Position numbers and translations under genes: made by a program. From Lachnospiraceae bacterium (lineage in GTDB: Bacteria; Bacillota; Clostridia; Lachnospirales; Lachnospiraceae): a DNA stretch of 64,000 nt. The stretch is taken from positions 62,001-126,000 of the forward strand of contig JAILHF010000051.1 in NCBI GenBank assembly GCA_024696005.1. The letters run 5' to 3'. Positions 1 to 64,000 of this stretch are shown here, piece after piece. Position 1 is the stretch's first letter. Each line of letters starts with the position of its first letter. The notes under the pieces were generated by a model. That model made no database searches. It worked only from the letters and a program-made list of their open reading frames with translations, and was not told where the DNA came from.

Positions 1-2
1 CA

Positions 3-671
3 AAGACGACCAAGAGCGCCAAGATGGACAAGACGGCCGCAAAGGAGCTGGTTCTTCTTGAAGCACTGAAAGCGCACATGGACGAAGGAAAGCTTGCGAA
101 GACCTTTACCGTGGAAGGCGAGGATGAGGAAGCGTGGTTCAGGGAGTACAATCTGCTGACCGCAAAGCCGGTGATCTATGCAGCAAATGTTGCGGACGGG
201 GACCTGGCCGATGACGGTGCTTCCAATGCGCAGGTTGCGAAGGTCCGTGAATATGCAAAGACCGAGGGCAGCGAGGTGTTTGTCATCTGCGCCCAGATCG
301 AAGAGGAGATCGCCGAGCTCGATGATGACGAGAAGGCGGAATTCCTGGAAGGGCTCGGCCTTTCCGAATCCGGCCTGGACAAGCTGATCAAGGCGAGCTA
401 TTCCCTTCTCGGGCTGATCAGTTTCCTGACGGCCGGTGAGGACGAATGCCGCGCTTGGACCATCAAGAAGGGGACCAAGGCGCCTCAGGCAGCCGGTAAG
501 ATCCATTCCGATTTTGAACGGGGCTTCATCCGTGCGGAAGTGGTAGCCTACGACGATCTGATCAGCCTCGGCTCGCTTGCGGCAGCCAAGGAAAAAGGTG
601 TGGCCGGTCTGGAAGGAAAGGATTATGTGGTAAAAGACGGAGATGTGATCCTTTTCCGTTTCAATGTATAA
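3..671 (+). CDS. ychF: Ribosome-binding ATPase YchF, C-terminal part (5' end outside window)
   Basis: The reading frame is open from the first bases of the window, so this is the 3' end of a gene that starts upstream; about 222 residues are visible. YchF (an Obg-like GTPase-family member that prefers ATP) binds ribosomes and acts in the cytoplasm. The visible part carries the end of the G domain and helical insert (ending near VFVICAQIEEEIAELDDDEK) and the C-terminal TGS domain (LISFLTAGEDECRAWTIKKGTKAPQ would exceed quotation limits as a whole; its core is TAGEDECRAWTIKKG, then HSDFERGFIRAEVV and a final DGDVILFRFNV). These match the family closely. The nucleotide-binding motifs lie outside the window. 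lgt follows after about 20 nt. Confidence 0.93.
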   Translation, partial: KTTKSAKMDKTAAKELVLLEALKAHMDEGKLAKTFTVEGEDEEAWFREYNLLTAKPVIYAANVADGDLADDGASNAQVAKVREYAKTEGSEVFVICAQIEEEIAELDDDEKAEFLEGLGLSESGLDKLIKASYSLLGLISFLTAGEDECRAWTIKKGTKAPQAAGKIHSDFERGFIRAEVVAYDDLISLGSLAAAKEKGVAGLEGKDYVVKDGDVILFRFNV

Positions 672-692
672 AAGCAAAGAGGGTTGTCCGGG

Positions 693-1577
693 ATGAACGG
701 TGGCGATATCGCATTCCCCAATCTGGGGATCTATCTGGAAAATGTGCCGAAGAGCTTTACGATCTTCGGAATCTCGATCGCGCTTTATGGTGTGATCATC
801 GGGATCGGCGTGCTGCTGGCTTTCATGCTGATCGCGAAGGTTGCGGCCAAAGACGGGCAGAATCCGGATGACTTTTACGAAGTCGGGATCTATGCGCTGA
901 TCTTCGGCATCATCGGAGCGCGGATCTATTATGTGATCTTTTCCTGGGAATATTACAAGGATGACCTGTTGAGCATTTTCAACATACGCCAGGGAGGTCT
1001 GGCGATCTACGGCGGAGTGATCGCCGGCTTTGCGACGGTGATCCTGTATGCCAGGATCAAAAAGAAGAACATCTTCGCCATGCTGGATACGGCCATCACG
1101 GGTGTGCTGGTCGGGCAGATCGTGGGGCGCTGGGGAAATTTCACCAACCGTGAGGTCTTCGGAGGCTATTCGGACGGGCTGTTTGCGATGCGCCTGCCGA
1201 TCGAAGCCGTGCGTTCCCGGGACATCAGCCCGGATCTTCGTTCACACATCCCGGAAGGAGCCAACTATATCCAGGTACATCCGACGTTTCTGTATGAAGG
1301 TTTCTTTAATCTGATCCTTCTGGTGCTGATCCTTGCATTCCGGAAGAAAAAAGCATTTGACGGAGAGTGTGCTCTCTGGTATCTGGGCGGCTATGGCATC
1401 ATACGCTTCGTGATCGAAGGCGTGCGCACCGACCGTCTGTTTATCCCGCATACCGGGATCCCGGTCTCGCAGGCGCTGGGGATGCTGCTTTTTGTCGGCT
1501 CGCTGATCACGATCGCCGTGGTGCGCGTCCGTCTGCAGATCCGGAAAAATGAGGCGAAGGATAAGGCGGAAGGATAA
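693..1577 (+). CDS. lgt: Prolipoprotein diacylglyceryl transferase Lgt
   Basis: Lgt moves diacylglycerol from phosphatidylglycerol to the lipobox cysteine of prolipoproteins in the cytoplasmic membrane. The 294-residue product has about seven hydrophobic segments and the family signature GRWGNFTNREVFGG at about residues 145-158, preceded by the QGGLAIYGG segment, with a conserved HPTFLYEG further on. I chose the ATG at 693. A TTG at 684 is in frame, but the purine-rich GAGGG at 679-683 directly abuts it, whereas it sits 9 nt before the ATG. The last residues fall in a 13-bp tandem repeat that continues past the stop codon. The length is normal for the family. Confidence 0.95.
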   Translation: MNGGDIAFPNLGIYLENVPKSFTIFGISIALYGVIIGIGVLLAFMLIAKVAAKDGQNPDDFYEVGIYALIFGIIGARIYYVIFSWEYYKDDLLSIFNIRQGGLAIYGGVIAGFATVILYARIKKKNIFAMLDTAITGVLVGQIVGRWGNFTNREVFGGYSDGLFAMRLPIEAVRSRDISPDLRSHIPEGANYIQVHPTFLYEGFFNLILLVLILAFRKKKAFDGECALWYLGGYGIIRFVIEGVRTDRLFIPHTGIPVSQALGMLLFVGSLITIAVVRVRLQIRKNEAKDKAEG

Positions 1578-1598
1578 GGCGGAAGGATAAGCCGGAAG
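1561..1598 (+). repeat. 13-bp tandem repeat across the lgt stop codon
   Basis: The unit ATAAGGCGGAAGG occurs at 1561-1573 and 1574-1586, with a third imperfect copy at 1587-1598. The lgt stop (1575-1577) lies in the second copy. Because 13 is not a multiple of three, gain or loss of a copy would alter the Lgt C-terminus. Confidence 0.8.
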
Positions 1599-1599
1599 C

Positions 1600-1628
1600 T
1601 TGACAAAAGCATTTCAAAATGCTATATT
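1600..1628 (+). promoter_or_regulatory. Sigma-A promoter of the NlpC/P60 gene
   Basis: TTGACA (1600-1605) is a perfect -35, followed by a 17-bp spacer and TATATT (1623-1628). Transcription should start near 1635, giving a leader of about 40 nt. This is one of the best consensus matches in the window. Confidence 0.85.
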
Positions 1629-1634
1629 CTCGAA

Positions 1635-1651
1635 TGTAACAATTTCGTAAC
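1635..1651 (+). promoter_or_regulatory. Candidate WalR-type direct repeat
   Basis: The sequence TGTAAC-AATTT-CGTAAC matches the published WalR (YycF) consensus TGTWAH-N5-TGTWAH at 11 of 12 half-site positions. It lies at the expected transcription start, just downstream of the -10, a position more typical of repression. A third GTAAC occurs at 1667-1671. NlpC/P60 wall hydrolases are classic WalR targets in Bacillus, which supports the reading. WalR itself is not in the window. Confidence 0.45.
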
Positions 1652-1673
1652 AAATGAAATAAGGGTGTAACAT

Positions 1674-2522
1674 TTGAGAAGCTTCAGGTATCTGGCAGGC
1701 GCTGCCGCAATCTCCATATTGACATTTCAGCTGAACGGGATCGCATGCGATGCCGAGCAGACGGAAATGACTGCTGCTTTGGCGGAAGAAGAAACCGAAG
1801 CGGTCTTTTTGGGCGGCGCTGCGGATATCTTTGAAGATACGATACTCGAAAGCGGCCCCGCGCTCAGGCTTTGCGGCGCGGCAGTCGAGCTGGACGAGGA
1901 TTTCAATGCTTACGAGATTATTGGCGAGCCTTTGACGGAAGAGGAGGTTCTTTTCGAAGAGGAGGCTGCTACGGAAGTGACGGCAGAGGAAGAAGCTGTC
2001 CCTGTTCAGGAACAGACGGAAGCGGTCGTTGTGACCGAACCCTGCGTGGAAGTGTCTGCTCCTGCGGAATATGCGGCAGCGCCCGAGGCAGAGGAGAATG
2101 CCGTTGCTGAGGCCGCTGCAGAGGAAGAGGCTGCCGGGGAAAACGAAGAGCCTTCCGTTCCTGCGGAAGCCGGCGGGCTCGGGGCACAGGTGGTTGCTTT
2201 TGCCTGCAATTTTGTCGGAAACCCTTATGTATACGGCGGCATCAGCCTTACGGACGGTGCGGACTGCTCCGGTTTTGTCCTTGCGGTCTATCAGAATTTC
2301 GGCGTTTCGCTTCCGCACAGTTCTTCTGCGGACGCGGGAGTCGGAACGGCGGTGGAAGGCGGACTGGCTGCAGCACTTCCCGGAGACCTGATCTGTTATA
2401 ACGGTCATGTGGCGATCTACATGGGAGACGGTCAGATCGTTCACGCTTTCAATTCCAGGAAAGGGATCTGCATCACGAATGCGGATTATGATACCATCCT
2501 TGCGATACGGCGAATATTCTGA
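1674..2522 (+). CDS. Secreted NlpC/P60 family cell-wall hydrolase
   Basis: The protein has an N-terminal export signal (about residues 1-25). A long acidic Glu/Ala-rich linker runs to about residue 165, and a C-terminal NlpC/P60 domain runs from about 168 to 282. The catalytic cysteine is in GADCSGFV (C198), the histidine in NGHVAIYMGDG (H245), and the third polar residue is probably H257 in IVHAFNS. The family cleaves peptide bonds in peptidoglycan stem peptides outside the membrane. The start is a TTG at 1674 with AAGGGTG 6-7 nt upstream. The gene has its own strong promoter and a WalR-like box. Its 3' end overlaps the start of the YfhO gene, suggesting translational coupling. No SH3 or LysM targeting domain is seen, so the acidic linker is the only apparent spacer. 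Confidence 0.9.
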   Translation: MRSFRYLAGAAAISILTFQLNGIACDAEQTEMTAALAEEETEAVFLGGAADIFEDTILESGPALRLCGAAVELDEDFNAYEIIGEPLTEEEVLFEEEAATEVTAEEEAVPVQEQTEAVVVTEPCVEVSAPAEYAAAPEAEENAVAEAAAEEEAAGENEEPSVPAEAGGLGAQVVAFACNFVGNPYVYGGISLTDGADCSGFVLAVYQNFGVSLPHSSSADAGVGTAVEGGLAAALPGDLICYNGHVAIYMGDGQIVHAFNSRKGICITNADYDTILAIRRIF

Positions 2523-5067
2523 GAAAAACCATTTCCTGCACGCCGCTGTCGCAGCTTTGGCTGCGGCTCTTTTTTTTGTTATCTTCCTGATCGTCTGCGG
2601 GATCGTTCCCTTCGGAGAGCGAAGCTGGACCGTTCTCGACATGAAGATGCAGTATCTGGATTTTTATTCCTACTACAAAACGGTGCTGGCCGGAAAGAAC
2701 GATCTTTTCTATGCGCCGGCCATGACACTGGGCTCGGGAGCCATCGGCTTCTTTAGCTATTATCTGTCCAGCCCGCTGCTTCTGCTTCTGGCGTTCTTTA
2801 AGAGAACGCAGCTTCCGGCCGCCGTCACATTGCTTACCGGTATCAAATGCATGTTCACGGCAGCAAGCTGTGAGTTCATGCTTTCCGACTACATTCGAAA
2901 GAGGAGCGAAAGAAAGGACCGCATGCCGTTCACGCTTCCCTTTTCACTTGCCTATGCCTTCTGTGCCTGCATCGTGACCTACACCGTCAATCCCATGTGG
3001 CTGGAAGTCTTTGCCCTGATGCCTCTTGTTTTGTGGGCGCTGGAGCGTCTGATCCGCGAAAAAAAGATCTTCGCTTATGTTCTGTCCCTGGCTCTCATGA
3101 TCTGGTGCAATTACTATATCGCCTACATGGTCTGCCTGTTCATCATTCTCTGGACCCTGCATCTTCTGGCGGAAGAGCCGGAAGGGTGGTTTCCTAAGCT
3201 TTGCCGCGTCGCCGGCTGTTCCCTGCTTGCGGTCTGTCTGGACGCCGTGGCGCTGGTCCCCACGGTCTTCGGGCTGTCCGGAAGCCCCAAGGACGCGGAG
3301 GCCGCGGTTTCGGGCGGCAGCGCGCGTCTTTTGGACCTGCGTCTTCTTTTTTCCAAGAGCTGGTTCATGGCTTTTGATGCCGATCAGACCTGGTGGGGCG
3401 TGCCGCTCCTGTATGCAGGCATTGCAGTGCTCCTGCTCCTTTTTCTGTATTTTGCCGACAAAAAGATCCCCCGCAGGGAGCGGATCTCGATGGCGCTGAT
3501 CCTTTTGTTCTTCCTGCTTTCCTTTTTGCTCAGACCGCTGGATCTTTTATGGCACGCGGGAATGGTCCCTTCGGGCTATCCCTATCGCGAGGCCTTTCTC
3601 TTTGCCTTTACGGCCGTGCTGTGCGCGGCAAGGGAGTTTGATGCGGCCGGAGGCCTCGAAGGGAAGCTCAGATTGATCGTTGCAGCGATCCTTGCGGCAG
3701 GGCTGCTTTTTGTCTCGACACGGGGGGAAGTCTTTGCCGACAGGCGGATGCTGTTGATGAACATCCTGCTCATTCTTGCCTGGACATTACTTTTCCTTCT
3801 GCAGGGCTTTGCGCGGAAAAAGGGAGAGGCCCTCCGTTTCCGGGGGATACCGCTCATGCTTTTTTGCCTGCTCATGGCCGGAGAGCTGCTGGTCAACGCG
3901 GTCTATATCTTCCGGGTGCAGACTTCTTCCGGGATGCTTGCGTATTCCGATTACCAAAGCATCGTTCGCTCCACGGAGGAAGAGCTGAAGCTGCTTCCTG
4001 CTGAGGGTGTTTACCGGGTGGAGAACATGGCGGCGAGGGAGCAGAATGACGGCATGATGTTCGACTATTCGTCCCTGAGTCATTACAGCTCGGCGGGGCA
4101 GATGGAGATCCGTCATTTCCTGCAGGAGCTCGGATACAACGATGACGGCCTGGCTGTGACGTACGGGAGCGACAATACCTGCACGGCGGAGTCTTTGCTT
4201 GGGATAGCGTATCTGCTTTCGGCAGAAAGGCGGCCGGAGTACGAAGTGCTGGGCGAAGGCGATAACGGCACGGTAAAAAATCCTTACGCTCTGCCGCTTG
4301 CCCTGGCCGTGGATGAGATGCCGGATTGTGAGCACGGAGATCCGTTTGCGATGCAGCAGAGCCTGCTTTCTTCCCTGAGCGGATGTGAGGATAAGCTTTT
4401 TGTGCCGCTTTCGGTCACGGAGAAGAAGGGCGAAGATGAAGTCGTTTATTCCTGCGAGGCGCAGGTGGACGGTCATGTGTATCTGTACCTGGCGGGGATC
4501 GCGGACAGGATCCAGAATCTTGCGATCGAAAAGGACGGAGAGTTTTTAAGCGGTTACGGGAACAAAGCCTGCATGAAGGTGCTGAACCTGGGGCGCTTTA
4601 ACGAGGGAGAACGCTTTTCGCTGCGGATCCGCGGGGACGGGGAAGCTTTTGATCCGGGCAGGCTCTGCCTGGTCACGGAGGATACGGCAGCACTGCGCCG
4701 GGCCGCGAGGGATGCGTTTGACGGAGCGTCCGGACGGAAGGGGGCTGATCTGAAGCAGCCCCGTTCCTCCGTTTACGAGATCACGATGCCGTCCGCGGCG
4801 CAGGGGCTTTTTATGAGCATCCCCTATGAGGGATCCTGGGTGGCGGAAGCAGAGGGCGTGAATCTGAAAACCCTGCGCTGCTGCGGAGCGCTGCTCTATG
4901 TTGATACGGAAGGGGTCGAAGCCGGAAGCGTGATCCGTCTGCGTTATGTGCCGAAGGGGCTATACGCCGGCATGGTAGTGAGCCTGCTGTCGCTTGTGAT
5001 CCTTGCACTTGTTTCGGGTTTCCTGCGAAAAAAAGAGCAGAAGCCTGAGGCTTCTGCCCTGCGTTGA
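2479..5067 (+). CDS. YfhO family multi-spanning membrane protein (GT-C-type)
   Basis: This protein of about 860 residues has a dozen or more hydrophobic segments in its first 480 residues and a large soluble extracytoplasmic part, and ends with one more membrane helix (YAGMVVSLLSLVILALVSGF). Early motifs include MKMQYLDFYSYYK and the glycine-rich LGSGAIGFFSYYLSSP, typical of the YfhO family. Bacillus YfhO works with the glycosyltransferase CsbB to add sugar to lipoteichoic acid; a CsbB/GtrB-like protein is encoded at 36085 here. The start is uncertain: ATG at 2479 follows AGGAAAGG by about 13 nt, and ATG at 2488 or TTG at 2500 are alternatives. All overlap the NlpC gene. Substrate is unknown. 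Confidence 0.85.
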   Translation: MRIMIPSLRYGEYSEKNHFLHAAVAALAAALFFVIFLIVCGIVPFGERSWTVLDMKMQYLDFYSYYKTVLAGKNDLFYAPAMTLGSGAIGFFSYYLSSPLLLLLAFFKRTQLPAAVTLLTGIKCMFTAASCEFMLSDYIRKRSERKDRMPFTLPFSLAYAFCACIVTYTVNPMWLEVFALMPLVLWALERLIREKKIFAYVLSLALMIWCNYYIAYMVCLFIILWTLHLLAEEPEGWFPKLCRVAGCSLLAVCLDAVALVPTVFGLSGSPKDAEAAVSGGSARLLDLRLLFSKSWFMAFDADQTWWGVPLLYAGIAVLLLLFLYFADKKIPRRERISMALILLFFLLSFLLRPLDLLWHAGMVPSGYPYREAFLFAFTAVLCAAREFDAAGGLEGKLRLIVAAILAAGLLFVSTRGEVFADRRMLLMNILLILAWTLLFLLQGFARKKGEALRFRGIPLMLFCLLMAGELLVNAVYIFRVQTSSGMLAYSDYQSIVRSTEEELKLLPAEGVYRVENMAAREQNDGMMFDYSSLSHYSSAGQMEIRHFLQELGYNDDGLAVTYGSDNTCTAESLLGIAYLLSAERRPEYEVLGEGDNGTVKNPYALPLALAVDEMPDCEHGDPFAMQQSLLSSLSGCEDKLFVPLSVTEKKGEDEVVYSCEAQVDGHVYLYLAGIADRIQNLAIEKDGEFLSGYGNKACMKVLNLGRFNEGERFSLRIRGDGEAFDPGRLCLVTEDTAALRRAARDAFDGASGRKGADLKQPRSSVYEITMPSAAQGLFMSIPYEGSWVAEAEGVNLKTLRCCGALLYVDTEGVEAGSVIRLRYVPKGLYAGMVVSLLSLVILALVSGFLRKKEQKPEASALR
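5028..5057 (-). terminator. Rho-independent terminator of the minus-strand YdjC operon
   Basis: A perfect 9-bp stem (GCAGAAGCC / GGCTTCTGC, 5037-5057) with a 3-nt loop is followed, on the minus strand, by a run of seven T (5034-5028). It lies inside the last codons of the convergent YfhO gene. On the plus strand no T run follows, so it should act on minus-strand transcripts only. Confidence 0.85.
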
Positions 5068-5085
5068 GCGCTGTGTCTGCTTTCG

Positions 5086-5991
5086 TCAGCTTTCTTTGCC
5101 GCCCGCAAGTTCCATGAGCATTTCATATTCCAGATCACGGTCGTCAGAGACAAAGGCCACGGTATCGTCCGGACCGTATTCTTCACATTTCTCGTTGTCG
5201 GATACACGTCCGGGATGACAGAGGATCTCGAGATGGGCATCCTTTTTCCGGGCATATTTGCGCATTTTGTTCATCAGGAGGCCGACACGCCGGCTGTCCA
5301 TGCGACCGGTCATGGCCACGCCGAAGATCCGGCCGGTCTGAATGCCTTCTTTTTCAAGCTTGTTTCGTATGCCGTGGCTCAGAACGTGCAGGACGATGTT
5401 CTTGACCAGATTGAGCGGACGTATCGTTCCGGCAATCCCCGGCGTAAAGAGAAACATCGCGAGCGGCTCCGTGGAGCAGCGGATGAAGGATGTCCCTGCA
5501 CGCAGCTGTGTCTGTGCAAGGGCTTCTTCGAGGGCTTCAAAGACCAGAGGGATCATGTGGGTATGCACATGGCTGTCGATCCGGAAAGCGACGGGGCGTT
5601 GCTCATCATCCTTCAGATCTTTCGTGTCCCGGCGGATGCGGGAAAGCTGTTCGGCCAGTTCGCGGCTGTAAGAGAGTTTCAGTTGTTTCCGCTTCGGGCC
5701 CGGCACAAGAGAATACAGAAAGAGCCGTTCCCAGGAATTGCGGATGCAGCGTTTGCTTTTTCCGGAAGAGAGCCAGTAACCGTCGATCAGGTTCAGATGG
5801 ACCGAGAGCAGGGGCTTTTTCGGAAAACGCTCCCAGTTTTCGCGGAGCATCTTCATGCACTCCTCATAGCAGCCCATGTTGGGAAGGATGCTGATGCTGT
5901 CGACTTTTCCGGCAAGCAGGAGTTCAAGGATCCGCCGGGAGTTATCGGGGGATGCGGCATAATCGTCCGCGTGAAAATCGATCCGGTACAT
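5086..5991 (-). CDS. YdjC/ChbG family carbohydrate deacetylase
   Basis: The 301-residue product starts MYRIDFHADDYAASP, with the metal-binding aspartates of the YdjC fold. It continues with SVHLNLIDG, RIDSHVHTHMIPLVFEAL and a late EILCHPGRV, the His-containing motifs of this polysaccharide-deacetylase-like family. Members remove N-acetyl groups from sugars such as chitobiose in a divalent-metal-dependent way. A longer in-frame start exists, but the ATG at 5991 is preceded by AAGGAAC at good spacing and begins exactly at the family's N-terminus. It is the last gene of the MBOAT/SGNH minus-strand set, with a possible promoter of its own and a clear terminator. No signal peptide is seen, so it probably works in the cytoplasm. 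The substrate is not known. Confidence 0.88.
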   Translation of the reverse strand: MYRIDFHADDYAASPDNSRRILELLLAGKVDSISILPNMGCYEECMKMLRENWERFPKKPLLSVHLNLIDGYWLSSGKSKRCIRNSWERLFLYSLVPGPKRKQLKLSYSRELAEQLSRIRRDTKDLKDDEQRPVAFRIDSHVHTHMIPLVFEALEEALAQTQLRAGTSFIRCSTEPLAMFLFTPGIAGTIRPLNLVKNIVLHVLSHGIRNKLEKEGIQTGRIFGVAMTGRMDSRRVGLLMNKMRKYARKKDAHLEILCHPGRVSDNEKCEEYGPDDTVAFVSDDRDLEYEMLMELAGGKES

Positions 5992-6049
5992 AAGCTTGTT
6001 CCTTTTCAAACTGGTTTTAAGACGCGATTTTTGCGCCTGCATTGTCTGT

Positions 6050-6078
6050 ATGGTATCACATAATCGAAGCGCTAACAA
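6050..6078 (-). promoter_or_regulatory. Possible internal promoter before the YdjC gene
   Basis: On the minus strand TTGTTA (6078-6073), a 17-bp spacer and TACCAT (6055-6050) with a TGA extended -10 fit a moderate sigma-A promoter. It sits in the 108-bp gap after the SGNH-like gene. Confidence 0.4.
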
Positions 6079-6099
6079 GCCGAAAGCCTGCCTTTTGGC

Positions 6100-7521
6100 T
6101 TACCATATCGTATATTCTTTCGCAAGCAGGGTGCTGTGCAAAAAGCTGTCGTAGACGACGATGCTCAGCTGCCCTTCGTAATTGGAGTGATCGTCTCTTC
6201 CGAGAAGGATGCTGCCGTGGCCGCTGCGGGTTCCCGTAAAGCGTACCTGCAGAGTGACATAGTCGTCCAGCTCCCGTATGTAGGGAGCGGCCTGCGTGTC
6301 GTTGTGCATCAGCAGCGTGAGCTCACCGTTTTCCCATATCCATTTGCCGCCCGCGTTGTAGTCCTCTTCGCTTATGCCCGGCAGGATGCGCAGCGATTCA
6401 TAAAGGGCGGAATCCTGATAGATCCCTTCCAGGCTGATCACCGCTGTCACTTCCTTCATGCGGGAAAGGATGGCGAGGGTTTCCTCCAGATCTTCCGAGG
6501 CTGCGGCAAGAGCATCGCCGTCCCGGCGGTGTTCATAGTAACGCAGGTCCTCGTCCCAGATCCCGTAGGCCGGATCGCCACGGTGATCCGCCAGCTCATA
6601 GTTTTCCTTCAGGTAATTCCCGAGAAAAGCGCAGATCTTTTTCGCCCCGTAAGCGTTCGGATGGGCATCATCGAAAAAGTCTTCGTTGTAATCCAGATCC
6701 AGTTCGTCCAGACGGCGGTTGAAATCCAGACGGGGAATGCCGTTCTCCTCCGCAAAGGCAAAGGCGCTGTCGATCAGAGCCTGCTTGTCCTCGTCGCTCT
6801 GAAAAGGAAGAGCCATCAGGACAAGGGAGGCGTCGTTCTCACGGCAGAGCGCATCCAGCTCCTTCAGCCAGTTCAGCTGGTCTTCACTGAGTGCGGCAGA
6901 CGTTGAAGGGGCGGGGGGAGTGATCGGCTCTATCACGTTTGCGGCCCAGTTCAGATATTCTCCCCTGGCGGCCAGGGCCGCTTCGTCGTTTATGAAATCC
7001 CGGCGTTCCAGTTCGCGGTAGCGCGTGTGAAAGACCGGCCAGCGGGTAAGGTAATCCAGATAGTTTTCCGAAACGGCGGGATCCTTCGCGGCATAAGCGT
7101 TCAGTGCCGGGATCGTGTCCTCTGAGATCGGGAAAGTAAGATAATTGCGGATGAAGTGCTCCTTGTAAACATGCGTTTCAAAGGTGAGCGAGAAGAGGTC
7201 CACCATGACAACGCGCGGAGACTGCGTTTTGAACAGATGCTTTATGCTGTAATAGGCCGAATCCCTGTCCATCGCGCAGATGGCCATGTCGAAGGCAGAG
7301 ATGCCGAAGGAGCTCCAGAGATAGGAGGGATAGATCCCTGTATAAACATGGGAGCTGCCCACGAAGACCGCATCGATGCTGTCGTTCGGGGTCTCGGCCA
7401 GCTGCAGGACACAGGACTGGTAACTGACATTCGTGTCTTTCCAGCTGAGAACGCCGTAAGCCTTGCCCAGACAGAAGGCTGTCAGCAGGATAAAGATCAT
7501 GAGTTGAATAAAACGCTTCAT
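6100..7521 (-). CDS. Membrane-anchored SGNH-like protein paired with MBOAT
   Basis: A 473-residue protein with one N-terminal hydrophobic segment (about residues 5-22), acting as a signal anchor, followed by an extracytoplasmic domain. VFVGSSHVYTGI (candidate nucleophile S57) matches the first block of SGNH/GDSL-type hydrolases in the DltD/AlgJ/AlgX group. FFDDAHPNAYGAKK (D284, H287) matches the last Asp-x-x-His block. Such proteins accept an acyl group exported by a partner MBOAT protein and place it on a glycan or teichoic acid. The partner is encoded 10 nt upstream, so O-acylation of a surface polymer is the likely role. The remaining C-terminal region of about 170 residues is not recognised. 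Confidence 0.75.
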   Translation of the reverse strand: MKRFIQLMIFILLTAFCLGKAYGVLSWKDTNVSYQSCVLQLAETPNDSIDAVFVGSSHVYTGIYPSYLWSSFGISAFDMAICAMDRDSAYYSIKHLFKTQSPRVVMVDLFSLTFETHVYKEHFIRNYLTFPISEDTIPALNAYAAKDPAVSENYLDYLTRWPVFHTRYRELERRDFINDEAALAARGEYLNWAANVIEPITPPAPSTSAALSEDQLNWLKELDALCRENDASLVLMALPFQSDEDKQALIDSAFAFAEENGIPRLDFNRRLDELDLDYNEDFFDDAHPNAYGAKKICAFLGNYLKENYELADHRGDPAYGIWDEDLRYYEHRRDGDALAAASEDLEETLAILSRMKEVTAVISLEGIYQDSALYESLRILPGISEEDYNAGGKWIWENGELTLLMHNDTQAAPYIRELDDYVTLQVRFTGTRSGHGSILLGRDDHSNYEGQLSIVVYDSFLHSTLLAKEYTIW

Positions 7522-7530
7522 TGCAGCCTC

Positions 7531-9015
7531 CTAAAACGCAAAATAGATGAACTGGGACGAGTCAAAGGCCAGGCCGTATTCGCCCCATACCAGAACGGCC
7601 AGCATCAGGAGAATAAAGACCAGCCAGCGGAACCAGAGGTCCTGTTTTAGCAGGAACTCCCCGAGGTCCGTTTTTTTGTATTCCCGCAGCAGGGAAACGG
7701 CCAGCAGAAGCAGCAGGCAGAAAAACAGGATCCCGGTCTCGCGGCGGTCCGGGCCCCAGTTGAACATGCTCTGGTCAAAGAGGACCCAGGGGTTGAATTT
7801 CACGAACATCCGGCGTATGTATTCGAGGGCGAGTTTCATCGAATGCGCGCGGAAAAAGATCCAGGCAAAAGCCGTCAGCACAAAGGTGATCACTTTCCGG
7901 CCGAAGTGGAAGCTGAAGGAATCCTCGTGCAGGTTCAGGACTTTCGTGAGTTTTGCGCGGACCGGCTTTAGTATGTTGCCGGCGATCTGGTAGAAGCCGT
8001 GCAGGGCTCCCCAGAAGACAAAGCTCCAGGATGCGCCGTGCCAGAGGCCGCTTACCAGGAAGGTGATCATCAGGTTTACATATTGGCGGGGCTTTCCTTT
8101 GCGGTTTCCGCCGAGGGGGATGTATACGTAATCGCGGAACCAGGTGCTCAGCGAGATGTGCCAGCGGTGCCAGAATTCCCCGATGCTTTCGGCGAAGTAG
8201 GGTGCGTTGAAGTTTTCCATCAGGCTAAAACCCATCATGCGCGCGGCGCCGATCGCGATGGAGGAGTAACCGGCGAAGTCCGCGTAGATCTGCAGGGAAA
8301 AGGCGGCGGCTCCGAGGACGGTCTCGACGGTGCCGCAGGCGTAAACATTGTTAAAGACCGCATCGACAAAGATCGAGAGACGGTCCGCGATGCACATTTT
8401 CATGAAGAAGCCCCAGAGCATCAGTCCGAAGCCCGAAACGACGCTGTCCCAGGACCAGAGCCTTTTGCGGGAACAGTCCTTCAGCTGCTTCAGCAGATTG
8501 CCGCTCCGCTCGATCGGGCCGGCGACCAGCTGCGGGAAGAAGCTGACAAAGAGCGCGTAGTCAAAAAAGTTCTTTTCCGCGGGAATGTCGCCCCGGTATA
8601 CGTCAATGGCATAGCCCAGGCTCTGGAAGGTATAAAACGAGATGCCCACCGGCAACAGCAGGCTGAACGGGGAACTTACGGCCTGCACATGAAGAAGCCT
8701 GAGGGCGAAGTTCAGGTTCTGCAGCATGAAGTCAAAATACTTGAAGAACAGCAGCAAAAGGAGGTTCAGGACGATGATGCAGGATAATGCAATGCGCTTT
8801 CCGCGCTTCTCCTTTGCGCGCTCGAGCAGGATCGCTCCCGCATAAGTCACTACGGTGGTAAAAAGGATCAGGAGAACGTATTTTGCGTTCCAGGACATGT
8901 AAAAGAAATAGCTGGCTGCCAAAAGCCAAAGCCTTCTCGCTTTCCCGGGCAGGATATAATAGAGAAGGATGACGATCGGAAAAAAGCATAAAAACGGTAT
9001 GGAGTTAAAGGACAT
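7531..9015 (-). CDS. MBOAT family membrane O-acyltransferase (AlgI/DltB-like)
   Basis: This 494-residue protein has about ten to twelve hydrophobic segments and the MBOAT core. RWHISLSTWFRDYVYIPLGG is followed by GLWHGASWSFVFWGALHG, where the His of GLWHG is the catalytic histidine of the family. MBOAT proteins such as AlgI, DltB and PatA pass acyl groups across the membrane for O-acylation of glycans. I chose the ATG at 9015: the frame extends 31 codons upstream, but GAGGT lies about 7 nt before this ATG and the upstream residues are unlike a membrane-protein N-terminus. It heads an operon with the SGNH-like partner and YdjC-like deacetylase, under a promoter that diverges from tRNA-Leu. Confidence 0.92.
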   Translation of the reverse strand: MSFNSIPFLCFFPIVILLYYILPGKARRLWLLAASYFFYMSWNAKYVLLILFTTVVTYAGAILLERAKEKRGKRIALSCIIVLNLLLLLFFKYFDFMLQNLNFALRLLHVQAVSSPFSLLLPVGISFYTFQSLGYAIDVYRGDIPAEKNFFDYALFVSFFPQLVAGPIERSGNLLKQLKDCSRKRLWSWDSVVSGFGLMLWGFFMKMCIADRLSIFVDAVFNNVYACGTVETVLGAAAFSLQIYADFAGYSSIAIGAARMMGFSLMENFNAPYFAESIGEFWHRWHISLSTWFRDYVYIPLGGNRKGKPRQYVNLMITFLVSGLWHGASWSFVFWGALHGFYQIAGNILKPVRAKLTKVLNLHEDSFSFHFGRKVITFVLTAFAWIFFRAHSMKLALEYIRRMFVKFNPWVLFDQSMFNWGPDRRETGILFFCLLLLLAVSLLREYKKTDLGEFLLKQDLWFRWLVFILLMLAVLVWGEYGLAFDSSQFIYFAF

Positions 9016-9060
9016 TTCTGTTACCTCGGTCTTGCGCGGATCGCGTCCGCAAACCCGCTC

Positions 9061-9089
9061 ATTATACACAAAAGCCCGGGGATTTACAA
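9061..9089 (-). promoter_or_regulatory. Promoter of the MBOAT operon
   Basis: On the minus strand TTGTAA (9089-9084), a 17-bp spacer and a perfect TATAAT (9066-9061) lie 45 bp before the MBOAT start. It is divergent from the tRNA promoter, with the two -35 boxes about 25 bp apart. Confidence 0.75.
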
Positions 9090-9114
9090 TCCTAACACGG
9101 AAAATCATAAAGTC

Positions 9115-9143
9115 TTGTCAGAAACAAAAAACTGTGCTATATT
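9115..9143 (+). promoter_or_regulatory. Promoter of tRNA-Leu
   Basis: TTGTCA (9115-9120), a 17-bp spacer ending in TGC (extended -10) and TATATT (9138-9143) lie just before the tRNA. The start point would be near 9150. Confidence 0.8.
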
Positions 9144-9157
9144 ATCTTAGTTACAAT

Positions 9158-9240
9158 GCCGGCGTGTCGGAATGGCAGACGAGGCAGACTCAAAATCTGT
9201 TGTGGGCAACCACGTGCGGGTTCAAGTCCCGCTGCCGGCA
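9158..9240 (+). tRNA. tRNA-Leu, anticodon CAA
   Basis: The 83-nt sequence folds as a type II tRNA. The acceptor stem GCCGGCG pairs with TGCCGGC (one G-T), discriminator A. The anticodon stem is GCAGA/TCTGT with loop CTCAAAA, placing CAA at 9191-9193. There is a long variable arm (TGTGGGCAACCACG) and a T arm GCGGG-TTCAAGT-CCCGC. It reads UUG leucine codons. The 3' CCA is not encoded. It has its own promoter and a strong terminator, so it is a single-gene transcription unit. Confidence 0.96.
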
Positions 9241-9246
9241 TTTGAA

Positions 9247-9278
9247 GTCCCGGGTCCGATCGGACCCGGGACTTTTTT
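9247..9278 (+). terminator. Rho-independent terminator after tRNA-Leu
   Basis: A 26-bp perfect palindrome (9247-9272, arms GTCCCGGGTCCGA and TCGGACCCGGGAC) is followed by six T (9273-9278). It begins 6 nt after the tRNA. Confidence 0.93.
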
Positions 9279-9305
9279 GCTTCCGGGAAGCGGATATGGT
9301 ATAAT
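9277..9305 (+). promoter_or_regulatory. Promoter of polA-coaE
   Basis: TTGCTT (9277-9282), a 17-bp spacer ending in TGG (extended -10), and TATAAT (9300-9305). The -35 begins within the T run of the tRNA terminator. The leader is about 20 nt. Confidence 0.75.
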
Positions 9306-9333
9306 AAACGGCAATACGCATGGAGGAAAACAC

Positions 9334-11970
9334 ATGTCTGAAAAACTGGTATTGATCGACGGACACAGCATACTGAACCGGGCCTTTTACGGCCTGCCGG
9401 ATCTCACGAATGCCGAGGGAGTGCATACCGGTGCCGTGTTCGGCTTTTTGAACATCATGTTCCGGATCACCGAAGAGGAGAAGCCGGACTATCTGGCCGT
9501 GGCTTTTGACGTGCACGCACCCACCTTCCGTCATCAGATGTATGCGGAATACAAGGGGACCCGCAAGCCCATGCCCGAGGAGCTCAGGGAGCAGGTGCCC
9601 CTGATCAAGGAGATGCTTTCGGCCATGGGGATCCGGACCGTGGAGCAGGCGGGGCTGGAGGCGGATGATATCCTGGGAACGCTGGCAAAGAAAGCCGAGG
9701 CTGACGGAATGGAGGTTGCGCTGGTTTCCGGAGACCGTGACCTGCTGCAGATCGCGTCGGAGCACATCAAGATCCGCATCCCCAAGACCAAGCGCGGCGG
9801 GACCGAGATCGAGGATTATTACGCGGCGGATGTGGAGAAGAGCTATCAGCTCAGCCCAGCGCGTTTCATAGAACTGAAGGCCCTGATGGGGGATACCTCG
9901 GATAATGTGCCCGGTGTTCCGAAAGTCGGGGAAAAGACCGCCACGGATCTGATGGTCACTTACGGCTCGATCGGGGGGATTTACGAACATCTCGAAGAGA
10001 TCAAAAAGAACGCGATACGTGAGAGTCTCAGGGAAAACAGGGAACTGCTGTATCTGAGCCTTAAGCTGGTCACCATCAAAACGGACTGCGAGCTGCCAAT
10101 ATCCCCGAAGGACGCGCCCTTCGGAAATCCCTATACGGATGAGGCCTATAAGCTCTGCAAACGGCTGGAATTCAAGGCGATGCTCGGACGCTTTTCTGAT
10201 CTTCCCGCACCGGCGCAGCGCAAAGAAATACGCTGGCGCATGGTCGAAGACAAGAGCCTGCCGCCCCGGGCGGAATGCGTGGCCCTGCAGATCCGTGAAC
10301 TGAACATGGGAATGTATCTTCTTGCCTGCTGCACGAGCGCGGATGAAGCCCTGCTTTACTATCTGAAGCCGGAGGAGTGCACATATTTTGTAAGGAAGAT
10401 AAAGGAAAACAGCGCGGTGCTGGTCTGCCACGAGGCCAAAAAGCTCTATGAGCTTTTGTATCCCGGGGATGAGGGCAGAGGGCTTGCCTCGGCCGAAGCC
10501 GTATCCGGAATGGAGGACATGCAGCTGGCGGCTTATCTTCTGAATCCGTTAAAGAGCAGCCCGGAGCCGGAAGATCTGGCGGCGGCTTATCTGAAAAGGA
10601 CGGTAAAGACTTATGCGGAAAGCTTCGGGAAGCTTTCCTTCGGAGATGCGTTTTTCCAGCAGGAGGAGGCATTCTGTGTCCATGCGGCGGAGCAGGTCGG
10701 CCTGCTGTTTGAGCTGGAACCGCTTCTTTTGGCACAGCTGAAAGAGCAGGGGATGGAAGCGCTCTACCGCGATATCGAGATGCCGGTTTCCTATGTGCTT
10801 TACCGCATGGAGCGGGAAGGCATACAGGCGAGCGCGGAGGCACTGAAGACTTACGGGGACGAGCTGAACGGCCATATCGCCGAACTGGAGAAACAGATCT
10901 GGGAAGCGGCCGGCGAGGAATTCAACATCAATTCCCCGAAACAGCTTGCGCAGATCCTGTTTGAAAAGATGGGGATCCCCGGCGGAAAGAAGACAAAGAC
11001 CGGCTATTCCACTTCGGCGGAGGTGCTGGAAAAGCTGGCTGAGGATGTGCCTTTTGTTCGCGAGGTGCTGGAATACCGCACTTACACAAAGCTGAAATCG
11101 ACATACGCGGACGGACTGGCCGGCTTTATCGCGCCGGACGGACGCATCCATACGCGTTTCAACCAGACGATCACCGCGACCGGGCGCTTGAGCTCGACGG
11201 AGCCGAACCTGCAGAACATCCCGATGCGAACCGAACTGGGACGCAGCATACGAAAGGTCTTTACCCCGCGGGAAGGCTGCGTGTTCGCGGATGCCGATTA
11301 TTCCCAGATCGAGCTGCGCATACTGGCTTCTCTTGCCGGTGATGAAGGCCTGATCGAGGCATACCGCGGCGGCAAGGACATCCACCGTATCACGGCGAGC
11401 AAGGTATTTCACGTGCCCTTTGAGGAAGTGAGCGATCTGCAGAGAAGAAATGCCAAGGCGGTCAATTTCGGGATCGTTTACGGCATCTCTTCCTTCGGGC
11501 TAAGCCAGGACCTTTCGATCAGCCGGGCGGAGGCGAAGGAATACATCGAACAGTATTTTGCCACCTATCCCGGCATCAAGGCTTATCTGGAGCGCGTCAA
11601 AGCGGAGGCAAAGGAAAAAGGCTATTCCGTGACGGCATTCGGGCGCAGGCGCCCGATCCCCGAGCTGGGCAGTTCCAATTTCATGCAGCGCCAGTTCGGT
11701 GAACGTGTCGCGATGAACGCGCCGATCCAGGGGACGGCTGCGGATGTGATGAAGATCGCGATGCTGCGAGTTTATGACAGGCTTCTTGCGGAAGGGCTGC
11801 GATCGAGGCTGCTTTTGCAGATCCACGATGAACTGCTGATCGAGGCACCGGTCCAGGAGGAGGAGCGCGTGCTCGCCATCCTGCGCGAAGAGATGCAGGC
11901 GGCGGCGGAATTTCCGGTCGAGCTGGTGGCCGAAGCCCACAGCGGCAGCAACTGGTATGAAGCCAAATAG
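9334..11970 (+). CDS. polA: DNA polymerase I
   Basis: The 878-residue protein has an N-terminal 5'-3' exonuclease/flap domain (LVLIDGHSILNRAFYGL, then LEADDILGTLA and VSGDRDLLQ). The central 3'-5' exonuclease-like domain lacks the expected acidic metal ligands, so proofreading is probably absent, as in Bacillus and Thermus Pol I. The C-terminal polymerase domain has motif A (DADYSQIELRILASLAGDE), motif B (RRNAKAVNFGIVYGIS) and motif C (LLQIHDELLIEAP). It fills gaps in repair and removes primers. The frame is open upstream through the tRNA gene. The true start is the ATG at 9334, with GGAGG 7 nt upstream and its own promoter. coaE follows 9 nt after the stop, a common Firmicutes pairing. Confidence 0.97.
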   Translation: MSEKLVLIDGHSILNRAFYGLPDLTNAEGVHTGAVFGFLNIMFRITEEEKPDYLAVAFDVHAPTFRHQMYAEYKGTRKPMPEELREQVPLIKEMLSAMGIRTVEQAGLEADDILGTLAKKAEADGMEVALVSGDRDLLQIASEHIKIRIPKTKRGGTEIEDYYAADVEKSYQLSPARFIELKALMGDTSDNVPGVPKVGEKTATDLMVTYGSIGGIYEHLEEIKKNAIRESLRENRELLYLSLKLVTIKTDCELPISPKDAPFGNPYTDEAYKLCKRLEFKAMLGRFSDLPAPAQRKEIRWRMVEDKSLPPRAECVALQIRELNMGMYLLACCTSADEALLYYLKPEECTYFVRKIKENSAVLVCHEAKKLYELLYPGDEGRGLASAEAVSGMEDMQLAAYLLNPLKSSPEPEDLAAAYLKRTVKTYAESFGKLSFGDAFFQQEEAFCVHAAEQVGLLFELEPLLLAQLKEQGMEALYRDIEMPVSYVLYRMEREGIQASAEALKTYGDELNGHIAELEKQIWEAAGEEFNINSPKQLAQILFEKMGIPGGKKTKTGYSTSAEVLEKLAEDVPFVREVLEYRTYTKLKSTYADGLAGFIAPDGRIHTRFNQTITATGRLSSTEPNLQNIPMRTELGRSIRKVFTPREGCVFADADYSQIELRILASLAGDEGLIEAYRGGKDIHRITASKVFHVPFEEVSDLQRRNAKAVNFGIVYGISSFGLSQDLSISRAEAKEYIEQYFATYPGIKAYLERVKAEAKEKGYSVTAFGRRRPIPELGSSNFMQRQFGERVAMNAPIQGTAADVMKIAMLRVYDRLLAEGLRSRLLLQIHDELLIEAPVQEEERVLAILREEMQAAAEFPVELVAEAHSGSNWYEAK

Positions 11971-11979
11971 GGAGGAACG

Positions 11980-12585
11980 ATGAAAAAGATCGGGATCACG
12001 GGGGGCGTTGGTGCCGGAAAGAGTGCCGTGCTTGCTTATCTGAAGGAAAAATACGGAGCTTACCTGATCGTGGCGGATGAGCTAGCCAAGGAGCTGGAGC
12101 TGCCGCAGGGGCCCTGCTACCAACCGCTGATCGATGCGTTCGGGACAGGGATCCTGGATGCGGAGGGGGTGCTTGACAAGAAAGCCTTTGCGGCATTGAT
12201 CTTTTCGGAGGCCGGGAAGCTGGAAAGGGCAAATGCCATCATCCATCCCGCCGTAAAGGAAGAGATCCTGAAGCGCATGAAGGAAGAAGAGGCGAAGGGT
12301 ACGAAACTCTTTGTCCTGGAGGCGGCTCTTCTGATCGAGGAGCATTACGACGAGATCCTGGATGAGCTTTGGTATGTTTTTGCCGAAGAGGAGATCCGGA
12401 TACGGCGGCTTGCGGAAAGCCGCTCCTACAGCCGGGAAAAAGCGATCTCGATCATGAAGAACCAGAAAAGCGATGCGGAATTCCGCATGCATTGTGAACA
12501 CATCATTGATAACAGCGGGGATCTGCAGGAAACCCGGGACCAGATCGATGCGATCCTGTACTCGGGGGACGGAATGCTCTCTTAA
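11980..12585 (+). CDS. coaE: Dephospho-CoA kinase
   Basis: CoaE phosphorylates the ribose 3'-OH of dephospho-CoA in the last step of coenzyme A synthesis. The 201-residue protein opens with MKKIGITGGVGAGKS, a P-loop at residues 8-15. It continues with VADELAKELELPQGP (substrate Asp region) and IIHPAVKEEIL, and later has the lid-like RRLAESRSYSREKA. Size is normal. GGGAGG precedes the ATG, and the gene is in the polA operon. The downstream gene converges on it; I see no clear terminator in the 13 bp between them. Confidence 0.95.
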   Translation: MKKIGITGGVGAGKSAVLAYLKEKYGAYLIVADELAKELELPQGPCYQPLIDAFGTGILDAEGVLDKKAFAALIFSEAGKLERANAIIHPAVKEEILKRMKEEEAKGTKLFVLEAALLIEEHYDEILDELWYVFAEEEIRIRRLAESRSYSREKAISIMKNQKSDAEFRMHCEHIIDNSGDLQETRDQIDAILYSGDGMLS

Positions 12586-12598
12586 CGGGACAGACGTC

Positions 12599-14008
12599 TC
12601 ACCATTTCCCAAGAAAATACAGCACGGCCGCCATGTTGGTGATCAGAAAACCGGCGATGCCCCGAAGCTGCATCAAAAGCGGGATGAAACGCTCGCCGGC
12701 ATCCGTTTTCGCGGCGTGATCGTTTCCGGCGCGGTGCCGGAAAGCGAATACCAGGATCCAGGCTACGAACAGAGCCCAGATCGCGCCGTAGAGCTGCGCA
12801 TAAGGAAGGGAAAGCAGCTTGTCGTGAAGATCATTCAGATGGAGATAAGCGCTGCGGTGAAACCAGGTCTTTAAGGGCATCCCTTCGATATCGTTGAAAT
12901 TCGTATAATTCCAGACCACATTCCATGCGCCGAAAACAAGCGTGACGACCGTCTCGGCAAAGAGTTCCCTGCTGCGGGCTCCTTTGTGCGTCATGAGCAG
13001 GAGCAGGACATAGGGTGTGAAATAGATATACCAGTAGGATTTGTCGGCATTTACGGTAAGGAACAGACAGATCACGGACAGCAGGATCCAGTGCATGCAC
13101 GCGCGGTCCTGTGTTTTTTTGTCTTTGTCGGGCTCTTTCAGATAAGCGGCTATGCACACTGCGGCATATAAAAGGAAGAACAGGGGGATCTCCTGCTTCA
13201 GGAAGCTCAGTTTTGTATAGAGCATGTCGTCGAGCATGCCGCCCATGCGGACGCTCTTTTCGGCAAAGCCGGCCGGGTCGGCCAGACGGAAGGGAAGCGA
13301 GATCAGAAACACGCCAATGACGGGAACGAGGGCTTCCGTCGCGATCTGCAGGAGGTTTTTTCTGCGGTAGAGGATCACGGGCAGGATGAAGAAGATCGCA
13401 AAAAACTTGAAATCGGCCGCGAACACGAGAAAGAGCAGATAGCGTTTTGTTTCGCCGCGCAGCATGTGCCGCAGGGCCGTGAGGAGGAAAAAGATCCCGA
13501 TCACATCGACCTGTCCCACGGACTGCGCCGAATTCAGCACAAAGACCGAGGAGCAGAAGAGATAAAAGAGACGGCGGCTGTCCGTTTCTTCCAGGCCGAG
13601 CTCTGTTCCGAGGCGGGACAGGGCACGCCCGGCGAGCAGGGTAAAGATCACGAGGTACAGCTGGGCGTAGACGCGGGCAGCCATGGATACCGAGAGGATG
13701 TCATCACAGTGCATCAGGCGCTCCGCGATATAGAGCGGCAGTTCCCAGATCCCGACCAGAAGATTGACCAGCATCTCGTAATTGGAGAAAAACTCCATGC
13801 GTCCGGCGGCATAGGCGACCGAGCTCACACTGTAATATTGGAAGAAACGGCCGGAAAACAGTGCTTCCCAGACCAGCATCCCCTGGCGGGTATTGGCGGA
13901 CATGTCGCCGTACCAGAGCTGGATCTCACTCAGCGTAAGAAGCAGAAGGATCAGAAGGAACTCTCTTTTGTTCCGGATCAGTTCGGTGAACTGTTTCAGT
14001 GTTTTCAT
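12599..14008 (-). CDS. Multi-spanning membrane protein, probable GT-C-type glycosyltransferase
   Basis: The 469-residue protein has about ten hydrophobic segments. After the first helix there is a short loop with WYGDMSANTRQGMLVWEALF, and aromatic-rich loops follow. Positively charged linkers such as YRRKN lie between helices, and a second half contains YWYIYFTPYVLLLLM. The layout resembles polytopic GT-C enzymes that use polyprenyl-phosphate sugars, but I recognise no specific family motif, so the call is tentative. The ATG at 14008 has AAGGAC upstream and fits the promoter at 14040-14067, whose start point would exclude the longer in-frame ATG at 14041. It is transcribed divergently from the secreted beta-helix protein. 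Confidence 0.6.
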   Translation of the reverse strand: MKTLKQFTELIRNKREFLLILLLLTLSEIQLWYGDMSANTRQGMLVWEALFSGRFFQYYSVSSVAYAAGRMEFFSNYEMLVNLLVGIWELPLYIAERLMHCDDILSVSMAARVYAQLYLVIFTLLAGRALSRLGTELGLEETDSRRLFYLFCSSVFVLNSAQSVGQVDVIGIFFLLTALRHMLRGETKRYLLFLVFAADFKFFAIFFILPVILYRRKNLLQIATEALVPVIGVFLISLPFRLADPAGFAEKSVRMGGMLDDMLYTKLSFLKQEIPLFFLLYAAVCIAAYLKEPDKDKKTQDRACMHWILLSVICLFLTVNADKSYWYIYFTPYVLLLLMTHKGARSRELFAETVVTLVFGAWNVVWNYTNFNDIEGMPLKTWFHRSAYLHLNDLHDKLLSLPYAQLYGAIWALFVAWILVFAFRHRAGNDHAAKTDAGERFIPLLMQLRGIAGFLITNMAAVLYFLGKW

Positions 14009-14039
14009 GGGGTTGTCCTTTTCGTGCAAGATGAGTTTC

Positions 14040-14067
14040 ATTATAAAGAAGAGCATCGGCTTGTCAA
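14040..14067 (-). promoter_or_regulatory. Promoter of the GT-C-like membrane protein gene
   Basis: On the minus strand a perfect TTGACA (14067-14062), a 16-bp spacer and a perfect TATAAT (14045-14040). The predicted start is near 14033. Confidence 0.85.
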
Positions 14068-14080
14068 GAGCCGCGGATTC

Positions 14081-14109
14081 TTGTCATGGGCCGATGAAGA
14101 TGGTATGAT
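14081..14109 (+). promoter_or_regulatory. Promoter of the beta-helix surface protein gene
   Basis: TTGTCA (14081-14086), a 17-bp spacer and TATGAT (14104-14109), divergent from the minus-strand promoter at 14040-14067, with only 13 bp between the two -35 boxes. Confidence 0.7.
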
Positions 14110-14143
14110 GGGCAAAGAGATCGTAAACGGGAGGTGTCTTGGA

Positions 14144-17100
14144 ATGGTAAGCAGAAAACGTTTCCTGGCTGTGATGATGAGTCTGATCCTTTTGTTTTCT
14201 TCCCTTGCGGGCGCTGTCCCGGCATGGGCCGCAGATGACGACGGGACGGATCCGCTTCCGGAAGAATATGTCGTTTCGGAGGATGCGGCCGTTTCCGAAA
14301 ATGAGGGCGGAACGGATGCGGAACCGGGCGATGGGGATCCGGAAGATGCTTCCGGCGCGGAAAGCGCCTCGGAAAACGATGCGGAAGCCGTTTCCGGAAA
14401 CGAAAGCGTATCCGAAAACGAAGGCGGAGAAAACCTTCCCGGGGAAGTGTTGCCCGGAGACGAAGGTGACGGGCATCTTTCCGAGAATATCTGGGTCACA
14501 ACGATCGACGATTCGGGCTTCGTATATACCGGCACGGCGATCTGTCCGGAGGTCCGTGTCTATGACGGGGAAGAACTGCTGCAGGAAAAGCGGGATTATA
14601 CGGTCTCGTACCGGAATAATACAAAGGCCTATGTGATCGAAGACCGGGAATATCCTTCCGCGACGGACATCGAAAAGGCTCCGCAGGTTGTGGTAAGCAT
14701 GAAGGGCAGCTATGGCGGGCAGACGCAGTCGTTTTTCAGCATACGACCGCTTGGCATAAACGAAAGCGGCTTTTCCCTGCCGGACATCACTCTGGCTTAT
14801 ACCGGAAAGCAGCTGAAGTGCAAGCCGTCCCTCTGCTGGCAGGGGAAGATGCTGAAAGCGGGAACGGATTATGTTTTCGGGACGCTGCAGGCTGACGGCA
14901 GCCTGAAGGACCTGACGGTGGAACAGCTGACGGGTGTTTCGGGCACGGATACCGTGACCGTTGTCACGGCGGAAGGCAAAAAGGGCAGCTGCTTCACAGG
15001 GCGGAGGAGCTGCCGGTTTGTGATCAGCGGTGCATCGGGCGCGGTGGCCATGGACAAGGTGAAGGTTTCGGCCGTTCCGGCGCAGGATTACACCGGAGCG
15101 CCCATCCGTACCGATCAGTTCACGAAAAACGGAAAACCGTTTGCCCTTACGGTAAAGGACGGAAAATACGAGCTGGTTCCCGGAAAGGATTACGAGATCC
15201 TGGAAGCCGAAGGAGCTGTGCTGCCCGGGAAATACCGTTTTATCCTGCGCGGGCTGGCGGATCATTCGGGCGAAAGGGCCTATATCGGCGAGAAAGCCGT
15301 GGAATTTACGATCAAAGCGATCCCGATCGGCAAAGCCGAGGTGTGCGGGCTGCCCGGGAGTGTCACTTATGCACCCGGTTCGGAAACGGCTCATCCGGAT
15401 GAGAAGGCCATAGTGCTGCGCCTGGACGGGAAAGAGATCGGCAGGGACCAGTACCGGATCAGCTATAAGAACGACAAAAAAGCCGGGAAAGCTACGATCA
15501 CTTTCGAGGGCTGCAACGGATACAGCGGAAAGAAGAGCGTCGGCTACCGGATCGAAGCCCGCTCCGTAAACGAGTCTTCCGTCACGGTGAGCGTGAAGGA
15601 CTGCGTTTACCAAAAGGGCGGGGCAAAACCGCTTGTTACGGTCAAGGACCGCGGGATCCTGCTGCGGGAGGGGACCGATTACGTGTTAAGCTATTCCGAC
15701 AACAAAGCCGTGAGCGCAGGCGCGAAGAAAGCGCCCAAAGTCACGGTGAGCGGCAAAGGCTTTTACAGTGACAAGAGGAGCACGGAATTTGCAATCACTT
15801 CTGCGCCGTTTTCCGCAACGGCCGGCATTGTCATGAGGGCGTACGATAAGCCGGCGAACGGAAAAGCGGGCGCTTACGTCACGAAGATACAGATCTGTGA
15901 TGCGGAGGGAACCCTCTTAAAAGCCGGGACGGATTATGAAAAGGAGATCATCTACAAAGATGCCGGCGGTAACATCCTGGACAAAAGCCACATTGCTTCC
16001 GAAGGGGAAGTGATCACGGCTGTCGCGACAGGCAAAGGAAACTATCAGAACGGAAGCGTCTCCGCTACATTCCGCATCCTGCCGTCAGGCACGGATATCT
16101 CCAAGGCGAAGGTTACGGCTCCGTCGGTATATTATGCCGGGTACGGCAAAAAGAACGAGTTTCCCGAAAATGCCACGGTAAAGCTTAACGGTACAAGCCT
16201 TGAGAGGCTGGCCGAAGGAGAAAGCGGTGACGGTTATGTGGTGCTGGGCAACAGCTACAAGAAGAATGACCGCGTGGGGACGGCAAGTGTCATGATCCAC
16301 GGGGTGGGCACATACGGCGGCTACAAGACCGTGAAATTCAAGATCCTTTCCAAGACGGCAAAAGGAGCAAAAGCGGTACGTCATATCCCGAAACCGGAAA
16401 AATGCCTGGATGTGACGGAACTGGGCGTGATACCCGATGACGGCATCGATGACAGCGATGCCATCAATGCCGCGATCGCAACGGCCGCTGAAAATGGCGA
16501 CTGCGACCATACGCTGTATTTCCCGGAGGGCAGATATGACATCGCAAAGGGCATCCTGCTGGACAAGGACGGCGTGCAGCTTGTGCTGGACGGCAAAGCG
16601 GTGCTTCATGTGGCGGCAAGGAGCGGAGAGGGGTATAATGTGATCCTCATCCGTGCGGACCGTGCCGGGATCCGCGGCGGAGAACTGAGCGGTGAACGCT
16701 ACCGTCATGCCGGCGGCGCGAACGGACAGTACGGGATGGGGATCAGCATTGACCGGGGTGCCAATGTCACGATCCGCGACATGATCATCCATTCCAACCG
16801 AGGGGACGGGATCTATCTGAATGACGGCGGGAGCGGACGCGTTCACGACATGCTGATCCGGGATTGCGAGATCTACGGAAACAGCCGCAACAATGTCTGC
16901 GTCTCCCGTGCGGACAACACGACGATCGAAAACTGCCGGATCTACGGCGCTGACGGCCATTCACCGATGTCGGGCATCGATCTGGAGCCGGACAGCGGAG
17001 AATCGTTTAAGGGCGTGCGCATCAAAAACTGCGAGATCAGTTCCTGGGAAAAGAGAGGCTGCTTCGAAAAGGGCGGTCTGTGGTGCAATTTCGCGATCCT

Positions 17101-17227
17101 GATCAATTCGGCCGGGCATTCCGTCACAGACGTGACGATCGAAGGCTGCACCCTGAACGGAGACCTGGCCAAGGGAGACTGCGAGCCCAGCCTGATCAAT
17201 ACAAAGATCAACGGAGAGGTCTATTGA
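14144..17227 (+). CDS. Secreted multidomain protein with Ig-like repeats and a right-handed beta-helix (pectate-lyase-like) domain
   Basis: This 1027-residue exported protein has a signal peptide (residues 1 to about 29, cleavage near AWA). An acidic stalk with repeated VSED/VSEN/VSGN motifs follows (to about 115). Next come several beta-rich repeats marked by YTG...LKAGTDYVFG and REGTDYVLSYSDNKA, then a C-terminal parallel beta-helix from about residue 750. The last begins VTELGVIPDDGIDDSDAINA, as in pectate-lyase-3/GH28-type helices. The helix rungs show repeated IRDMIIHSNRGDGIYLN-type turns. Such domains bind or cut acidic polysaccharides, but catalytic residues cannot be assigned here. 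No LPXTG, SLH or other anchor is seen. The start ATG at 14144 has GGGAGGTG upstream; the frame is open much further 5' but has no start signal there. Confidence 0.85.
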   Translation: MVSRKRFLAVMMSLILLFSSLAGAVPAWAADDDGTDPLPEEYVVSEDAAVSENEGGTDAEPGDGDPEDASGAESASENDAEAVSGNESVSENEGGENLPGEVLPGDEGDGHLSENIWVTTIDDSGFVYTGTAICPEVRVYDGEELLQEKRDYTVSYRNNTKAYVIEDREYPSATDIEKAPQVVVSMKGSYGGQTQSFFSIRPLGINESGFSLPDITLAYTGKQLKCKPSLCWQGKMLKAGTDYVFGTLQADGSLKDLTVEQLTGVSGTDTVTVVTAEGKKGSCFTGRRSCRFVISGASGAVAMDKVKVSAVPAQDYTGAPIRTDQFTKNGKPFALTVKDGKYELVPGKDYEILEAEGAVLPGKYRFILRGLADHSGERAYIGEKAVEFTIKAIPIGKAEVCGLPGSVTYAPGSETAHPDEKAIVLRLDGKEIGRDQYRISYKNDKKAGKATITFEGCNGYSGKKSVGYRIEARSVNESSVTVSVKDCVYQKGGAKPLVTVKDRGILLREGTDYVLSYSDNKAVSAGAKKAPKVTVSGKGFYSDKRSTEFAITSAPFSATAGIVMRAYDKPANGKAGAYVTKIQICDAEGTLLKAGTDYEKEIIYKDAGGNILDKSHIASEGEVITAVATGKGNYQNGSVSATFRILPSGTDISKAKVTAPSVYYAGYGKKNEFPENATVKLNGTSLERLAEGESGDGYVVLGNSYKKNDRVGTASVMIHGVGTYGGYKTVKFKILSKTAKGAKAVRHIPKPEKCLDVTELGVIPDDGIDDSDAINAAIATAAENGDCDHTLYFPEGRYDIAKGILLDKDGVQLVLDGKAVLHVAARSGEGYNVILIRADRAGIRGGELSGERYRHAGGANGQYGMGISIDRGANVTIRDMIIHSNRGDGIYLNDGGSGRVHDMLIRDCEIYGNSRNNVCVSRADNTTIENCRIYGADGHSPMSGIDLEPDSGESFKGVRIKNCEISSWEKRGCFEKGGLWCNFAILINSAGHSVTDVTIEGCTLNGDLAKGDCEPSLINTKINGEVY

Positions 17228-17246
17228 CGCGTTTTGCGAAGGGGAC

Positions 17247-17275
17247 TGGCAAAGCTTTGGGATATATGGTAAAAT
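17247..17275 (+). promoter_or_regulatory. Extended -10 promoter of the FtsA-like gene
   Basis: TATATGG-TAAAAT places an extended -10 (TGG) directly before TAAAAT (17270-17275). The matching -35 position reads TGGCAA, a poor match, so the extended -10 probably compensates. Confidence 0.6.
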
Positions 17276-17332
17276 AGCGGGTGGCCGTGCGGATGATGCG
17301 CGCGGCAGGATGCATGGAGAGGCTTGAGAAAT

Positions 17333-19552
17333 ATGGCGGAAGCAAAAGGACAGGGCAAGCTGGTATTCGGTCTGGATATCGGCACAAGGAGCATCGTGGG
17401 CACCGTCGGATACCGCGAGGGCGATATCTTCAATGTGGTGGGCCAGGAGATCCGTGAGCATGAGACAAGAGCCATGCTGGACGGACAGATCCACGACATC
17501 GGGCAGGTGGGCAATACCATCGGCGTGGTGAAGCACGCGCTCGAGAAAAAACTGGACATCAAGCTTACGGACGTATGCATCGCGGCAGCCGGCCGCGTGC
17601 TGAAGACCGTCGAGGTCCATATTGACTGGGAGCTGGACAAGGAAAAGGAGATCAGCGCCGAGGATGTGGCACATCTGACCTCCATGGGCATCGAAAAGGC
17701 CTATTCCCAGTTTCTGGAGAGCAATGACACCGACCTGCATTTTTACTGCGTCGGCAATTCCGTGATCCGCTATTATCTGAACGGATACCAGATCGGAAAC
17801 CTGGAGAATCATAAAGCACGGAACGTGGGCGCCGACATGATCGCGACCTTCCTTCCGGATGAGGTGGTCGACGGCCTTTACAAAGCGGTCGAACTCGCCG
17901 GGCTCAGGGTCGTCAACATGACGCTGGAGCCCATCGCAGCCATTTCGGTGGCGATCCCGGAGATGTACCGCATGCTGAACATCGGCCTGGTCGATGTCGG
18001 GGCCGGGACCTCCGATATCTGCATCACAAAGGACGGCTGCATCATCGCCTACGGCATGATCCCGGTGGCGGGCGATTCCCTGACCGAGACCGTCGCGAAG
18101 AACTGCCTGGTGGACTTTAATACCGCAGAACAGATCAAGCGCGGCATCGAGACATCCGAGGTCGTGGAATACAATGATATCATGGGCCTGCCGCAAAAGA
18201 TCGAGAGACAGGCCGTTCTGGACATGCTTGACGCGCAGATCGACGAAATGACCGGTCTGGTAGCGGAGAAGTTCAAGGAACTCAACGGCGGAAAGCCGGT
18301 CAGCGCTGTATTCGTCGTGGGCGGCGGCGGAAGGATCGGCGGCTATACGCAGAAGCTCTCCGCACATCTCGGGATCCTCGCGGAGCGTGTTGCTGTGCGC
18401 GGCGAAGAGGTCATGGGCAAGATCCGCTTCAAGGACGACAATGTCAAAAAAGATTCGCTCATGGTCACGCCCATCGGCATCTGCCTGAACTATTACGAAC
18501 AGAGCAACAATTTTATATATGTAAGCTTCAACGAAGAGCATGTCAAGATCTACGACAGCGGAAACCTTGCCGTCGTGGATGCCGCGATGCACGCCAATTT
18601 CCCGAACGACGGTCTTTTCCCGCGCCGCGGAAAAGAGATCAATTATACGATCAACGGGAAGAAGGGCTTCAAGCGGGGAGGCCTCGGAGAGGCCGCGCGC
18701 ATCACCGTGAACGGGGAGCCGGCCGACATGCATTCCCCGATCCGTGCCAACGATGTGATCCTCGTGGAAGCTTCCACGGTCGGAGAGCCCGCGAAGCTCA
18801 CGATCTCGGAGCTGCCCGAGTTTAAGTCGATGATCGTGATCAAGGCCAATGACAGCCGCATCCTGCTGCCGAGGGTCGCGATCGTAAACGGCGAGGAAAA
18901 GAACGAGTTTTACGAAGTGCAGGACGGTGACGAGATCACCATGCGCGATTACTATACCGTGGCGCAGGTGCGCCGCTTCATGGATGTGCTGCTGGAGGAA
19001 GGCACGGAAGTGCTGGTCAATAACGAGCCCGCGGATGACGACACGAAGGTCTATGAGAACTTCACGATCAAATGGGGCCTGAAAGCGGCCAAAGCGAAAA
19101 AAGAGATGGAAGAGCGGGGAGCCGCAAAGAAAGAAGAGGCGGCTGCAGCGCAGGATGATGAGCAGCCGGTTGCAGACGGGGATCTGAACGAAACGGATGC
19201 GGAGTATCCGGAAGACGGAGAAGAAACGCCCGATCCCGACAGCTTTGATGCACTTCCGGAGGACGACGGAAGCTATGTCCGTTCCGAAAAGAAGGAAGAG
19301 CCGGAAGCGGAAGATAAGCCTGAAAAGGCCGGGAACGTGATCACGCACAGCATCCTCCTGAAGGTGAACGGCAAGGAGGTCAAGCTGAGCGGAAAAGCGG
19401 AATATGTATTTGTGGATGTATTCGACCATATCGATTTTGATCTGCAGAAGGTGAAGGGCACACGGCTCATCACGGATCTGAACGGCCATAAGGCCGAATA
19501 CATGGAGCCCGTTCATTCGGGCGACGAGATCGTCATAAGGTGGGAAGACTGA
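17333..19552 (+). CDS. Large FtsA-like actin-fold ATPase
   Basis: A 739-residue protein in the actin/Hsp70/FtsA superfamily. Visible motifs are phosphate-1 (LVFGLDIGTRSIVG, near residue 10), phosphate-2 (LVDVGAGTSD, about 219-228) and the adenosine motif (VFVVGGGGRIGGY, about 326-338). Classical FtsA has about 420 residues and lies beside ftsZ. This one adds about 300 residues: a beta-rich section with ITVNGEPADM and NDVILVEAST, a charged Ala/Glu/Asp-rich linker (about 590-665), and a final domain with VNGKEVKLSGKAEYVFVDVF. No C-terminal amphipathic membrane helix of the FtsA kind is evident. It probably assembles or scaffolds at the membrane or septum, but its role is unproven. The start is the ATG at 17333 with GGAGAGG upstream. 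walJ follows after 2 nt. Confidence 0.8.
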   Translation: MAEAKGQGKLVFGLDIGTRSIVGTVGYREGDIFNVVGQEIREHETRAMLDGQIHDIGQVGNTIGVVKHALEKKLDIKLTDVCIAAAGRVLKTVEVHIDWELDKEKEISAEDVAHLTSMGIEKAYSQFLESNDTDLHFYCVGNSVIRYYLNGYQIGNLENHKARNVGADMIATFLPDEVVDGLYKAVELAGLRVVNMTLEPIAAISVAIPEMYRMLNIGLVDVGAGTSDICITKDGCIIAYGMIPVAGDSLTETVAKNCLVDFNTAEQIKRGIETSEVVEYNDIMGLPQKIERQAVLDMLDAQIDEMTGLVAEKFKELNGGKPVSAVFVVGGGGRIGGYTQKLSAHLGILAERVAVRGEEVMGKIRFKDDNVKKDSLMVTPIGICLNYYEQSNNFIYVSFNEEHVKIYDSGNLAVVDAAMHANFPNDGLFPRRGKEINYTINGKKGFKRGGLGEAARITVNGEPADMHSPIRANDVILVEASTVGEPAKLTISELPEFKSMIVIKANDSRILLPRVAIVNGEEKNEFYEVQDGDEITMRDYYTVAQVRRFMDVLLEEGTEVLVNNEPADDDTKVYENFTIKWGLKAAKAKKEMEERGAAKKEEAAAAQDDEQPVADGDLNETDAEYPEDGEETPDPDSFDALPEDDGSYVRSEKKEEPEAEDKPEKAGNVITHSILLKVNGKEVKLSGKAEYVFVDVFDHIDFDLQKVKGTRLITDLNGHKAEYMEPVHSGDEIVIRWED

Positions 19553-19554
19553 AC

Positions 19555-20352
19555 ATGCGGATGATGAGCATAGCCAGCGGAAGCAGCGGCAACGCGATCT
19601 ATGTCGGGACGGATACGACGCATCTTCTGGTGGATGCGGGGATCAGCGGCAAAAGGATCGAGGAAGGCCTGAACCGGGCCGGACTTGGCGGAAGCGATCT
19701 GGACGGGATACTTGTCACGCATGAACACGCCGACCACATTGCCGGGCTGGGCGTGATGCAGCGCCGTTACAAGCTGCCCGTGTATGCAACACAGGGCACG
19801 ATCGATGCCCTGAAGCGCGAAAAGAGCATCGGGAACGTGGATTGGGAAGCCTTTGTGCCCGTGGAAAAGGATACGAGTTTTTCCATCCGGGATCTGACCA
19901 TCTCGCCGATGCGCATTTCCCACGACGCTGCCGATCCGGTAGCCTACCGTTTCCGCTACGGCGATCTGAAGACCGCGGTCGTGACGGATCTCGGGGAATA
20001 CGACGATTATACGGTCAGCTGCCTTGGAGGCTTGTCTGCAGTATTTCTGGAAGCCAATCACGATATCCGCATGCTGCAGCTCGGGCGTTACCCTTATCCC
20101 CTCAAACAGCGCATACTCGGAAAGCGGGGGCATCTGTCGAACGAGGCTTCCGGCAGGCTTCTGACCGCGCTTTTGAACAACAAGATGAAACATGTCTTTC
20201 TGAGCCATCTGAGTCAGGAAAACAATCTTCCGGAGCTGGCGTATGAAGCCGTGCGCATGGAAGTTGAAATGAGCGATACCGAATGGCGGGGGGATGATTT
20301 CCCCATCGATATCGCAAGGCGGGACTGTCCGTCGGAATGCATCACGATCTAG
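19555..20352 (+). CDS. walJ: WalJ/YycJ-type metallo-beta-lactamase-fold hydrolase
   Basis: The 265-residue product has the beta-lactamase-fold zinc motif THEHADH (HEHADH at residues 56-61), an early SIASGSSGNAIYVG, the metal-binding DLGEYDD and EANHD segments and a late LSHLSQENN. These match the YycJ/WalJ family, usually encoded with walRK in Firmicutes; here it sits beside the FtsA-like gene instead. The family's biochemical role is unsettled, with nuclease activity proposed. The ATG at 19555 lies 2 nt after the upstream stop with AAGGTGGG before it, so the two genes are probably cotranscribed. Confidence 0.92.
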   Translation: MRMMSIASGSSGNAIYVGTDTTHLLVDAGISGKRIEEGLNRAGLGGSDLDGILVTHEHADHIAGLGVMQRRYKLPVYATQGTIDALKREKSIGNVDWEAFVPVEKDTSFSIRDLTISPMRISHDAADPVAYRFRYGDLKTAVVTDLGEYDDYTVSCLGGLSAVFLEANHDIRMLQLGRYPYPLKQRILGKRGHLSNEASGRLLTALLNNKMKHVFLSHLSQENNLPELAYEAVRMEVEMSDTEWRGDDFPIDIARRDCPSECITI

Positions 20353-20362
20353 GAGGTTTTTT

Positions 20363-20635
20363 ATGAAAAAGACGATCATTACGGTTGTGGGAAAGGATAC
20401 CGTCGGCATCATCGCCAAGGTATGTACTTATCTCGCCAATAACCGCATCAATGTTCTGGATATTTCCCAGACCATTGTGCAGGAGTACTTTAACATGATG
20501 ATGATCGCGGACCTGTCCGCATCGGAGAAGCCCTTCGACACCATTGCGGACGAGCTTGCGCAGATCGGCGAAGAGATCGGCGTCATCATCAAATGCCAGC
20601 GGGAAGAGATCTTCAATTCCATGCACCGGATCTAG
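20363..20635 (+). CDS. ACT domain protein (UPF0237 family)
   Basis: The 90-residue protein is a single ACT domain ([19 protein letters not shown], then [20 protein letters not shown]). It matches the short stand-alone UPF0237 family, thought to sense a small ligand such as an amino acid. AGGAGG lies 6-7 nt before the ATG. It is followed after 10 nt by the UPF0210 gene, an almost fixed pairing in bacteria, so the two proteins probably act together. The ligand is unknown. Confidence 0.93.
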
Positions 20636-20645
20636 GGAGGAGCGC

Positions 20646-22010
20646 ATGATCAATATTCAGGAGGTCGTTGAGACCAATCAGATGATCGAAAAAGAAAACC
20701 TGGACGTGCGTACCATCACGCTGGGCATCAGCCTGCTGGACTGCATTGACAGCGATCTTGATAAACTTCGCGAGAAGATCGGAAACAAGATCGCCGGCAA
20801 GGCGAAGGATCTGGTCCACGTGGGCAAAGAGATCGAGAAGAAATACGCGATCCCCATCGTCAACAAGCGCATCTCCGTGACACCGATCGCCCTGATCGGC
20901 GCGGCTGCCTGCAAAAGCCCGGAGGATTTCGCGCAGATCGCACACACACTGGACGAAGCAGCCAAAGCGGTCGGGGTCAATTTCCTCGGCGGGTATTCCG
21001 CGCTGGTCAGCAAAGGCATGACCGCGGCGGATGAAATGCTGATCCGTTCGATCCCGCAGGCCCTTGCGGAAACGGACCGCGTGTGTTCCTCGGTCAATCT
21101 GGGTTCCACGCGCACCGGGATCAACATGGATGCGGTACGCCTGATGGGCAGCGTGATAAAGGAAACGGCGGAACGGACAAAGGAGAAGGATTCCCTGGGC
21201 TGTGCCAAGCTGGTCGTATTCTGCAACGCGCCGGACGATAATCCCTTCATGGCCGGAGCGTTTCACGGTGTTACCGAAGCGGACAGCGTCATCAATGTGG
21301 GCGTCAGCGGCCCCGGCGTGGTCAAGACCGCTCTGGAAAGCGTCCGCGGGGAAAGCTTTGAGGTGCTCTGCGAGACCATAAAGAGGACCGCGTTCAAGGT
21401 GACGCGTGTCGGACAGCTGGTGGCGAAAGAAGCTTCCCGCATGCTGGATGTTCCCTTCGGGATCATAGATCTGAGCCTTGCACCTACGCCTGCCGTCGGG
21501 GATTCCGTTGCGGACATCCTGAAGGAGATCGGGCTTGAGCAGCCGGGAGCGCCCGGAACTACGGCCGCGCTGGCGCTTCTGAACGATCAGGTCAAAAAGG
21601 GCGGTGTGATGGCTTCGTCTTATGTGGGCGGCCTGAGCGGTGCCTTTATCCCGGTCAGCGAAGACCAGGGGATGATCGAAGCGGTCGAAGCGGGAGCACT
21701 CACGCTCGAAAAGCTCGAGGCCATGACCTGTGTCTGCTCGGTGGGGCTTGACATGATCGCGGTACCCGGCGATGTTTCCGAAGCGACGATCAGCGGCATC
21801 ATTGCGGATGAGATGGCTCTCGGCATGGTCAACCAGAAGACCACGGCCGTACGTCTGATCCCCGCATACGGAAAGAAAGTGGGCGATCGTGTCGAATTCG
21901 GCGGTCTTCTGGGCTATGCGCCGGTCATGCCGGTCAATACCTTCGGCTGCGAGGATTTTGTGGCCAGAAAGGGACGCATTCCCGCGCCGATCCACAGTTT
22001 CAAGAACTGA
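20646..22010 (+). CDS. UPF0210 (PFL) family protein
   Basis: The 454-residue product matches the UPF0210/PFL-like family throughout. Examples are [19 protein letters not shown] near the N-terminus, [33 protein letters not shown], and GFGGAI-like glycine-rich segments towards the end ([15 protein letters not shown]). The family is related to pyruvate formate-lyase by fold, but no glycyl-radical motif is present and no reaction is established. GGGAGGAGCGC precedes the ATG at 20646. It is the second gene of the ACT/UPF0210 pair. Confidence 0.93.
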
Positions 22011-22043
22011 TAAGCGGGAATACAAGATTTAGTAATTTCCCTC

Positions 22044-22071
22044 TTTTCAAAAACAATATTTATGGTATAAT
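22044..22071 (+). promoter_or_regulatory. Promoter of the pseudo-subtilase gene
   Basis: TTTTCA (22044-22049), a 16-bp spacer ending in TGG (extended -10) and a perfect TATAAT (22066-22071). The leader is about 70 nt and contains an eight-T run, but no convincing structured element. Confidence 0.7.
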
Positions 22072-22148
22072 GTGATTTGATTATGTAAACCGAATTGCAT
22101 GATACCATTTTTTTTGTGCATAAATTTATTAAGGAGGAAATACCAGGC

Positions 22149-25100
22149 ATGCAATACAGAAAGATGCGACGTTTTCTTGCCGGAGTGCTGATGGCGGCCA
22201 TGCTGACGGGACAGACACCCGCAGTTTTAGCTGCCGGCGCGGAGGACGGAGAAGTCATAGTGAGTGAAGAGGCCGGGGAAGCGGTCTCGGAAGATCTGAT
22301 CGATGAAGAGGAGACCGTTTCCGAAAACGGGACGGAGGATGAGGGGGACGTAACGCTGCCCGAAGACCTTGTGCCCGGCGTTGATTACGCGGAACATGAG
22401 CTTTGTGCCATCGTGGATGACGAAGAGGAAGGAGAGGCGCTTGCCGCTTTCTACGGCGGAACGGTCCGCAGTTACCAGTACGGCGTTGTCGTGATCGACC
22501 TCGGGGAACAGACCGTGGCGCAGGCCCTGAAGATCAATCGCCCCGACGGGATGAAGGAAGCTTTCCCGAATTATATCCATCATGCGGAAGCTTCGGAGGA
22601 AGCGGCGCTTTATGAGTCGGCATATGCGGAAGATGATGTGGCCATGCCGTCGGCACGCAATTGGGAGGACTGGTATGACGGGACCGTCAGCAGCGACCGT
22701 CTTCTGAATGTTTCCAATCCGGATTATCTCTGGATGCATGACATGGTCCGTACCTATCCGGTCTGGGGTGTCACGACCGGCAAGAAGGAGATCCGGGTTG
22801 CTGTCATGGGCGGCTGCGCGGATGCTTCCCAGGCTGATTTTGCAGAGTTTGACGGCAGCAACAGCCGCATTGATTCCGGATACATGAGCGGATGCATCGC
22901 GTCCGATCCGAACGGGGATGCCACGCATGCGGCGGGCATCGTTGCGGCAGGACTGCAGAACGGCAGGGATGCGGTCGGTATCGCGCCGGGTGTCAGTGTT
23001 TACGGCGTTTCCATCATGAACGAAGACGGCAGCATCACGACGGATGCGTTCTGTGCCGGCATCCGCAAGCTTGTCGGCGACCGCAAAGCCGACATCATCC
23101 TCTTTTCCTCCTTTACGGACGGAACGTTTGTAAAGCAGGAGCAGGATGCCATCACGGATGCCAGAAAGAACGGGATCACGATCATCGCCGGCGCCGGTGA
23201 TTACGGCAGCAATTCGCTGACCTATCCGGCCGCTTACGACGGTGTGCTTTCGGTTGGGGCCGTGGACAAGGACGGCCAGCCCGCACCTTTCTCCAATTTC
23301 GGGACCGCGGTCGATCTGCAGGCTCCCGGAACCGGACTGGTTTCGACGGTAGCAAACAATGCATACGCCAGAAAGAGCAGCACAAACACGGCGGCTGCGG
23401 TTGTTGCCGGTGTGGCAGCCCTTTATATGAGCGCGAACGGGCATGTTGCGCCCGACGACATGAAGGAAGCGCTTGTCGGCGGCAGCGTGAAAGGCATCGT
23501 AAATGCCGAGAAGATGTTTTCGGCTGACAAGACCGCTCCGAAGATCATCCTGAATGACGGACGCGGCTGCCCGGTCGAGGAAGTGCAGGGCGGCAAATCC
23601 GTGACGATCGCTTATACCGTGCCCGGAGATGACAGCATCAGCATCAACGCGATGAACTATTCCGGCAAGCCCGGCAACAACAATGTGATCGTCTATTGCA
23701 CGGACGGAACCGAGCCTTTGATGAAGGACGGTGTGCTCACGCGCGGAAAAGTCTATAACGGAAAGCTTTCCCTGAAAGGAATGCTGAAAGGGGATGGCGT
23801 GCAGAAGGTCACGATCACGGCTGCCTGTGTCAACGGCATGGGCATCATGAGCGAGGTGTCGACGATGATCCTCAAAGTGGATCCGGCTGCCGTCACGCTC
23901 GATCCCGTGATCTATATCGAAGGGGCGCCGAAGCGCATCCCTCTCGGAAGCACCGTTGTCCTGCAGGCGGCGGGAAGCGGTTTCGTAAAATCCTCGGTAC
24001 GCTGGAAGAGGCTCGGCTTTGACGGCGCGGTTTCTTCCGCAAGCCTGAACGAAGTGACCGGCGAGCTGACCGTGCTCGGTGACGGTGACGGAACCGTGAC
24101 CGTGCAGTGCTATGCGACACTGCCTGTCCGCGTGGAGTCCCCTGTCCTGGAGATCCAGGTGAAGCAGGGTGCAAGAAGGACCGAAACGCTCAAGCTTGAC
24201 CAGAAGGAGATCCTGCTTGGATACAGCGAAGAGTCGGCGGACAGCGACAGCTATACCGTGCATGTCACGGAGTGGAAGGCAAAGGATTATAATCTGCTCG
24301 GGGAAAACGAGATCACCCTTTCCTGGAAGAGCAGCAACGAAGAGGTTGTAACCGTATCCGGAAACCAGGAAAGTGCCGTGATCAGGCCGGTAGGTGTCGG
24401 CACTGCAAAAGTGACCTGCACGCCGCTGGACGGCTCCGGCGTCAAGGCAACCATCACCTGCAAGGTGGAGGCGCTGGTCGAGAGCTTTACGATCAAGGGT
24501 TCTACCTATGTGACGAAGAATAAGAGCTATACCTACAAGGCGGAAAACTTCAAGCCGGAGAACTGTGTGAGCCGGAACGTGATCTGGACCATCGCAGACC
24601 GTCCGGACTGGGTCAGCGTGGGGATCACGAGCGGTGTTGTGAAAGTGGCAAAGACCGCTCCGGAAGGCGGTACCTTCACGCTGGTCGCGACCGCGCAGGA
24701 CAAGGGCGGCGCTTCTGCCAGACTTGTGATCACCGTGGCGAAAGCCGGTGCGGACCAGCTCGTCATCTCCGCAGACCGGAACGAGGAATACTTCAAGATC
24801 AAGAAGAACAAGAACGGAAGCATCACTTCGTTCTCGATGTTTACGAAGGACGTGCCCGCGGACGGGGATCCGACCCGCATCCTGCTTACGGCAGCGGGCC
24901 GCAGCAAGGGCGTGGACATGGATTATGACGCAAGCTGGACCTGCAACAAGGCAGACATCGTGAAGCTCACACCCACGGCTTCCGGGGACGGTGTGATGGT
25001 GCGTGCCCTCAAGGCCGGAACTGTCACGATCACCTGCACCCTTTCGGACAGCAGCAAGAAAAAGCAGAAGATCACCGTGACCGTGCGCGAGCCGGTCGAG

Positions 25101-26411
25101 AACATCACGGTCGGCGGCCAGTCCGGCATCATGCAGGGAAAGAGCGCGAAGTTCAAAGCCTCCGAAGTCCTTCCGAAGACCGCGGGAATGAAGAAGGTCG
25201 TCTGGTCGCTGAGTACCAATGCTTCGGGTCTTTCGATCAGCTCCTCCGGCAAGGTTTCGGCAAAGGGAGCGGCAGTCGGCGCGAAGGGTACCGTGATCGC
25301 GACCGCAAAGGACGGCAGCGGCGTGAAGGGCTACATGGACTTTGAGGTCATCAACGAAAAGACCAAGTCGATCGTTGTAAGCGCAAACGCGAGCGGGCTC
25401 GGCTTTAACAAAAAGACCGGAAGCGTGATCAGCGCCCAGCTTTATACCGTGAACATCCCCCGTGTAGGCGGCGATGAGAGCCAGCTCCTTCTGACCACGA
25501 AGGGATCCAAGACCGGACTGCTCTGGACCAGTTCCGACAAGTCCGTCGCAACGGTCACCCCGACCGGGGACGGAACCTCGGCGCTCATCCAGGCGAAGAA
25601 GAGCGGCAATGCGACCATTACCTGCAAGGCGCAGGACGGTTCGTCCAAAAAGGCCAGCGTGAAGCTTACCATTACGGTACCGGCTTCCAATCTGAGCCTC
25701 CTGCCGCAGGATTCCCAGGACGGTGACAGACATTATCTCGGCTTCGGCAACAGCGTGGAGATCCGTGCCGTAGCGGGAAGCACTTACGGAAAGCCCGGAA
25801 ACACTTCGGTAGACTGGTCTTACCAGATCGTAAACGTGGAGCCGGTGAAGAACGAAGCCGGGGAGATTACCGGCTGGAATGTAACGGAGAACAAATACAG
25901 CGAAGACATCAAGAAGCTCGGTGTGGTCAGCCTGAAGAAGGGCGTGCTCACGCTTTCCAAGCTGAAGGATTTCAACGGCTACCAGAGCATGTTCACCAGC
26001 ACGGACCGTGATTATTTCTGCGGCGTGCGTGTGACGGCGGTGACCAAGGACGGGACGAACCTCAAGGCTTCGAAGGTGTTCATCGCAACGCCTGCGGTCA
26101 AGAGCCTGGTCCTGTACAACCTGGGAACGGACACTTCCGTAAAGAACAACATCAACATCAGCGTGGACACCAAGAAAAAGCATTATGTGCTGCGCTGCAA
26201 GCTGGACAGCAACTACGGACAGGGCGAACTGAAACCCGTCACGGGAGTCAAGGTCTCCAGCAGCGATCCTTCGGTCATGAGCGCATACTTCGATGAGGAG
26301 GCCGGCCATCTGGTCGTGAGTGCCCTGAAAGAAGGAAAGGTCAAGATCACGATCCAGGCCAAGGACGGCAGTGATACCAAGCTGGTGATAAACGCTACGG
26401 TACTTCCTTAA
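22149..26411 (+). CDS. Secreted subtilase-fold (S8) protein with all catalytic residues replaced, plus Ig-like repeats
   Basis: The 1420-residue exported protein has a signal peptide (1 to about 29), an acidic VSED/VSEN stalk and an I9-like prosegment region (about 80-125). The subtilase-fold domain spans about 205-480, and Big2-type repeats follow to the end (for example LLWTSSDKSVATVTPTGDG). The fold is clear: IRVAVM, THAAGIVAAGLQNG, ITIIAGAG, YDGVLSVGAVDKDGQ, and VVAGVAALYMSANG. The active site is not. The Asp of VAVxD reads G221, the His of GHGTH reads D257, the oxyanion Asn of AAGN reads D351 and the Ser of GTSMA reads N413. I conclude it is a non-catalytic pseudoprotease, probably a binding or structural surface protein. 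AAGGAGG lies 11 nt before the ATG. No wall-anchor motif is seen. Confidence 0.88.
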   Translation: MQYRKMRRFLAGVLMAAMLTGQTPAVLAAGAEDGEVIVSEEAGEAVSEDLIDEEETVSENGTEDEGDVTLPEDLVPGVDYAEHELCAIVDDEEEGEALAAFYGGTVRSYQYGVVVIDLGEQTVAQALKINRPDGMKEAFPNYIHHAEASEEAALYESAYAEDDVAMPSARNWEDWYDGTVSSDRLLNVSNPDYLWMHDMVRTYPVWGVTTGKKEIRVAVMGGCADASQADFAEFDGSNSRIDSGYMSGCIASDPNGDATHAAGIVAAGLQNGRDAVGIAPGVSVYGVSIMNEDGSITTDAFCAGIRKLVGDRKADIILFSSFTDGTFVKQEQDAITDARKNGITIIAGAGDYGSNSLTYPAAYDGVLSVGAVDKDGQPAPFSNFGTAVDLQAPGTGLVSTVANNAYARKSSTNTAAAVVAGVAALYMSANGHVAPDDMKEALVGGSVKGIVNAEKMFSADKTAPKIILNDGRGCPVEEVQGGKSVTIAYTVPGDDSISINAMNYSGKPGNNNVIVYCTDGTEPLMKDGVLTRGKVYNGKLSLKGMLKGDGVQKVTITAACVNGMGIMSEVSTMILKVDPAAVTLDPVIYIEGAPKRIPLGSTVVLQAAGSGFVKSSVRWKRLGFDGAVSSASLNEVTGELTVLGDGDGTVTVQCYATLPVRVESPVLEIQVKQGARRTETLKLDQKEILLGYSEESADSDSYTVHVTEWKAKDYNLLGENEITLSWKSSNEEVVTVSGNQESAVIRPVGVGTAKVTCTPLDGSGVKATITCKVEALVESFTIKGSTYVTKNKSYTYKAENFKPENCVSRNVIWTIADRPDWVSVGITSGVVKVAKTAPEGGTFTLVATAQDKGGASARLVITVAKAGADQLVISADRNEEYFKIKKNKNGSITSFSMFTKDVPADGDPTRILLTAAGRSKGVDMDYDASWTCNKADIVKLTPTASGDGVMVRALKAGTVTITCTLSDSSKKKQKITVTVREPVENITVGGQSGIMQGKSAKFKASEVLPKTAGMKKVVWSLSTNASGLSISSSGKVSAKGAAVGAKGTVIATAKDGSGVKGYMDFEVINEKTKSIVVSANASGLGFNKKTGSVISAQLYTVNIPRVGGDESQLLLTTKGSKTGLLWTSSDKSVATVTPTGDGTSALIQAKKSGNATITCKAQDGSSKKASVKLTITVPASNLSLLPQDSQDGDRHYLGFGNSVEIRAVAGSTYGKPGNTSVDWSYQIVNVEPVKNEAGEITGWNVTENKYSEDIKKLGVVSLKKGVLTLSKLKDFNGYQSMFTSTDRDYFCGVRVTAVTKDGTNLKASKVFIATPAVKSLVLYNLGTDTSVKNNINISVDTKKKHYVLRCKLDSNYGQGELKPVTGVKVSSSDPSVMSAYFDEEAGHLVVSALKEGKVKITIQAKDGSDTKLVINATVLP

Positions 26412-27529
26412 AGAATAACGGGAGAACGGCGGTACTCGGAAAGGGTGCCGCCTTCTTTTCGGGCGATGTGCGTCCTGAGTTCCGAAGCGCGCATTTCCAG
26501 ATCGAATACGGCAAAGCATTCATCGGACAGGAGAGAGTGTGCATCGGCCGCTTTGGACAGGATCGGGCGGTCGGCGTTTGCACGGATCGCATGCAGAAGA
26601 TCCCCGGCATCCCGGCGGAAGCCGAGCGGCAGGAGATAAGGGCAGTAAGCGCACTCTTCGATCAGAGTGGCGACGTGTTCCCTGCGTATCTTCAAAAGAA
26701 TATGGAGAAGGGAGCGGCGGATATGCGCCGCGCTGATCTCTTTGCTCTTGCAGGCTTCCACGAAAGCGGAAGCGTTTTCAAAACGTTCCAGCCTGGACCG
26801 GAAGCGGTCGGAAAGATCCTCGCAGACATCGAAATAATCCGCAAAGCCTTGATCGGCTTCACTTCTCAGGGCGTAATAGAGCAGGTCGGAGTAGTCGTCC
26901 AGACACAGAAAGCGGCTTTGTCTGAGATACTCGCCGATCAGGGTTTTGTTTTCCTCCGGCATGTAGGCATAAGCACGTTCGTCCGATGCAAGAAGATATT
27001 TCCGGAGCAGCCCGGCCGAGGCATATCCGCCGGAAGCTTCGCTGCTGTCGTGGGCTACGCCCAGGCGGCGCATCGTGACGGGGCGTAGCGGAGAGCGCAG
27101 ATGTTCAAGTGCTTCCAGATAAGCGGCACCGAGGATGTCATTGGGAGCGGGGCGCTCCGAAAAAGGCAGAAAGCTGCCGGACGGGGCGAGTTTTCGCAGG
27201 ACATTGATCTCACCGCTTTCGCTCCCGAACAGAAGAAGATCGCATGCCCCGGTGTGCTCCAGGATCGAGACGGCGCCACGGGCAAAATATTCCGCACTGC
27301 CGCAGGCAAACGGGATGGGAAGCTGAAGGACCAGGTCGGCTCCGGCGGCCAGCAGCATGCGCGTCCGGACATGGCGGTCCGTCAGGGCGGGTTCGCCGCG
27401 CTGTACATGATCACCGCTCAGGACAATGATCAGACGGTCGGCGCCGAGTTCCTCGCGCGCATGGCGCATCAAGGCGATATGCCCCTTGTGCAGGGGATTT
27501 GCTTCCATGATGATCCCGCATGTCTTCAT
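26408..27529 (-). CDS. tmcAL: tRNA(Met) cytidine acetate ligase TmcAL
   Basis: TmcAL (YlbM) acetylates the wobble cytidine of elongator tRNA-Met using acetate and ATP. The 373-residue product has the nucleotidyltransferase motif GIIMEANPLHKGHIALM (HxGH) and the family block SGDHVQRGEPALTDRHVR, followed by AAGADLVLQLPIPFACGSAEYFA. Its stop codon shares the palindrome TTAA (26408-26411) with the stop of the convergent pseudo-subtilase gene. The ATG at 27529 has no Shine-Dalgarno sequence. The -10 of its promoter ends 7 nt upstream, so translation of a leaderless mRNA is predicted. It interrupts an otherwise plus-strand region of exported proteins. Confidence 0.92.
   Translation of the reverse strand: MKTCGIIMEANPLHKGHIALMRHAREELGADRLIIVLSGDHVQRGEPALTDRHVRTRMLLAAGADLVLQLPIPFACGSAEYFARGAVSILEHTGACDLLLFGSESGEINVLRKLAPSGSFLPFSERPAPNDILGAAYLEALEHLRSPLRPVTMRRLGVAHDSSEASGGYASAGLLRKYLLASDERAYAYMPEENKTLIGEYLRQSRFLCLDDYSDLLYYALRSEADQGFADYFDVCEDLSDRFRSRLERFENASAFVEACKSKEISAAHIRRSLLHILLKIRREHVATLIEECAYCPYLLPLGFRRDAGDLLHAIRANADRPILSKAADAHSLLSDECFAVFDLEMRASELRTHIARKEGGTLSEYRRSPVIL
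26428..26459 (+). terminator. Terminator of the pseudo-subtilase gene
   Basis: GGCGGTAC (26428-26435) pairs with GTGCCGCC (26445-26452) with one G-T, and TTCTTTT (26453-26459) follows. It lies 17 bp after the stop codon, inside the 3' coding end of the convergent tmcAL gene. Confidence 0.7.
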
Positions 27530-27536
27530 AGCTGCG

Positions 27537-27565
27537 ATTATAGCATAGAAACTTGTTGCAGTAAA
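27537..27565 (-). promoter_or_regulatory. Promoter of tmcAL, predicting a leaderless mRNA
   Basis: On the minus strand TTTACT (27565-27560), a 17-bp spacer and a perfect TATAAT (27542-27537). Seven nucleotides separate the -10 from the ATG, so the first transcribed base should be at or next to the A of the start codon. It overlaps the divergent promoter of the C1 protease gene. Confidence 0.7.
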
Positions 27566-27581
27566 AAAATTATGGTAAAAT
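27553..27581 (+). promoter_or_regulatory. Promoter of the C1 protease and M3 peptidase genes
   Basis: TTGTTG (27553-27558), a 17-bp spacer ending in TGG (extended -10) and TAAAAT (27576-27581). Its -35 lies in the spacer of the divergent tmcAL promoter, so the two cannot be occupied at once. Confidence 0.65.
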
Positions 27582-27613
27582 AGATTGATTTATTTGCTTT
27601 GGGGGAATGATTC

Positions 27614-30600
27614 ATGAAAAGGACCATTCGTTGTGCCGTGGCGTGGATCATCACGCTTGCGCTCCTTAGCGGGCATTTTACCGCACTCGCAGCCGAACCG
27701 GATCATGCCGGGGATGCTCCGGATACGGTGAGCGCAGCCGAGACCGAGACGGCAGCGGAGACGGAAAGCAAAGACAGACCGGCTCCGGGATACATGCAAA
27801 CAGACGGGGAAGAAGAGGTGCCTGCGGCTCCTCATTCGCTTCATTTTGAGAAGGCCATGCAGGAGCTTTACGGAGAAGATGCACAGGCAGAGCTCCGTGA
27901 GGACTCGTTGCGCCCGGATTCCGCCTCGCCGCTCAGTTCTTTCCCTGTTTCCCACAGCGATGACTGGCTGGGCTTTTTTGCCGAACACTATCCGCCGACC
28001 CGTGACCAGGGGGCTTACGGCACATGCTGGGCACAGGTTGCCGCCACACTGGCGGAATTCTACCTGGTCTCGCATTCCCTGGCGGACAAGAGCATCGACC
28101 TGAGCGAGTTGCATCTTGCTTACTGGACGTATACGCAGGGAACGACCTCAGCGGCCGTTCCGTATACCGGAGATGCCGTTCATTTTGAAAAAGGGGAAAA
28201 GAATCTTCTGGATAACGGCGGAAGCCTGAAATTCGCGTCGGAGACGCTCATGCGTCAGAGGGGCTTTGTTCCCGAGCAGACGGTCTCTTACGGCAATGCT
28301 TCGGAAGTCGCGGACGGCTGGGCACTTCCGGCCGATACCGAGCGGCGGGATTGCGCCTGGCTGAAAAACGCCATGCTGATCAGCATCCGGCAGAATCCGG
28401 AGCTTGTAAAAGACGCAATCGTCAGCAACGGCGCCGCCGGCATTTCTTTTTATGCAGACCGGAATTATTATGCTCCGGAGCACAATGCCTATTATTGTCC
28501 GGAAGGGCACGAGGCAGAGCATACGCTCACGGTGGTGGGCTGGGATGACTATTTCCCTGCCGAATATTTTGCGGTAAGTGACAACGAACTGCCCTATGAA
28601 GACGGAGCCTGGCTTGTTCGCAACAGCTGGAACGCTTCGGTATCCGCGGATCTGACGTCTTATTTCTGGCTGTCTTATGAGGATGCCAGCTTAAGCGGCG
28701 CATGGGTTTATGAGGTTGACGGGGAGTTCCCTTACGACAATCATTACTATTATGATTCCCAGATCCATGCGAATGCGTACTACGGGGAGGCGACCGGTGT
28801 TACCGAGTTTGCCAATGTTTTTACCGTGGCCGGGGAAGAAGGCGCCCCGAGCGAGAGCCTCGAAGCCGTAAGTTTCGAGATGGCGCTTGTCAACGGCTTG
28901 GGGACCCATTATACGGTCAAGGTCTACGGAAACCTGCAGGGGGATACGCCTGACAGCGGAACGCTGATCCGCAGCGCAACGACCGAAGGAGTCCTTTATT
29001 TTGAAGGCGTCTATACCGTCCCGCTGAAGAAAAACGTGATGCTGGGACGGGGAGAAAAGTTTGCCGTTGTGATCTCGTTTGACGAACCGGGCACGTCCGT
29101 CGTGCTTGAGGGCGCTGTGGGTGCATTCGGTCAGGCGAGCAGCACCGTCGGCGTCCGGAGCGGGCAGAGCTTTGTATCCACGGACCGGAAGAACTGGAGC
29201 GATGTGCTCGGTGACGATCCCGACATGGGGAATCTGGTCATTTCCGCCCTGACAAAGAACGGCGGAGAAAAGCCGGCGGTCGGCCGGATCAGCGTCAGCC
29301 CGAATTCCGTATACATTACCGGCGCGGACGAAACGGTCCGTGCGGAAGTCTGTCTTTATGATGTGAACGGGGAAGCCGTCCACGACAGCGATTACAGTTA
29401 TGTGGTATGGGAAAGCGACGCGCCGCAGATCGCCGATGTCACGCCCGAAGGCGTGATCAGCGGGAGCATGAACGGCTGTGCCTGCATCAGGGCGCGTTAT
29501 GTCGATCCTTCGGTTTCTGAAGATATCTCCGCATGCTGCAGGGTGACGGTCCGCGTGCCTTCGGAAGGGCAGACGGCGATACCGGTGCCCGATCATGCCG
29601 ACGGAGCCTCCTTCTTCCGGGATGAAGAAACGATCAGCTTAAACTGCATCACACCGGGAGCGCGCATCTTTTATACCCTGGACGGGAGCACTCCTTCGGA
29701 AGAGAGCACGGAATATGCCGGACCGTTTGTGATCGGGCCGGAATATGCCGGAAAAACAGTTTCATTAAAGGCTTTTGCCGTGGCGGAGGGGCTTTCGGAG
29801 AGTGAGGTCCTGAGCGTCAGTTATGATGTGATGTCCAAAGGACGCATGCGTCTGAGCAGTTCCGCGAACGGTACCGTCATACGCAGCACGGTGAACGACA
29901 GTCTTTCGCTTTCCGCAAAGCTCTTCTGGCAGAGCAATGAAGAAGAACCGGCAGACGGCTTTTGCTGGACCGTTGAGGATCCCGCTATCCTTCGGATCAG
30001 CGCCGGGGAAGACGGCAGACAGCCGAAGGCATTGCTGACCGGACTCAAAAACGGGGAAACGACGGTATGTGTGAGCGCCTGCAACGCACAGGGGGAGATC
30101 CTCTCGGCCTCGATCCTCATCCGTGTCGACATTCCTTATGTCAATGCGCCATATGCCCGGCCGGCTTCCGGAGAAGCGCTTTTTGAGGGAGATGCGATCA
30201 CCCTCAGCTGCAATGTGCCCGGGGCTTCGATCCTGTATACGATAGGCGGCGGCAGCCCGGTGACGGAAGGCAAGCTGTATGCGGCTCCGATCGCGATCAC
30301 CGAAGAAATGGCGGGTTCGGACCTGACGCTCCGCTTCTTTTCGCGGAAGGCCGGCATGCTCGACAGCGCCGAACAGAAATGCACTTATCGCATCAAGAAA
30401 GGTCAGCGCATCGACCTTTCACCCATGGATCCGACCGTTCCCTTCGACCCGGAGGAACACCGGACCCTGTATCTGGTCAAGGGGCAGAGTTTTACGCCGG
30501 ACACTTCCGTGTTCTGGGTCAGCAGCAATAAAAAGGTGCTTCGCATCGACAAAAACGGAAAGGTGACTGCGGTCGCACCCGGCGTGGCCAGACTGGGCCC

Positions 30601-31729
30601 GGCATCCGAACTGGATGCGGAAGGCAATCTCCGGAACGGGGTTGACATCCTGGTCACGATTCCCAAAGCGGAAAAGAAGAGCATCACGGCGCAGCCCGGC
30701 GACAGCTTCCGCCTGAAGATCGACTGCATCGTTCCCTGCAGGAATGTGGAGACGGGGCGCACCGAAAAAGTGGACTTTTCGGATTTTTATACGAATGTAT
30801 TGTGGTGCGGAAGCAATGATGAGGTCGCTACGATCGACCGCGACGGACTGGTGCGGGTGATCGGGCCGGGGCGCGCGGTCATGAGCGCGTTCCTGAACGG
30901 AAAAGTCATCAATGTGAAGATCAACGTTCAATGCAGGAGCAGCGTGACCTGCAAAGCCGAAGCGGACGGGACGGAACAGCTGATAACGCTGCTTCCCCTG
31001 CAGAAGGCCGTGATCAAGGCACGCGATTTCCGGGCTTCGGCGATCCGCTGGGAGTGCGAGAGCGGGGGAGCGCTCCGCACGGTATATGCCTGGAACGGCA
31101 GTAAGGTGCTGTATTACGAAAATACGGTCCTGCGGATCACGCCCGACGGCAGGATCATATCGACCGGTCCGGGAAGCTGCCTCATCAGGGGCACGGACCG
31201 TTCGGGAGCCACGTTGAGACTGCGTGTCGTGGTGAATGAGCTTCCGGAGCGGCAGATCAGCCTGAAACCCGGTGAGACGAGGAAGCTGAGTGTTCCGAAC
31301 CTCACGATGAAGGAAGTCGGACTGGACTGGGAGCTCAGCGGAGAGGTCGCTTGGTACGGAGCCGGGAAAGTCTCGGCATATCTGGATCAGAACGGGGAAG
31401 CGCAGCTGCATTCGACCTACGACCCCTTCGGCAGCGGCAATCCCTTCCATTACAGCTTCCGGATCATTGTCGAAGATCCCTGTCTGAAGACGGACGCGCA
31501 GCTGGTGCAGAAGGGTTCGAATTATGTGCTGACCCTGCCGGCGGATTGTGAAGAATACAGACTGGACTGGCTCGTCAGACCGTCGTGCGGTGTTTTGTTC
31601 CAAAGCAGCAAACCCGGAATGGCATTTGCGGATGAGGACGGCATCCTCCATATCAAGGGGAAGACAAAAGCCGTGATCAGCGCAAATCTATACGGAAAAA
31701 AGATAACCATAAAGCTGGTAACAAACTAA
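27614..31729 (+). CDS. Secreted C1 (papain-like) cysteine protease with Ig-like and chitobiase-type domains
   Basis: A 1371-residue exported protein with a signal peptide (about 1-27), an acidic linker and a C1-type peptidase domain (about 115-370). The active site is complete: Q132 and C138 in RDQGAYGTCWAQVAA, H303 in AEHTLTVVGWDDYF and N337 in WLVRNSWNAS. Beyond it lie a beta-rich domain, Big2-like repeats (about 555-640) and two chitobiase C-terminal-type domains (FYTLDGSTPSEESTEY, about 669-703, and LYTIGGGSPVTEGKLY, about 860-895). More Big2-like segments run to the end. It probably degrades protein outside the cell or matures surface proteins. GGGGG precedes the ATG by 8 nt. The M3 peptidase gene follows after 15 nt in the same operon. 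No wall anchor is visible. Confidence 0.9.
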   Translation: MKRTIRCAVAWIITLALLSGHFTALAAEPDHAGDAPDTVSAAETETAAETESKDRPAPGYMQTDGEEEVPAAPHSLHFEKAMQELYGEDAQAELREDSLRPDSASPLSSFPVSHSDDWLGFFAEHYPPTRDQGAYGTCWAQVAATLAEFYLVSHSLADKSIDLSELHLAYWTYTQGTTSAAVPYTGDAVHFEKGEKNLLDNGGSLKFASETLMRQRGFVPEQTVSYGNASEVADGWALPADTERRDCAWLKNAMLISIRQNPELVKDAIVSNGAAGISFYADRNYYAPEHNAYYCPEGHEAEHTLTVVGWDDYFPAEYFAVSDNELPYEDGAWLVRNSWNASVSADLTSYFWLSYEDASLSGAWVYEVDGEFPYDNHYYYDSQIHANAYYGEATGVTEFANVFTVAGEEGAPSESLEAVSFEMALVNGLGTHYTVKVYGNLQGDTPDSGTLIRSATTEGVLYFEGVYTVPLKKNVMLGRGEKFAVVISFDEPGTSVVLEGAVGAFGQASSTVGVRSGQSFVSTDRKNWSDVLGDDPDMGNLVISALTKNGGEKPAVGRISVSPNSVYITGADETVRAEVCLYDVNGEAVHDSDYSYVVWESDAPQIADVTPEGVISGSMNGCACIRARYVDPSVSEDISACCRVTVRVPSEGQTAIPVPDHADGASFFRDEETISLNCITPGARIFYTLDGSTPSEESTEYAGPFVIGPEYAGKTVSLKAFAVAEGLSESEVLSVSYDVMSKGRMRLSSSANGTVIRSTVNDSLSLSAKLFWQSNEEEPADGFCWTVEDPAILRISAGEDGRQPKALLTGLKNGETTVCVSACNAQGEILSASILIRVDIPYVNAPYARPASGEALFEGDAITLSCNVPGASILYTIGGGSPVTEGKLYAAPIAITEEMAGSDLTLRFFSRKAGMLDSAEQKCTYRIKKGQRIDLSPMDPTVPFDPEEHRTLYLVKGQSFTPDTSVFWVSSNKKVLRIDKNGKVTAVAPGVARLGPASELDAEGNLRNGVDILVTIPKAEKKSITAQPGDSFRLKIDCIVPCRNVETGRTEKVDFSDFYTNVLWCGSNDEVATIDRDGLVRVIGPGRAVMSAFLNGKVINVKINVQCRSSVTCKAEADGTEQLITLLPLQKAVIKARDFRASAIRWECESGGALRTVYAWNGSKVLYYENTVLRITPDGRIISTGPGSCLIRGTDRSGATLRLRVVVNELPERQISLKPGETRKLSVPNLTMKEVGLDWELSGEVAWYGAGKVSAYLDQNGEAQLHSTYDPFGSGNPFHYSFRIIVEDPCLKTDAQLVQKGSNYVLTLPADCEEYRLDWLVRPSCGVLFQSSKPGMAFADEDGILHIKGKTKAVISANLYGKKITIKLVTN

Positions 31730-31744
31730 AAAGGGAGAGGAAAG

Positions 31745-34696
31745 ATGAAAAAACGTAATGCGAAACAGATCCTGCATTCGGTGCTTGCCTTGGGAGTGAC
31801 GCTGTTCATGATCCCTTCGCTCTTTGCTTCGGCTGCGGGAGAACATGACGGACGGCTGACGGACCGTACGGATCATTCGGACGAGAAGTTCGGTGATTAC
31901 GATTATCACCGGATGGATGAAGCCGACTTCAATAAGATCATCGACGGCCTGGATGAGCTCGTGCAGGATACGGCCAATGCCGACGCGGTCCTGGATGTGA
32001 TCGTCGGGATGGAAGACTATTACAACGAACTGAACGGATTGTATGCGATCGCGCACATCCATTCCGATCTGGTCGCGGATGACGCATATTGGGACGACGA
32101 GGTGAAGTTCTGCGATGAACTGACAACCAACGTCGGGGACAGCATCATGCGCAGCTACCGTACCATTGCGCTTTCCCCGAATTCGGATGTTTTGCATGAC
32201 CGCATCGATGACGAGGATGAATGGCAGGAGATCCTGGATTACGTCGACATGACGCAGGAACAGAAGGATCTGAATGCAAAGGAGACCGAGCTGTCCCTGG
32301 AATATGACGTCCTTTACAACGAGAAATATACGACGAAGATCGGCGGAAAGGATTACAACGAGGATGAACTGAGCGAAGCGAACGGCAACGGGACCATCAG
32401 CAGGGATGATTTCCTGAACGGTTACGCCGATATCCTGAAGAAAAAGAACGAAAAGCTCGGCAATCTGTATCTGGAGCTTGTGGATGTGCGTACCCAGCTT
32501 GCCAAAAGCTACGGTTATGACAATTACGCCGAATACGCCTATGAAAAATCGTATGACAGGGATTACACCTACAATGACATGGCTGCTTACCGGCAGAGCA
32601 TCAAGGACTATTTCATTCCGATGCAGGACGAGTTGATCATGCAGCTTTTCGGTGTGTATTACGATCAGTACACGGAATCGCAGGAGCAGAAGATGCCGGT
32701 CAAGGACTGCCTTGCCAATCTCCGCAGATTCCTTCCCGAGATCAGCAACGACCTTCTGGTCTCGCTCGATTACATGGAGCAGCATGATCTTTATGATCTG
32801 GAGGTGAATGATCAGAAGGCTCCCGGCGGATATACCATCACTATCTCGGGGTATAACGCGCCCTATATGTATAACTGCGCGAGCGGCACCTATTCCGACA
32901 TGAGCACCCTGATCCACGAATTCGGTCATTACAACAACGCCTATTACATGTCGGAAGACAGCTGGTATTATGGGGAAAGCGATCTGGACCTGGCGGAGAT
33001 CCATTCCCAGGGCCTGGAAATGCTCTTCATGGATTATTCGGATGATCTCTACGGCGATTATGCGGACGTGATGAATTTCATCAGCCTCTACAACATGTCT
33101 TATGCCGCCGTGGAAGGCGTAAAGGAAGACGAGTTCCAGCAGCGTGTTTACCAGAATGCCGACGGCCTTACACTGGATAAACTGAATGAGATCTATTACG
33201 ATGTCTGCACGGAGTACGGCGGAAGTTATCTGAGCATGATGAACAACAGCATCGCTCTTGCAGATCAGGGGTATCTGGACAAGAATGTGGTCCTTGACTG
33301 GGTGAACATCCCGCATACCTTCCAGTCGCCCATGTATTACATCAGTTATTCCGTCTCCGTGGCTGCGGTATTCGAGCTCTTTGACCAGATCCTCGATGAC
33401 CGTGACGAAGGAATTGAGGTATATCTGAGACTGGTCGATCAGGAATACCAGGACAGCTACCAGAACACGATCACTGCGGTCGGGCTGAACAACCCGATCC
33501 AGAATCCCCGTTTTGACGTGTATGCGAATGATATTCTTTACTATGCAGGCATGAAGGATCAGGACGAGTGGCAGGAAGAGCACGATGCAGCCAAGGCGGC
33601 CCTGGGCGGCACTGTCGTGGAGAAGCCTGAGGAAAAACCGGATGAACCCGAAAAGCCGACGGTAGATGATGACGATGATGATGATGACGATGATGAGAAG
33701 GACCGGGAGGCCCGGGACAAGGACGAAGATCCCATCGATTCGATCGGCTTCCCGCTGTGGGCGATCATAGCCCTCGGGGGGATCGCGTTCCTCTTCGTTG
33801 TTGTGCTGATCATCCTGATCGTGGTTCTTGTGAAGAGAGGAAAGGATAAGAAGAATGCGCAGAGGCCTGCCGGGCCGATCGCCCCGAACTCCTATGTTCC
33901 GAATGCCGCTCCCGGAGGTGCTTATAATGCCGGAGCCCCTGTCAATGGAGGCATGAATGGAGGCATGACGCCCGGAATGAACAACCGGCCCGTAAACGCT
34001 GCGGCCAATCCCATGGGCGGACAGGCATTTGGGAATGCACAGGGCGGATATGTGCAGAACAATCCCTATGTGGTGCAGAGCGGAGAGATCAAGCCTCCGA
34101 CCGGCATGCCGGTCAACCCTTACCTTTCGGGCTTGAACGGGCAGGGTGCCCCGATGCAGCAGAATGCGCAGCCGATGCAGAGTGCGGCTGCAGCCGGAAT
34201 GCAGCAGCCCATGCAGGGATCCTATGGGGCTCCTCAGGCTTCACAGCCCATGCAGCAGAGCCTTTCCGAAGCGCCGCAGCAGATGACGCAGCCCGTGCAG
34301 CAGACATCTTACGAGGCACCGCAGGTTTCGGAGCCCGTGCAGCAGATGCCGCAGGAAGCGCCGCAGCAGATGACGCAGCCCGCACAGCAGACTTCCTACG
34401 AGGCTCCTCAGGTTTCACAGCCCGTGCAGCAGACGTCTTACGAGGCGCCGCAGGCTTCGGAGCCCGTGCAGCAGAGCCTTTCCGAAGCACCGCAGATGAC
34501 GCAACCCGTGCAGCAGACGTCCTTCGGGATGCCGCAGGCTTCGCAGCCCGAGCAGAGAGGCCCGCTTCAGCAGAATGCGGGGCCCGTTCCCGAGCAGAGA
34601 GGCCCTTACACGGCCCCGAATCCGTATCTGCAGAATCTGGAGCGGATGCGTCAGGAGGAAAACGCCGCGGATAAGAAGGACGGGGGCGAAGAATAA
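31745..34696 (+). CDS. Exported, membrane-anchored M3-type (oligoendopeptidase F-like) metallopeptidase with Gln/Pro-rich tail
   Basis: The 983-residue protein starts with a signal peptide (about 1-30). A peptidase domain follows with the zinc site HEFGH (391-395) and the downstream glutamate E418 in LDLAEIHSQG. The family-typical WVNIPHTFQSPMYYISYS is also present. A run of aspartates (near 640-650) precedes one strong membrane helix (about 670-695, FPLWAIIALGG...) and then KRGKDKK. By the positive-inside rule the last 285 residues lie in the cytoplasm. That tail is rich in Gln, Pro, Met and Ala, with repeats such as QPVQQTSYEAPQ. M3 oligoendopeptidases are usually cytoplasmic, so an exported anchored form is notable. 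GGGAGAGG precedes the ATG, and it is cotranscribed with the C1 protease gene. Confidence 0.85.
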   Translation: MKKRNAKQILHSVLALGVTLFMIPSLFASAAGEHDGRLTDRTDHSDEKFGDYDYHRMDEADFNKIIDGLDELVQDTANADAVLDVIVGMEDYYNELNGLYAIAHIHSDLVADDAYWDDEVKFCDELTTNVGDSIMRSYRTIALSPNSDVLHDRIDDEDEWQEILDYVDMTQEQKDLNAKETELSLEYDVLYNEKYTTKIGGKDYNEDELSEANGNGTISRDDFLNGYADILKKKNEKLGNLYLELVDVRTQLAKSYGYDNYAEYAYEKSYDRDYTYNDMAAYRQSIKDYFIPMQDELIMQLFGVYYDQYTESQEQKMPVKDCLANLRRFLPEISNDLLVSLDYMEQHDLYDLEVNDQKAPGGYTITISGYNAPYMYNCASGTYSDMSTLIHEFGHYNNAYYMSEDSWYYGESDLDLAEIHSQGLEMLFMDYSDDLYGDYADVMNFISLYNMSYAAVEGVKEDEFQQRVYQNADGLTLDKLNEIYYDVCTEYGGSYLSMMNNSIALADQGYLDKNVVLDWVNIPHTFQSPMYYISYSVSVAAVFELFDQILDDRDEGIEVYLRLVDQEYQDSYQNTITAVGLNNPIQNPRFDVYANDILYYAGMKDQDEWQEEHDAAKAALGGTVVEKPEEKPDEPEKPTVDDDDDDDDDDEKDREARDKDEDPIDSIGFPLWAIIALGGIAFLFVVVLIILIVVLVKRGKDKKNAQRPAGPIAPNSYVPNAAPGGAYNAGAPVNGGMNGGMTPGMNNRPVNAAANPMGGQAFGNAQGGYVQNNPYVVQSGEIKPPTGMPVNPYLSGLNGQGAPMQQNAQPMQSAAAAGMQQPMQGSYGAPQASQPMQQSLSEAPQQMTQPVQQTSYEAPQVSEPVQQMPQEAPQQMTQPAQQTSYEAPQVSQPVQQTSYEAPQASEPVQQSLSEAPQMTQPVQQTSFGMPQASQPEQRGPLQQNAGPVPEQRGPYTAPNPYLQNLERMRQEENAADKKDGGEE
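34200..34560 (+). repeat. Degenerate repeats encoding the Gln/Pro-rich tail
   Basis: Imperfect units encoding QPVQQTSYEAPQVSQ or QPMQQSLSEAPQQMTQ recur about six times with strong DNA similarity, for example CAGCCCGTGCAGCAGAC. All keep the reading frame. Confidence 0.8.
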
Positions 34697-34703
34697 AGCG
34701 AAC

Positions 34704-34732
34704 TTGCCCTGTTCTATGAAATGTGCTATAAT
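34704..34732 (+). promoter_or_regulatory. Promoter of hpf
   Basis: TTGCCC (34704-34709), a 17-bp spacer ending in TGC (extended -10) and a perfect TATAAT (34727-34732). The leader is about 55 nt. Confidence 0.75.
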
Positions 34733-34794
34733 TCAGTATGGGTTACACCAAGAATACTCTGTGCTTTTGCACGGGGAAACGGAGGGAAGAGAAT

Positions 34795-35322
34795 ATGAAG
34801 TTTATTATTTTGGGAAAGAATATTGATGTTACCGAGGGCCTGAGAAGTGCCGTGGAAGACAAGATCGGCAAGCTCGAAAAGTATTTTTCCGAGGATACGG
34901 AAGTCCATGTGACACTCAGTGTTGAAAAGGAACGGCAGAAGATCGAAGTCACGATCCCCGTAAAGGGCAGCATCATCCGTTCCGAGCAGGTCAGCAATGA
35001 CATGTACGTTTCGATCGATCTGGTAGAGGAGATCATCGAGCGTCAGCTGAAAAAGTATAAAACCCGCCTTACGGACCGTGAGCAGGGCAACGGCAGTTTC
35101 AAGCAGGAGTATCTGGATAAGGACTTCATGGATGAAGAGGAAGTCAAGATCATCCGCAGCAAGAAGTTCGACATCAAGCCCATGTATCCCGAAGATGCCT
35201 GCGTGCAGATGGAACTGCTCGGACACAGCTTCTTTGTGTTCTGCAATGCGGAAACGGACCAGGTAAACGTGGTTTATAAGAGAAAGGGAAATACCTACGG
35301 ACTGATCGAACCCGAGGTATAA
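34795..35322 (+). CDS. hpf: Ribosome hibernation promoting factor, long form
   Basis: Long HPF dimerises 70S ribosomes into inactive 100S particles in slow growth. The 175-residue product has the N-terminal HPF/RaiA domain (MKFIILGKNIDVTEGLRSAV and VEVTI-like strands) and, after a charged linker, the C-terminal dimerisation domain (IIRSKKFDIKPMYPEDACVQ and FFVFCNAETDQVNVVYKRK). The ATG at 34795 has GGAGGG 8 nt upstream; an in-frame ATG at 34738 lies at the predicted transcription start and lacks one. Its own promoter is clear. Confidence 0.96.
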   Translation: MKFIILGKNIDVTEGLRSAVEDKIGKLEKYFSEDTEVHVTLSVEKERQKIEVTIPVKGSIIRSEQVSNDMYVSIDLVEEIIERQLKKYKTRLTDREQGNGSFKQEYLDKDFMDEEEVKIIRSKKFDIKPMYPEDACVQMELLGHSFFVFCNAETDQVNVVYKRKGNTYGLIEPEV

Positions 35323-35349
35323 ATAAACAAGAAGGAGAGTTGAGTTTTT

Positions 35350-36078
35350 ATGTCCGGACATTCAAAGTTTGCCAACATCAAACACAAAAAGGAGAAGAAC
35401 GATGCGGCCAAGGGTAAGATCTTTACCATCATCGGCCGTGAGATCGCGGTTGCCGTAAAGGAAGGCGGACCGGATCCTGCGAACAACTATAAGCTGGCAA
35501 CGGTCATTGAAAAAGCGAAAGCCAACAACATGCCCAACGATACCATCGAACGCGGCATCAAGAAGGCTTCGGGAGCCGACGGGAACATCAATTACGAGCA
35601 CGTGGTCTATGAGGGCTACGGCCCCGGAGGAACGGCGATCATCGTGGAAGCGCTCACGGACAACAAGAACCGCACTGCGGCAAACGTCAGAGCGGCCTTT
35701 TCCAAAGGAAACGGCAATATCGGAACACAGGGCTGCGTATCCTACATGTTCGATACGAAGGGCCAGATCATCATCGACAAGGAAGAGTGCGATCTGGATG
35801 CCGATACCCTGATGGAGAAGGCGTTGGATTCCGGAGCCGAGGATTTTTCCGAAGAGGAGGATTCTTTCGAGATCCTTACCGCTCCCGATGATCTGGAGAG
35901 TGTCAGAAAAGCGCTTGAGGATGACAAGATCCCCATGGTGAGCGCGGAAGTGACGATGCTCCCCCAGAATTACGTCGAAGTGACGGACGAAGAAGCTGTT
36001 AAGTGCCTGACCCGCATCCTCGATCTTTTGGATGAGGATGACGATGTTCAGAACGTATATACGAATTGGGATGAATGA
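35350..36078 (+). CDS. yebC: YebC/PmpR family regulatory protein
   Basis: The 242-residue protein matches the YebC family from its first residues (MSGHSKFANIKHKKEKNDAA) through VYEGYGPGGTAIIVEALTDN and NRTAANVRAAFSK to the acidic C-terminal end. YebC-type proteins have been reported both as transcription regulators and as factors that help translation through proline runs. The latter could matter here, since two Pro-rich proteins are encoded in the window. AAGGAGAG lies about 12 nt before the ATG. It is 27 nt after hpf and probably cotranscribed with it. Confidence 0.95.
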   Translation: MSGHSKFANIKHKKEKNDAAKGKIFTIIGREIAVAVKEGGPDPANNYKLATVIEKAKANNMPNDTIERGIKKASGADGNINYEHVVYEGYGPGGTAIIVEALTDNKNRTAANVRAAFSKGNGNIGTQGCVSYMFDTKGQIIIDKEECDLDADTLMEKALDSGAEDFSEEEDSFEILTAPDDLESVRKALEDDKIPMVSAEVTMLPQNYVEVTDEEAVKCLTRILDLLDEDDDVQNVYTNWDE

Positions 36079-36084
36079 TCGGAA

Positions 36085-37044
36085 ATGAGTGACAGACTGG
36101 CCATAGTGGTGCCCTGTTACAATGAACAGGAGGTACTTCCGGCAACAGTGGAAACTCTCTGCTCCGTGTTAAAACAGTTGTCCGGTAATGGGAAGATCGC
36201 GCCGGACAGCTTTGTTTTGTTTGTGGATGACGGAAGCCGGGACGATACCTGGAAGCTTCTGTGCGGCTATCACGAATCCAACGCACTTGTATGGGCGCAG
36301 AAACTGTCCAAGAACTGCGGCCACCAGTCCGCGCTCCTTTCCGGACTGATGACGGCGATGAAGTATGCGGACATGAGCGTCAGCATTGATGCGGATCTGC
36401 AGGATGACGTATCCGTGATCGAGTCCATGGTGGACCAGTACCGGGAAGGCTGTGAGATCGTGTACGGGATACGCGGCAGCCGGAAAAAGGATTCCTTCTT
36501 CAAGCGCAGTACCGCACAGGGCTTTTACAGGCTGCTTTCCGCCATGGGCGTGAAAACGATCTACAACCATGCGGATTTCCGTCTGATGTCCAGACGGGCG
36601 ATGGAGGAGCTGTCCCGGTATTCTGAGACGAATCTTTACCTTCGTGGATTGATACCGCTTTTGGGTCTGAAGACCGGGGAAGTGGTCTACGAACGCGGCG
36701 AGCGGCAGGCGGGAGAATCCAAATACCCGCTGAAAAAGATGCTGGCCCTGGCGCTGAACGGCATCACATCCTTTTCCATCAAGCCGATCCGTCTGGTGAC
36801 GGTCGCCGGACTGCTTGTGTTGGTGATCTGTTTTGCGGCTGCGGTATACGCCCTGATCGCGTATTTCAACAACGATGTGGAACGGGGATGGACGTCAACG
36901 ATTCTTTCGATCTGGTTTCTGGGAGGGGTACAGCTCCTGGCGATCGGGATCATAGGAGAATACATCGGAAAGATCTACAATGAAGTGAAACGCAGGCCGC
37001 TGTACCACATCGAAACACTGTTGGATCAGCCGGATGTAAAATGA
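36085..37044 (+). CDS. Family 2 glycosyltransferase, GtrB/CsbB-like
   Basis: The 319-residue protein has a GT2 domain (LAIVVPCYNEQEVLP at the N-terminus, FVDDGSRDDTW, and the metal-binding DADLQDD). Two C-terminal membrane helices follow (LVTVAGLLVLVICFAAAVYAL and ILSIWFLGGVQLLAIGIIGEYIG). This is the architecture of GtrB/CsbB/DPM1 enzymes that load a sugar onto undecaprenyl or dolichyl phosphate at the inner face of the membrane. A YfhO-type protein, the class of partner that uses such donors, is encoded at 2479. The start follows the yebC stop by 6 nt and has only a weak ribosome site. The sugar is unknown. Confidence 0.9.
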   Translation: MSDRLAIVVPCYNEQEVLPATVETLCSVLKQLSGNGKIAPDSFVLFVDDGSRDDTWKLLCGYHESNALVWAQKLSKNCGHQSALLSGLMTAMKYADMSVSIDADLQDDVSVIESMVDQYREGCEIVYGIRGSRKKDSFFKRSTAQGFYRLLSAMGVKTIYNHADFRLMSRRAMEELSRYSETNLYLRGLIPLLGLKTGEVVYERGERQAGESKYPLKKMLALALNGITSFSIKPIRLVTVAGLLVLVICFAAAVYALIAYFNNDVERGWTSTILSIWFLGGVQLLAIGIIGEYIGKIYNEVKRRPLYHIETLLDQPDVK

Positions 37045-37059
37045 TGGGAGATTGTGCTT

Positions 37060-38478
37060 ATGCTTCTTGGGAAGAAAAAAGCAAAAGAAAACGGAATTCC
37101 TCTGAATACGGGAAAGAAGAACGTATCCATTGTGCCCACCGCGCCTCAGGCCAGTGACGCGGATACGGTTCGTGCGCTGGAATCCACGCTTGATTTCCTG
37201 AAAGATCCGAAAAGGCCTGAAAACAAAGCGGTAAATCAGGGCAGCAATGACGAAAACAAAAGCGCCCTGGAAAAAGCGAGAGCCAGCCGTTTTGCTCCGC
37301 CTGTGCGTAACAAAGAAGCTGCAGCAGCGGAAGGCGCCGATGCGAAAGCGGACGCCAACGGCAAGCCGGAAGCAGCAAAGCCGGAAGCAGCAAAGCCGGA
37401 AGCGCCCAAACAGGAAGGCCCCAAGCCGGCCCTTCCGGGTGTGGGTTCGCCCATCCCTGCGGATGAGAAGATGCCGACATCTCCGATCGAAATGCAGAAT
37501 CCTCTTTTAGGAAAAGCTCCTGCTGCGCCCGAAGAACAGGCGGAGCAGAAAAAAACGATACCCGCGCCTGCACCCGTACCGGATCAGCAGGCACAGAAAC
37601 AGGCGATACCCGCTCCGGCACCCGTGCCGCCCCGGCAGGAACAGAAACAGGCAGCGGTTGCGCCCGCTCCTGCGGCACCGCAGGTACCGAAAAAGGCATC
37701 AGACACAGCTGCGCAGCAGACTGCGAAGCAGCCGGAAGCCGCACAGGGGAATGCACCGGTGGTCGCGCCCGCGATCCAGCCGCCCGACGAGATCCTTCAC
37801 CCGAAGTCGAACGGAAAAGAGAAGCAGGAGAATCCCAAGGAAGGCATGGCGCCTCCGACCGTGACAGCTCCGCTTCCGAAGATACCCGAAACGAGCATGA
37901 CGAGACCGCCCTTCGGCAGGAGGATGGATTACCGCACGGCTGTCGTCAAAGGCGACTCCGATGCCAATAAGGATGAAAAGACCGAAGAGTCCAAAGGGAA
38001 GCAGGCAGCGGCGAACGATCAGGCTTCTCAAAACGGAGGCCCCCGTCCGATTCCCGTGCCCAAACCTTTAGGCACAGCGGCAGCCGGCACGCCCGATAAA
38101 GCGGCGACAGACGGTCCTGTGCCTGCTCTTCAGGCGGAAGGCCCCAAGCCGGCCCTTCCCACGGACGGGCCGAAGCCTGCGATCCCCACGGACGGGCCGA
38201 AGCCTGCGATCCCCACGGACGGGCCAAAACCCGCCCTTCCCGCAGATCAGGCAAAAACGGTCGTTCCCGCGGCACCTGCCGTGCCCGGAAAGCCTGCCAA
38301 GCCTGCCGGAAGCGCAGGCGGATCCGACATGCCTTCGGCGGAACCGATCCCGAATCCTTTGCCCACGCCCAAAAAACATGTGGCCAAGGAAATGGATTTT
38401 GACCGTGAGATCGCTCTTGCCGACATGCACTTTGATGTCGTGGACATGAGCGGCATCGATTATTATGATATTTTCTGA
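37060..38478 (+). CDS. Pro/Ala/Lys-rich low-complexity protein
   Basis: I do not recognise this 472-residue protein. It has no signal peptide or membrane helix. A short N-terminal part (LLGKKKAKENGIPLNTGKKN, then ALESTLDFLKDPKRPENK) and a conserved-looking end (MDFDREIALADMHFDVVDMS) enclose about 370 residues of Pro, Ala, Lys and Gln-rich sequence with tandem 9-residue repeats. Ordered ends joined by a flexible middle suggest a tether or adaptor in the cytoplasm, perhaps with the downstream ftsK. The ATG at 37060 is preferred to the GTG at 37054 because GGGAG is 9 nt upstream of the ATG and only 3 from the GTG. A similar protein begins at 62889. Confidence 0.8.
   Translation: MLLGKKKAKENGIPLNTGKKNVSIVPTAPQASDADTVRALESTLDFLKDPKRPENKAVNQGSNDENKSALEKARASRFAPPVRNKEAAAAEGADAKADANGKPEAAKPEAAKPEAPKQEGPKPALPGVGSPIPADEKMPTSPIEMQNPLLGKAPAAPEEQAEQKKTIPAPAPVPDQQAQKQAIPAPAPVPPRQEQKQAAVAPAPAAPQVPKKASDTAAQQTAKQPEAAQGNAPVVAPAIQPPDEILHPKSNGKEKQENPKEGMAPPTVTAPLPKIPETSMTRPPFGRRMDYRTAVVKGDSDANKDEKTEESKGKQAAANDQASQNGGPRPIPVPKPLGTAAAGTPDKAATDGPVPALQAEGPKPALPTDGPKPAIPTDGPKPAIPTDGPKPALPADQAKTVVPAAPAVPGKPAKPAGSAGGSDMPSAEPIPNPLPTPKKHVAKEMDFDREIALADMHFDVVDMSGIDYYDIF
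38134..38241 (+). repeat. Four 27-bp tandem repeats (9-residue unit)
   Basis: Units at 38134-38160, 38161-38187, 38188-38214 and 38215-38241 encode x-x-GPKPA(I/L)P. The second and third are identical at the DNA level, showing recent duplication. A related single copy occurs near 37410-37439. Confidence 0.9.
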
Positions 38479-38504
38479 ATTCAGATACAGACGGAGGAGC
38501 AGCT

Positions 38505-41483
38505 TTGGCCAGCGCCGGTAACGGGAAGAAACGAAGAACAGCGTCCGCCGGAACTACGAAACGCAGCGGTAAGGCAAATACCGGGAAGCGCGGCAGCAAT
38601 GGCAGAAGTCGCGGGCAAGCGAAGAAGAGCCCCGATGAACTGATGTTTGTTGCTTTGCTGCTTCTTTTTGTCGTCCTTATCCTGATCGGCCTGTGCATGT
38701 TCGGTGTGATCGGCGGCAGTCTGGGGCCCGCCGTCAAAACACTCCTTCTGGGTATATTCGGCTTCCTGGCTTACATTCTTCCTTTTGTGGCGTTGTTTAC
38801 GCTCTTTTATCTGTTTTTCCTTTGTGAAAAAGCACCCGCGAAAAACCGGGTGATCGCGTTTTTTGTTTTCTGGATCCTGATCGGGATCTTTGCGGCGTTT
38901 CTCGGGACCGATATCCCTTCGATCTCCGAATACCGCGAAGCATCCGCGCCTTTTGCGGAGCGTTTTTCCTATTTCAACAAGACACTTTACGAAGCCGGCA
39001 AGGGCGGCGGGGTCATTTTCGGCCTCCCGGCCCTGCTGTTTTACGCGCTGTTCGGGAAGGGCGGATCCCTCTTTGTTGTGATCCTGCTTTTGATCTTTTC
39101 GGTACTGCTCTTTGGCGGACGCCCCCTGTTTGACCGCATCACGGCTTATGTAGCGGCGACGATCGAGGCCGGCAGGGAGAACCGTGAGCAGGATTACGAT
39201 GACGGCGAAGACTATCCGGAGGATGATACGGAATACGATGCTTCTTCGGAAGAGGAATGGCTGCGCATGAAGGAGGAACAGAAGCTGCGCAGGGCCAGGC
39301 AGCTGAAGGCTGCGGCACACCGGAACGCGATCCGCGAGCAGCAGCAACAGGAAGCGAAGGCCCGCATGCGTGAGGAAAAGGAACGCCAGCACGAAGAAAA
39401 ACTCAGACGAAAGCAGGCCGAGGAGGAACAGCGCCGGAAGCGGGAAGAGCAGGCCGAAGAGGAGCGCATCCTTACAAGTTCCGCGCCGAACAGAAGACAG
39501 CCCAATATCAGCTCGCCCGAGCCGGGCATCCCGCTCAGGCATAAACTCGACGACATCCATGAGATCACGGTGCTTGCCGGACCCGGGGAGGAGCAGAAGC
39601 CCGAAACGGCTGCCCAGTCCGCATCACAGCCGCCTTCCTTCATGAACAGGGACTTGTCAGGCGGGGATGAACTTCGGGAGATACGTCCCGAGTTTGATGA
39701 CGGGGATGCCGCGCAGGCGGAGCCGGAAAGCTTTGCAGCCGGAAACGCGCCTGCGGAGGAAACGCCGGCTCCTGCAGCGGAACCCGAAAAAGAAGAGGCG
39801 CTACCCGAGATCGTATCGCCGTTTCAGGCTGACCGCGTGACCGAGGAAGCCAAAGCCGCGGAAGCGGAGGCTGCCAAGCCGGAAGAAGAAACGAAGAGCG
39901 GGAAGGCGCAGGAGGAAGCCGGCAAGGCAGAGACGCCTGAGGCCGGAAATAATGCGGCGCCCCGCAAAGCGGAATATAAGATCCCGCCTGTCTCTCTTCT
40001 GAAGGGGGCAGAGAAAAAGAACAGGGGACGCGACGATAAGGAACTTCAGGAAACGGCAGTACAGCTTGAGCAGACGCTGAAATCCTTCGGCGTGACTGCA
40101 AAGGTCAGCGATATCAACCAGGGGCCTGCCGTCACGCGCTTTGAACTTCAGCTCGGCGAGGGGATCAAGGTCAACAAGATCGTGAACCTGGCGGATGATC
40201 TGAAGCTGAACCTTGCAGCGGAGGAAATCCGCATCGAGGCACCGATCCCCGGAAAGCCGGCGGTCGGTATCGAGATCCCCAATAAGGAACGCATCACGGT
40301 GACACTCCGGGAACTGATCGAATCCCCTGAGTTCAAGCGTTCGGAATCGCTGCTTTCGTTCGTGGTCGGCAAGGATATCGGCGGAAGCGTGATCATCGGG
40401 GACATCGCAAAGATGCCGCATCTGATGGTGGCCGGAACGACCGGTTCCGGTAAATCCGTGTTTACGAATTCCATCATCCAGAGTATCCTGTTTCACGCAA
40501 AGCCGGATGAGGTGAAGCTGATCCTGATCGACCCGAAGGTCGTGGAATTCTCGGTCTACAACGGCATCCCGCATCTCATGACGGAGGTCGTGACGGATCC
40601 GAGAAAGGCCAACAGTGCGCTGGCCTGGGCAGTCAAGGAGATGGAACGCCGCTACAAGCAGTTCGCGGACGAGGGCGTGCGCGGGATCAAGGGCTATAAC
40701 GAACTGGTCAGCGAAGGGAAGATCACGGACGGCGACGGCAAAACGGTCTCGCCGATGCCGCAGATCGTCATTGTTGTCGACGAGCTGGCCGACCTGATGA
40801 TGGTGGCCGGCAAGGAAGTGGAAAATTCGATCTGCCGGCTGGCACAGCTGGCCAGAGCGGCAGGCATCCATCTGATCATTGCCACGCAGCGCCCGTCCGC
40901 GGATGTCATCACGGGACTGATCAAGGCGAACATGCCCAGCCGTGTGGCGCTGAAGTGCGGCAGCGGCATCGATTCCAGGATCATCCTGGATTCGCTGGGC
41001 GCGGAGAAGCTTCTGGGCAACGGTGACATGCTCTATTCACCGCAGGGCGTTACCAAGCCGCTCCGTGTGCAGGGCGCCTATGTTTCGGATGAAGAAGTGC
41101 AAAAGGTGGCGGCTTACCTCAAAGAGCAGGCAGCCGGGATGCAGGTCTATGATCAGAGCGTTCAGGAAGAGATGAACAATATCAGCACGGCCGGCGAAGA
41201 CGGAGCAGCTCCCGACGGCGACGGCACGGGTGCCGAGCCGGATGACGGACTGGATCCGCTTTTTGAAGATGCCTGCCGGCTGGTTGTTGACAAGGAAAAA
41301 GCTTCCAGCGGCATGCTGCAGCGGGTGTTCAAGGTGGGGTATAACCGCGCGGCAAGGATCGTAGACCAGATGGAGTCCAAGGGCGTGGTCGGCCCCGAAG
41401 AAGGAACGAAACCCAGACGCGTGCTCGTAAACGCGTTGCAGCTGGAGGAATTGTTGAAAAACCGTACGGCTAAGGAGACGTAA
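38505..41483 (+). CDS. ftsK: DNA translocase FtsK/SpoIIIE
   Basis: The 992-residue protein has a basic N-terminus and four membrane helices (about residues 45-205). A long charged coiled-coil-like linker follows (about 225-500, rich in Glu, Arg, Ala), then the motor domain. Walker A is GTTGSGKS near residue 644, Walker B lies in IVIVVDELADLMM, and the C-terminal gamma winged-helix domain includes GMLQRVFKVGYNRAARIVDQ. FtsK pumps chromosome termini through the septum, guided by oriented DNA motifs read by the gamma domain. The start is a TTG at 38505 with GGAGGAGC upstream; no ATG or GTG fits. It follows the Pro-rich gene by 26 nt. Confidence 0.95.
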   Translation: MASAGNGKKRRTASAGTTKRSGKANTGKRGSNGRSRGQAKKSPDELMFVALLLLFVVLILIGLCMFGVIGGSLGPAVKTLLLGIFGFLAYILPFVALFTLFYLFFLCEKAPAKNRVIAFFVFWILIGIFAAFLGTDIPSISEYREASAPFAERFSYFNKTLYEAGKGGGVIFGLPALLFYALFGKGGSLFVVILLLIFSVLLFGGRPLFDRITAYVAATIEAGRENREQDYDDGEDYPEDDTEYDASSEEEWLRMKEEQKLRRARQLKAAAHRNAIREQQQQEAKARMREEKERQHEEKLRRKQAEEEQRRKREEQAEEERILTSSAPNRRQPNISSPEPGIPLRHKLDDIHEITVLAGPGEEQKPETAAQSASQPPSFMNRDLSGGDELREIRPEFDDGDAAQAEPESFAAGNAPAEETPAPAAEPEKEEALPEIVSPFQADRVTEEAKAAEAEAAKPEEETKSGKAQEEAGKAETPEAGNNAAPRKAEYKIPPVSLLKGAEKKNRGRDDKELQETAVQLEQTLKSFGVTAKVSDINQGPAVTRFELQLGEGIKVNKIVNLADDLKLNLAAEEIRIEAPIPGKPAVGIEIPNKERITVTLRELIESPEFKRSESLLSFVVGKDIGGSVIIGDIAKMPHLMVAGTTGSGKSVFTNSIIQSILFHAKPDEVKLILIDPKVVEFSVYNGIPHLMTEVVTDPRKANSALAWAVKEMERRYKQFADEGVRGIKGYNELVSEGKITDGDGKTVSPMPQIVIVVDELADLMMVAGKEVENSICRLAQLARAAGIHLIIATQRPSADVITGLIKANMPSRVALKCGSGIDSRIILDSLGAEKLLGNGDMLYSPQGVTKPLRVQGAYVSDEEVQKVAAYLKEQAAGMQVYDQSVQEEMNNISTAGEDGAAPDGDGTGAEPDDGLDPLFEDACRLVVDKEKASSGMLQRVFKVGYNRAARIVDQMESKGVVGPEEGTKPRRVLVNALQLEELLKNRTAKET

Positions 41484-41486
41484 GTT

Positions 41487-43154
41487 ATGAAGAGTGACAT
41501 TGAGATCGCCCAGGAGTGCAGCATGCTTCCGATCCGAGAGATCGGAGAAGCAATCGGGATCGCGGATGAGGAGCTTGAGTATTACGGCCGTTACAAGGCC
41601 AAGCTCTCGGATGAATGCATGCGCCGCTTCGCATCGCGTCCGAACGGCAAGCTTATTCTGGTGAGCGCGATCAACCCGACCCCCGCAGGCGAGGGGAAGA
41701 CGACGATCAGCGTTGGCCTTGCGCAGGCCTTTTCCCGTCTCGGGAAAAAGACGGTACTGGCATTGCGGGAGCCTTCACTGGGGCCCTGCTTCGGCGTGAA
41801 AGGCGGGGCGGCCGGAGGCGGCTACAGCCAGGTTGTTCCGATGGAAGACATCAATCTGCATTTTACCGGCGATTTTCATGCGATCACTTCGGCGAACAAT
41901 CTGCTCGCGGCGCTTTTGGACAACCACATCCAGCAGGGCAATGAGCTTCACATCGACAGCCGGCGAGTCGTCTGGAAGCGCTGTCTGGACATGAACGACC
42001 GTGTCCTGCGCAACATTGTTGTAGGCATGGGAACAAAGAGTGACGGCTTTGTCCGGGAAGACCACTTTGTCATAACGGTCGCGAGCGAGATCATGGCGAT
42101 CCTCTGCCTTGCGGAGGACATGAAGGATCTGAAGGAAAGACTGGGCCGCATCATCGTGGCATACGACCTTGACGGGAACGCCGTTACCGCGAAAGACCTG
42201 CAGGCGGTCGGACCGATGGCCGCTTTGCTCAAGGATGCGATCCGTCCGAATCTGGTACAGACGCTGGAGCATTCGCCGGTCTTGATACACGGCGGACCTT
42301 TTGCCAATATCGCACATGGCTGCAACAGCGTGATCGCGACCAGGAATGCCTTAAAGCTCGGTGATTACTGCATCACGGAAGCGGGCTTCGGTGCCGATCT
42401 GGGAGCCGAGAAGTTCCTGGACATCAAATGCCGCATGACCGGTCTGGTCCCGGATGCCGTCGTGATCGTGGCGACGATCCGCGCGCTGAAATATAACGGA
42501 GGCGTGGACAAGAATGAGCTCAAGGCCGAAAACATCGATGCGTTGAAAGCCGGCAGCGTCAATCTGGTCAGACATGTAAAGAACATGCAGCGCTACGGTC
42601 TGAACGTGGCAGTGACCATCAACCGTTTCAACGAGGACACGCAGAGCGAGATCGACTGTCTTTCCGAGATCTGCCGCGGGCTGGGCGTTCCTTTTGCCGT
42701 ATCGGAGGTGTTTGCGAAGGGCGGCGAAGGCGGAACGGAACTGGCAAACATTGTTCTCGGGCTATGTGAGAAAGAAACGCAGTTCAAGCCGCTCTATGCG
42801 GATGAAGACAATATCGAAACAAAGCTTCGCAAGATAGCAACGCAGATCTACGGGGCAGCGGATGTGGAGTTTTCCCCGTCCGCACAGAAAGACCTGAAGT
42901 TCCTGTCGCAGGCCGGTTTTGATCATCTGCCCGTGTGCGTTGCCAAGACGCAGTATTCCTTTTCCGATGATCCGAAAGCACTGGGAGCACCGGAAGGCTT
43001 CGTCCTGCATATTCGTGAGCTTTATGTGAGCGCAGGGGCCGGTTTTGTGGTCGCGCTTTCCGGCAACATCCAGACGATGCCCGGTCTGCCCAAAACACCG
43101 GCCGCTTACCGCATCGATGTGAATGAAGAAGGCCGGATCACCGGATTGTTCTAA
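41487..43154 (+). CDS. fhs: Formate-tetrahydrofolate ligase
   Basis: Fhs makes 10-formyl-THF from formate, THF and ATP, feeding one-carbon metabolism (purines, formyl-Met) or, in acetogens, the methyl branch of the Wood-Ljungdahl pathway. The 555-residue product has [11 protein letters not shown] (P-loop), [20 protein letters not shown] and [20 protein letters not shown], all family signatures, and the usual length. The start lies 3 nt after the ftsK stop, with AAGGAG inside the end of ftsK. 5-formyl-THF cyclo-ligase, another folate enzyme, is encoded at 56875. Confidence 0.97.
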
Positions 43155-43167
43155 GGGGGAGAATGGG

Positions 43168-44904
43168 ATGACCTGTCCGAATTGCGGAAAAAAGATCAGG
43201 GACGGCCAGCTCCTCTGCAGCAACTGCGGAACGGAGCTGCAGCTGATACCCGATTTTGATCCGAAGATGGAAAACGAGATCCAGGACAGTCTGCAGGATC
43301 TGAACATACTGGACATGGATGATGAGGATGACGGCTTCGCAGGCGATGACGCCTACGGGGAAGACAGCCCTTACGGGGGTGACGCTCCTTACGGAGACGA
43401 TGCTTCCTATGCGGAGGATTATCCTTACGACGACGGCGCCTATGCGGATGAGACATATGATGATGCGGCCGATGATGACATCATCCTATACGATCGCGAC
43501 GGCGAAGCGTATTACGAAGATGAAGAAGAATACCTGGATGATTTTGATGAGGAATACGAAGGCGATGAGCTCGCGGATTTTGATGACGATGAAGACGTCA
43601 TGCACCAGCTTGTCCTGGCCATTAGGGAAAGCCGTTTCCGCTGGGTGTTCCTTGCACTGATCCTTTTGCTGATCGTCGGCATCATCGTTGGTGCCAGCAA
43701 GATCAGCAAGCTTCTCTATCATGAGAATTCCCAAAGCTATCAGACACAGCTGGCCAAAGAAGCGGCCGAGAGCGGGGATTACGCCAAGGCCATCGAGTAC
43801 ATGGAAAAAGCCCTTACGCTGGATTCCGAGGACAGCAGTCTGAAGTTTACGCTCGTGGATTACTATTTTGCCAATTCCGAAGAGGACAAAGCGATCCTGA
43901 TGCTCTGGGAGATCATCTATTCCAAGGACATCAACGCCCAGCTGGCATATCGCAGGATGATCGAGTATTATGCCGAACGCAAAGACTTCAGCATGATCGA
44001 AGAGATCCTTTCCAACTGCGATGACAGCACGGTGCTGACACAGTTCGCGGAGTACACGGCTCCGCCTCCCGAGTTTTCCGAAGAACCGGGCAGCTATGAA
44101 AATGTGGTCTGGCTGAAGCTTTCGGCGCCCGGCGGCGGCAACATCTATTATACGCTGGACGGTACCGATCCCACGACGGACAGCGAGCTTTACACTTCGC
44201 CGCTGTACCTGGAAGTAGGCATCATCAATGTGCGCGCGATCTATGTCAACAGTTACGGGATCGCGTCCGAAATAGCGGACGGACGCTTCACCATCGATAT
44301 CCGCAAGCCGGATGCGCCTGTCGTGAAACCGGCCGGCGGCGTCTTTACCGAGCCGGAGCTGATCTCGGCGGAAGCACAGAAATACTGCCGTATCTTCTAT
44401 ACGACCGACGGACGGGCACCCACGGACCAGAGCACCGAGTATCTGAGCCCCGTTCCGATGCCGCTCGGACACAGTCACATGGTGTTCATCGCCTACAGCC
44501 AGGACGGGATACCGGGCGAGATCACCGAATGCGATTTTGACCTGACACTCGAAACGGAGATCGATGCCCAGAGCTTTATCGACCTGCTGAAGCAGTTTGA
44601 CATCAACAGCGGTAAGACCGTGGACCTGGAAGGGCACCTGCCCGGAAACATCAGCCGTTATACCTACAATGTGGGCTATGCTTTGAAATTTGAGGAGGAT
44701 ATCTATTATCTGATCACCGAGAACGTCACGGACATGAGCGAAAACTCCATAAAGACGGGAGCATATTATCTGGGTAACATCAGTACCGGTGAGCTTTATA
44801 AAGCAGTACGCAGTGAAGAAGACCAGAGTTTCAGCCTCGGGGAACTGATACCGCCTGAAGCGATGATGGCGCCGGAACCCATGATACCGGATGAAGAGGG
44901 ATAA
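43168..44904 (+). CDS. Zinc-ribbon membrane protein with TPR-like and chitobiase-type domains
   Basis: The 578-residue protein begins with a zinc ribbon, CPNCGKKIRDGQLLCSNCG. An extremely acidic Asp/Tyr-rich stretch follows (about 45-150, with repeats such as PYGGDAPYGDDASYAEDYPY). One membrane helix (about 159-180) leads to TPR-like helices (about 190-290) and two chitobiase C-terminal-type domains (about 310-345, IYYTLDGTDPTTDSELY, and about 398-435, IFYTTDGRAPTDQSTEY). The zinc ribbon should be cytoplasmic and the rest outside. I know no function for this arrangement. The same chitobiase-type domain occurs in the secreted C1 protease at 27614. AAGGGGGAGA precedes the ATG. It follows fhs by 13 nt and is the probable partner of the small membrane protein that follows. 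Confidence 0.8.
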   Translation: MTCPNCGKKIRDGQLLCSNCGTELQLIPDFDPKMENEIQDSLQDLNILDMDDEDDGFAGDDAYGEDSPYGGDAPYGDDASYAEDYPYDDGAYADETYDDAADDDIILYDRDGEAYYEDEEEYLDDFDEEYEGDELADFDDDEDVMHQLVLAIRESRFRWVFLALILLLIVGIIVGASKISKLLYHENSQSYQTQLAKEAAESGDYAKAIEYMEKALTLDSEDSSLKFTLVDYYFANSEEDKAILMLWEIIYSKDINAQLAYRRMIEYYAERKDFSMIEEILSNCDDSTVLTQFAEYTAPPPEFSEEPGSYENVVWLKLSAPGGGNIYYTLDGTDPTTDSELYTSPLYLEVGIINVRAIYVNSYGIASEIADGRFTIDIRKPDAPVVKPAGGVFTEPELISAEAQKYCRIFYTTDGRAPTDQSTEYLSPVPMPLGHSHMVFIAYSQDGIPGEITECDFDLTLETEIDAQSFIDLLKQFDINSGKTVDLEGHLPGNISRYTYNVGYALKFEEDIYYLITENVTDMSENSIKTGAYYLGNISTGELYKAVRSEEDQSFSLGELIPPEAMMAPEPMIPDEEG

Positions 44905-44925
44905 TGAGCGAAAGGAGTGGGGGTT

Positions 44926-45450
44926 ATGAATTGGAATGACAAGCTCAGTTCCTATCAAAGCAAGTCTCAGAAAGCGGAAGAGGCGAAGAGTTCGGCAGTA
45001 GCGCTGCTCATTATCGGCGGCTGCGGGCTGGTGATCGTCCTGCTGTGGGCGTTCAATCTCCTTCCCGGCAACATCAGCATCGTCCGGCGCTTCATGCTCT
45101 GCGGGATCATCGGTCTCTTTTCCATCGTGTTCCTGATCATGGGTTTCTTTTCGATCCGTTCCTCCAAAAGGCTGCGGATCGGGGCGAAGGAAGAGGACAA
45201 ACGCACCGAAGAGATCCTGAAATGGGCCAGGGAGAATCTGAAAAAAGAGGTCCTGGACGAAAAGGTGCTCGGGGAAGGCGAAGAACTGGAAGAAGAGGAA
45301 AAGTATTTCCGCAGGATCTCACTGATTTCGGCCTGCCTGAACGAAAAATACATGAATCTGGAAGCGGATTATGCCGAGGATATCAGTGAGCAGATCTACC
45401 AGCAGACCTATGACAATGCTTCCTCCGACCGGGGAGCGATCGCCTCATGA
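44926..45450 (+). CDS. Small membrane protein with two helices and a charged C-terminal tail
   Basis: I do not recognise this 174-residue protein. It has two hydrophobic segments (about 25-45, VALLIIGGCGLVIVLLWAF, and about 56-78). A charged cytoplasmic-type tail rich in Glu and Lys follows (EEDKRTEEILKWARENLKKE), and a helical end (NLEADYAEDISEQIYQQTY). The ATG at 44926 has AAAGGAG 8 nt upstream; a GTG at 44917 overlaps that site. It follows the zinc-ribbon gene by 21 nt, and its last codons overlap the rlmH start (ATGA), so the three are probably translated from one mRNA. Confidence 0.8.
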   Translation: MNWNDKLSSYQSKSQKAEEAKSSAVALLIIGGCGLVIVLLWAFNLLPGNISIVRRFMLCGIIGLFSIVFLIMGFFSIRSSKRLRIGAKEEDKRTEEILKWARENLKKEVLDEKVLGEGEELEEEEKYFRRISLISACLNEKYMNLEADYAEDISEQIYQQTYDNASSDRGAIAS

Positions 45451-45926
45451 GCCGCACGGACATCCTCTGCGTCGGACGTCTGAAAGAACGTTACTGGACC
45501 GAAGCCGTGGCCGAATACAGCAAGCGCCTTTCCGCATACACAGATCTGCGCATCCTGGAAGTGAAGGATGAAAAGGCGCCCGAAAAAGCTTCGGAAGCAG
45601 AGGCAAAGGCGATACTGGCCGCAGAGGCCGAAAGCCTGAAGAAGCATCTGGATGCGAAAGCCTGTCGCATCGTGCTGGCGATCGAAGGGAAACAATACAG
45701 CTCCGAAGAGTTCGCCGCTCTTCTGGACGCAAAATACACAGGCGGCATCTCGCATCTGCAGTTTGTGATCGGAGGATCCCTCGGACTCGATGAGGAGATC
45801 AAGAAAGGGGCGGTGCTTCTGTCTTTTTCAAAGATGACCTTTCCGCACCAGCTGATGCGGGTGGTTCTGCTTGAACAGATCTACCGGGCACACAAGATCC
45901 TGAAGGGCGAGCCCTATCACAAGTGA
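45447..45926 (+). CDS. rlmH: 23S rRNA (pseudouridine1915-N3)-methyltransferase RlmH
   Basis: RlmH is a SPOUT-class methyltransferase that methylates a pseudouridine in helix 69 of 23S rRNA using S-adenosylmethionine. The 159-residue product shows the family pattern: CVGRLKERYW near the N-terminus, VLAIEGKQYSSEEFAALL, FVIGGSLGLDEEI (SAM-binding knot) and the C-terminal MTFPHQLMRVVLLEQIYRAHKI ending in YHK. The start overlaps the upstream stop (ATGA). The last 10 bp overlap the convergent rsmF gene. Confidence 0.96.
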   Translation: MSRTDILCVGRLKERYWTEAVAEYSKRLSAYTDLRILEVKDEKAPEKASEAEAKAILAAEAESLKKHLDAKACRIVLAIEGKQYSSEEFAALLDAKYTGGISHLQFVIGGSLGLDEEIKKGAVLLSFSKMTFPHQLMRVVLLEQIYRAHKILKGEPYHK

Positions 45927-47287
45927 GCCTCACGCAGGCCTTTCGGATACAGGTTTTTCAGACGGCCGCCGGCCGCACGGAAACCTCCGAGAGCAACTCC
46001 TTCTGTCAGGATCGCGCCAAGGCCCTTTGAAAAGCCGCTTTCATCAACGAGTTCCTGGCCGTTCAGGTAACGGCGCAGCAGCGGATCCTCAAAGGGAAGA
46101 GACAGCGTGCGCGAAAGAGAAGCGCCGTATGCGGAAAAGAACTGATGATGCGGAAGGTAACGTTTTCTGGCATCGTCCCATTCCGCCACCGTGACACCGA
46201 GAAGGCTCAGCCCGTGAGAGGGAAGCCTGGGCGGAAGGGCCGGGAGCAGAAAGATGCGCTTGCCGCGGCAAAGGAAAGCGAACTTGCCGGTGTCGTCACC
46301 GAAGAGCTCTTTCAGCGCTTCCGTCTGCTGACGGTTCGGCGTATCGATCCCCGAGGGGATGCGCCCGGGGGCGCTGCCATCGGACGGGGTTCCGGCTTTT
46401 TGCAGATATGCCATGAACTGGCCCTCGCCGGCAAAACGGTGCGGGTAGCAGCGCCAGCTGCAGGGACCGCTCTGCAGCGCATTGGCCGTTACGGCGGGAT
46501 GCGCCACGGCAGGAAGGAATCCAAGCTCGCGGATCATGAAATCCACCTGCTCTTCGTCTTCCTCGGGAGCGTAGGTACAGGTAGAATAGATCAGCCTGCC
46601 GCCGGGCTTTAAGCAGGCGGCTGCGGATCGCAGAATGTCCCTTTGACGGTCGGCGCAGTGCGTTACCGCTTCTTCACTCCATTCGCCGACGCTTTCCGGA
46701 TATTTCCGGAACATCCCTTCACCGGAGCAGGGAGCGTCCACAAGGATGAGGTCGAAATGCTCGGGATAGACGGTGGCAAGCTCCGAAGGGTCGAGACAGG
46801 TAACGATGACATTCCGGTAGCCCATGCGTTCCATGTTCCCGATCAGGATGCGGTTTCGGGAAGGGTTCGGTTCATTGGCGACCAGATATCCCGTTCCGCC
46901 GTCAACGGCCTGTGCAAGCTGTGAGCTCTTCCCGCCGGGAGCGGCGCAGAGATCGAGGATGCGCAGATCGGAACCCAGAGGCAAAGGCGGGACCGGAAGG
47001 GCCGCGGCGGGATCCTGGGAATACAGCACGCCGGCGTGATGCATGGCAGTAGATCCGATATGCAGATCTTCGGACGCCTGATAACGCCAGACATGGCTGT
47101 CGAAAAAAGGACGGGCATTTAACGCGGGAACGGCCGGAAGACAGCTTTCGAAAGCAGAGGCCGTGATCCTGGCGCGGTTTAAGTGAAACGCTTTTTCGGC
47201 ATCGGCGGAAAAGGACGCAAAAAAATCCGACGCTTCCGCGCCGAGCAATGCGTTCATCCGTTTTTGAAAAGCAAGCGGCAGTTCCAT
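45917..47287 (-). CDS. rsmF: RsmF/NOL1-NOP2-Sun family rRNA cytosine-C5 methyltransferase
   Basis: The 456-residue protein has a SAM-binding core (ILDLCAAPGGKSSQLAQAVD) and the two cysteines of the class, in VDAPCSGEGMFRK and YSTCTYAPEEDEEQVDF. The C-terminal region of about 150 residues is of the RsmF type. It probably makes m5C in 16S rRNA. Its 3' end overlaps rlmH by 10 bp on the opposite strand. No ribosome binding site precedes the ATG at 47287. A good promoter ends its -10 seven nucleotides upstream, so a leaderless mRNA is predicted, just as for tmcAL. Confidence 0.92.
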   Translation of the reverse strand: MELPLAFQKRMNALLGAEASDFFASFSADAEKAFHLNRARITASAFESCLPAVPALNARPFFDSHVWRYQASEDLHIGSTAMHHAGVLYSQDPAAALPVPPLPLGSDLRILDLCAAPGGKSSQLAQAVDGGTGYLVANEPNPSRNRILIGNMERMGYRNVIVTCLDPSELATVYPEHFDLILVDAPCSGEGMFRKYPESVGEWSEEAVTHCADRQRDILRSAAACLKPGGRLIYSTCTYAPEEDEEQVDFMIRELGFLPAVAHPAVTANALQSGPCSWRCYPHRFAGEGQFMAYLQKAGTPSDGSAPGRIPSGIDTPNRQQTEALKELFGDDTGKFAFLCRGKRIFLLPALPPRLPSHGLSLLGVTVAEWDDARKRYLPHHQFFSAYGASLSRTLSLPFEDPLLRRYLNGQELVDESGFSKGLGAILTEGVALGGFRAAGGRLKNLYPKGLREAHL

Positions 47288-47294
47288 GGGCTCT

Positions 47295-47323
47295 ATGATA
47301 GCAGAACGTCCGCCCGCTTACAA
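47295..47323 (-). promoter_or_regulatory. Promoter of rsmF, predicting a leaderless mRNA
   Basis: On the minus strand TTGTAA (47323-47318), a 17-bp spacer and TATCAT (47300-47295), with 7 nt (47294-47288) before the ATG. No purine-rich ribosome site is present. Confidence 0.65.
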
Positions 47324-47372
47324 GCCTGCCGGACAAAAGGCTGTCCGCGGGGCAGAAAAGGAGGGAAGCAAG

Positions 47373-48677
47373 ATGAGAATGTATGATCTGATCCGGAAGA
47401 AAAAAGACGGTGCAGCTCTGAGCCGTGAGGAGATCGACTGGATGATACAGGGCTATACCCGCGGCGAGATCCCCGATTATCAGATGTCGGCCATGGCCAT
47501 GGCGATCTGCTTCCGGGGGATGGATGAGAGGGAGACCGGTGATCTTACGCTTTCCATGCGTGATTCCGGCGATACCGTGGATCTGTCCGGCATAAAGGGC
47601 ATCAAAGTGGACAAGCATTCGACCGGAGGTGTGGGCGACAAGACCAGCATCGCGCTGCTTCCCCTGGTATCCTCCCTGGGTCTGAAGATCGCAAAGATGA
47701 GCGGCCGGGGACTCGGACATACGGGCGGGACCATCGACAAGCTTGAAAGCATTCCCGGATTTACTACCTCGCTCGAGATGGACCGTTTTGTGAAACAGGT
47801 GGACGAGATCGGCATTGCGCTGATGGGACAGACTGCTGAGCTGGCTCCGGCCGACAAAAAGCTCTATGCCCTGCGTGATGTGACCGGAACGGTCGACCAG
47901 ATGTCTTTGATCGCGAGTTCCATCATGAGCAAGAAACTCGCGGCCGGCGCGGATGCGATCGTGCTGGATGTAAAGAGCGGGAGCGGCGCCTTCATGCAGG
48001 ATCCGAAAGATGCGAAGGCTTTGGCGGAGGCAATGGTGCGGATCGGAAAGCACGCAGGCAAAAAGACGCGTGCCCTGATCACCAACATGGACCAGCCGCT
48101 GGGAAATGCGGTGGGCAACGCCATTGAGGTGAGGGAAGCGATCGAGACCCTGAAGGGGAAAGGCCCGGCCGATTTTACCGAACTGGTGCTGGAACTCGGA
48201 AGCCGCATGCTGATCCTCGGCGGGCTTGCCGAAGAAACGGCGGAGGCACGAGAACGCCTGCAAAAAGCGATCGATGACGGAAGTGCGCTGGAGCAGCTGA
48301 AGAGGTTCGTTAAAGCGCAGGGCGGTGATGTTTCCTGTGTCGAGGATGAAAGCCTGCTGAAGCTGGCCGATCAGACGATGGAGCTTGCCGCGCCGTGCGA
48401 CGGTTATGTGGAGCGTATCGAATGCGCGGAGGTAGGGATGAGCTCTCTGCTTCTGGGCGGCGGGCGCGAGACCAAAACGGACGTGATCGATCCTTCGGTC
48501 GGCATCCTTCTGCACAAAAAAGTCGGGGATGCCGTAAAGAAGGGAGAAAGCATGGCAACGCTTTATGTCTCTGACCGCACAAAGGGTGAGGCCGCCCTTA
48601 AAAGGCTGGGTGCCGCTTATCATGTCGGCGGGGAAGCCGCAGTGGCACAATCTATCATTTTGGATGAGGTGATCTGA
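47373..48677 (+). CDS. pdp: Pyrimidine-nucleoside phosphorylase
   Basis: The 434-residue enzyme cleaves uridine, thymidine or deoxyuridine with phosphate to the base and (deoxy)ribose-1-phosphate. The start MRMYDLIRKKKDGAALSREE is typical, and the family signature KHSTGGVGDKTS and SGRGLGHTGGTIDKLE are present. The C-terminal domain contains AGVGMSSLLLGGGR-like and LHKKVGDAVKKGESMATLY segments. The ATG at 47373 has AAAGGAGGG 7 nt upstream; in-frame codons before it are not translated by any visible signal. The leader contains a small CGGACA/TGTCCG hairpin. I found no good -35 for this gene. It opens the long plus-strand run to the window end. Confidence 0.95.
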   Translation: MRMYDLIRKKKDGAALSREEIDWMIQGYTRGEIPDYQMSAMAMAICFRGMDERETGDLTLSMRDSGDTVDLSGIKGIKVDKHSTGGVGDKTSIALLPLVSSLGLKIAKMSGRGLGHTGGTIDKLESIPGFTTSLEMDRFVKQVDEIGIALMGQTAELAPADKKLYALRDVTGTVDQMSLIASSIMSKKLAAGADAIVLDVKSGSGAFMQDPKDAKALAEAMVRIGKHAGKKTRALITNMDQPLGNAVGNAIEVREAIETLKGKGPADFTELVLELGSRMLILGGLAEETAEARERLQKAIDDGSALEQLKRFVKAQGGDVSCVEDESLLKLADQTMELAAPCDGYVERIECAEVGMSSLLLGGGRETKTDVIDPSVGILLHKKVGDAVKKGESMATLYVSDRTKGEAALKRLGAAYHVGGEAAVAQSIILDEVI

Positions 48678-48681
48678 GAAA

Positions 48682-49662
48682 TTGGACGGAAATGAAGAAA
48701 GGATCAAAAAAAGCATAGAGCTGGACAGCGAGAGCACGCGCATCCTGTTCGGCGCCGGTGACAGGTATCTGAAGCAGCTGGAGGAAGAACTTCAGGTGGA
48801 CGTGACCGACAGGGACGGCAGCATTGTGGTATGCGGATCGGAAAAGAACGTGAACCGCGCGATCCGGCTGATCAGGGATCTGGAACAGATCGCAAAGAAC
48901 GAGCGCTCACTGGAAGCGCATAAAGTGGAATACGGCCTGCAGCTGGCCAGGGAAGACAAGGAAGACGAGCTTTTAAAGCTGGACGCGGATACGATATGCC
49001 GTACCGTGAACGGAAAAGCCGTAAAGCCGAAGACCACGGGACAGAAGGAATACGTGGATGCCATCCGGGACAACATGATCGTTTTCGGGACCGGACCGGC
49101 CGGAACCGGAAAGACCTATCTGGCCATGGCCATGGCGATCACGGCGTTCAAGCAGGAGGAAGTCGGGCGCATCATCCTTACAAGACCCGCGATCGAAGCC
49201 GGTGAAAAGCTGGGCTTTTTGCCGGGTGATCTGCAGAGCAAGGTGGATCCTTATCTGCGGCCGCTTTATGACGCGCTTTACCAGATCATGGGGGCAGAGA
49301 GTTTTCAACGTAACATGGAAAAGGGACTGATCGAAGTGGCACCCCTGGCGTACATGCGCGGGCGCACCCTCGATAATTCCTTCATCATACTGGATGAAGC
49401 ACAGAATACGACGCCTGCGCAGATGAAGATGTTTCTGACGAGGATAGGCTTCGGCTCCAAGGCAGTGATCACGGGCGACCTGACGCAGAAGGATCTGGCG
49501 CCTCACAGTCTTTCGGGACTGGAGGAGGCGGTCCGCGTGCTGCGCAAGGTGGAGGGGATCTCGTTCTGCGCATTGAGCAGCAGGGATGTGGTCAGACATC
49601 CGCTGGTCATGAGGATCGTACAGGCATATGAGCGCTATGAGAACAGACAGAAAAAACACTGA
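48682..49662 (+). CDS. PhoH family ATPase
   Basis: The 326-residue protein has an N-terminal KH-like region, a Walker A motif GTGPAGTGKT (about 136-145), the substrate-loop LTRPAIEAGEKLGFLPGDLQ, and Walker B SFIILDEAQN (about 227-236). PhoH proteins are ATPases linked to RNA metabolism and are almost always encoded beside ybeY. The start is a TTG at 48682 with GAGGTGAT 8 nt upstream, and lies 4 nt after the pdp stop. Its 3' end overlaps the PgpH-like gene by about 35 bp. Confidence 0.94.
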   Translation: MDGNEERIKKSIELDSESTRILFGAGDRYLKQLEEELQVDVTDRDGSIVVCGSEKNVNRAIRLIRDLEQIAKNERSLEAHKVEYGLQLAREDKEDELLKLDADTICRTVNGKAVKPKTTGQKEYVDAIRDNMIVFGTGPAGTGKTYLAMAMAITAFKQEEVGRIILTRPAIEAGEKLGFLPGDLQSKVDPYLRPLYDALYQIMGAESFQRNMEKGLIEVAPLAYMRGRTLDNSFIILDEAQNTTPAQMKMFLTRIGFGSKAVITGDLTQKDLAPHSLSGLEEAVRVLRKVEGISFCALSSRDVVRHPLVMRIVQAYERYENRQKKH

Positions 49663-50824
49663 GATCCTTTTCCATTTCCTGCTGATCGCCGAAGCGCTGC
49701 TTCTGGTCGCGGGGTTTTCGTATTACATGCATTGCAGCTGGGCCGAGATCGTCCGAAGGATCAGCATCATCCTCACATCGGTCCTGCTCTTCCTTTTTGT
49801 GCTGGAGCAGGAGAGCAGACGGGGGCTGCTTCTTTTTCCCGAGAAAAACGTCAGACGTTCGGGGCGGCTTCTGTACCTTTTGCTCCTGCCGGTCTCCGCG
49901 GGACTGGGGTTCCTTCCGGAAACAGCCTGGCCTTATCCGGTGATCTTTACGCTGCTGGCCATATTGGGCGGACCGCTTTCTGCCGTCTGCGGCGGGATGG
50001 GACTTTTGATGATGAGCGTGTTCCTTTCGTCCGCCGCGCCGGGCGTGTTTTGCCTTTATTTTCTGGCGGGCGTATTTTCGGTCATGCTCTTTACCGATCT
50101 GGAGCATGCTTTTTCGGGTTTCGGCAGCCTGCTGGCCCAGACTCTGCTCACGGCATTCTTTCTGGCCTGCCTCCTGTTTTTTTACGGAGGAAGCGGTTTT
50201 ACGCCCGAGCGTGTGGTGATCCCCGTATCCAATCTGCTGATCAACCTGATCCTGATGGTGATCCTGGTACGACGGATCAACCTGAGCTGCCTGGAGCCCC
50301 GGAAAAAGGCCTATTCGCGTATCAACGACCAGACGGCACCGCTCATGGAGCGCTGCCATGACGAGGCCCCGGACCTGTATCTGCGGGCGATCCACGTTTC
50401 GCATTTTACGGTAAGGCTCGGGGAATACTTCGGTGCGGATCCGTATCTGTGCAAGGGCGGCGGATACTATTCCCGTCTGAAGAGCTTCCCGGGAGCGCCT
50501 GACAAGGAGGCGGAGCTTGGAGGATACATGGAAAAGGCAGGATTCCCGGAGGAGCTTCGCAGCCTGGTGCTTCGGGAGGGAAGCGCTCCGTACGAGACGA
50601 CCGAGCAGATGATCGTTGATCTGAGCAACAGGCTTGTGGATGATATCCTGAAGCTTAAAGATGCGGGAAAAGACATCACAGCGCTGTATCCGGCACTGGT
50701 GCATCATCATCTGAAGGAGTTGTATCTTTCGGATGCGCTGGGGCGCCTGCATATCAGTTTTTCGCAGTTTGCCGGCCTGGAGGATGTGCTCCTGGCCGAG
50801 AAAAAATACCTGATGATCCTTTAG
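49628..50824 (+). CDS. Degenerate PgpH-like membrane protein (7TM-HD family, metal ligands lost)
   Basis: The 398-residue protein lies exactly where Firmicutes encode PgpH/YqfF, the c-di-AMP phosphodiesterase, between phoH and ybeY. It has six or seven membrane helices (about 12-215) and a C-terminal region that aligns to the PgpH HD domain, beginning at DEAPDLY. The ligands are gone. The family's TYHHS reads LYLRA (near 252), GAYYHDIGK reads GGYYSRLKS (about 278-286), the later QHHGT reads LREGS (about 315-319), and the ADS aspartate reads Ser or Leu. The large extracellular N-terminal domain of PgpH is also absent. I infer it is not a phosphodiesterase but may still bind c-di-AMP or partners. 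The start is uncertain (ATG 49628 or 49637). Confidence 0.75.
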   Translation: MSAMRTDRKNTEILFHFLLIAEALLLVAGFSYYMHCSWAEIVRRISIILTSVLLFLFVLEQESRRGLLLFPEKNVRRSGRLLYLLLLPVSAGLGFLPETAWPYPVIFTLLAILGGPLSAVCGGMGLLMMSVFLSSAAPGVFCLYFLAGVFSVMLFTDLEHAFSGFGSLLAQTLLTAFFLACLLFFYGGSGFTPERVVIPVSNLLINLILMVILVRRINLSCLEPRKKAYSRINDQTAPLMERCHDEAPDLYLRAIHVSHFTVRLGEYFGADPYLCKGGGYYSRLKSFPGAPDKEAELGGYMEKAGFPEELRSLVLREGSAPYETTEQMIVDLSNRLVDDILKLKDAGKDITALYPALVHHHLKELYLSDALGRLHISFSQFAGLEDVLLAEKKYLMIL

Positions 50825-50840
50825 GAGAAAGGGGCGGAAC

Positions 50841-51347
50841 ATGGGACTTTCGATCTATGCGGAGTGTGAAGAGGATTTTCTGGAAGACTATGCGCTGATC
50901 GCGACAAAAGTAGGGGAAACGGTGCTTAAGCATTTTTCCTGCCCGTTTGACGTGCAGCTTTCCCTCTTTATCGTCGGGGAAGAAGCGATACGCACCGCCA
51001 ATCACGAATGCAGGGGGCTGGACAAGGTCACGGATGTGCTCTCTTTCCCGAACCTGCCCTTTACCCCGGGGAATGTGGCGGCTTTCGCTGAGATCCGTGA
51101 AGGGGATGCCGATCTTTTTGATCCGGACAGCGGGGAGCTGATCCTGGGAGATATCATGATCTGCGCGCCTAAGGTTTATGCGCAGGCGGAGGAATACGGA
51201 CACGGCGCGCTTCGTGAATACGCGTTTCTGCTCGCGCATTCCCTGCTGCATCTTCTCGGCTTCGATCATGAGGCGGAGGAGGACAGGCTCCGCATGGAAG
51301 AGCTGCAGGAGGAATTGCTGAAGGAGGCCGGCTATGAGCGCATCTAA
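50841..51347 (+). CDS. ybeY: Endoribonuclease YbeY
   Basis: YbeY is a zinc-dependent ribonuclease needed for 16S rRNA 3'-end maturation and ribosome quality control. The 168-residue product has the zinc motif HSLLHLLGFDHE (H3xH5xH pattern), and upstream TDVLSFPNL and LGDIMIC, both family hallmarks. AGGAGAAAGGGGCGG precedes the ATG. The 3' end overlaps the flippase gene by 14 bp. In Bacillus the following genes are dgkA, cdd and era; here they are missing. Confidence 0.96.
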   Translation: MGLSIYAECEEDFLEDYALIATKVGETVLKHFSCPFDVQLSLFIVGEEAIRTANHECRGLDKVTDVLSFPNLPFTPGNVAAFAEIREGDADLFDPDSGELILGDIMICAPKVYAQAEEYGHGALREYAFLLAHSLLHLLGFDHEAEEDRLRMEELQEELLKEAGYERI

Positions 51348-52983
51348 GAAAAAAAGAGGGCTCCGGAAGAAGATCGAACATCTCGGCGGCGCGGAAAGCG
51401 CGCAGCTATACTTCTTTCTGGCCGTCTGTCTGTTTTTCTTCGGACGCTGCATCATTGTGAGCCGCATCGGGATCAAGGGGAGCGCGTATCTGTTCTCGTC
51501 CGGGGACCTGATGATGTTTTTGCTGATGCTTTTCCCCATCGGCGCGGCTGCAGCGGTGGAACGTCTTCTCCGCATACGCGCCTCGCTCGGGGCCTGGCGG
51601 AACGCCGGGCGCATCTTTGCTTCGGCATCGCTCCATGCGGCGGCTTATCTGCTGATCAGCGGAGTGCTATGGGGTGTGCTTTCCGAAGAGATCAGCGCCC
51701 GTTTCCTGATCGGGAGGGTCGGGCAGATGGCTCTGATCACCATGCTGCCCATGTATCTGCTCAGCGGCATGAGCGTCATTTTGTTTGCTGCCTGCAATGC
51801 CTATGCCGAACGCCGCAGGGCTGCGGTGATCGCGGGGGTGTCCGGGCTGTTTTCTTTCCTGCTGATCCTTTTCTTTTCGGGACTTCGGAACAATACCGGC
51901 GCAAAGGTGTCGGAGCTTCTCATGAACGCGGAGGTCCGATACATCTACGGAGCCAGCGGCGTGATCCGTCTGATGGTTGTGGCGGCAGGTGCTGCATTAC
52001 TGTTTTTGCTGTTTCTTTACGGACGCGGATTTCAGGAGCGGAAAAAGAAGAGCCGGGATGACAAAAACAAAAGGCATGAGAGCCCCAGCGGGATGCTTTA
52101 TCTGAACAGCTTTCCCGTGGCGTTTTCCCTGCTGCTCTTTTGCGGCGTGCATTTCGCCTCGCTGTTTTGCGGAAGGCTTTTGTTCGCGAAAGACGCTTCC
52201 GCCGTGTATTCTTACCAATGGGGAAATTACAGCGGTGTCCTTCTGAGCTTTGCGCTGCTCCCGCTTTTGCTGATCTTTCTGATCATGCAGCATTCCTTCA
52301 GGGAGATCGAACAGGGGCTGGAAGAAGGCGGCGTGGCGGAGCTTCGCCTGAAGGCGGTTTCGCTTTTGCGGCATGCGCTCATCGTGCTCCTCTTTTTTGC
52401 GGCGCTCTATCTTGCTGCGGCATCGCCTCTGTGCCGGGGGCTTTTGAAATGCGATTCCGCCATGTCGGTCCGCATGCTGCGCCTGGGCGTTCCGGTCCTG
52501 ATCCTTGCGGGACTCGCGCTCTGCAGCATGATGCTGCTGCTTGCGCTTCACCGGGTCCGGGAAGTGATCGTGCATTCGCTGATCGCCCTTGTTCCCTCGC
52601 TTTTGATGCTCTTTCTGTTTTCCGCCCAGGATGCGCTCGGGATCTATGCGATCCTTCCGGCGCAGGGTATTTTTTTCCTGCTGCGTTTTTTGCTGGATCT
52701 CGTCTTTTTGATCCGTGCCCTTCATCCGGACTTTGATCCGGCCGAACTGATCCGGCCGTTTCTGTGCGCGCTTGCAGCAGGCGCTGCGGCCCTGGTCCCT
52801 GCGCTTTTGTTCCCGCTGTTTCTTCCGCAGGTACTGACGGCCTTTATCTGCATCGCGGCCGCTTTCTTTGTGTATTTCTTCCTGGTATGCCGCCTGCAGG
52901 TTTTGAATGCATACCGGCTCAGGGAACTGCCGCTCGGGAATCTTCTCATGAGGCTCGGGCGCATTCTGCATTGTCTGGAGTAG
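51334..52983 (+). CDS. MOP-superfamily (SpoVB/MurJ/Wzx-like) lipid-linked oligosaccharide flippase
   Basis: The 549-residue protein has about fourteen hydrophobic segments in two similar halves, starting after a basic N-terminus (MSASKKKRGLRKK). This is the layout of MOP flippases such as SpoVB, MurJ and Wzx that move lipid-linked sugars across the membrane. A hydrophilic basic loop (RGFQERKKKSRDDKNKRHES, about 230-249) separates the halves. I see no diagnostic motif that would fix the substrate. It overlaps ybeY by 14 bp and lies 6 nt before the flavoprotein gene, so it is embedded in the operon. Confidence 0.75.
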   Translation: MSASKKKRGLRKKIEHLGGAESAQLYFFLAVCLFFFGRCIIVSRIGIKGSAYLFSSGDLMMFLLMLFPIGAAAAVERLLRIRASLGAWRNAGRIFASASLHAAAYLLISGVLWGVLSEEISARFLIGRVGQMALITMLPMYLLSGMSVILFAACNAYAERRRAAVIAGVSGLFSFLLILFFSGLRNNTGAKVSELLMNAEVRYIYGASGVIRLMVVAAGAALLFLLFLYGRGFQERKKKSRDDKNKRHESPSGMLYLNSFPVAFSLLLFCGVHFASLFCGRLLFAKDASAVYSYQWGNYSGVLLSFALLPLLLIFLIMQHSFREIEQGLEEGGVAELRLKAVSLLRHALIVLLFFAALYLAAASPLCRGLLKCDSAMSVRMLRLGVPVLILAGLALCSMMLLLALHRVREVIVHSLIALVPSLLMLFLFSAQDALGIYAILPAQGIFFLLRFLLDLVFLIRALHPDFDPAELIRPFLCALAAGAAALVPALLFPLFLPQVLTAFICIAAAFFVYFFLVCRLQVLNAYRLRELPLGNLLMRLGRILHCLE

Positions 52984-52989
52984 TTGCTT

Positions 52990-54186
52990 ATGGGGCTTAA
53001 GACTGCGATCATAGGAGGCGGGATGTCGGGGCTGTGCGCCGCGATCCTTCTGGCGAGGGAAGGAGCGGATGTGACGGTCCATGAACGACAGGAAGCGCCG
53101 GCCAAAAAGCTGCTTCTTACCGGGAACGGACGCTGCAATCTGTCCAATGTCTCGGTGAGCTGTTCGGATTATGTCTGCGGGGATCCCGCAAAGCTCCGGG
53201 GCATATTGGCCTGTCTGACCCAAACGCGCAGGGACGAATTCTTTGCCGGCATCGGTCTGATGCTGTGTGAGCTTCGCGGCGGGCTGTATCCCGCCAGCCG
53301 GCAGGCTTCCTCGGCTAGGGACTGTCTGCTTCTGGCGGCGCAGGAGCTTGGCGTGAAACTCCGGACGGATTCCTATGTCAAAGGGCTTGATGAGGATAAA
53401 CGTCTTTTGCTCCGTGACGGAAGCCTGACGGAGGCTTACGACATCGTCATCATTGCATCCGGCGGAAAAGCCGGTGTATACGGTGAAGAGGGGGAAAACG
53501 GAAAGAAACTCCTGCGAAGCATCGGGCACGAAATGAAGAATGAGCATCCGGCGCTCACGCATATCCTCTGCGCGGAAGACCTTTCGGCTGTGGCCGGAGT
53601 GCGTTGTGATGCGGCCGTAAGCCTGCACGTCTCCTCCGGGACTTATCGGGAGAGCGGAGAGCTGCAGATCACGAAAAACGCCCTCTCGGGGATACCGGTG
53701 TTTCAGCTCAGCCGTTATCTGGATGAGGAGAGCGGAGTGCTTTCGGTGGATTTCCTTCCCCGCGCCGAATGTGACCGGGTGTGGTTTCGAAAGAGGCTGG
53801 AAGAGCAAAAGGGAAGGGATCTGGAAGGTCTGCTCTGCGGCGTTCTGCAGAAGAAGCTGGCAAACTGGCTGATCACATCCTTCGGACGAAAGCCCTCGGA
53901 TAAGGTTTCCTCCATGGATCCCGCGGAGGCGGATGCCTTTTTTGAAATGCTCAGGAATAAGCGTTTTACGGCCTGCGGCCTCGGGAAGTACAGGGAGGCC
54001 CAGCTGATGAGCGGGGGCGTTCCGCTCGATGAAGTGAGCGACGGATTGGAATCCCGCTTTCGCGAGGATGTCTATCTGTGCGGAGAACTGTTGGACGTCA
54101 ACGGCGCATGCGGAGGCTATAACCTCCATTTTGCCCTGGCGAGCGCATTCAGGGTGCGGGACGAGATCCTGCGAAAGAAGAGATGA
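52990..54186 (+). CDS. HI0933-type NAD(P)/FAD-dependent oxidoreductase
   Basis: The 398-residue protein opens with an FAD-binding Rossmann motif (KTAIIGGGMSGLCAAILLAREG) and then LLLTGNGRCNLSN, a hallmark of the HI0933/BaiN-like family. It ends with LCGELLDVNGACGGYNLHFA, where such proteins close the FAD site. The substrate is unknown. The ATG at 52990 has GGAG 9 nt upstream and is preferred to the TTG at 52984. Its stop overlaps the next flavoprotein gene (ATGA), so the two are translationally coupled. Confidence 0.9.
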   Translation: MGLKTAIIGGGMSGLCAAILLAREGADVTVHERQEAPAKKLLLTGNGRCNLSNVSVSCSDYVCGDPAKLRGILACLTQTRRDEFFAGIGLMLCELRGGLYPASRQASSARDCLLLAAQELGVKLRTDSYVKGLDEDKRLLLRDGSLTEAYDIVIIASGGKAGVYGEEGENGKKLLRSIGHEMKNEHPALTHILCAEDLSAVAGVRCDAAVSLHVSSGTYRESGELQITKNALSGIPVFQLSRYLDEESGVLSVDFLPRAECDRVWFRKRLEEQKGRDLEGLLCGVLQKKLANWLITSFGRKPSDKVSSMDPAEADAFFEMLRNKRFTACGLGKYREAQLMSGGVPLDEVSDGLESRFREDVYLCGELLDVNGACGGYNLHFALASAFRVRDEILRKKR

Positions 54187-55793
54187 AACGATACCGTTTG
54201 GATAACATAAAGCTCACGCCGCCCATCGGGGAGGAACGCGGGGCGATCACGCAGTACCTGAAGCGAAAGCTTCGCGTGGAAAAGGATGCTGTCACGGATC
54301 TTACGATCCTGAGGCGTTCCCTGGATGCCAGGAAAAAGCCGGAGCTCCGCTATGTCTACAGCGCTGCTTTTTCCCTGCGGGACGCAGCGGCGGAGAAGCG
54401 CATCCTGAAGCTGGGGGCACTGCCCTTCCGGGAAGAAAAGGTCGAAGCACCGCCTGTTCTGAAGCGGCCGGCGGATGACAAACGCCCGCTCATCGTCGGA
54501 AGCGGGCCGGCCGGTCTTTTCTGTGCTTACGTTCTGGCAAGGAGCGGCCTTGCGCCGATCGTGGTCGAGCGCGGGGATTGCATGGAAGAGCGTGACCGCG
54601 CGGTAAATGCGTTCTGGGAGGGCGGCGCGCTCGATCCGGAATCGAATGTCTCGTTCGGGGAAGGCGGCGCCGGGACCTTTTCCGACGGAAAGCTGTACAG
54701 CCAGGCTGCCGACCGCGAGGGCTTCCGTGCGGAAGTGCTCAGGACCTTTGTTCGTTTCGGCGCCGACGGAGACATCCTGTATGACAGCCATCCGCACATC
54801 GGGACGGATGTCCTGAAACGCGTCGTGGTCGAGATGCGCCGCGAGATCATAAAGCTGGGGGCAGAGTTCCGTTTCCGCTGCCGTTTTCTCGAGCCGCTGA
54901 CGGCGGACGGACGCATCTGCGGGGCGAAGCTTTTGCAGGAAGGAAAGGAAACGGAACAGAAATGCGGGGCGCTGATCCTCTGTACCGGACACAGCGCACG
55001 GGATACCTTTCAAAACCTTTACCGTTTCGGGATCCGCATGGAGGCAAAGCCTTTTGCTGTCGGATACCGCGTGCAGCATCCGCAGAGCCTGATCGATGAG
55101 GCGCAGTACGGGGCGGAGCATGAAAAGAAAGAGCTGCCGCCGGCTGCCTATAAGCTGACAGCCAGGGCCTCGTCCGGCCGCGGTGTCTATTCCTTCTGCA
55201 TGTGCCCGGGCGGCTATGTGGTCAACGCTTCGAGTGAGGAAGGGCTTTTAGCCGTAAACGGCATGAGTTACCGGGGGCGGGCTTCCGGCAATGCCAATTC
55301 CGCCATCGTGGCCACGGCAGGGCCCGAGCTTTTCGGAAACGAGCTTTTTGCGGGCATGGAATTCCAGCGCCGCATCGAACAGGCTGCGTTTGCTGCAGGC
55401 GGCGGAAAGATCCCGCTGGAGAGCCTGGGCGATTTCAAAAATGGAGCGGAGGCTCTGCACCGTGGCTTTGAGGCCAGGGTAAAAGGGGAAAGCTGCTACT
55501 CGTCATTGCGGGGGATCCTTCCCGCCGCGCTGGAGGAGGATATCCTGGAGGCCTTCGGCATGTTCGGGACGAAGATCAGGGGCTTTGATTCGGATGATGC
55601 GCTTCTGGCCGGCGTGGAGAGCCGGACATCCTCGCCGCTTCGCATATTGCGCGGCGAAAATGCCCAGGGTAGCGTCACGGGGCTCTTTCCCTGCGGCGAA
55701 GGGGCCGGTTATGCGGGCGGCATCACTTCGGCTGCGGCAGATGGTATACGAACGGCAAATTTTGTGATACAATATTGTGTGAATTTTTGCTGA
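54183..55793 (+). CDS. FAD-dependent dehydrogenase of the COG2509 type
   Basis: The 536-residue protein has an N-terminal extension of about 95 residues with the family's LRRSLDARKKPELRYVYSA, then an FAD motif (PLIVGSGPAGLFCAYVLARSG, near 100). SNVSFGEGGAGTFSDGKL and a late FPCGEGAGYAGGITSAAADG follow. These match an uncharacterised but widespread FAD-dependent dehydrogenase family. It begins inside the stop of the upstream flavoprotein gene. No function is known. Confidence 0.9.
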   Translation: MKRYRLDNIKLTPPIGEERGAITQYLKRKLRVEKDAVTDLTILRRSLDARKKPELRYVYSAAFSLRDAAAEKRILKLGALPFREEKVEAPPVLKRPADDKRPLIVGSGPAGLFCAYVLARSGLAPIVVERGDCMEERDRAVNAFWEGGALDPESNVSFGEGGAGTFSDGKLYSQAADREGFRAEVLRTFVRFGADGDILYDSHPHIGTDVLKRVVVEMRREIIKLGAEFRFRCRFLEPLTADGRICGAKLLQEGKETEQKCGALILCTGHSARDTFQNLYRFGIRMEAKPFAVGYRVQHPQSLIDEAQYGAEHEKKELPPAAYKLTARASSGRGVYSFCMCPGGYVVNASSEEGLLAVNGMSYRGRASGNANSAIVATAGPELFGNELFAGMEFQRRIEQAAFAAGGGKIPLESLGDFKNGAEALHRGFEARVKGESCYSSLRGILPAALEEDILEAFGMFGTKIRGFDSDDALLAGVESRTSSPLRILRGENAQGSVTGLFPCGEGAGYAGGITSAAADGIRTANFVIQYCVNFC

Positions 55794-55823
55794 TTGAAAG
55801 CTGAAAGGGGAACAGTAGGGAAA

Positions 55824-56669
55824 ATGGACCAGTACAGGGAGTTGATCCGGAACAAAAAACGCATCGTGGTCAAGATCGGATCATCATCACTCCGACATAA
55901 GGAAACCGGTGATTTTGATTACATAAAGATGGAAACGCTCGTGCGCGAGCTTTGCAACATCAGGAACCAAGGCAAGGATGTCATCCTGGTCAGCAGCGGA
56001 GCGATCGCCGCGGGGAAGAAGAGTGTTCACATCCCCGCGGGTGAGGATACGAAACTGGCAGTCAAGCAGGCATGTGCCGCGATCGGCCAGGCCAGACTGA
56101 TGATGACCTATGAGAGACTGTTTTCGCAGTACGGACAGGTGGCTGCGCAGATCCTGATGACGAAGAACACGATCGTTGCCGACTTGAACCGCTTCAATGC
56201 GCACAATACCTTTTCCGAGCTTCTGAAGCTCGGTGTGATACCGATCGTTAACGAAAACGATACGATCTCGACCTACGAGATCGAGTTCGGCGACAACGAT
56301 ACGCTTTCCGCGATCGTGGCGGCCCTGGTGGGGGCGGATCTTCTGATCCTGCTCTCGGACATTGACGGGCTCTATACCGACGATCCGCGCAAGTCCGCGG
56401 ATGCGCGCTTTCTGCCCATTGTTCCGGAGCTGACCCCGGAGATCCTTTCCATGGGGAAGGCTTCTACCGGTTCGGATGTGGGAACGGGCGGCATGGACAC
56501 GAAGCTTCATGCGGCTAAGATCGCCACAAGCTCCGGCGCGGACATGATCATCGCCAATTCCAAGGATGTGCGCATCCTGCATCGCATCATGGACGGCCGG
56601 GATGTGGGCACCCTGTTTTTGGCCCACAAGGATGAGAATTTCTATCTGAAGGATTATGTCGAGGATTAA
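55824..56669 (+). CDS. proB: Glutamate 5-kinase
   Basis: ProB phosphorylates glutamate in the first step of proline synthesis and is normally feedback-inhibited by proline. The 281-residue product is an amino-acid-kinase domain (VVKIGSSSLRHKE, LVSSGAIAAGKK, IVNENDTIS, GTGGMDTKLHAA). It lacks the C-terminal PUA domain of the Escherichia coli enzyme, as many Firmicutes do. The ATG at 55824 has AGGG close upstream and AAAGGGG at 13 nt; a TTG at 55794 is in frame but less likely. A weak extended -10 (TGA-TACAAT, 55765-55773) could give partial independence from the upstream genes. Confidence 0.94.
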   Translation: MDQYRELIRNKKRIVVKIGSSSLRHKETGDFDYIKMETLVRELCNIRNQGKDVILVSSGAIAAGKKSVHIPAGEDTKLAVKQACAAIGQARLMMTYERLFSQYGQVAAQILMTKNTIVADLNRFNAHNTFSELLKLGVIPIVNENDTISTYEIEFGDNDTLSAIVAALVGADLLILLSDIDGLYTDDPRKSADARFLPIVPELTPEILSMGKASTGSDVGTGGMDTKLHAAKIATSSGADMIIANSKDVRILHRIMDGRDVGTLFLAHKDENFYLKDYVED

Positions 56670-56672
56670 AGC

Positions 56673-56894
56673 ATGACAATGGAAGAGCGCATAGCGCGCA
56701 TTAACGAACTGTATCATTTGTCACAGGAGAGGGAATTGACCGATCTGGAAAAAATGGAGCAGAAGATCCTGCGCAAGGAATACATCGATGCCGTGCGCGG
56801 AAACCTCCGTTCGCAGCTTGACCGGATCGACATCGTGGAAAAAGACGGAAGCATCACCAATCTGGGAGAAAAGTATGGCAATCGCAATGAATAA
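56673..56894 (+). CDS. DUF896 (UPF0291) small protein
   Basis: The 73-residue protein matches the DUF896 family of small helical Firmicutes proteins (YnzC-like): IARINELYHLSQERELTDLE, EKMEQKILRKEYIDAVRGN and a C-terminal VEKDGSITNLG. Its role is unknown. It starts 3 nt after proB. Its last 20 bp overlap the next gene, so it is translationally linked to both. Confidence 0.92.
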   Translation: MTMEERIARINELYHLSQERELTDLEKMEQKILRKEYIDAVRGNLRSQLDRIDIVEKDGSITNLGEKYGNRNE

Positions 56895-57453
56895 ACAGAT
56901 GCTCCGCAAAGAGTATCTGAAAAGAAGGGATCATCAGACCGAGACCGAAAGAAAAGAGAGATCCGCAGCCATCGCCAAAGCGGTTTTCTCCATAGAGCTG
57001 GTGGTCCAGGCCGAAGACCTGCTCCTTTATGCCGATTTCGGCTCGGAAGTCCAGACGGAGCAGATCTTCAACACTGCCAGACGCATGCGGAAACGCATTT
57101 ATTACCCTAAGGTGGAAGGAAACGAACTCAGCTTCTACCGTGTGGAGGATCTTTCCGAATTGCGGGTCGGTTTCAAAGGCATACAGGAACCGTTCATGCT
57201 CCGCCATACCGGAGGGGACTGGATCTATGCGGCCGTTGCGATCGTCCCGGCGACCGTGCTGGGAAGGGACGGATACCGCCTTGGATACGGAAGGGGCTTT
57301 TATGACCGTTTCCTGTCCCGCTACCCATCGATCTTCAAGCTGGGCATCGGCTATCAGGTGCAGCTTGCGGAAAAGGTCCCGCACGATTCACGCGATGTGC
57401 GGCTTAACGGGATCATCACGGAAGAGGAACAGCTCTTCTTCCAGAAAAACTAA
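56875..57453 (+). CDS. 5-formyltetrahydrofolate cyclo-ligase
   Basis: The enzyme converts 5-formyl-THF to methenyl-THF with ATP. The 192-residue product has the N-terminal basic MNKQMLRKEYLKRRD and the family motif GRDGYRLGYGRGFYDRFL with the preceding VPATVLG. The ATG at 56875 is chosen because GGGAGAA lies 5 nt before it inside the DUF896 gene; ATG 56887 is an alternative. With fhs at 41487 it is the second one-carbon folate gene in the window. Confidence 0.94.
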   Translation: MAIAMNKQMLRKEYLKRRDHQTETERKERSAAIAKAVFSIELVVQAEDLLLYADFGSEVQTEQIFNTARRMRKRIYYPKVEGNELSFYRVEDLSELRVGFKGIQEPFMLRHTGGDWIYAAVAIVPATVLGRDGYRLGYGRGFYDRFLSRYPSIFKLGIGYQVQLAEKVPHDSRDVRLNGIITEEEQLFFQKN

Positions 57454-57465
57454 GGAGGTTTCCGA

Positions 57466-58713
57466 ATGGAGCTTACAGAACTCTGCACACGCGCAAAAGA
57501 GGCAAAATATAAAGTGGCGGCCCTGGACCTGGAGAGCAGGAACCGTGCGCTTCTGCGCATCGCCGACCTTTTGAATGAACAGCACGAAAGCCTGATCCTG
57601 GCTAATGCCGGGGATATCGCCGCTGCGACGGCAAAAGGGATGAGCATTCCCATGGTCGACCGTCTGCGACTCACGAAGGAACGCATCGCCGCTATCAGCG
57701 AAGGCATGCGTCAGGTGGCTGCCCTTCCGGACCCGCTGGCGGAAGTGCTGGAGGAGTGGGAACGGCCCAACGGCCTGCGCCTGAAGAAGGTGCGGGTGCC
57801 CCTGGGCGTGATCGGGATCATCTACGAATCCCGTCCCAATGTAACGGTGGATGCCTTTGCGCTCTGCTTCAAGTCCGGCAATGCCGTGATCCTGAAGGGC
57901 GGCAGTGACGCCCTTCATTCCAACAAGGCGATCTGCGCCGTGATCCGGCAGGGGCTGGAGGAGTGCGGCATCGATCCGGATGTGATCGCCCTGATCGAGG
58001 ATTCCGACCGGGAAACGACCAAAAAGTTCATGCAGATGTACGGCTATGTGGATGTTCTGATCCCCCGCGGGTCTGCGGGACTGATCCGCAGCGTGGTGGA
58101 AAACAGCCGCATCCCCGTGATCGAGACCGGGGCCGGCAACTGCCATGTATACGTGGATGCCGCGGCCGATCCGAAAAAGGCAAAGGACATCATCATCAAT
58201 GCAAAGACCCAGCGCCTGGGCGTCTGTAACGCCTGCGAATCGCTGGTGATCCACGAGAGCGTTCGCGAGAGCATCTTCCCCATGATCGCAGCAGCCCTTC
58301 ATGACAAGAGTGTGGAAGTGCGCGGGGACGAAGAGGCCCGTCTTGCGGCTCCCGAAATCGTGGTGGAGGCCTCGGAAGAGGACTTCGCAAAGGAATACCT
58401 GGATCTTCTGATCTCCGTAAAGACCGTAAAGAGTGTCGAGGAAGCGATCGAGCATATCAACCGCCATTCCACGCACCATTCCGAAGCCATCATCACGGAA
58501 GATCCCGTGGCGGCGGAGAAGTTCTTAAACGGCGTGGACAGCGCCTGTGTTTATGTGAATGCGTCCACGCGCTTTACCGACGGCTTTGAGTTCGGCTTCG
58601 GGGCCGAGATCGGGATCAGCACCCAGATGCTTCACGCCAGAGGGCCCATGGGCTTAAAGGAGCTGACTTCCTATAAATACAAGATCTACGGAAACGGGCA
58701 GGTGCGGGGATGA
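57466..58713 (+). CDS. proA: Glutamate-5-semialdehyde dehydrogenase
   Basis: ProA reduces glutamyl-5-phosphate with NADPH to the semialdehyde, the second step of proline synthesis. The 415-residue product has the aldehyde-dehydrogenase-like core with VPLGVIGIIYESRPNVTVDA, LKGGSDALHSN and the catalytic cysteine region LGVCNACESLVIH, and the late STRFTDGFEFGFGAEIG. AAGGAGG precedes the ATG. It is separated from proB by DUF896 and the folate enzyme, and overlaps miaB by 4 bp. Confidence 0.97.
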   Translation: MELTELCTRAKEAKYKVAALDLESRNRALLRIADLLNEQHESLILANAGDIAAATAKGMSIPMVDRLRLTKERIAAISEGMRQVAALPDPLAEVLEEWERPNGLRLKKVRVPLGVIGIIYESRPNVTVDAFALCFKSGNAVILKGGSDALHSNKAICAVIRQGLEECGIDPDVIALIEDSDRETTKKFMQMYGYVDVLIPRGSAGLIRSVVENSRIPVIETGAGNCHVYVDAAADPKKAKDIIINAKTQRLGVCNACESLVIHESVRESIFPMIAAALHDKSVEVRGDEEARLAAPEIVVEASEEDFAKEYLDLLISVKTVKSVEEAIEHINRHSTHHSEAIITEDPVAAEKFLNGVDSACVYVNASTRFTDGFEFGFGAEIGISTQMLHARGPMGLKELTSYKYKIYGNGQVRG

Positions 58714-60161
58714 GCCTTCTCGGAACGGATTACAGTGCCTACACAAGCACGGATCGCCTTCCTTCCGCGGAAGAGCTTGCCAGGCAGGAGGAGATGATCG
58801 GCCGGGCAGGAGAGCTGGTGCTTGGGCTGAAAGAAAAGCTGGGACGCGTTCCCACGGCCTGCGTCGTGACCTTCGGCTGCCAGATGAACGCGAGGGATTC
58901 CGAAAAGCTCTGCGGCATCCTGGAACGCTGCGGTTATGCGCTCAGTGAGGATGAGGAGGCGGATCTGGTCCTTTACAACACCTGCACGGTAAGGGATAAC
59001 GCGAACCAGCGCGTTTACGGACGCCTGGGGCATCTGCATGCCATGAAGAAGAAGCATCCCGAAAAGCGGATCGCGCTCTGCGGCTGCATGGTGCAGGAAC
59101 CGTCGGTGATCGAGCGCATCACCACGACCATGCCTTTTGTGGATCTGATCTTCGGAACCCATAATATCTATAAATTTCCCGAGCTTTTGGTCCGCATGCT
59201 GGAAGCGGACCACATGATCGTGGATGTCTGGAAGGACACACCCGAGATCGTGGAGGATCTGCCGGTCAAGCGCAAGTACGCTTTCAAATCCGGCGTCAAC
59301 ATCATGTTCGGCTGCAACAATTTCTGCACCTACTGCATCGTGCCTTATGTGCGCGGGCGGGAGCGGAGCCGCGCCTCGAAAGACATCCTGCGCGAAGTGG
59401 AGAGGCTCGCCGCGGACGGCGTGAGCGAAGTGATGCTCCTTGGGCAGAATGTGAATTCCTACGGAAAAGGGCTGGAAGGGGAGGTCAGTTTCCCGCAGCT
59501 GCTCAAAGAAGTGGAAAAGGTGGATGGCATACGGCGCATCCGTTTCATGACTTCGCATCCGAAGGATCTTTCCCCGGAGCTGATCGAGGTCATGGCCGCG
59601 TCGGAAAAGATCTGCAGCCATCTGCATCTTCCCGTGCAGAGCGGGAGCAGCCGCGTTCTGAAGATGATGAACCGCTGCTATGACCGGGAAGGCTACATGG
59701 ATCTGCTTGCGCGCCTGAAAGACGCGATGCCCGACCTTTCGGTAACGACCGATATCATTGTCGGATTTCCCGGGGAGACGCCGGAGGACATCGAGGAGAC
59801 CATCTCTCTGGTACGGGAAGCGCAATACGATAACGCTTTTACCTTTATCTATTCGCCGCGCACCGGCACACCGGCTGCATCCATGCCGCGCTGCATGTCG
59901 GATGAGGAGATAAAGGACGGCTTTGAACGCCTGCTTTCGGTCGTTCAGGAGACGGCACGCATGCGGGTAAGGCGTTTTGAAGGACGCACCGAAGAAGCGC
60001 TTGTGGAAGGGATGAACGATCAGGACCCGGCCATGGTCACGGGAAGGCTTGGCAGCAACCTGCTCGTGCATTTTGCCGGAGACGAAAGCATGATCGGGAA
60101 GTATTATCCCGTAAAGCTCAGGGAGAATAAAGGTTTTTACTTTGTCGGAGAACGGGAATAG
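58710..60161 (+). CDS. miaB: tRNA-2-methylthio-N6-dimethylallyladenosine synthase MiaB
   Basis: MiaB adds a methylthio group to i6A37 of tRNAs reading UNN codons. The 483-residue protein has the N-terminal cluster-binding cysteines (TFGCQMNARDSEK, NTCTVRDNA, CGCMVQ) and the radical-SAM motif FGCNNFCTYCIVPYVRGRER. The later PVQSGSSRVLKMMNR and a C-terminal TRAM domain are also present. About 45 residues precede the first cysteine, common in Firmicutes. It overlaps proA (ATGA) and is 2 nt from mutS; miaB-mutS adjacency is frequent. Confidence 0.97.
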   Translation: MSLLGTDYSAYTSTDRLPSAEELARQEEMIGRAGELVLGLKEKLGRVPTACVVTFGCQMNARDSEKLCGILERCGYALSEDEEADLVLYNTCTVRDNANQRVYGRLGHLHAMKKKHPEKRIALCGCMVQEPSVIERITTTMPFVDLIFGTHNIYKFPELLVRMLEADHMIVDVWKDTPEIVEDLPVKRKYAFKSGVNIMFGCNNFCTYCIVPYVRGRERSRASKDILREVERLAADGVSEVMLLGQNVNSYGKGLEGEVSFPQLLKEVEKVDGIRRIRFMTSHPKDLSPELIEVMAASEKICSHLHLPVQSGSSRVLKMMNRCYDREGYMDLLARLKDAMPDLSVTTDIIVGFPGETPEDIEETISLVREAQYDNAFTFIYSPRTGTPAASMPRCMSDEEIKDGFERLLSVVQETARMRVRRFEGRTEEALVEGMNDQDPAMVTGRLGSNLLVHFAGDESMIGKYYPVKLRENKGFYFVGERE

Positions 60162-60163
60162 AG

Positions 60164-62830
60164 ATGGAGATCGATCTGGAAAAAGTAACGCCGATGATGG
60201 CGAAATATCTTGAGACGAAAGAGGAATACAAGGATTGTATTCTTTTTTACCGTCTGGGCGATTTTTACGAGATGTTCTTTGAAGACGCCGAGACCGTTTC
60301 AAGGGAGCTGGAACTGACGCTGACCGGAAAAAGCTGCGGGCTCGATGAAAGGGCTCCGATGTGCGGTGTTCCTTACCATGCGGTGGATACCTATCTGAAC
60401 CAGCTTGTCGAAAAAGGCTACAAGGTGGCGATCTGCGAACAGGTGGAGGATCCCAAGCTTGCCAAGGGGCTTGTAAAGCGCGAGGTGACGCGCGTTGTCA
60501 CGCCCGGTACCAACATGAGCGCGGCCGGTCTGGATGAAAGCCGGAACCGTTTCCTGATGAGCATTTATTCCGCAGCGTCCAGGATCGGCATGTCGTTCTG
60601 CGACATTTCCACCGGGGAATTCTTCCTGACGGAATGCGAGGATGAGAGCAAGCTCTGTGACGAGATCCAGAAGCTCTCTCCTGTGGAGGTCATCTGCAAT
60701 GACACGCTCATGCTGAGCTTCCCCGCGGTGGGAGCCCTGAAGGATCGCATGGGCTTTGCGCTCTATGAACCGGGCGACTGGTATTTCGATGCGCAGGATG
60801 CCGAAAAGACTTTGCTTAAGCATTTCAAGGTGGCATCGCCCTCGGCGCTAGGCATCACGGATTTCCTTTCGGGCAGCATTGCCGCAGGGGCTCTGCTGCA
60901 ATATCTCTATGATACGCAGAAGATCCCGCTTCACCACATCACGGCCCTGCATCCCTATACGGGAAGCCGCTACATGCTGCTGGATTCCTTTACGAGACGC
61001 AATCTGGAGCTGTGCGAGACCATGCGGGAAAAGCAGAAGCGCGGAACGCTCTTCTGGGTACTGGACCGCACGCGTACTGCCATGGGCGCCCGCATGCTGC
61101 GGGGCGACATCGAGCAGCCCCTGGTGGAAGAGGATGCGATCGTTGCGCGTCTGGATGCCGTGGAGGAGCTTTGCAAAAAAGCCGTGGACCGTGACGAGAT
61201 CCGCGAATACCTGAATGCCGTATACGACCTGGAACGCCTCATGGCGAGGGTCAGTTACCATACCATATCTCCGCGTGACATGATCGCGCTGCGCAATTCC
61301 CTGAACATGCTGCCGCCCGTGAAGCAGCTGCTGGCGGGAATGGAGGCTTCGGCGCTTCGGGGGCTTTATGAAGGGCTCGACGAACTTGCCGACCTGGCCA
61401 ATGCCATCGAGGAGACCATCATCGAGGAACCGCCCCTGACGATCCGGGAAGGCGGGATCATAAAGGACGGCTTCGATCCCGACATCGACAAGCTTCGGAA
61501 AGCAAAGACCGAAGGAAAGACCTGGCTCGCGCAGCTTGAGGCCGAGGAACGTGAGCGCAGCGGGATCAAGAATCTGAAGGTCCGTTACAACAAGGTTTTC
61601 GGTTATTATCTGGAAGTGACCAATTCCTACAAGGACATGGTACCGGACGATTATGTTCGCAAGCAGACCCTGGCGAATGCCGAGCGCTATATCACGCCGC
61701 GCTTAAAGGAACTGGAAGACATGGTCCTTAACGCTGAGGACAAGCTTTCGACGCTGGAATATGATGCATTCTGTGCCCTTCGGGATTCGCTGGAGGCCAA
61801 TCTGCTTCGCATCCAGGAAAGTGCACGCGTCATCGCCCGTCTGGATGTTTTTGCTTCGCTTTCCCTGGTGGCGGAACAGAACCATTACGTGAGACCGAAG
61901 CTGAACAAACGCTCGACGATCGAGATCAAGGGCGGGCGCCATCCCGTGGTGGAACGCATGATCCCGAACGACATGTTCATCGATAACGATACCTTCCTCG
62001 ATAACAAGAAGAACTGCATCAGCATCATCACCGGTCCGAACATGGCCGGAAAGTCGACCTACATGCGGCAGGTCGCGCTGATCTCGCTGATGTTTCAGAT
62101 GGGAAGCTTTGTACCGGCCAGGGAAGCATCGCTGTGCGTGGTCGACCGCATCTTCACACGTGTGGGTGCTTCGGATGATCTGGCCAGCGGCCAGTCGACC
62201 TTCATGATCGAGATGAACGAGGTCGCGAACATTCTGAAAAACGCCACGCCGGATTCGCTGCTGATCCTGGATGAGATCGGACGCGGCACTTCGACCTTCG
62301 ACGGGCTTTCCATTGCCTGGGCCGTGATCGAACACATCAGCAATAAAAAGCTGCTCGGCGCCAAGACGCTTTTCGCCACGCATTATCACGAGCTGACCGA
62401 GCTGGAAGGCAAGATGGATAACGTCAATAACTACTGCATCGCCGTGAAGGAAAAAGGCGACGATATCGTTTTCCTCAGGAAGATCATTCCCGGCGGCGCG
62501 GACAAGAGCTACGGGATACAGGTGGCAAGGCTGGCCGGCGTGCCGCAGGAGGTCTGCGACAGGGCGGCACAGATCGTTCTGCAGCTTCTTGACAACGACA
62601 TCACCGAGAAGATACAGCAGATCGCGATCCCGGCCGGAGGAAAAAAAGCGGAGGTCCATACCTACGACGATGTGGAACTCGGGCAGATGAGCTTTTTTGA
62701 TACCACATCGGACGCGGATATCCTTGAGGAACTTAAGGAACTGGAGATCACGACGCTGACGCCGCTGGAGGCGCTGAATACGCTTTACCATCTGCAGAGC
62801 AAGCTGAAGAACCGTTATCGAAAGGATTGA
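60164..62830 (+). CDS. mutS: DNA mismatch repair protein MutS
   Basis: The 888-residue protein recognises base mismatches. The N-terminal mismatch-binding domain has KDCILFYRLGDFYEMFFEDA, which includes the Phe-x-Glu-type contact, and there are central lever and clamp domains. The ATPase has Walker A TGPNMAGKSTYMRQVA (about 623-638), LILDEIGRGTSTFDG and the ATHYHELTELE segment. No mutL follows within the window; a Pro-rich gene lies there instead. The start is 2 nt after miaB with little ribosome site of its own, so translation is probably coupled. Confidence 0.97.
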   Translation: MEIDLEKVTPMMAKYLETKEEYKDCILFYRLGDFYEMFFEDAETVSRELELTLTGKSCGLDERAPMCGVPYHAVDTYLNQLVEKGYKVAICEQVEDPKLAKGLVKREVTRVVTPGTNMSAAGLDESRNRFLMSIYSAASRIGMSFCDISTGEFFLTECEDESKLCDEIQKLSPVEVICNDTLMLSFPAVGALKDRMGFALYEPGDWYFDAQDAEKTLLKHFKVASPSALGITDFLSGSIAAGALLQYLYDTQKIPLHHITALHPYTGSRYMLLDSFTRRNLELCETMREKQKRGTLFWVLDRTRTAMGARMLRGDIEQPLVEEDAIVARLDAVEELCKKAVDRDEIREYLNAVYDLERLMARVSYHTISPRDMIALRNSLNMLPPVKQLLAGMEASALRGLYEGLDELADLANAIEETIIEEPPLTIREGGIIKDGFDPDIDKLRKAKTEGKTWLAQLEAEERERSGIKNLKVRYNKVFGYYLEVTNSYKDMVPDDYVRKQTLANAERYITPRLKELEDMVLNAEDKLSTLEYDAFCALRDSLEANLLRIQESARVIARLDVFASLSLVAEQNHYVRPKLNKRSTIEIKGGRHPVVERMIPNDMFIDNDTFLDNKKNCISIITGPNMAGKSTYMRQVALISLMFQMGSFVPAREASLCVVDRIFTRVGASDDLASGQSTFMIEMNEVANILKNATPDSLLILDEIGRGTSTFDGLSIAWAVIEHISNKKLLGAKTLFATHYHELTELEGKMDNVNNYCIAVKEKGDDIVFLRKIIPGGADKSYGIQVARLAGVPQEVCDRAAQIVLQLLDNDITEKIQQIAIPAGGKKAEVHTYDDVELGQMSFFDTTSDADILEELKELEITTLTPLEALNTLYHLQSKLKNRYRKD

Positions 62831-62855
62831 TGAACGGATCGAAATGTGATAAAAT
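62827..62855 (+). promoter_or_regulatory. Promoter of the terminal Pro/Ala-rich gene
   Basis: TTGATG (62827-62832, overlapping the mutS stop), a 17-bp spacer ending in TGA (extended -10) and TAAAAT (62850-62855). Confidence 0.65.
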
Positions 62856-62888
62856 GTACGTGGATCTGTTGTTCGGAGAGGTGAGAAC

Positions 62889-64000
62889 ATGGCACTGTTT
62901 AATCGATTGAAATCCAACGGCCAACCTGCCGGTCAACCCGTCAGTACACCGATCGCGGCACCCAAAGAGCCTGCCGTCGAGGAACTGCCGGAACTTGATT
63001 TTCTGAAGAATGCCCCCGAACCGTCGCCGGAGGCGGCTGCACCTGCGCCTGTGCCCGCCGGCTACGTGTCCGAGCCGATCCCCGCGCTGCCGGGGGTGGG
63101 AAATCCGCAGGTCAATACGTCTGCGGGCGCTCCGTCGGCTAATCCGTCGGTCAATCCGTCATCGGATTCCCCGGCCAGGGTCACGCCGGCCAAGCCTGTT
63201 TCGGTTTCTCCCGTGCTCAAGGATACGCAGGTATCGGCAGTACTGGATACCCAATATACAACGATGGATCCGCTCACGGCGGAAGTGAAATATGCCAGCC
63301 CGACGGCGCAGAGCCTGATGCGCGCCGCGGAGGAAGGGCTGGATGCGGCACCGGCAGGAACAGCAGCTCCTTCCGGACCTGCTTCGGCTTTCTTAAGGAG
63401 AGTTTCCGGACCTGCAGGAACGGCGACGCCTTCCGGGCCCGCTTCGGCTTTCCTTGCCGGAAGCGCAGCAACGGCCCCTCAGCCTGCTCCGGCATTGTCG
63501 GCGCAGATCCCCACGCCGGCTGTGCATTCGACGGCTGCAGTGGAGTTTCACAGTTCTGCGCCCACATCAAATACGACTTTGCCGCGTTCGGGCCCGGCGG
63601 TAGCAAGACCCGTCCCGACGTCGGCCACGCATCTTCAGGCTGCGCCTGCACAGGCTATCGTCATGTCTGCTCCGGAAAGCAAGACGGCGCCTGCCGTACA
63701 GGCTCCGGCGGAAAATGCAGCACAGCCTGCTTCGGAAGAAGCGAAAAGCGCAGCTCCCGAAAAGAAAGAAAGCAAGCCCGACGTTCCGGTAAAGCGTACC
63801 AGTACGTTGTTTGCTTCCGTCATGATGCCGGTCGGAAACGATCCCGAAACATCCGCCGATAAGAAGGCGGAGAGCGAAGCTGCTGCCGGGCCGGCAGCCG
63901 AAAAGCCGGCAGAAGAAGCGAAACCCGCCGAAGAAGCAAAGCCTGCAGAGGCAGCCACTCCCGCAGCGGAAGAAGCAAAGCCTGCAGAGGCAGCTGTTTC
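62889..64000 (+). CDS. Pro/Ala-rich low-complexity protein (3' end outside window)
   Basis: The frame is open from the ATG at 62889 to the window end, about 370 residues, with no stop. GGAGAGGTG lies 5 nt before the ATG and a promoter is present. The N-terminus MALFNRLKSNGQPAGQPV is followed by PELDFLKNAPEPSP, then low-complexity Pro, Ala, Ser and later Glu/Lys repeats (EEAKPAEEAKPAE, and APSGPASAFL twice). There is no signal peptide or helix so far. It resembles the protein at 37060 in composition and in a DFLK motif near the start. I do not recognise a family. A folded C-terminal domain may lie outside the window. Confidence 0.8.
   Translation, partial: MALFNRLKSNGQPAGQPVSTPIAAPKEPAVEELPELDFLKNAPEPSPEAAAPAPVPAGYVSEPIPALPGVGNPQVNTSAGAPSANPSVNPSSDSPARVTPAKPVSVSPVLKDTQVSAVLDTQYTTMDPLTAEVKYASPTAQSLMRAAEEGLDAAPAGTAAPSGPASAFLRRVSGPAGTATPSGPASAFLAGSAATAPQPAPALSAQIPTPAVHSTAAVEFHSSAPTSNTTLPRSGPAVARPVPTSATHLQAAPAQAIVMSAPESKTAPAVQAPAENAAQPASEEAKSAAPEKKESKPDVPVKRTSTLFASVMMPVGNDPETSADKKAESEAAAGPAAEKPAEEAKPAEEAKPAEAATPAAEEAKPAEAAV

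Follow-up and report, generated by a model that had tools for sequence, protein, structure and literature searches.

The window, i.e., the whole 64,000-nucleotide stretch of Lachnospiraceae DNA analysed here, contains a pseudo-subtilase gene at positions 22149..26411, recognised from its open frame and translation and from Pfam S8 and Big_2 matches and encoding a protein of 1420 aa; this and all other features described below lie on the + strand. An RBS-like AAGGAGG (22131..22137) stands ahead of the ATG at 22149, and a consensus scan returned a promoter-like TTTTCA-16-TATAAT (22044..22071), with three such sites in the scanned region versus a shuffle mean of 2.5, which is not above shuffles. 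A scan also revealed a terminator-like hairpin of 10 pairs 3' of the gene (26428..26452). The protein is probably secreted; its N-terminus (approximately residues 1-28; 22149..22232) appears signal-peptide-like by eye, with a basic start, a hydrophobic core and A-x-A. A prodomain (approximately residues 70-148; 22356..22592) was delimited by alignment with stand-alone prodomain proteins and with the corresponding part of active paralogues, and is followed by the S8 (subtilase) domain (residues 191-462; 22719..23534), which was identified by Pfam, alignments and a profile match to solved structures. The Pfam Peptidase_S8 match spans residues 228-443 (2.8e-28) and places the protein within the S8 fold. 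The C-terminal region (residues 463-1420; 23535..26408) consists of Ig-like repeats that include Big_2 (1.5e-14, best stretch residues 1117-1169), and parts of it match the C-termini of G000:C51 and G000:C67, the genome's two active paralogues, both with an intact DHNS set.

None of the residues expected in an active S8 enzyme, namely the Asp-His-Ser triad and the oxyanion Asn, is present in the window protein. The catalytic columns were read from MAFFT alignments with relatives possessing the intact DHNS set: Gly replaces the catalytic Asp at codon 221 (22809..22811), Asp replaces the catalytic His at codon 257 (22917..22919), Asp replaces the oxyanion-hole Asn at codon 351 (23199..23201) and Asn replaces the catalytic Ser at codon 413 (23385..23387). 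The original prediction had read G221, D257, D351 and N413 at these positions, and the alignments returned exactly these residues. Its statement that the S8 fold motifs are kept was likewise confirmed, both by the Pfam match and by a profile of seven dead-type copies (the type of the window protein) that aligns the same motifs to the solved subtilases 1dbi and 1bh6 (best 1e-46, 1dbi). In addition, codons 318-325 (23100..23123) read LFSSFTDG versus an NMSLGG-type strand in active relatives, which corresponds to the substrate-edge strand of subtilisin.

Is this loss peculiar to the window protein or shared by its relatives? Within one genus we found seven complete dead-type copies, the window protein counted, one further copy at a contig edge and two copies of a sister type, and the nine complete copies of both types form a single tree clade with support 98/98. 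The Asp (replaced by Gly or Ala), the His and the oxyanion Asn (replaced by Asp) are lost in all nine. The position of D351 is occupied by Asp in 10/10 clade copies, the His and Ser positions are variable, and the catalytic Ser is retained in six of the ten. The predicted loss of all four residues therefore stands for the window protein, L035, L038 and L040, but not for the other six copies, in which Ser survives, and this makes the window protein one of the most thorough losses. As judged from these sequences, the loss of the catalytic set is old and clade-wide. A decaying pseudogene could also have lost its catalytic residues and show variable His and Ser positions; however, the window gene and 6/6 complete copies of its type are full-length frames without internal stops, and dN/dS among relatives is low (see below). 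Given these open frames, the aligned catalytic columns and the low dN/dS, we rejected both alignment error and decay, the latter having next to no probability in our assessment.

Two more dead lines were found elsewhere in the family, both with the Asn-to-Asp replacement, which is present in 13/13 complete dead copies found. One independent dead copy, reading DRDA, is found in Butyrivibrio sp. AE3009 (L114), where the gene immediately after it is live. The dead copies are unlikely to share one origin, since the starred branches of the tree force at least three label changes; this suggests three separate origins, each with Asn-to-Asp, although a single gain of the label plus two losses would also give three changes. 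The placement of L157, on a long branch, is unsure, L191 and L192 are outside the tree, and the contig-edge partials L039 and L086 were dropped from it. From the 37 active rows we dropped L053 (a distant short S8), L039, L086, L114_5620 and L157, so that DHNS is intact in these rows by construction. For a further 16 S8 ORFs, which belong to other subfamilies or contain insertions or split hits, motifs alone were checked: 14 possess those for His, Ser and oxyanion-type Asn, L085 has His and Ser with no clear Asn motif, and the partial S8 match L095 has His only; the Asp pattern matched 3/16, Asp being not established in the remainder. In one listing of 46 rows, 22 were examined.

The replacements in the dead type are concentrated in the cleft. 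Across the 37 active S8 domains, 49 columns are conserved at ≥85%, 18 of them in cleft motifs and 31 elsewhere, and the columns kept by at most two of the seven dead copies number 9/18 in the cleft motifs versus 1/31 elsewhere (p=2e-4); the motif windows, placed about the substrate-edge strand and each catalytic residue, were our choice, and the rows are related. The S8 domain is better conserved than much of the protein: over this domain relatives share 53-37% identity with the window protein, more than over the prodomain in 6/6 of them. For the prodomain and S8 domain together, dN/dS is ~0.13-0.17 in four dead pairs versus 0.12-0.17 in two active pairs; dS approaches saturation in most pairs and reaches it for window-L034, which yields no ratio. 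The stripped cleft, the conserved S8 domain and the low dN/dS, together with the loss shared by 9/9 copies, support the original prediction of selection for a non-catalytic role.

These data also bear on two other possibilities. The S8 domain could be a structural spacer, contributing no more than a stable fold to a surface protein in which the Ig-like repeats do the work. Parts of the tail tie with or exceed the S8 identity in 4/6 relatives (L036, L037, L038 and L040); residues 1111-1180 are more conserved than the S8 domain in L036 and L037, as are four tail parts in L040, and function could thus lie in the repeats. The adjacent C1 protein likewise bears Big_2 repeats. However, 30/31 conserved non-cleft columns are kept while the cleft is stripped, and related dead pairs show dN/dS values as low as those of active pairs, both of which suggest more than a spacer, and we consider this explanation unlikely. 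Alternatively, the protein might still be an enzyme acting through an unconventional site: with Ser kept in the majority of clade copies and Asp invariant at the position of D351, residual chemistry of another kind is conceivable. The window protein, however, lacks that Ser, its substrate-edge strand is replaced, and the dead type has gained no conserved His of its own (active relatives, too, commonly carry H197, H228 and H260), which makes this possibility very improbable.

Another question concerns the prodomain and its relation to active subtilases. The prosegment of the window protein shows homology both to the prodomain of active paralogues and to the stand-alone prodomain-like proteins (4.5e-9). 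No Pfam Inhibitor_I9 or PF22148 match was obtained for the window protein at E up to 0.1; the related stand-alone homologue L154 matches PF22148 (Fervidolysin_NPro-like, 1.5e-06). Thus, the predicted prosegment is real by homology, but the label 'I9-like' is loose. With the prodomain present and the triad gone, self-cleavage is unlikely. A stand-alone prodomain-like lipoprotein adjoins the active copy G000:C51, and such lipoproteins are present in the nine genomes of the genus with an active paralogue and were not found in the pseudo-only genome. In the genus, stand-alone prodomain-like proteins lie within ~4 kb of 9/10 active genes versus 0/9 complete dead genes; outside the genus they are less regular (seen at 10 of the 26 loci fetched there whose genes are live or presumed to be).

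The pseudo-subtilase might act as a regulator or decoy for active paralogues, a dead partner that competes for their substrates or titrates away the stand-alone prodomain-like proteins. An active subfamily member co-occurs in 8/9 genomes of the genus with a clade pseudo-subtilase, the DRDA copy of Butyrivibrio directly precedes a live gene, and CspC/CspA with CspB provide a precedent (PMC6636752). Against this, the ninth genome, G015, a 99% complete draft, has the pseudo-subtilase and an S8 gene of another type, and neither an active subfamily subtilase nor a stand-alone prodomain protein was found in it. Moreover, the flanks fetched around the dead genes of the clade, some of them cut short where the contig stops, showed no live S8 gene, and the protein's own attached prodomain should already fill the inhibitor site. 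Because of G015, inhibition or regulation of another subtilase, one of the roles originally proposed, is not favoured as a general role and seems doubtful to us, whereas the proposed binding or surface module is the best reading.

Downstream of the gene lie a papain (C1) protein with lectin-like, CHB_HEX and Big_2 regions and intact catalytic residues (27614..31729; Pfam, synteny and active site) and an M3-family peptidase (31745..34696; Pfam), whose HEFGH is present in 8/8 loci compared and which has relatives in 34/35 genomes of the genus. The papain/lectin-like gene follows 7/8 pseudo-subtilase copies, and the slot before the C1-M3 pair is filled in 7/8 such loci. In G019, the pair is kept without a pseudo-subtilase, which indicates that the C1 neighbour does not need it and weakens the idea of such dependence; L038 and the two sister-type copies are located elsewhere, not before the pair. 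The C1 protein is dead at 2/8 loci compared (the window, L034-L037, L039, L040 and L168) versus 0/20 fetched relatives elsewhere, these 20 being part of 44 listed rows. For L040, the C1 His and Asn columns are gapped in the wider alignment, and its state was taken from the locus-set comparison. The comparison is no more than suggestive of dead C1 copies being peculiar to the pseudo-subtilase locus.

The loss is old and has been maintained in relatives, and the most likely mode of action of the protein is thus binding, not cutting. The explanation that we favour, and consider more likely than not, is a non-catalytic module for surface binding or scaffolding that retains its prodomain uncleaved and descends from an active subtilase. 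The ancestor would have had the same architecture, with a signal-peptide-like start, a prodomain, S8 and Ig-like repeats, and the catalytic set would have been lost in the common ancestor of the one-genus clade with the fold retained. A protein presumably incapable of self-cleavage should keep its prodomain covalently attached, seated over the old cleft. The Ig-like repeats would project this locked prodomain-S8 unit from the cell, probably for binding or scaffolding at the surface; the adjacent papain/lectin-like protein is the first candidate partner. Secretion, the uncleaved prodomain, surface location and the binding role are all inferred.

More tentatively, the locus may belong to a surface system of switched-off protease folds (the subtilase and, in two relatives, the adjacent papain-like protein), with active paralogues elsewhere policed by membrane-tethered prodomain mimics; Asn-to-Asp would be a step taken repeatedly in switching subtilases off and could serve to recognise dead ones. 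The constancy of this replacement in the complete dead copies offers a simple test for other genomes, and most of the genomes with a dead copy also carry live paralogues for comparison. Given the strong Pfam S8 call, automatic annotation likely counts such a protein as an active peptidase and would inflate predicted proteolysis.

A secreted pseudo-subtilase of Lachnospiraceae was not found among the listed literature matches (titles and abstract starts, open-licence literature). PCSK9 is likewise a subtilase that acts by binding and keeps the prodomain on its S8 domain; unlike the window protein, it is human and has an intact triad, one self-cut and a different C-terminal domain (PMC8198903). 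PIMMS2 of Plasmodium is a putative subtilisin-like pseudoenzyme with a signal peptide, and its catalytic residues drift among orthologues, the P. berghei protein keeping the triad residues and not the HGT and GTS motifs; it differs from the window protein in its protist origin and transmembrane segment (PMC5520436). CspC and CspA of Clostridioides difficile, also of Bacillota, are non-catalytic and likewise combine a subtilase fold with replaced catalytic residues (in CspC the positions read G485, T170 and D105, Asp105 being kept), and the CspC prodomain is not self-cleaved, as we infer for the window protein (PMC6636752). Csp proteins act in spores and have a jelly-roll insertion of ~130 residues (PMC6636752), a feature absent from the window S8 domain, whose 272-residue region aligns without one. 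In contrast to CspC/CspA, the window protein has a signal-peptide-like start and a long Ig-like tail and has lost the Asp and the oxyanion Asn; this start argues against Csp-type spore localisation or a germination role. The Csp proteins of Lachnospiraceae are described with intact triads (PMC6636752), which assigns the pseudo-subtilase to another lineage. G000:C51 and G000:C67 share prodomain, S8 and C-terminal homology with the window protein and differ in their intact DHNS. Among the matches listed, the bacterial pseudo-subtilases in the literature are the Csp proteins of spores, whereas the lineage described here is probably secreted, bears Ig-like repeats and belongs to rumen-type Lachnospiraceae, with a loss that appears to be old and to have occurred more than once.

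The pseudo-subtilase ORF (22149-26411, 1420 residues) has a ribosome-binding-site-like AAGGAGG immediately upstream of its ATG and encodes, in order, an N-terminus that appears signal-peptide-like by eye, an acidic linker, a prodomain (residues about 70-148), a second linker, an S8 domain (residues 191-462) and a long Ig-like tail. Pfam matches are Peptidase_S8 (2.8e-28) and Big_2 (1.5e-14). Alignment with same-genus relatives places G221, D257, D351 and N413 of this protein at the columns where active relatives carry D, H, N and S, and the same motifs were brought together when a profile of the dead set was aligned to solved subtilases. The original prediction that all four active-site positions are replaced is therefore correct. 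The host genome contains two further S8 genes on other contigs, with catalytic residues intact in both. Contigs of several genomes of this genus are described as rumen Lachnospiraceae MAGs.

An important question is whether these substitutions are conserved among homologues. Copies were classed as dead or live according to whether the catalytic set is lost or intact by sequence. The dead type, i.e., copies resembling that of the window, comprises seven complete copies (the window, G032, G011 with two, G017, G028 and G015) and a contig-edge copy in G012. Conservation of loss held for three columns but not for the fourth: the catalytic Asp is Gly in 7/7 complete copies, the His is lost in 7/7 (D, N, E, S, E, N and S), and the oxyanion Asn is Asp in 8/8, including contig-edge locus L039, whose Asp and His columns are unreadable, while the Ser is retained in 4/8, the other four reading N, N, H or G. 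Related sister-type copies in G023 and G010 read A, then K or N, then D and S. Asp occupies the oxyanion Asn column in all 13 complete dead copies (7+2+1+3), and this is the sole position of the four altered in every dead copy; the 38 rows compared that read DHNS (Asp, His, oxyanion Asn and Ser columns, in order) carry the Asn by definition.

A full-length search at E up to 0.001 gave matches in 20 of the 35 genus genomes; a large share of these were weak or fell on active paralogues. In a tree of 49 S8 domains, the nine complete copies of the dead and sister types form one clade (98/98), and two other dead lines are placed apart. One is a copy in Butyrivibrio sp. AE3009, where a DRDA gene lies directly before a live DHNS gene, an independent tandem at locus L114 (5620-8955 and 9070-12486). 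The other is a DHDG line found in three genomes from a different genus within the family (G412, G437 and G442; L157:5137-7131, L191 and L192), represented in the tree only by the G412 copy, on a long branch. The starred branches force at least three label changes, which we read as three losses. The dead-type profile at 1e-30 matched 33 of 397 family genomes, a sample containing few genomes of the window's own genus. The window protein, itself included in the profile, scored 610 bits, and the second match was an active paralogue at 275 bits. Among the 22 of 46 listed matches examined, three of them split ORFs assessed by motif only, L157 was the only dead one besides the window.

Within the S8 domain, the comparison covered 49 columns whose conservation across 37 active domains is 85% or higher; those kept by at most two of the seven dead copies number 9/18 in cleft motifs versus 1/31 elsewhere (Fisher p = 2e-4, for related rows and motif windows chosen by the analyst). 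The stripped cleft columns include Asp, His, Asn and the substrate-edge strand (N123, S125 and G127 in subtilisin numbering); also stripped are a Val that follows the His motif and the Gly and Pro that flank the Ser motif on its N- and C-terminal sides, respectively. Identity of the S8 domain to the window protein is 53-37% in six relatives and exceeds that of the prodomain in all six. The S8 domain is the most identical region in L034 and L035 and is tied in L038; residues 1111-1180 surpass it in L036 and L037, as do four tail parts in L040. Simple dN/dS estimates for prodomain plus S8 were about 0.13-0.17 in four dead pairs and 0.12-0.17 in two live pairs, with dS near saturation in all pairs except one and the window-L034 pair saturated and giving no ratio. 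Such values indicate purifying selection, nothing beyond.

A prodomain profile scan of the loci revealed that small proteins carrying a prodomain-like unit occur close to live S8 genes (for example L041:11562-12134 on host contig G000:C51, plus 18 similar small ORFs). In the genus, one lies in the retrieved flank of 9/10 DHNS genes (the exception is L052), directly adjacent in seven cases and about 4 kb off in two (L042, L043); outside it, one was seen at 10 of the 26 retrieved loci whose genes are live or presumed live. None was found in the fetched flanks of the nine complete dead genes, some of these flanks being cut by contig ends. Genus-wide, such proteins were confined to exactly the nine genomes that carry a live subfamily gene, G023 having two, and none was found in the remaining 26, where the matches in G007 and G015 lie within a 2541-aa frame and the dead subtilase itself, respectively; the genomes are related, so these counts are not independent. 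A lipobox-like Cys (loose pattern) occurs in 9/9 genus proteins and 13/19 overall, and four of the six without it have a hydrophobic N-terminal stretch. Stand-alone prodomain-like inhibitors, SUB1-ProM and others, are known in eukaryotes, as PMC6993865 describes. The proteins found here may act as tethered inhibitors or as helpers in folding; that none was found beside dead copies is as expected if the latter are inactive, since there would be no activity to restrain. The pseudo-subtilase could itself regulate live subtilases or serve as their decoy where both occur, as they do in 8/9 genus genomes with a pseudo-subtilase of this clade, although G015 makes this unlikely as a general role.

In the window, the pseudo-subtilase is followed by a minus-strand gene (26408-27529), a papain-family (C1)/lectin-like/CHB_HEX/Big_2 protein and an M3 peptidase (31745-34696), which contains a membrane-like segment and a long tail rich in Gln and Pro. 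The dead subtilase-C1-M3 order recurs in L034, L035, L036, L037, L039 and L040, so that with the window it is present in 7/8 dead-type copies; L038 and both sister-type copies are situated away from this locus, and in G019 the C1-M3 pair is present but the subtilase is not. M3 relatives occur in 34/35 genus genomes, making this gene a fixed landmark. In L035, the relative of the minus-strand gene sits before the subtilase, which shows that the locus has undergone rearrangement. Catalytic residues of the C1 protein are intact in 6/8 compared loci, including the window, and dead in L035 (G011, 10050-14111; Cys to Gly, Asn to Ser, reading G/H/S) and L168 (G019, 10692-14744; Cys to Ser, His to Gln, Asn to Asp, reading S/Q/D). 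C1 relatives elsewhere were intact in 20/20 fetched, out of 44 listed. Thus, both protease folds here can lose catalysis, as would suit a locus used for something other than proteolysis, although the numbers are small. Elsewhere in the window, 13466-17227 encodes a beta-helix/pectate-lyase-like protein whose signal-peptide-like segment lies well within the ORF as listed; the actual start codon is therefore probably downstream of the listed one.

Pseudo-subtilases are an already known kind, and searches of open-licence papers brought up no secreted example from Lachnospiraceae among the titles and abstracts listed; Lachnospiraceae Csp proteins have intact triads according to PMC6636752. By analogy, the window protein is most likely a surface binding or scaffold module: with the triad absent, it would not cut its own prodomain, and a locked prodomain-S8 unit, carried on Ig-like repeats, would serve at the cell surface. 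CspC offers one parallel, its prodomain remaining uncleaved and clamped (PMC6636752), as would be expected of the window protein. The other is PCSK9 (PMC8198903), a subtilase with a retained prodomain that works through binding, the mode proposed here.
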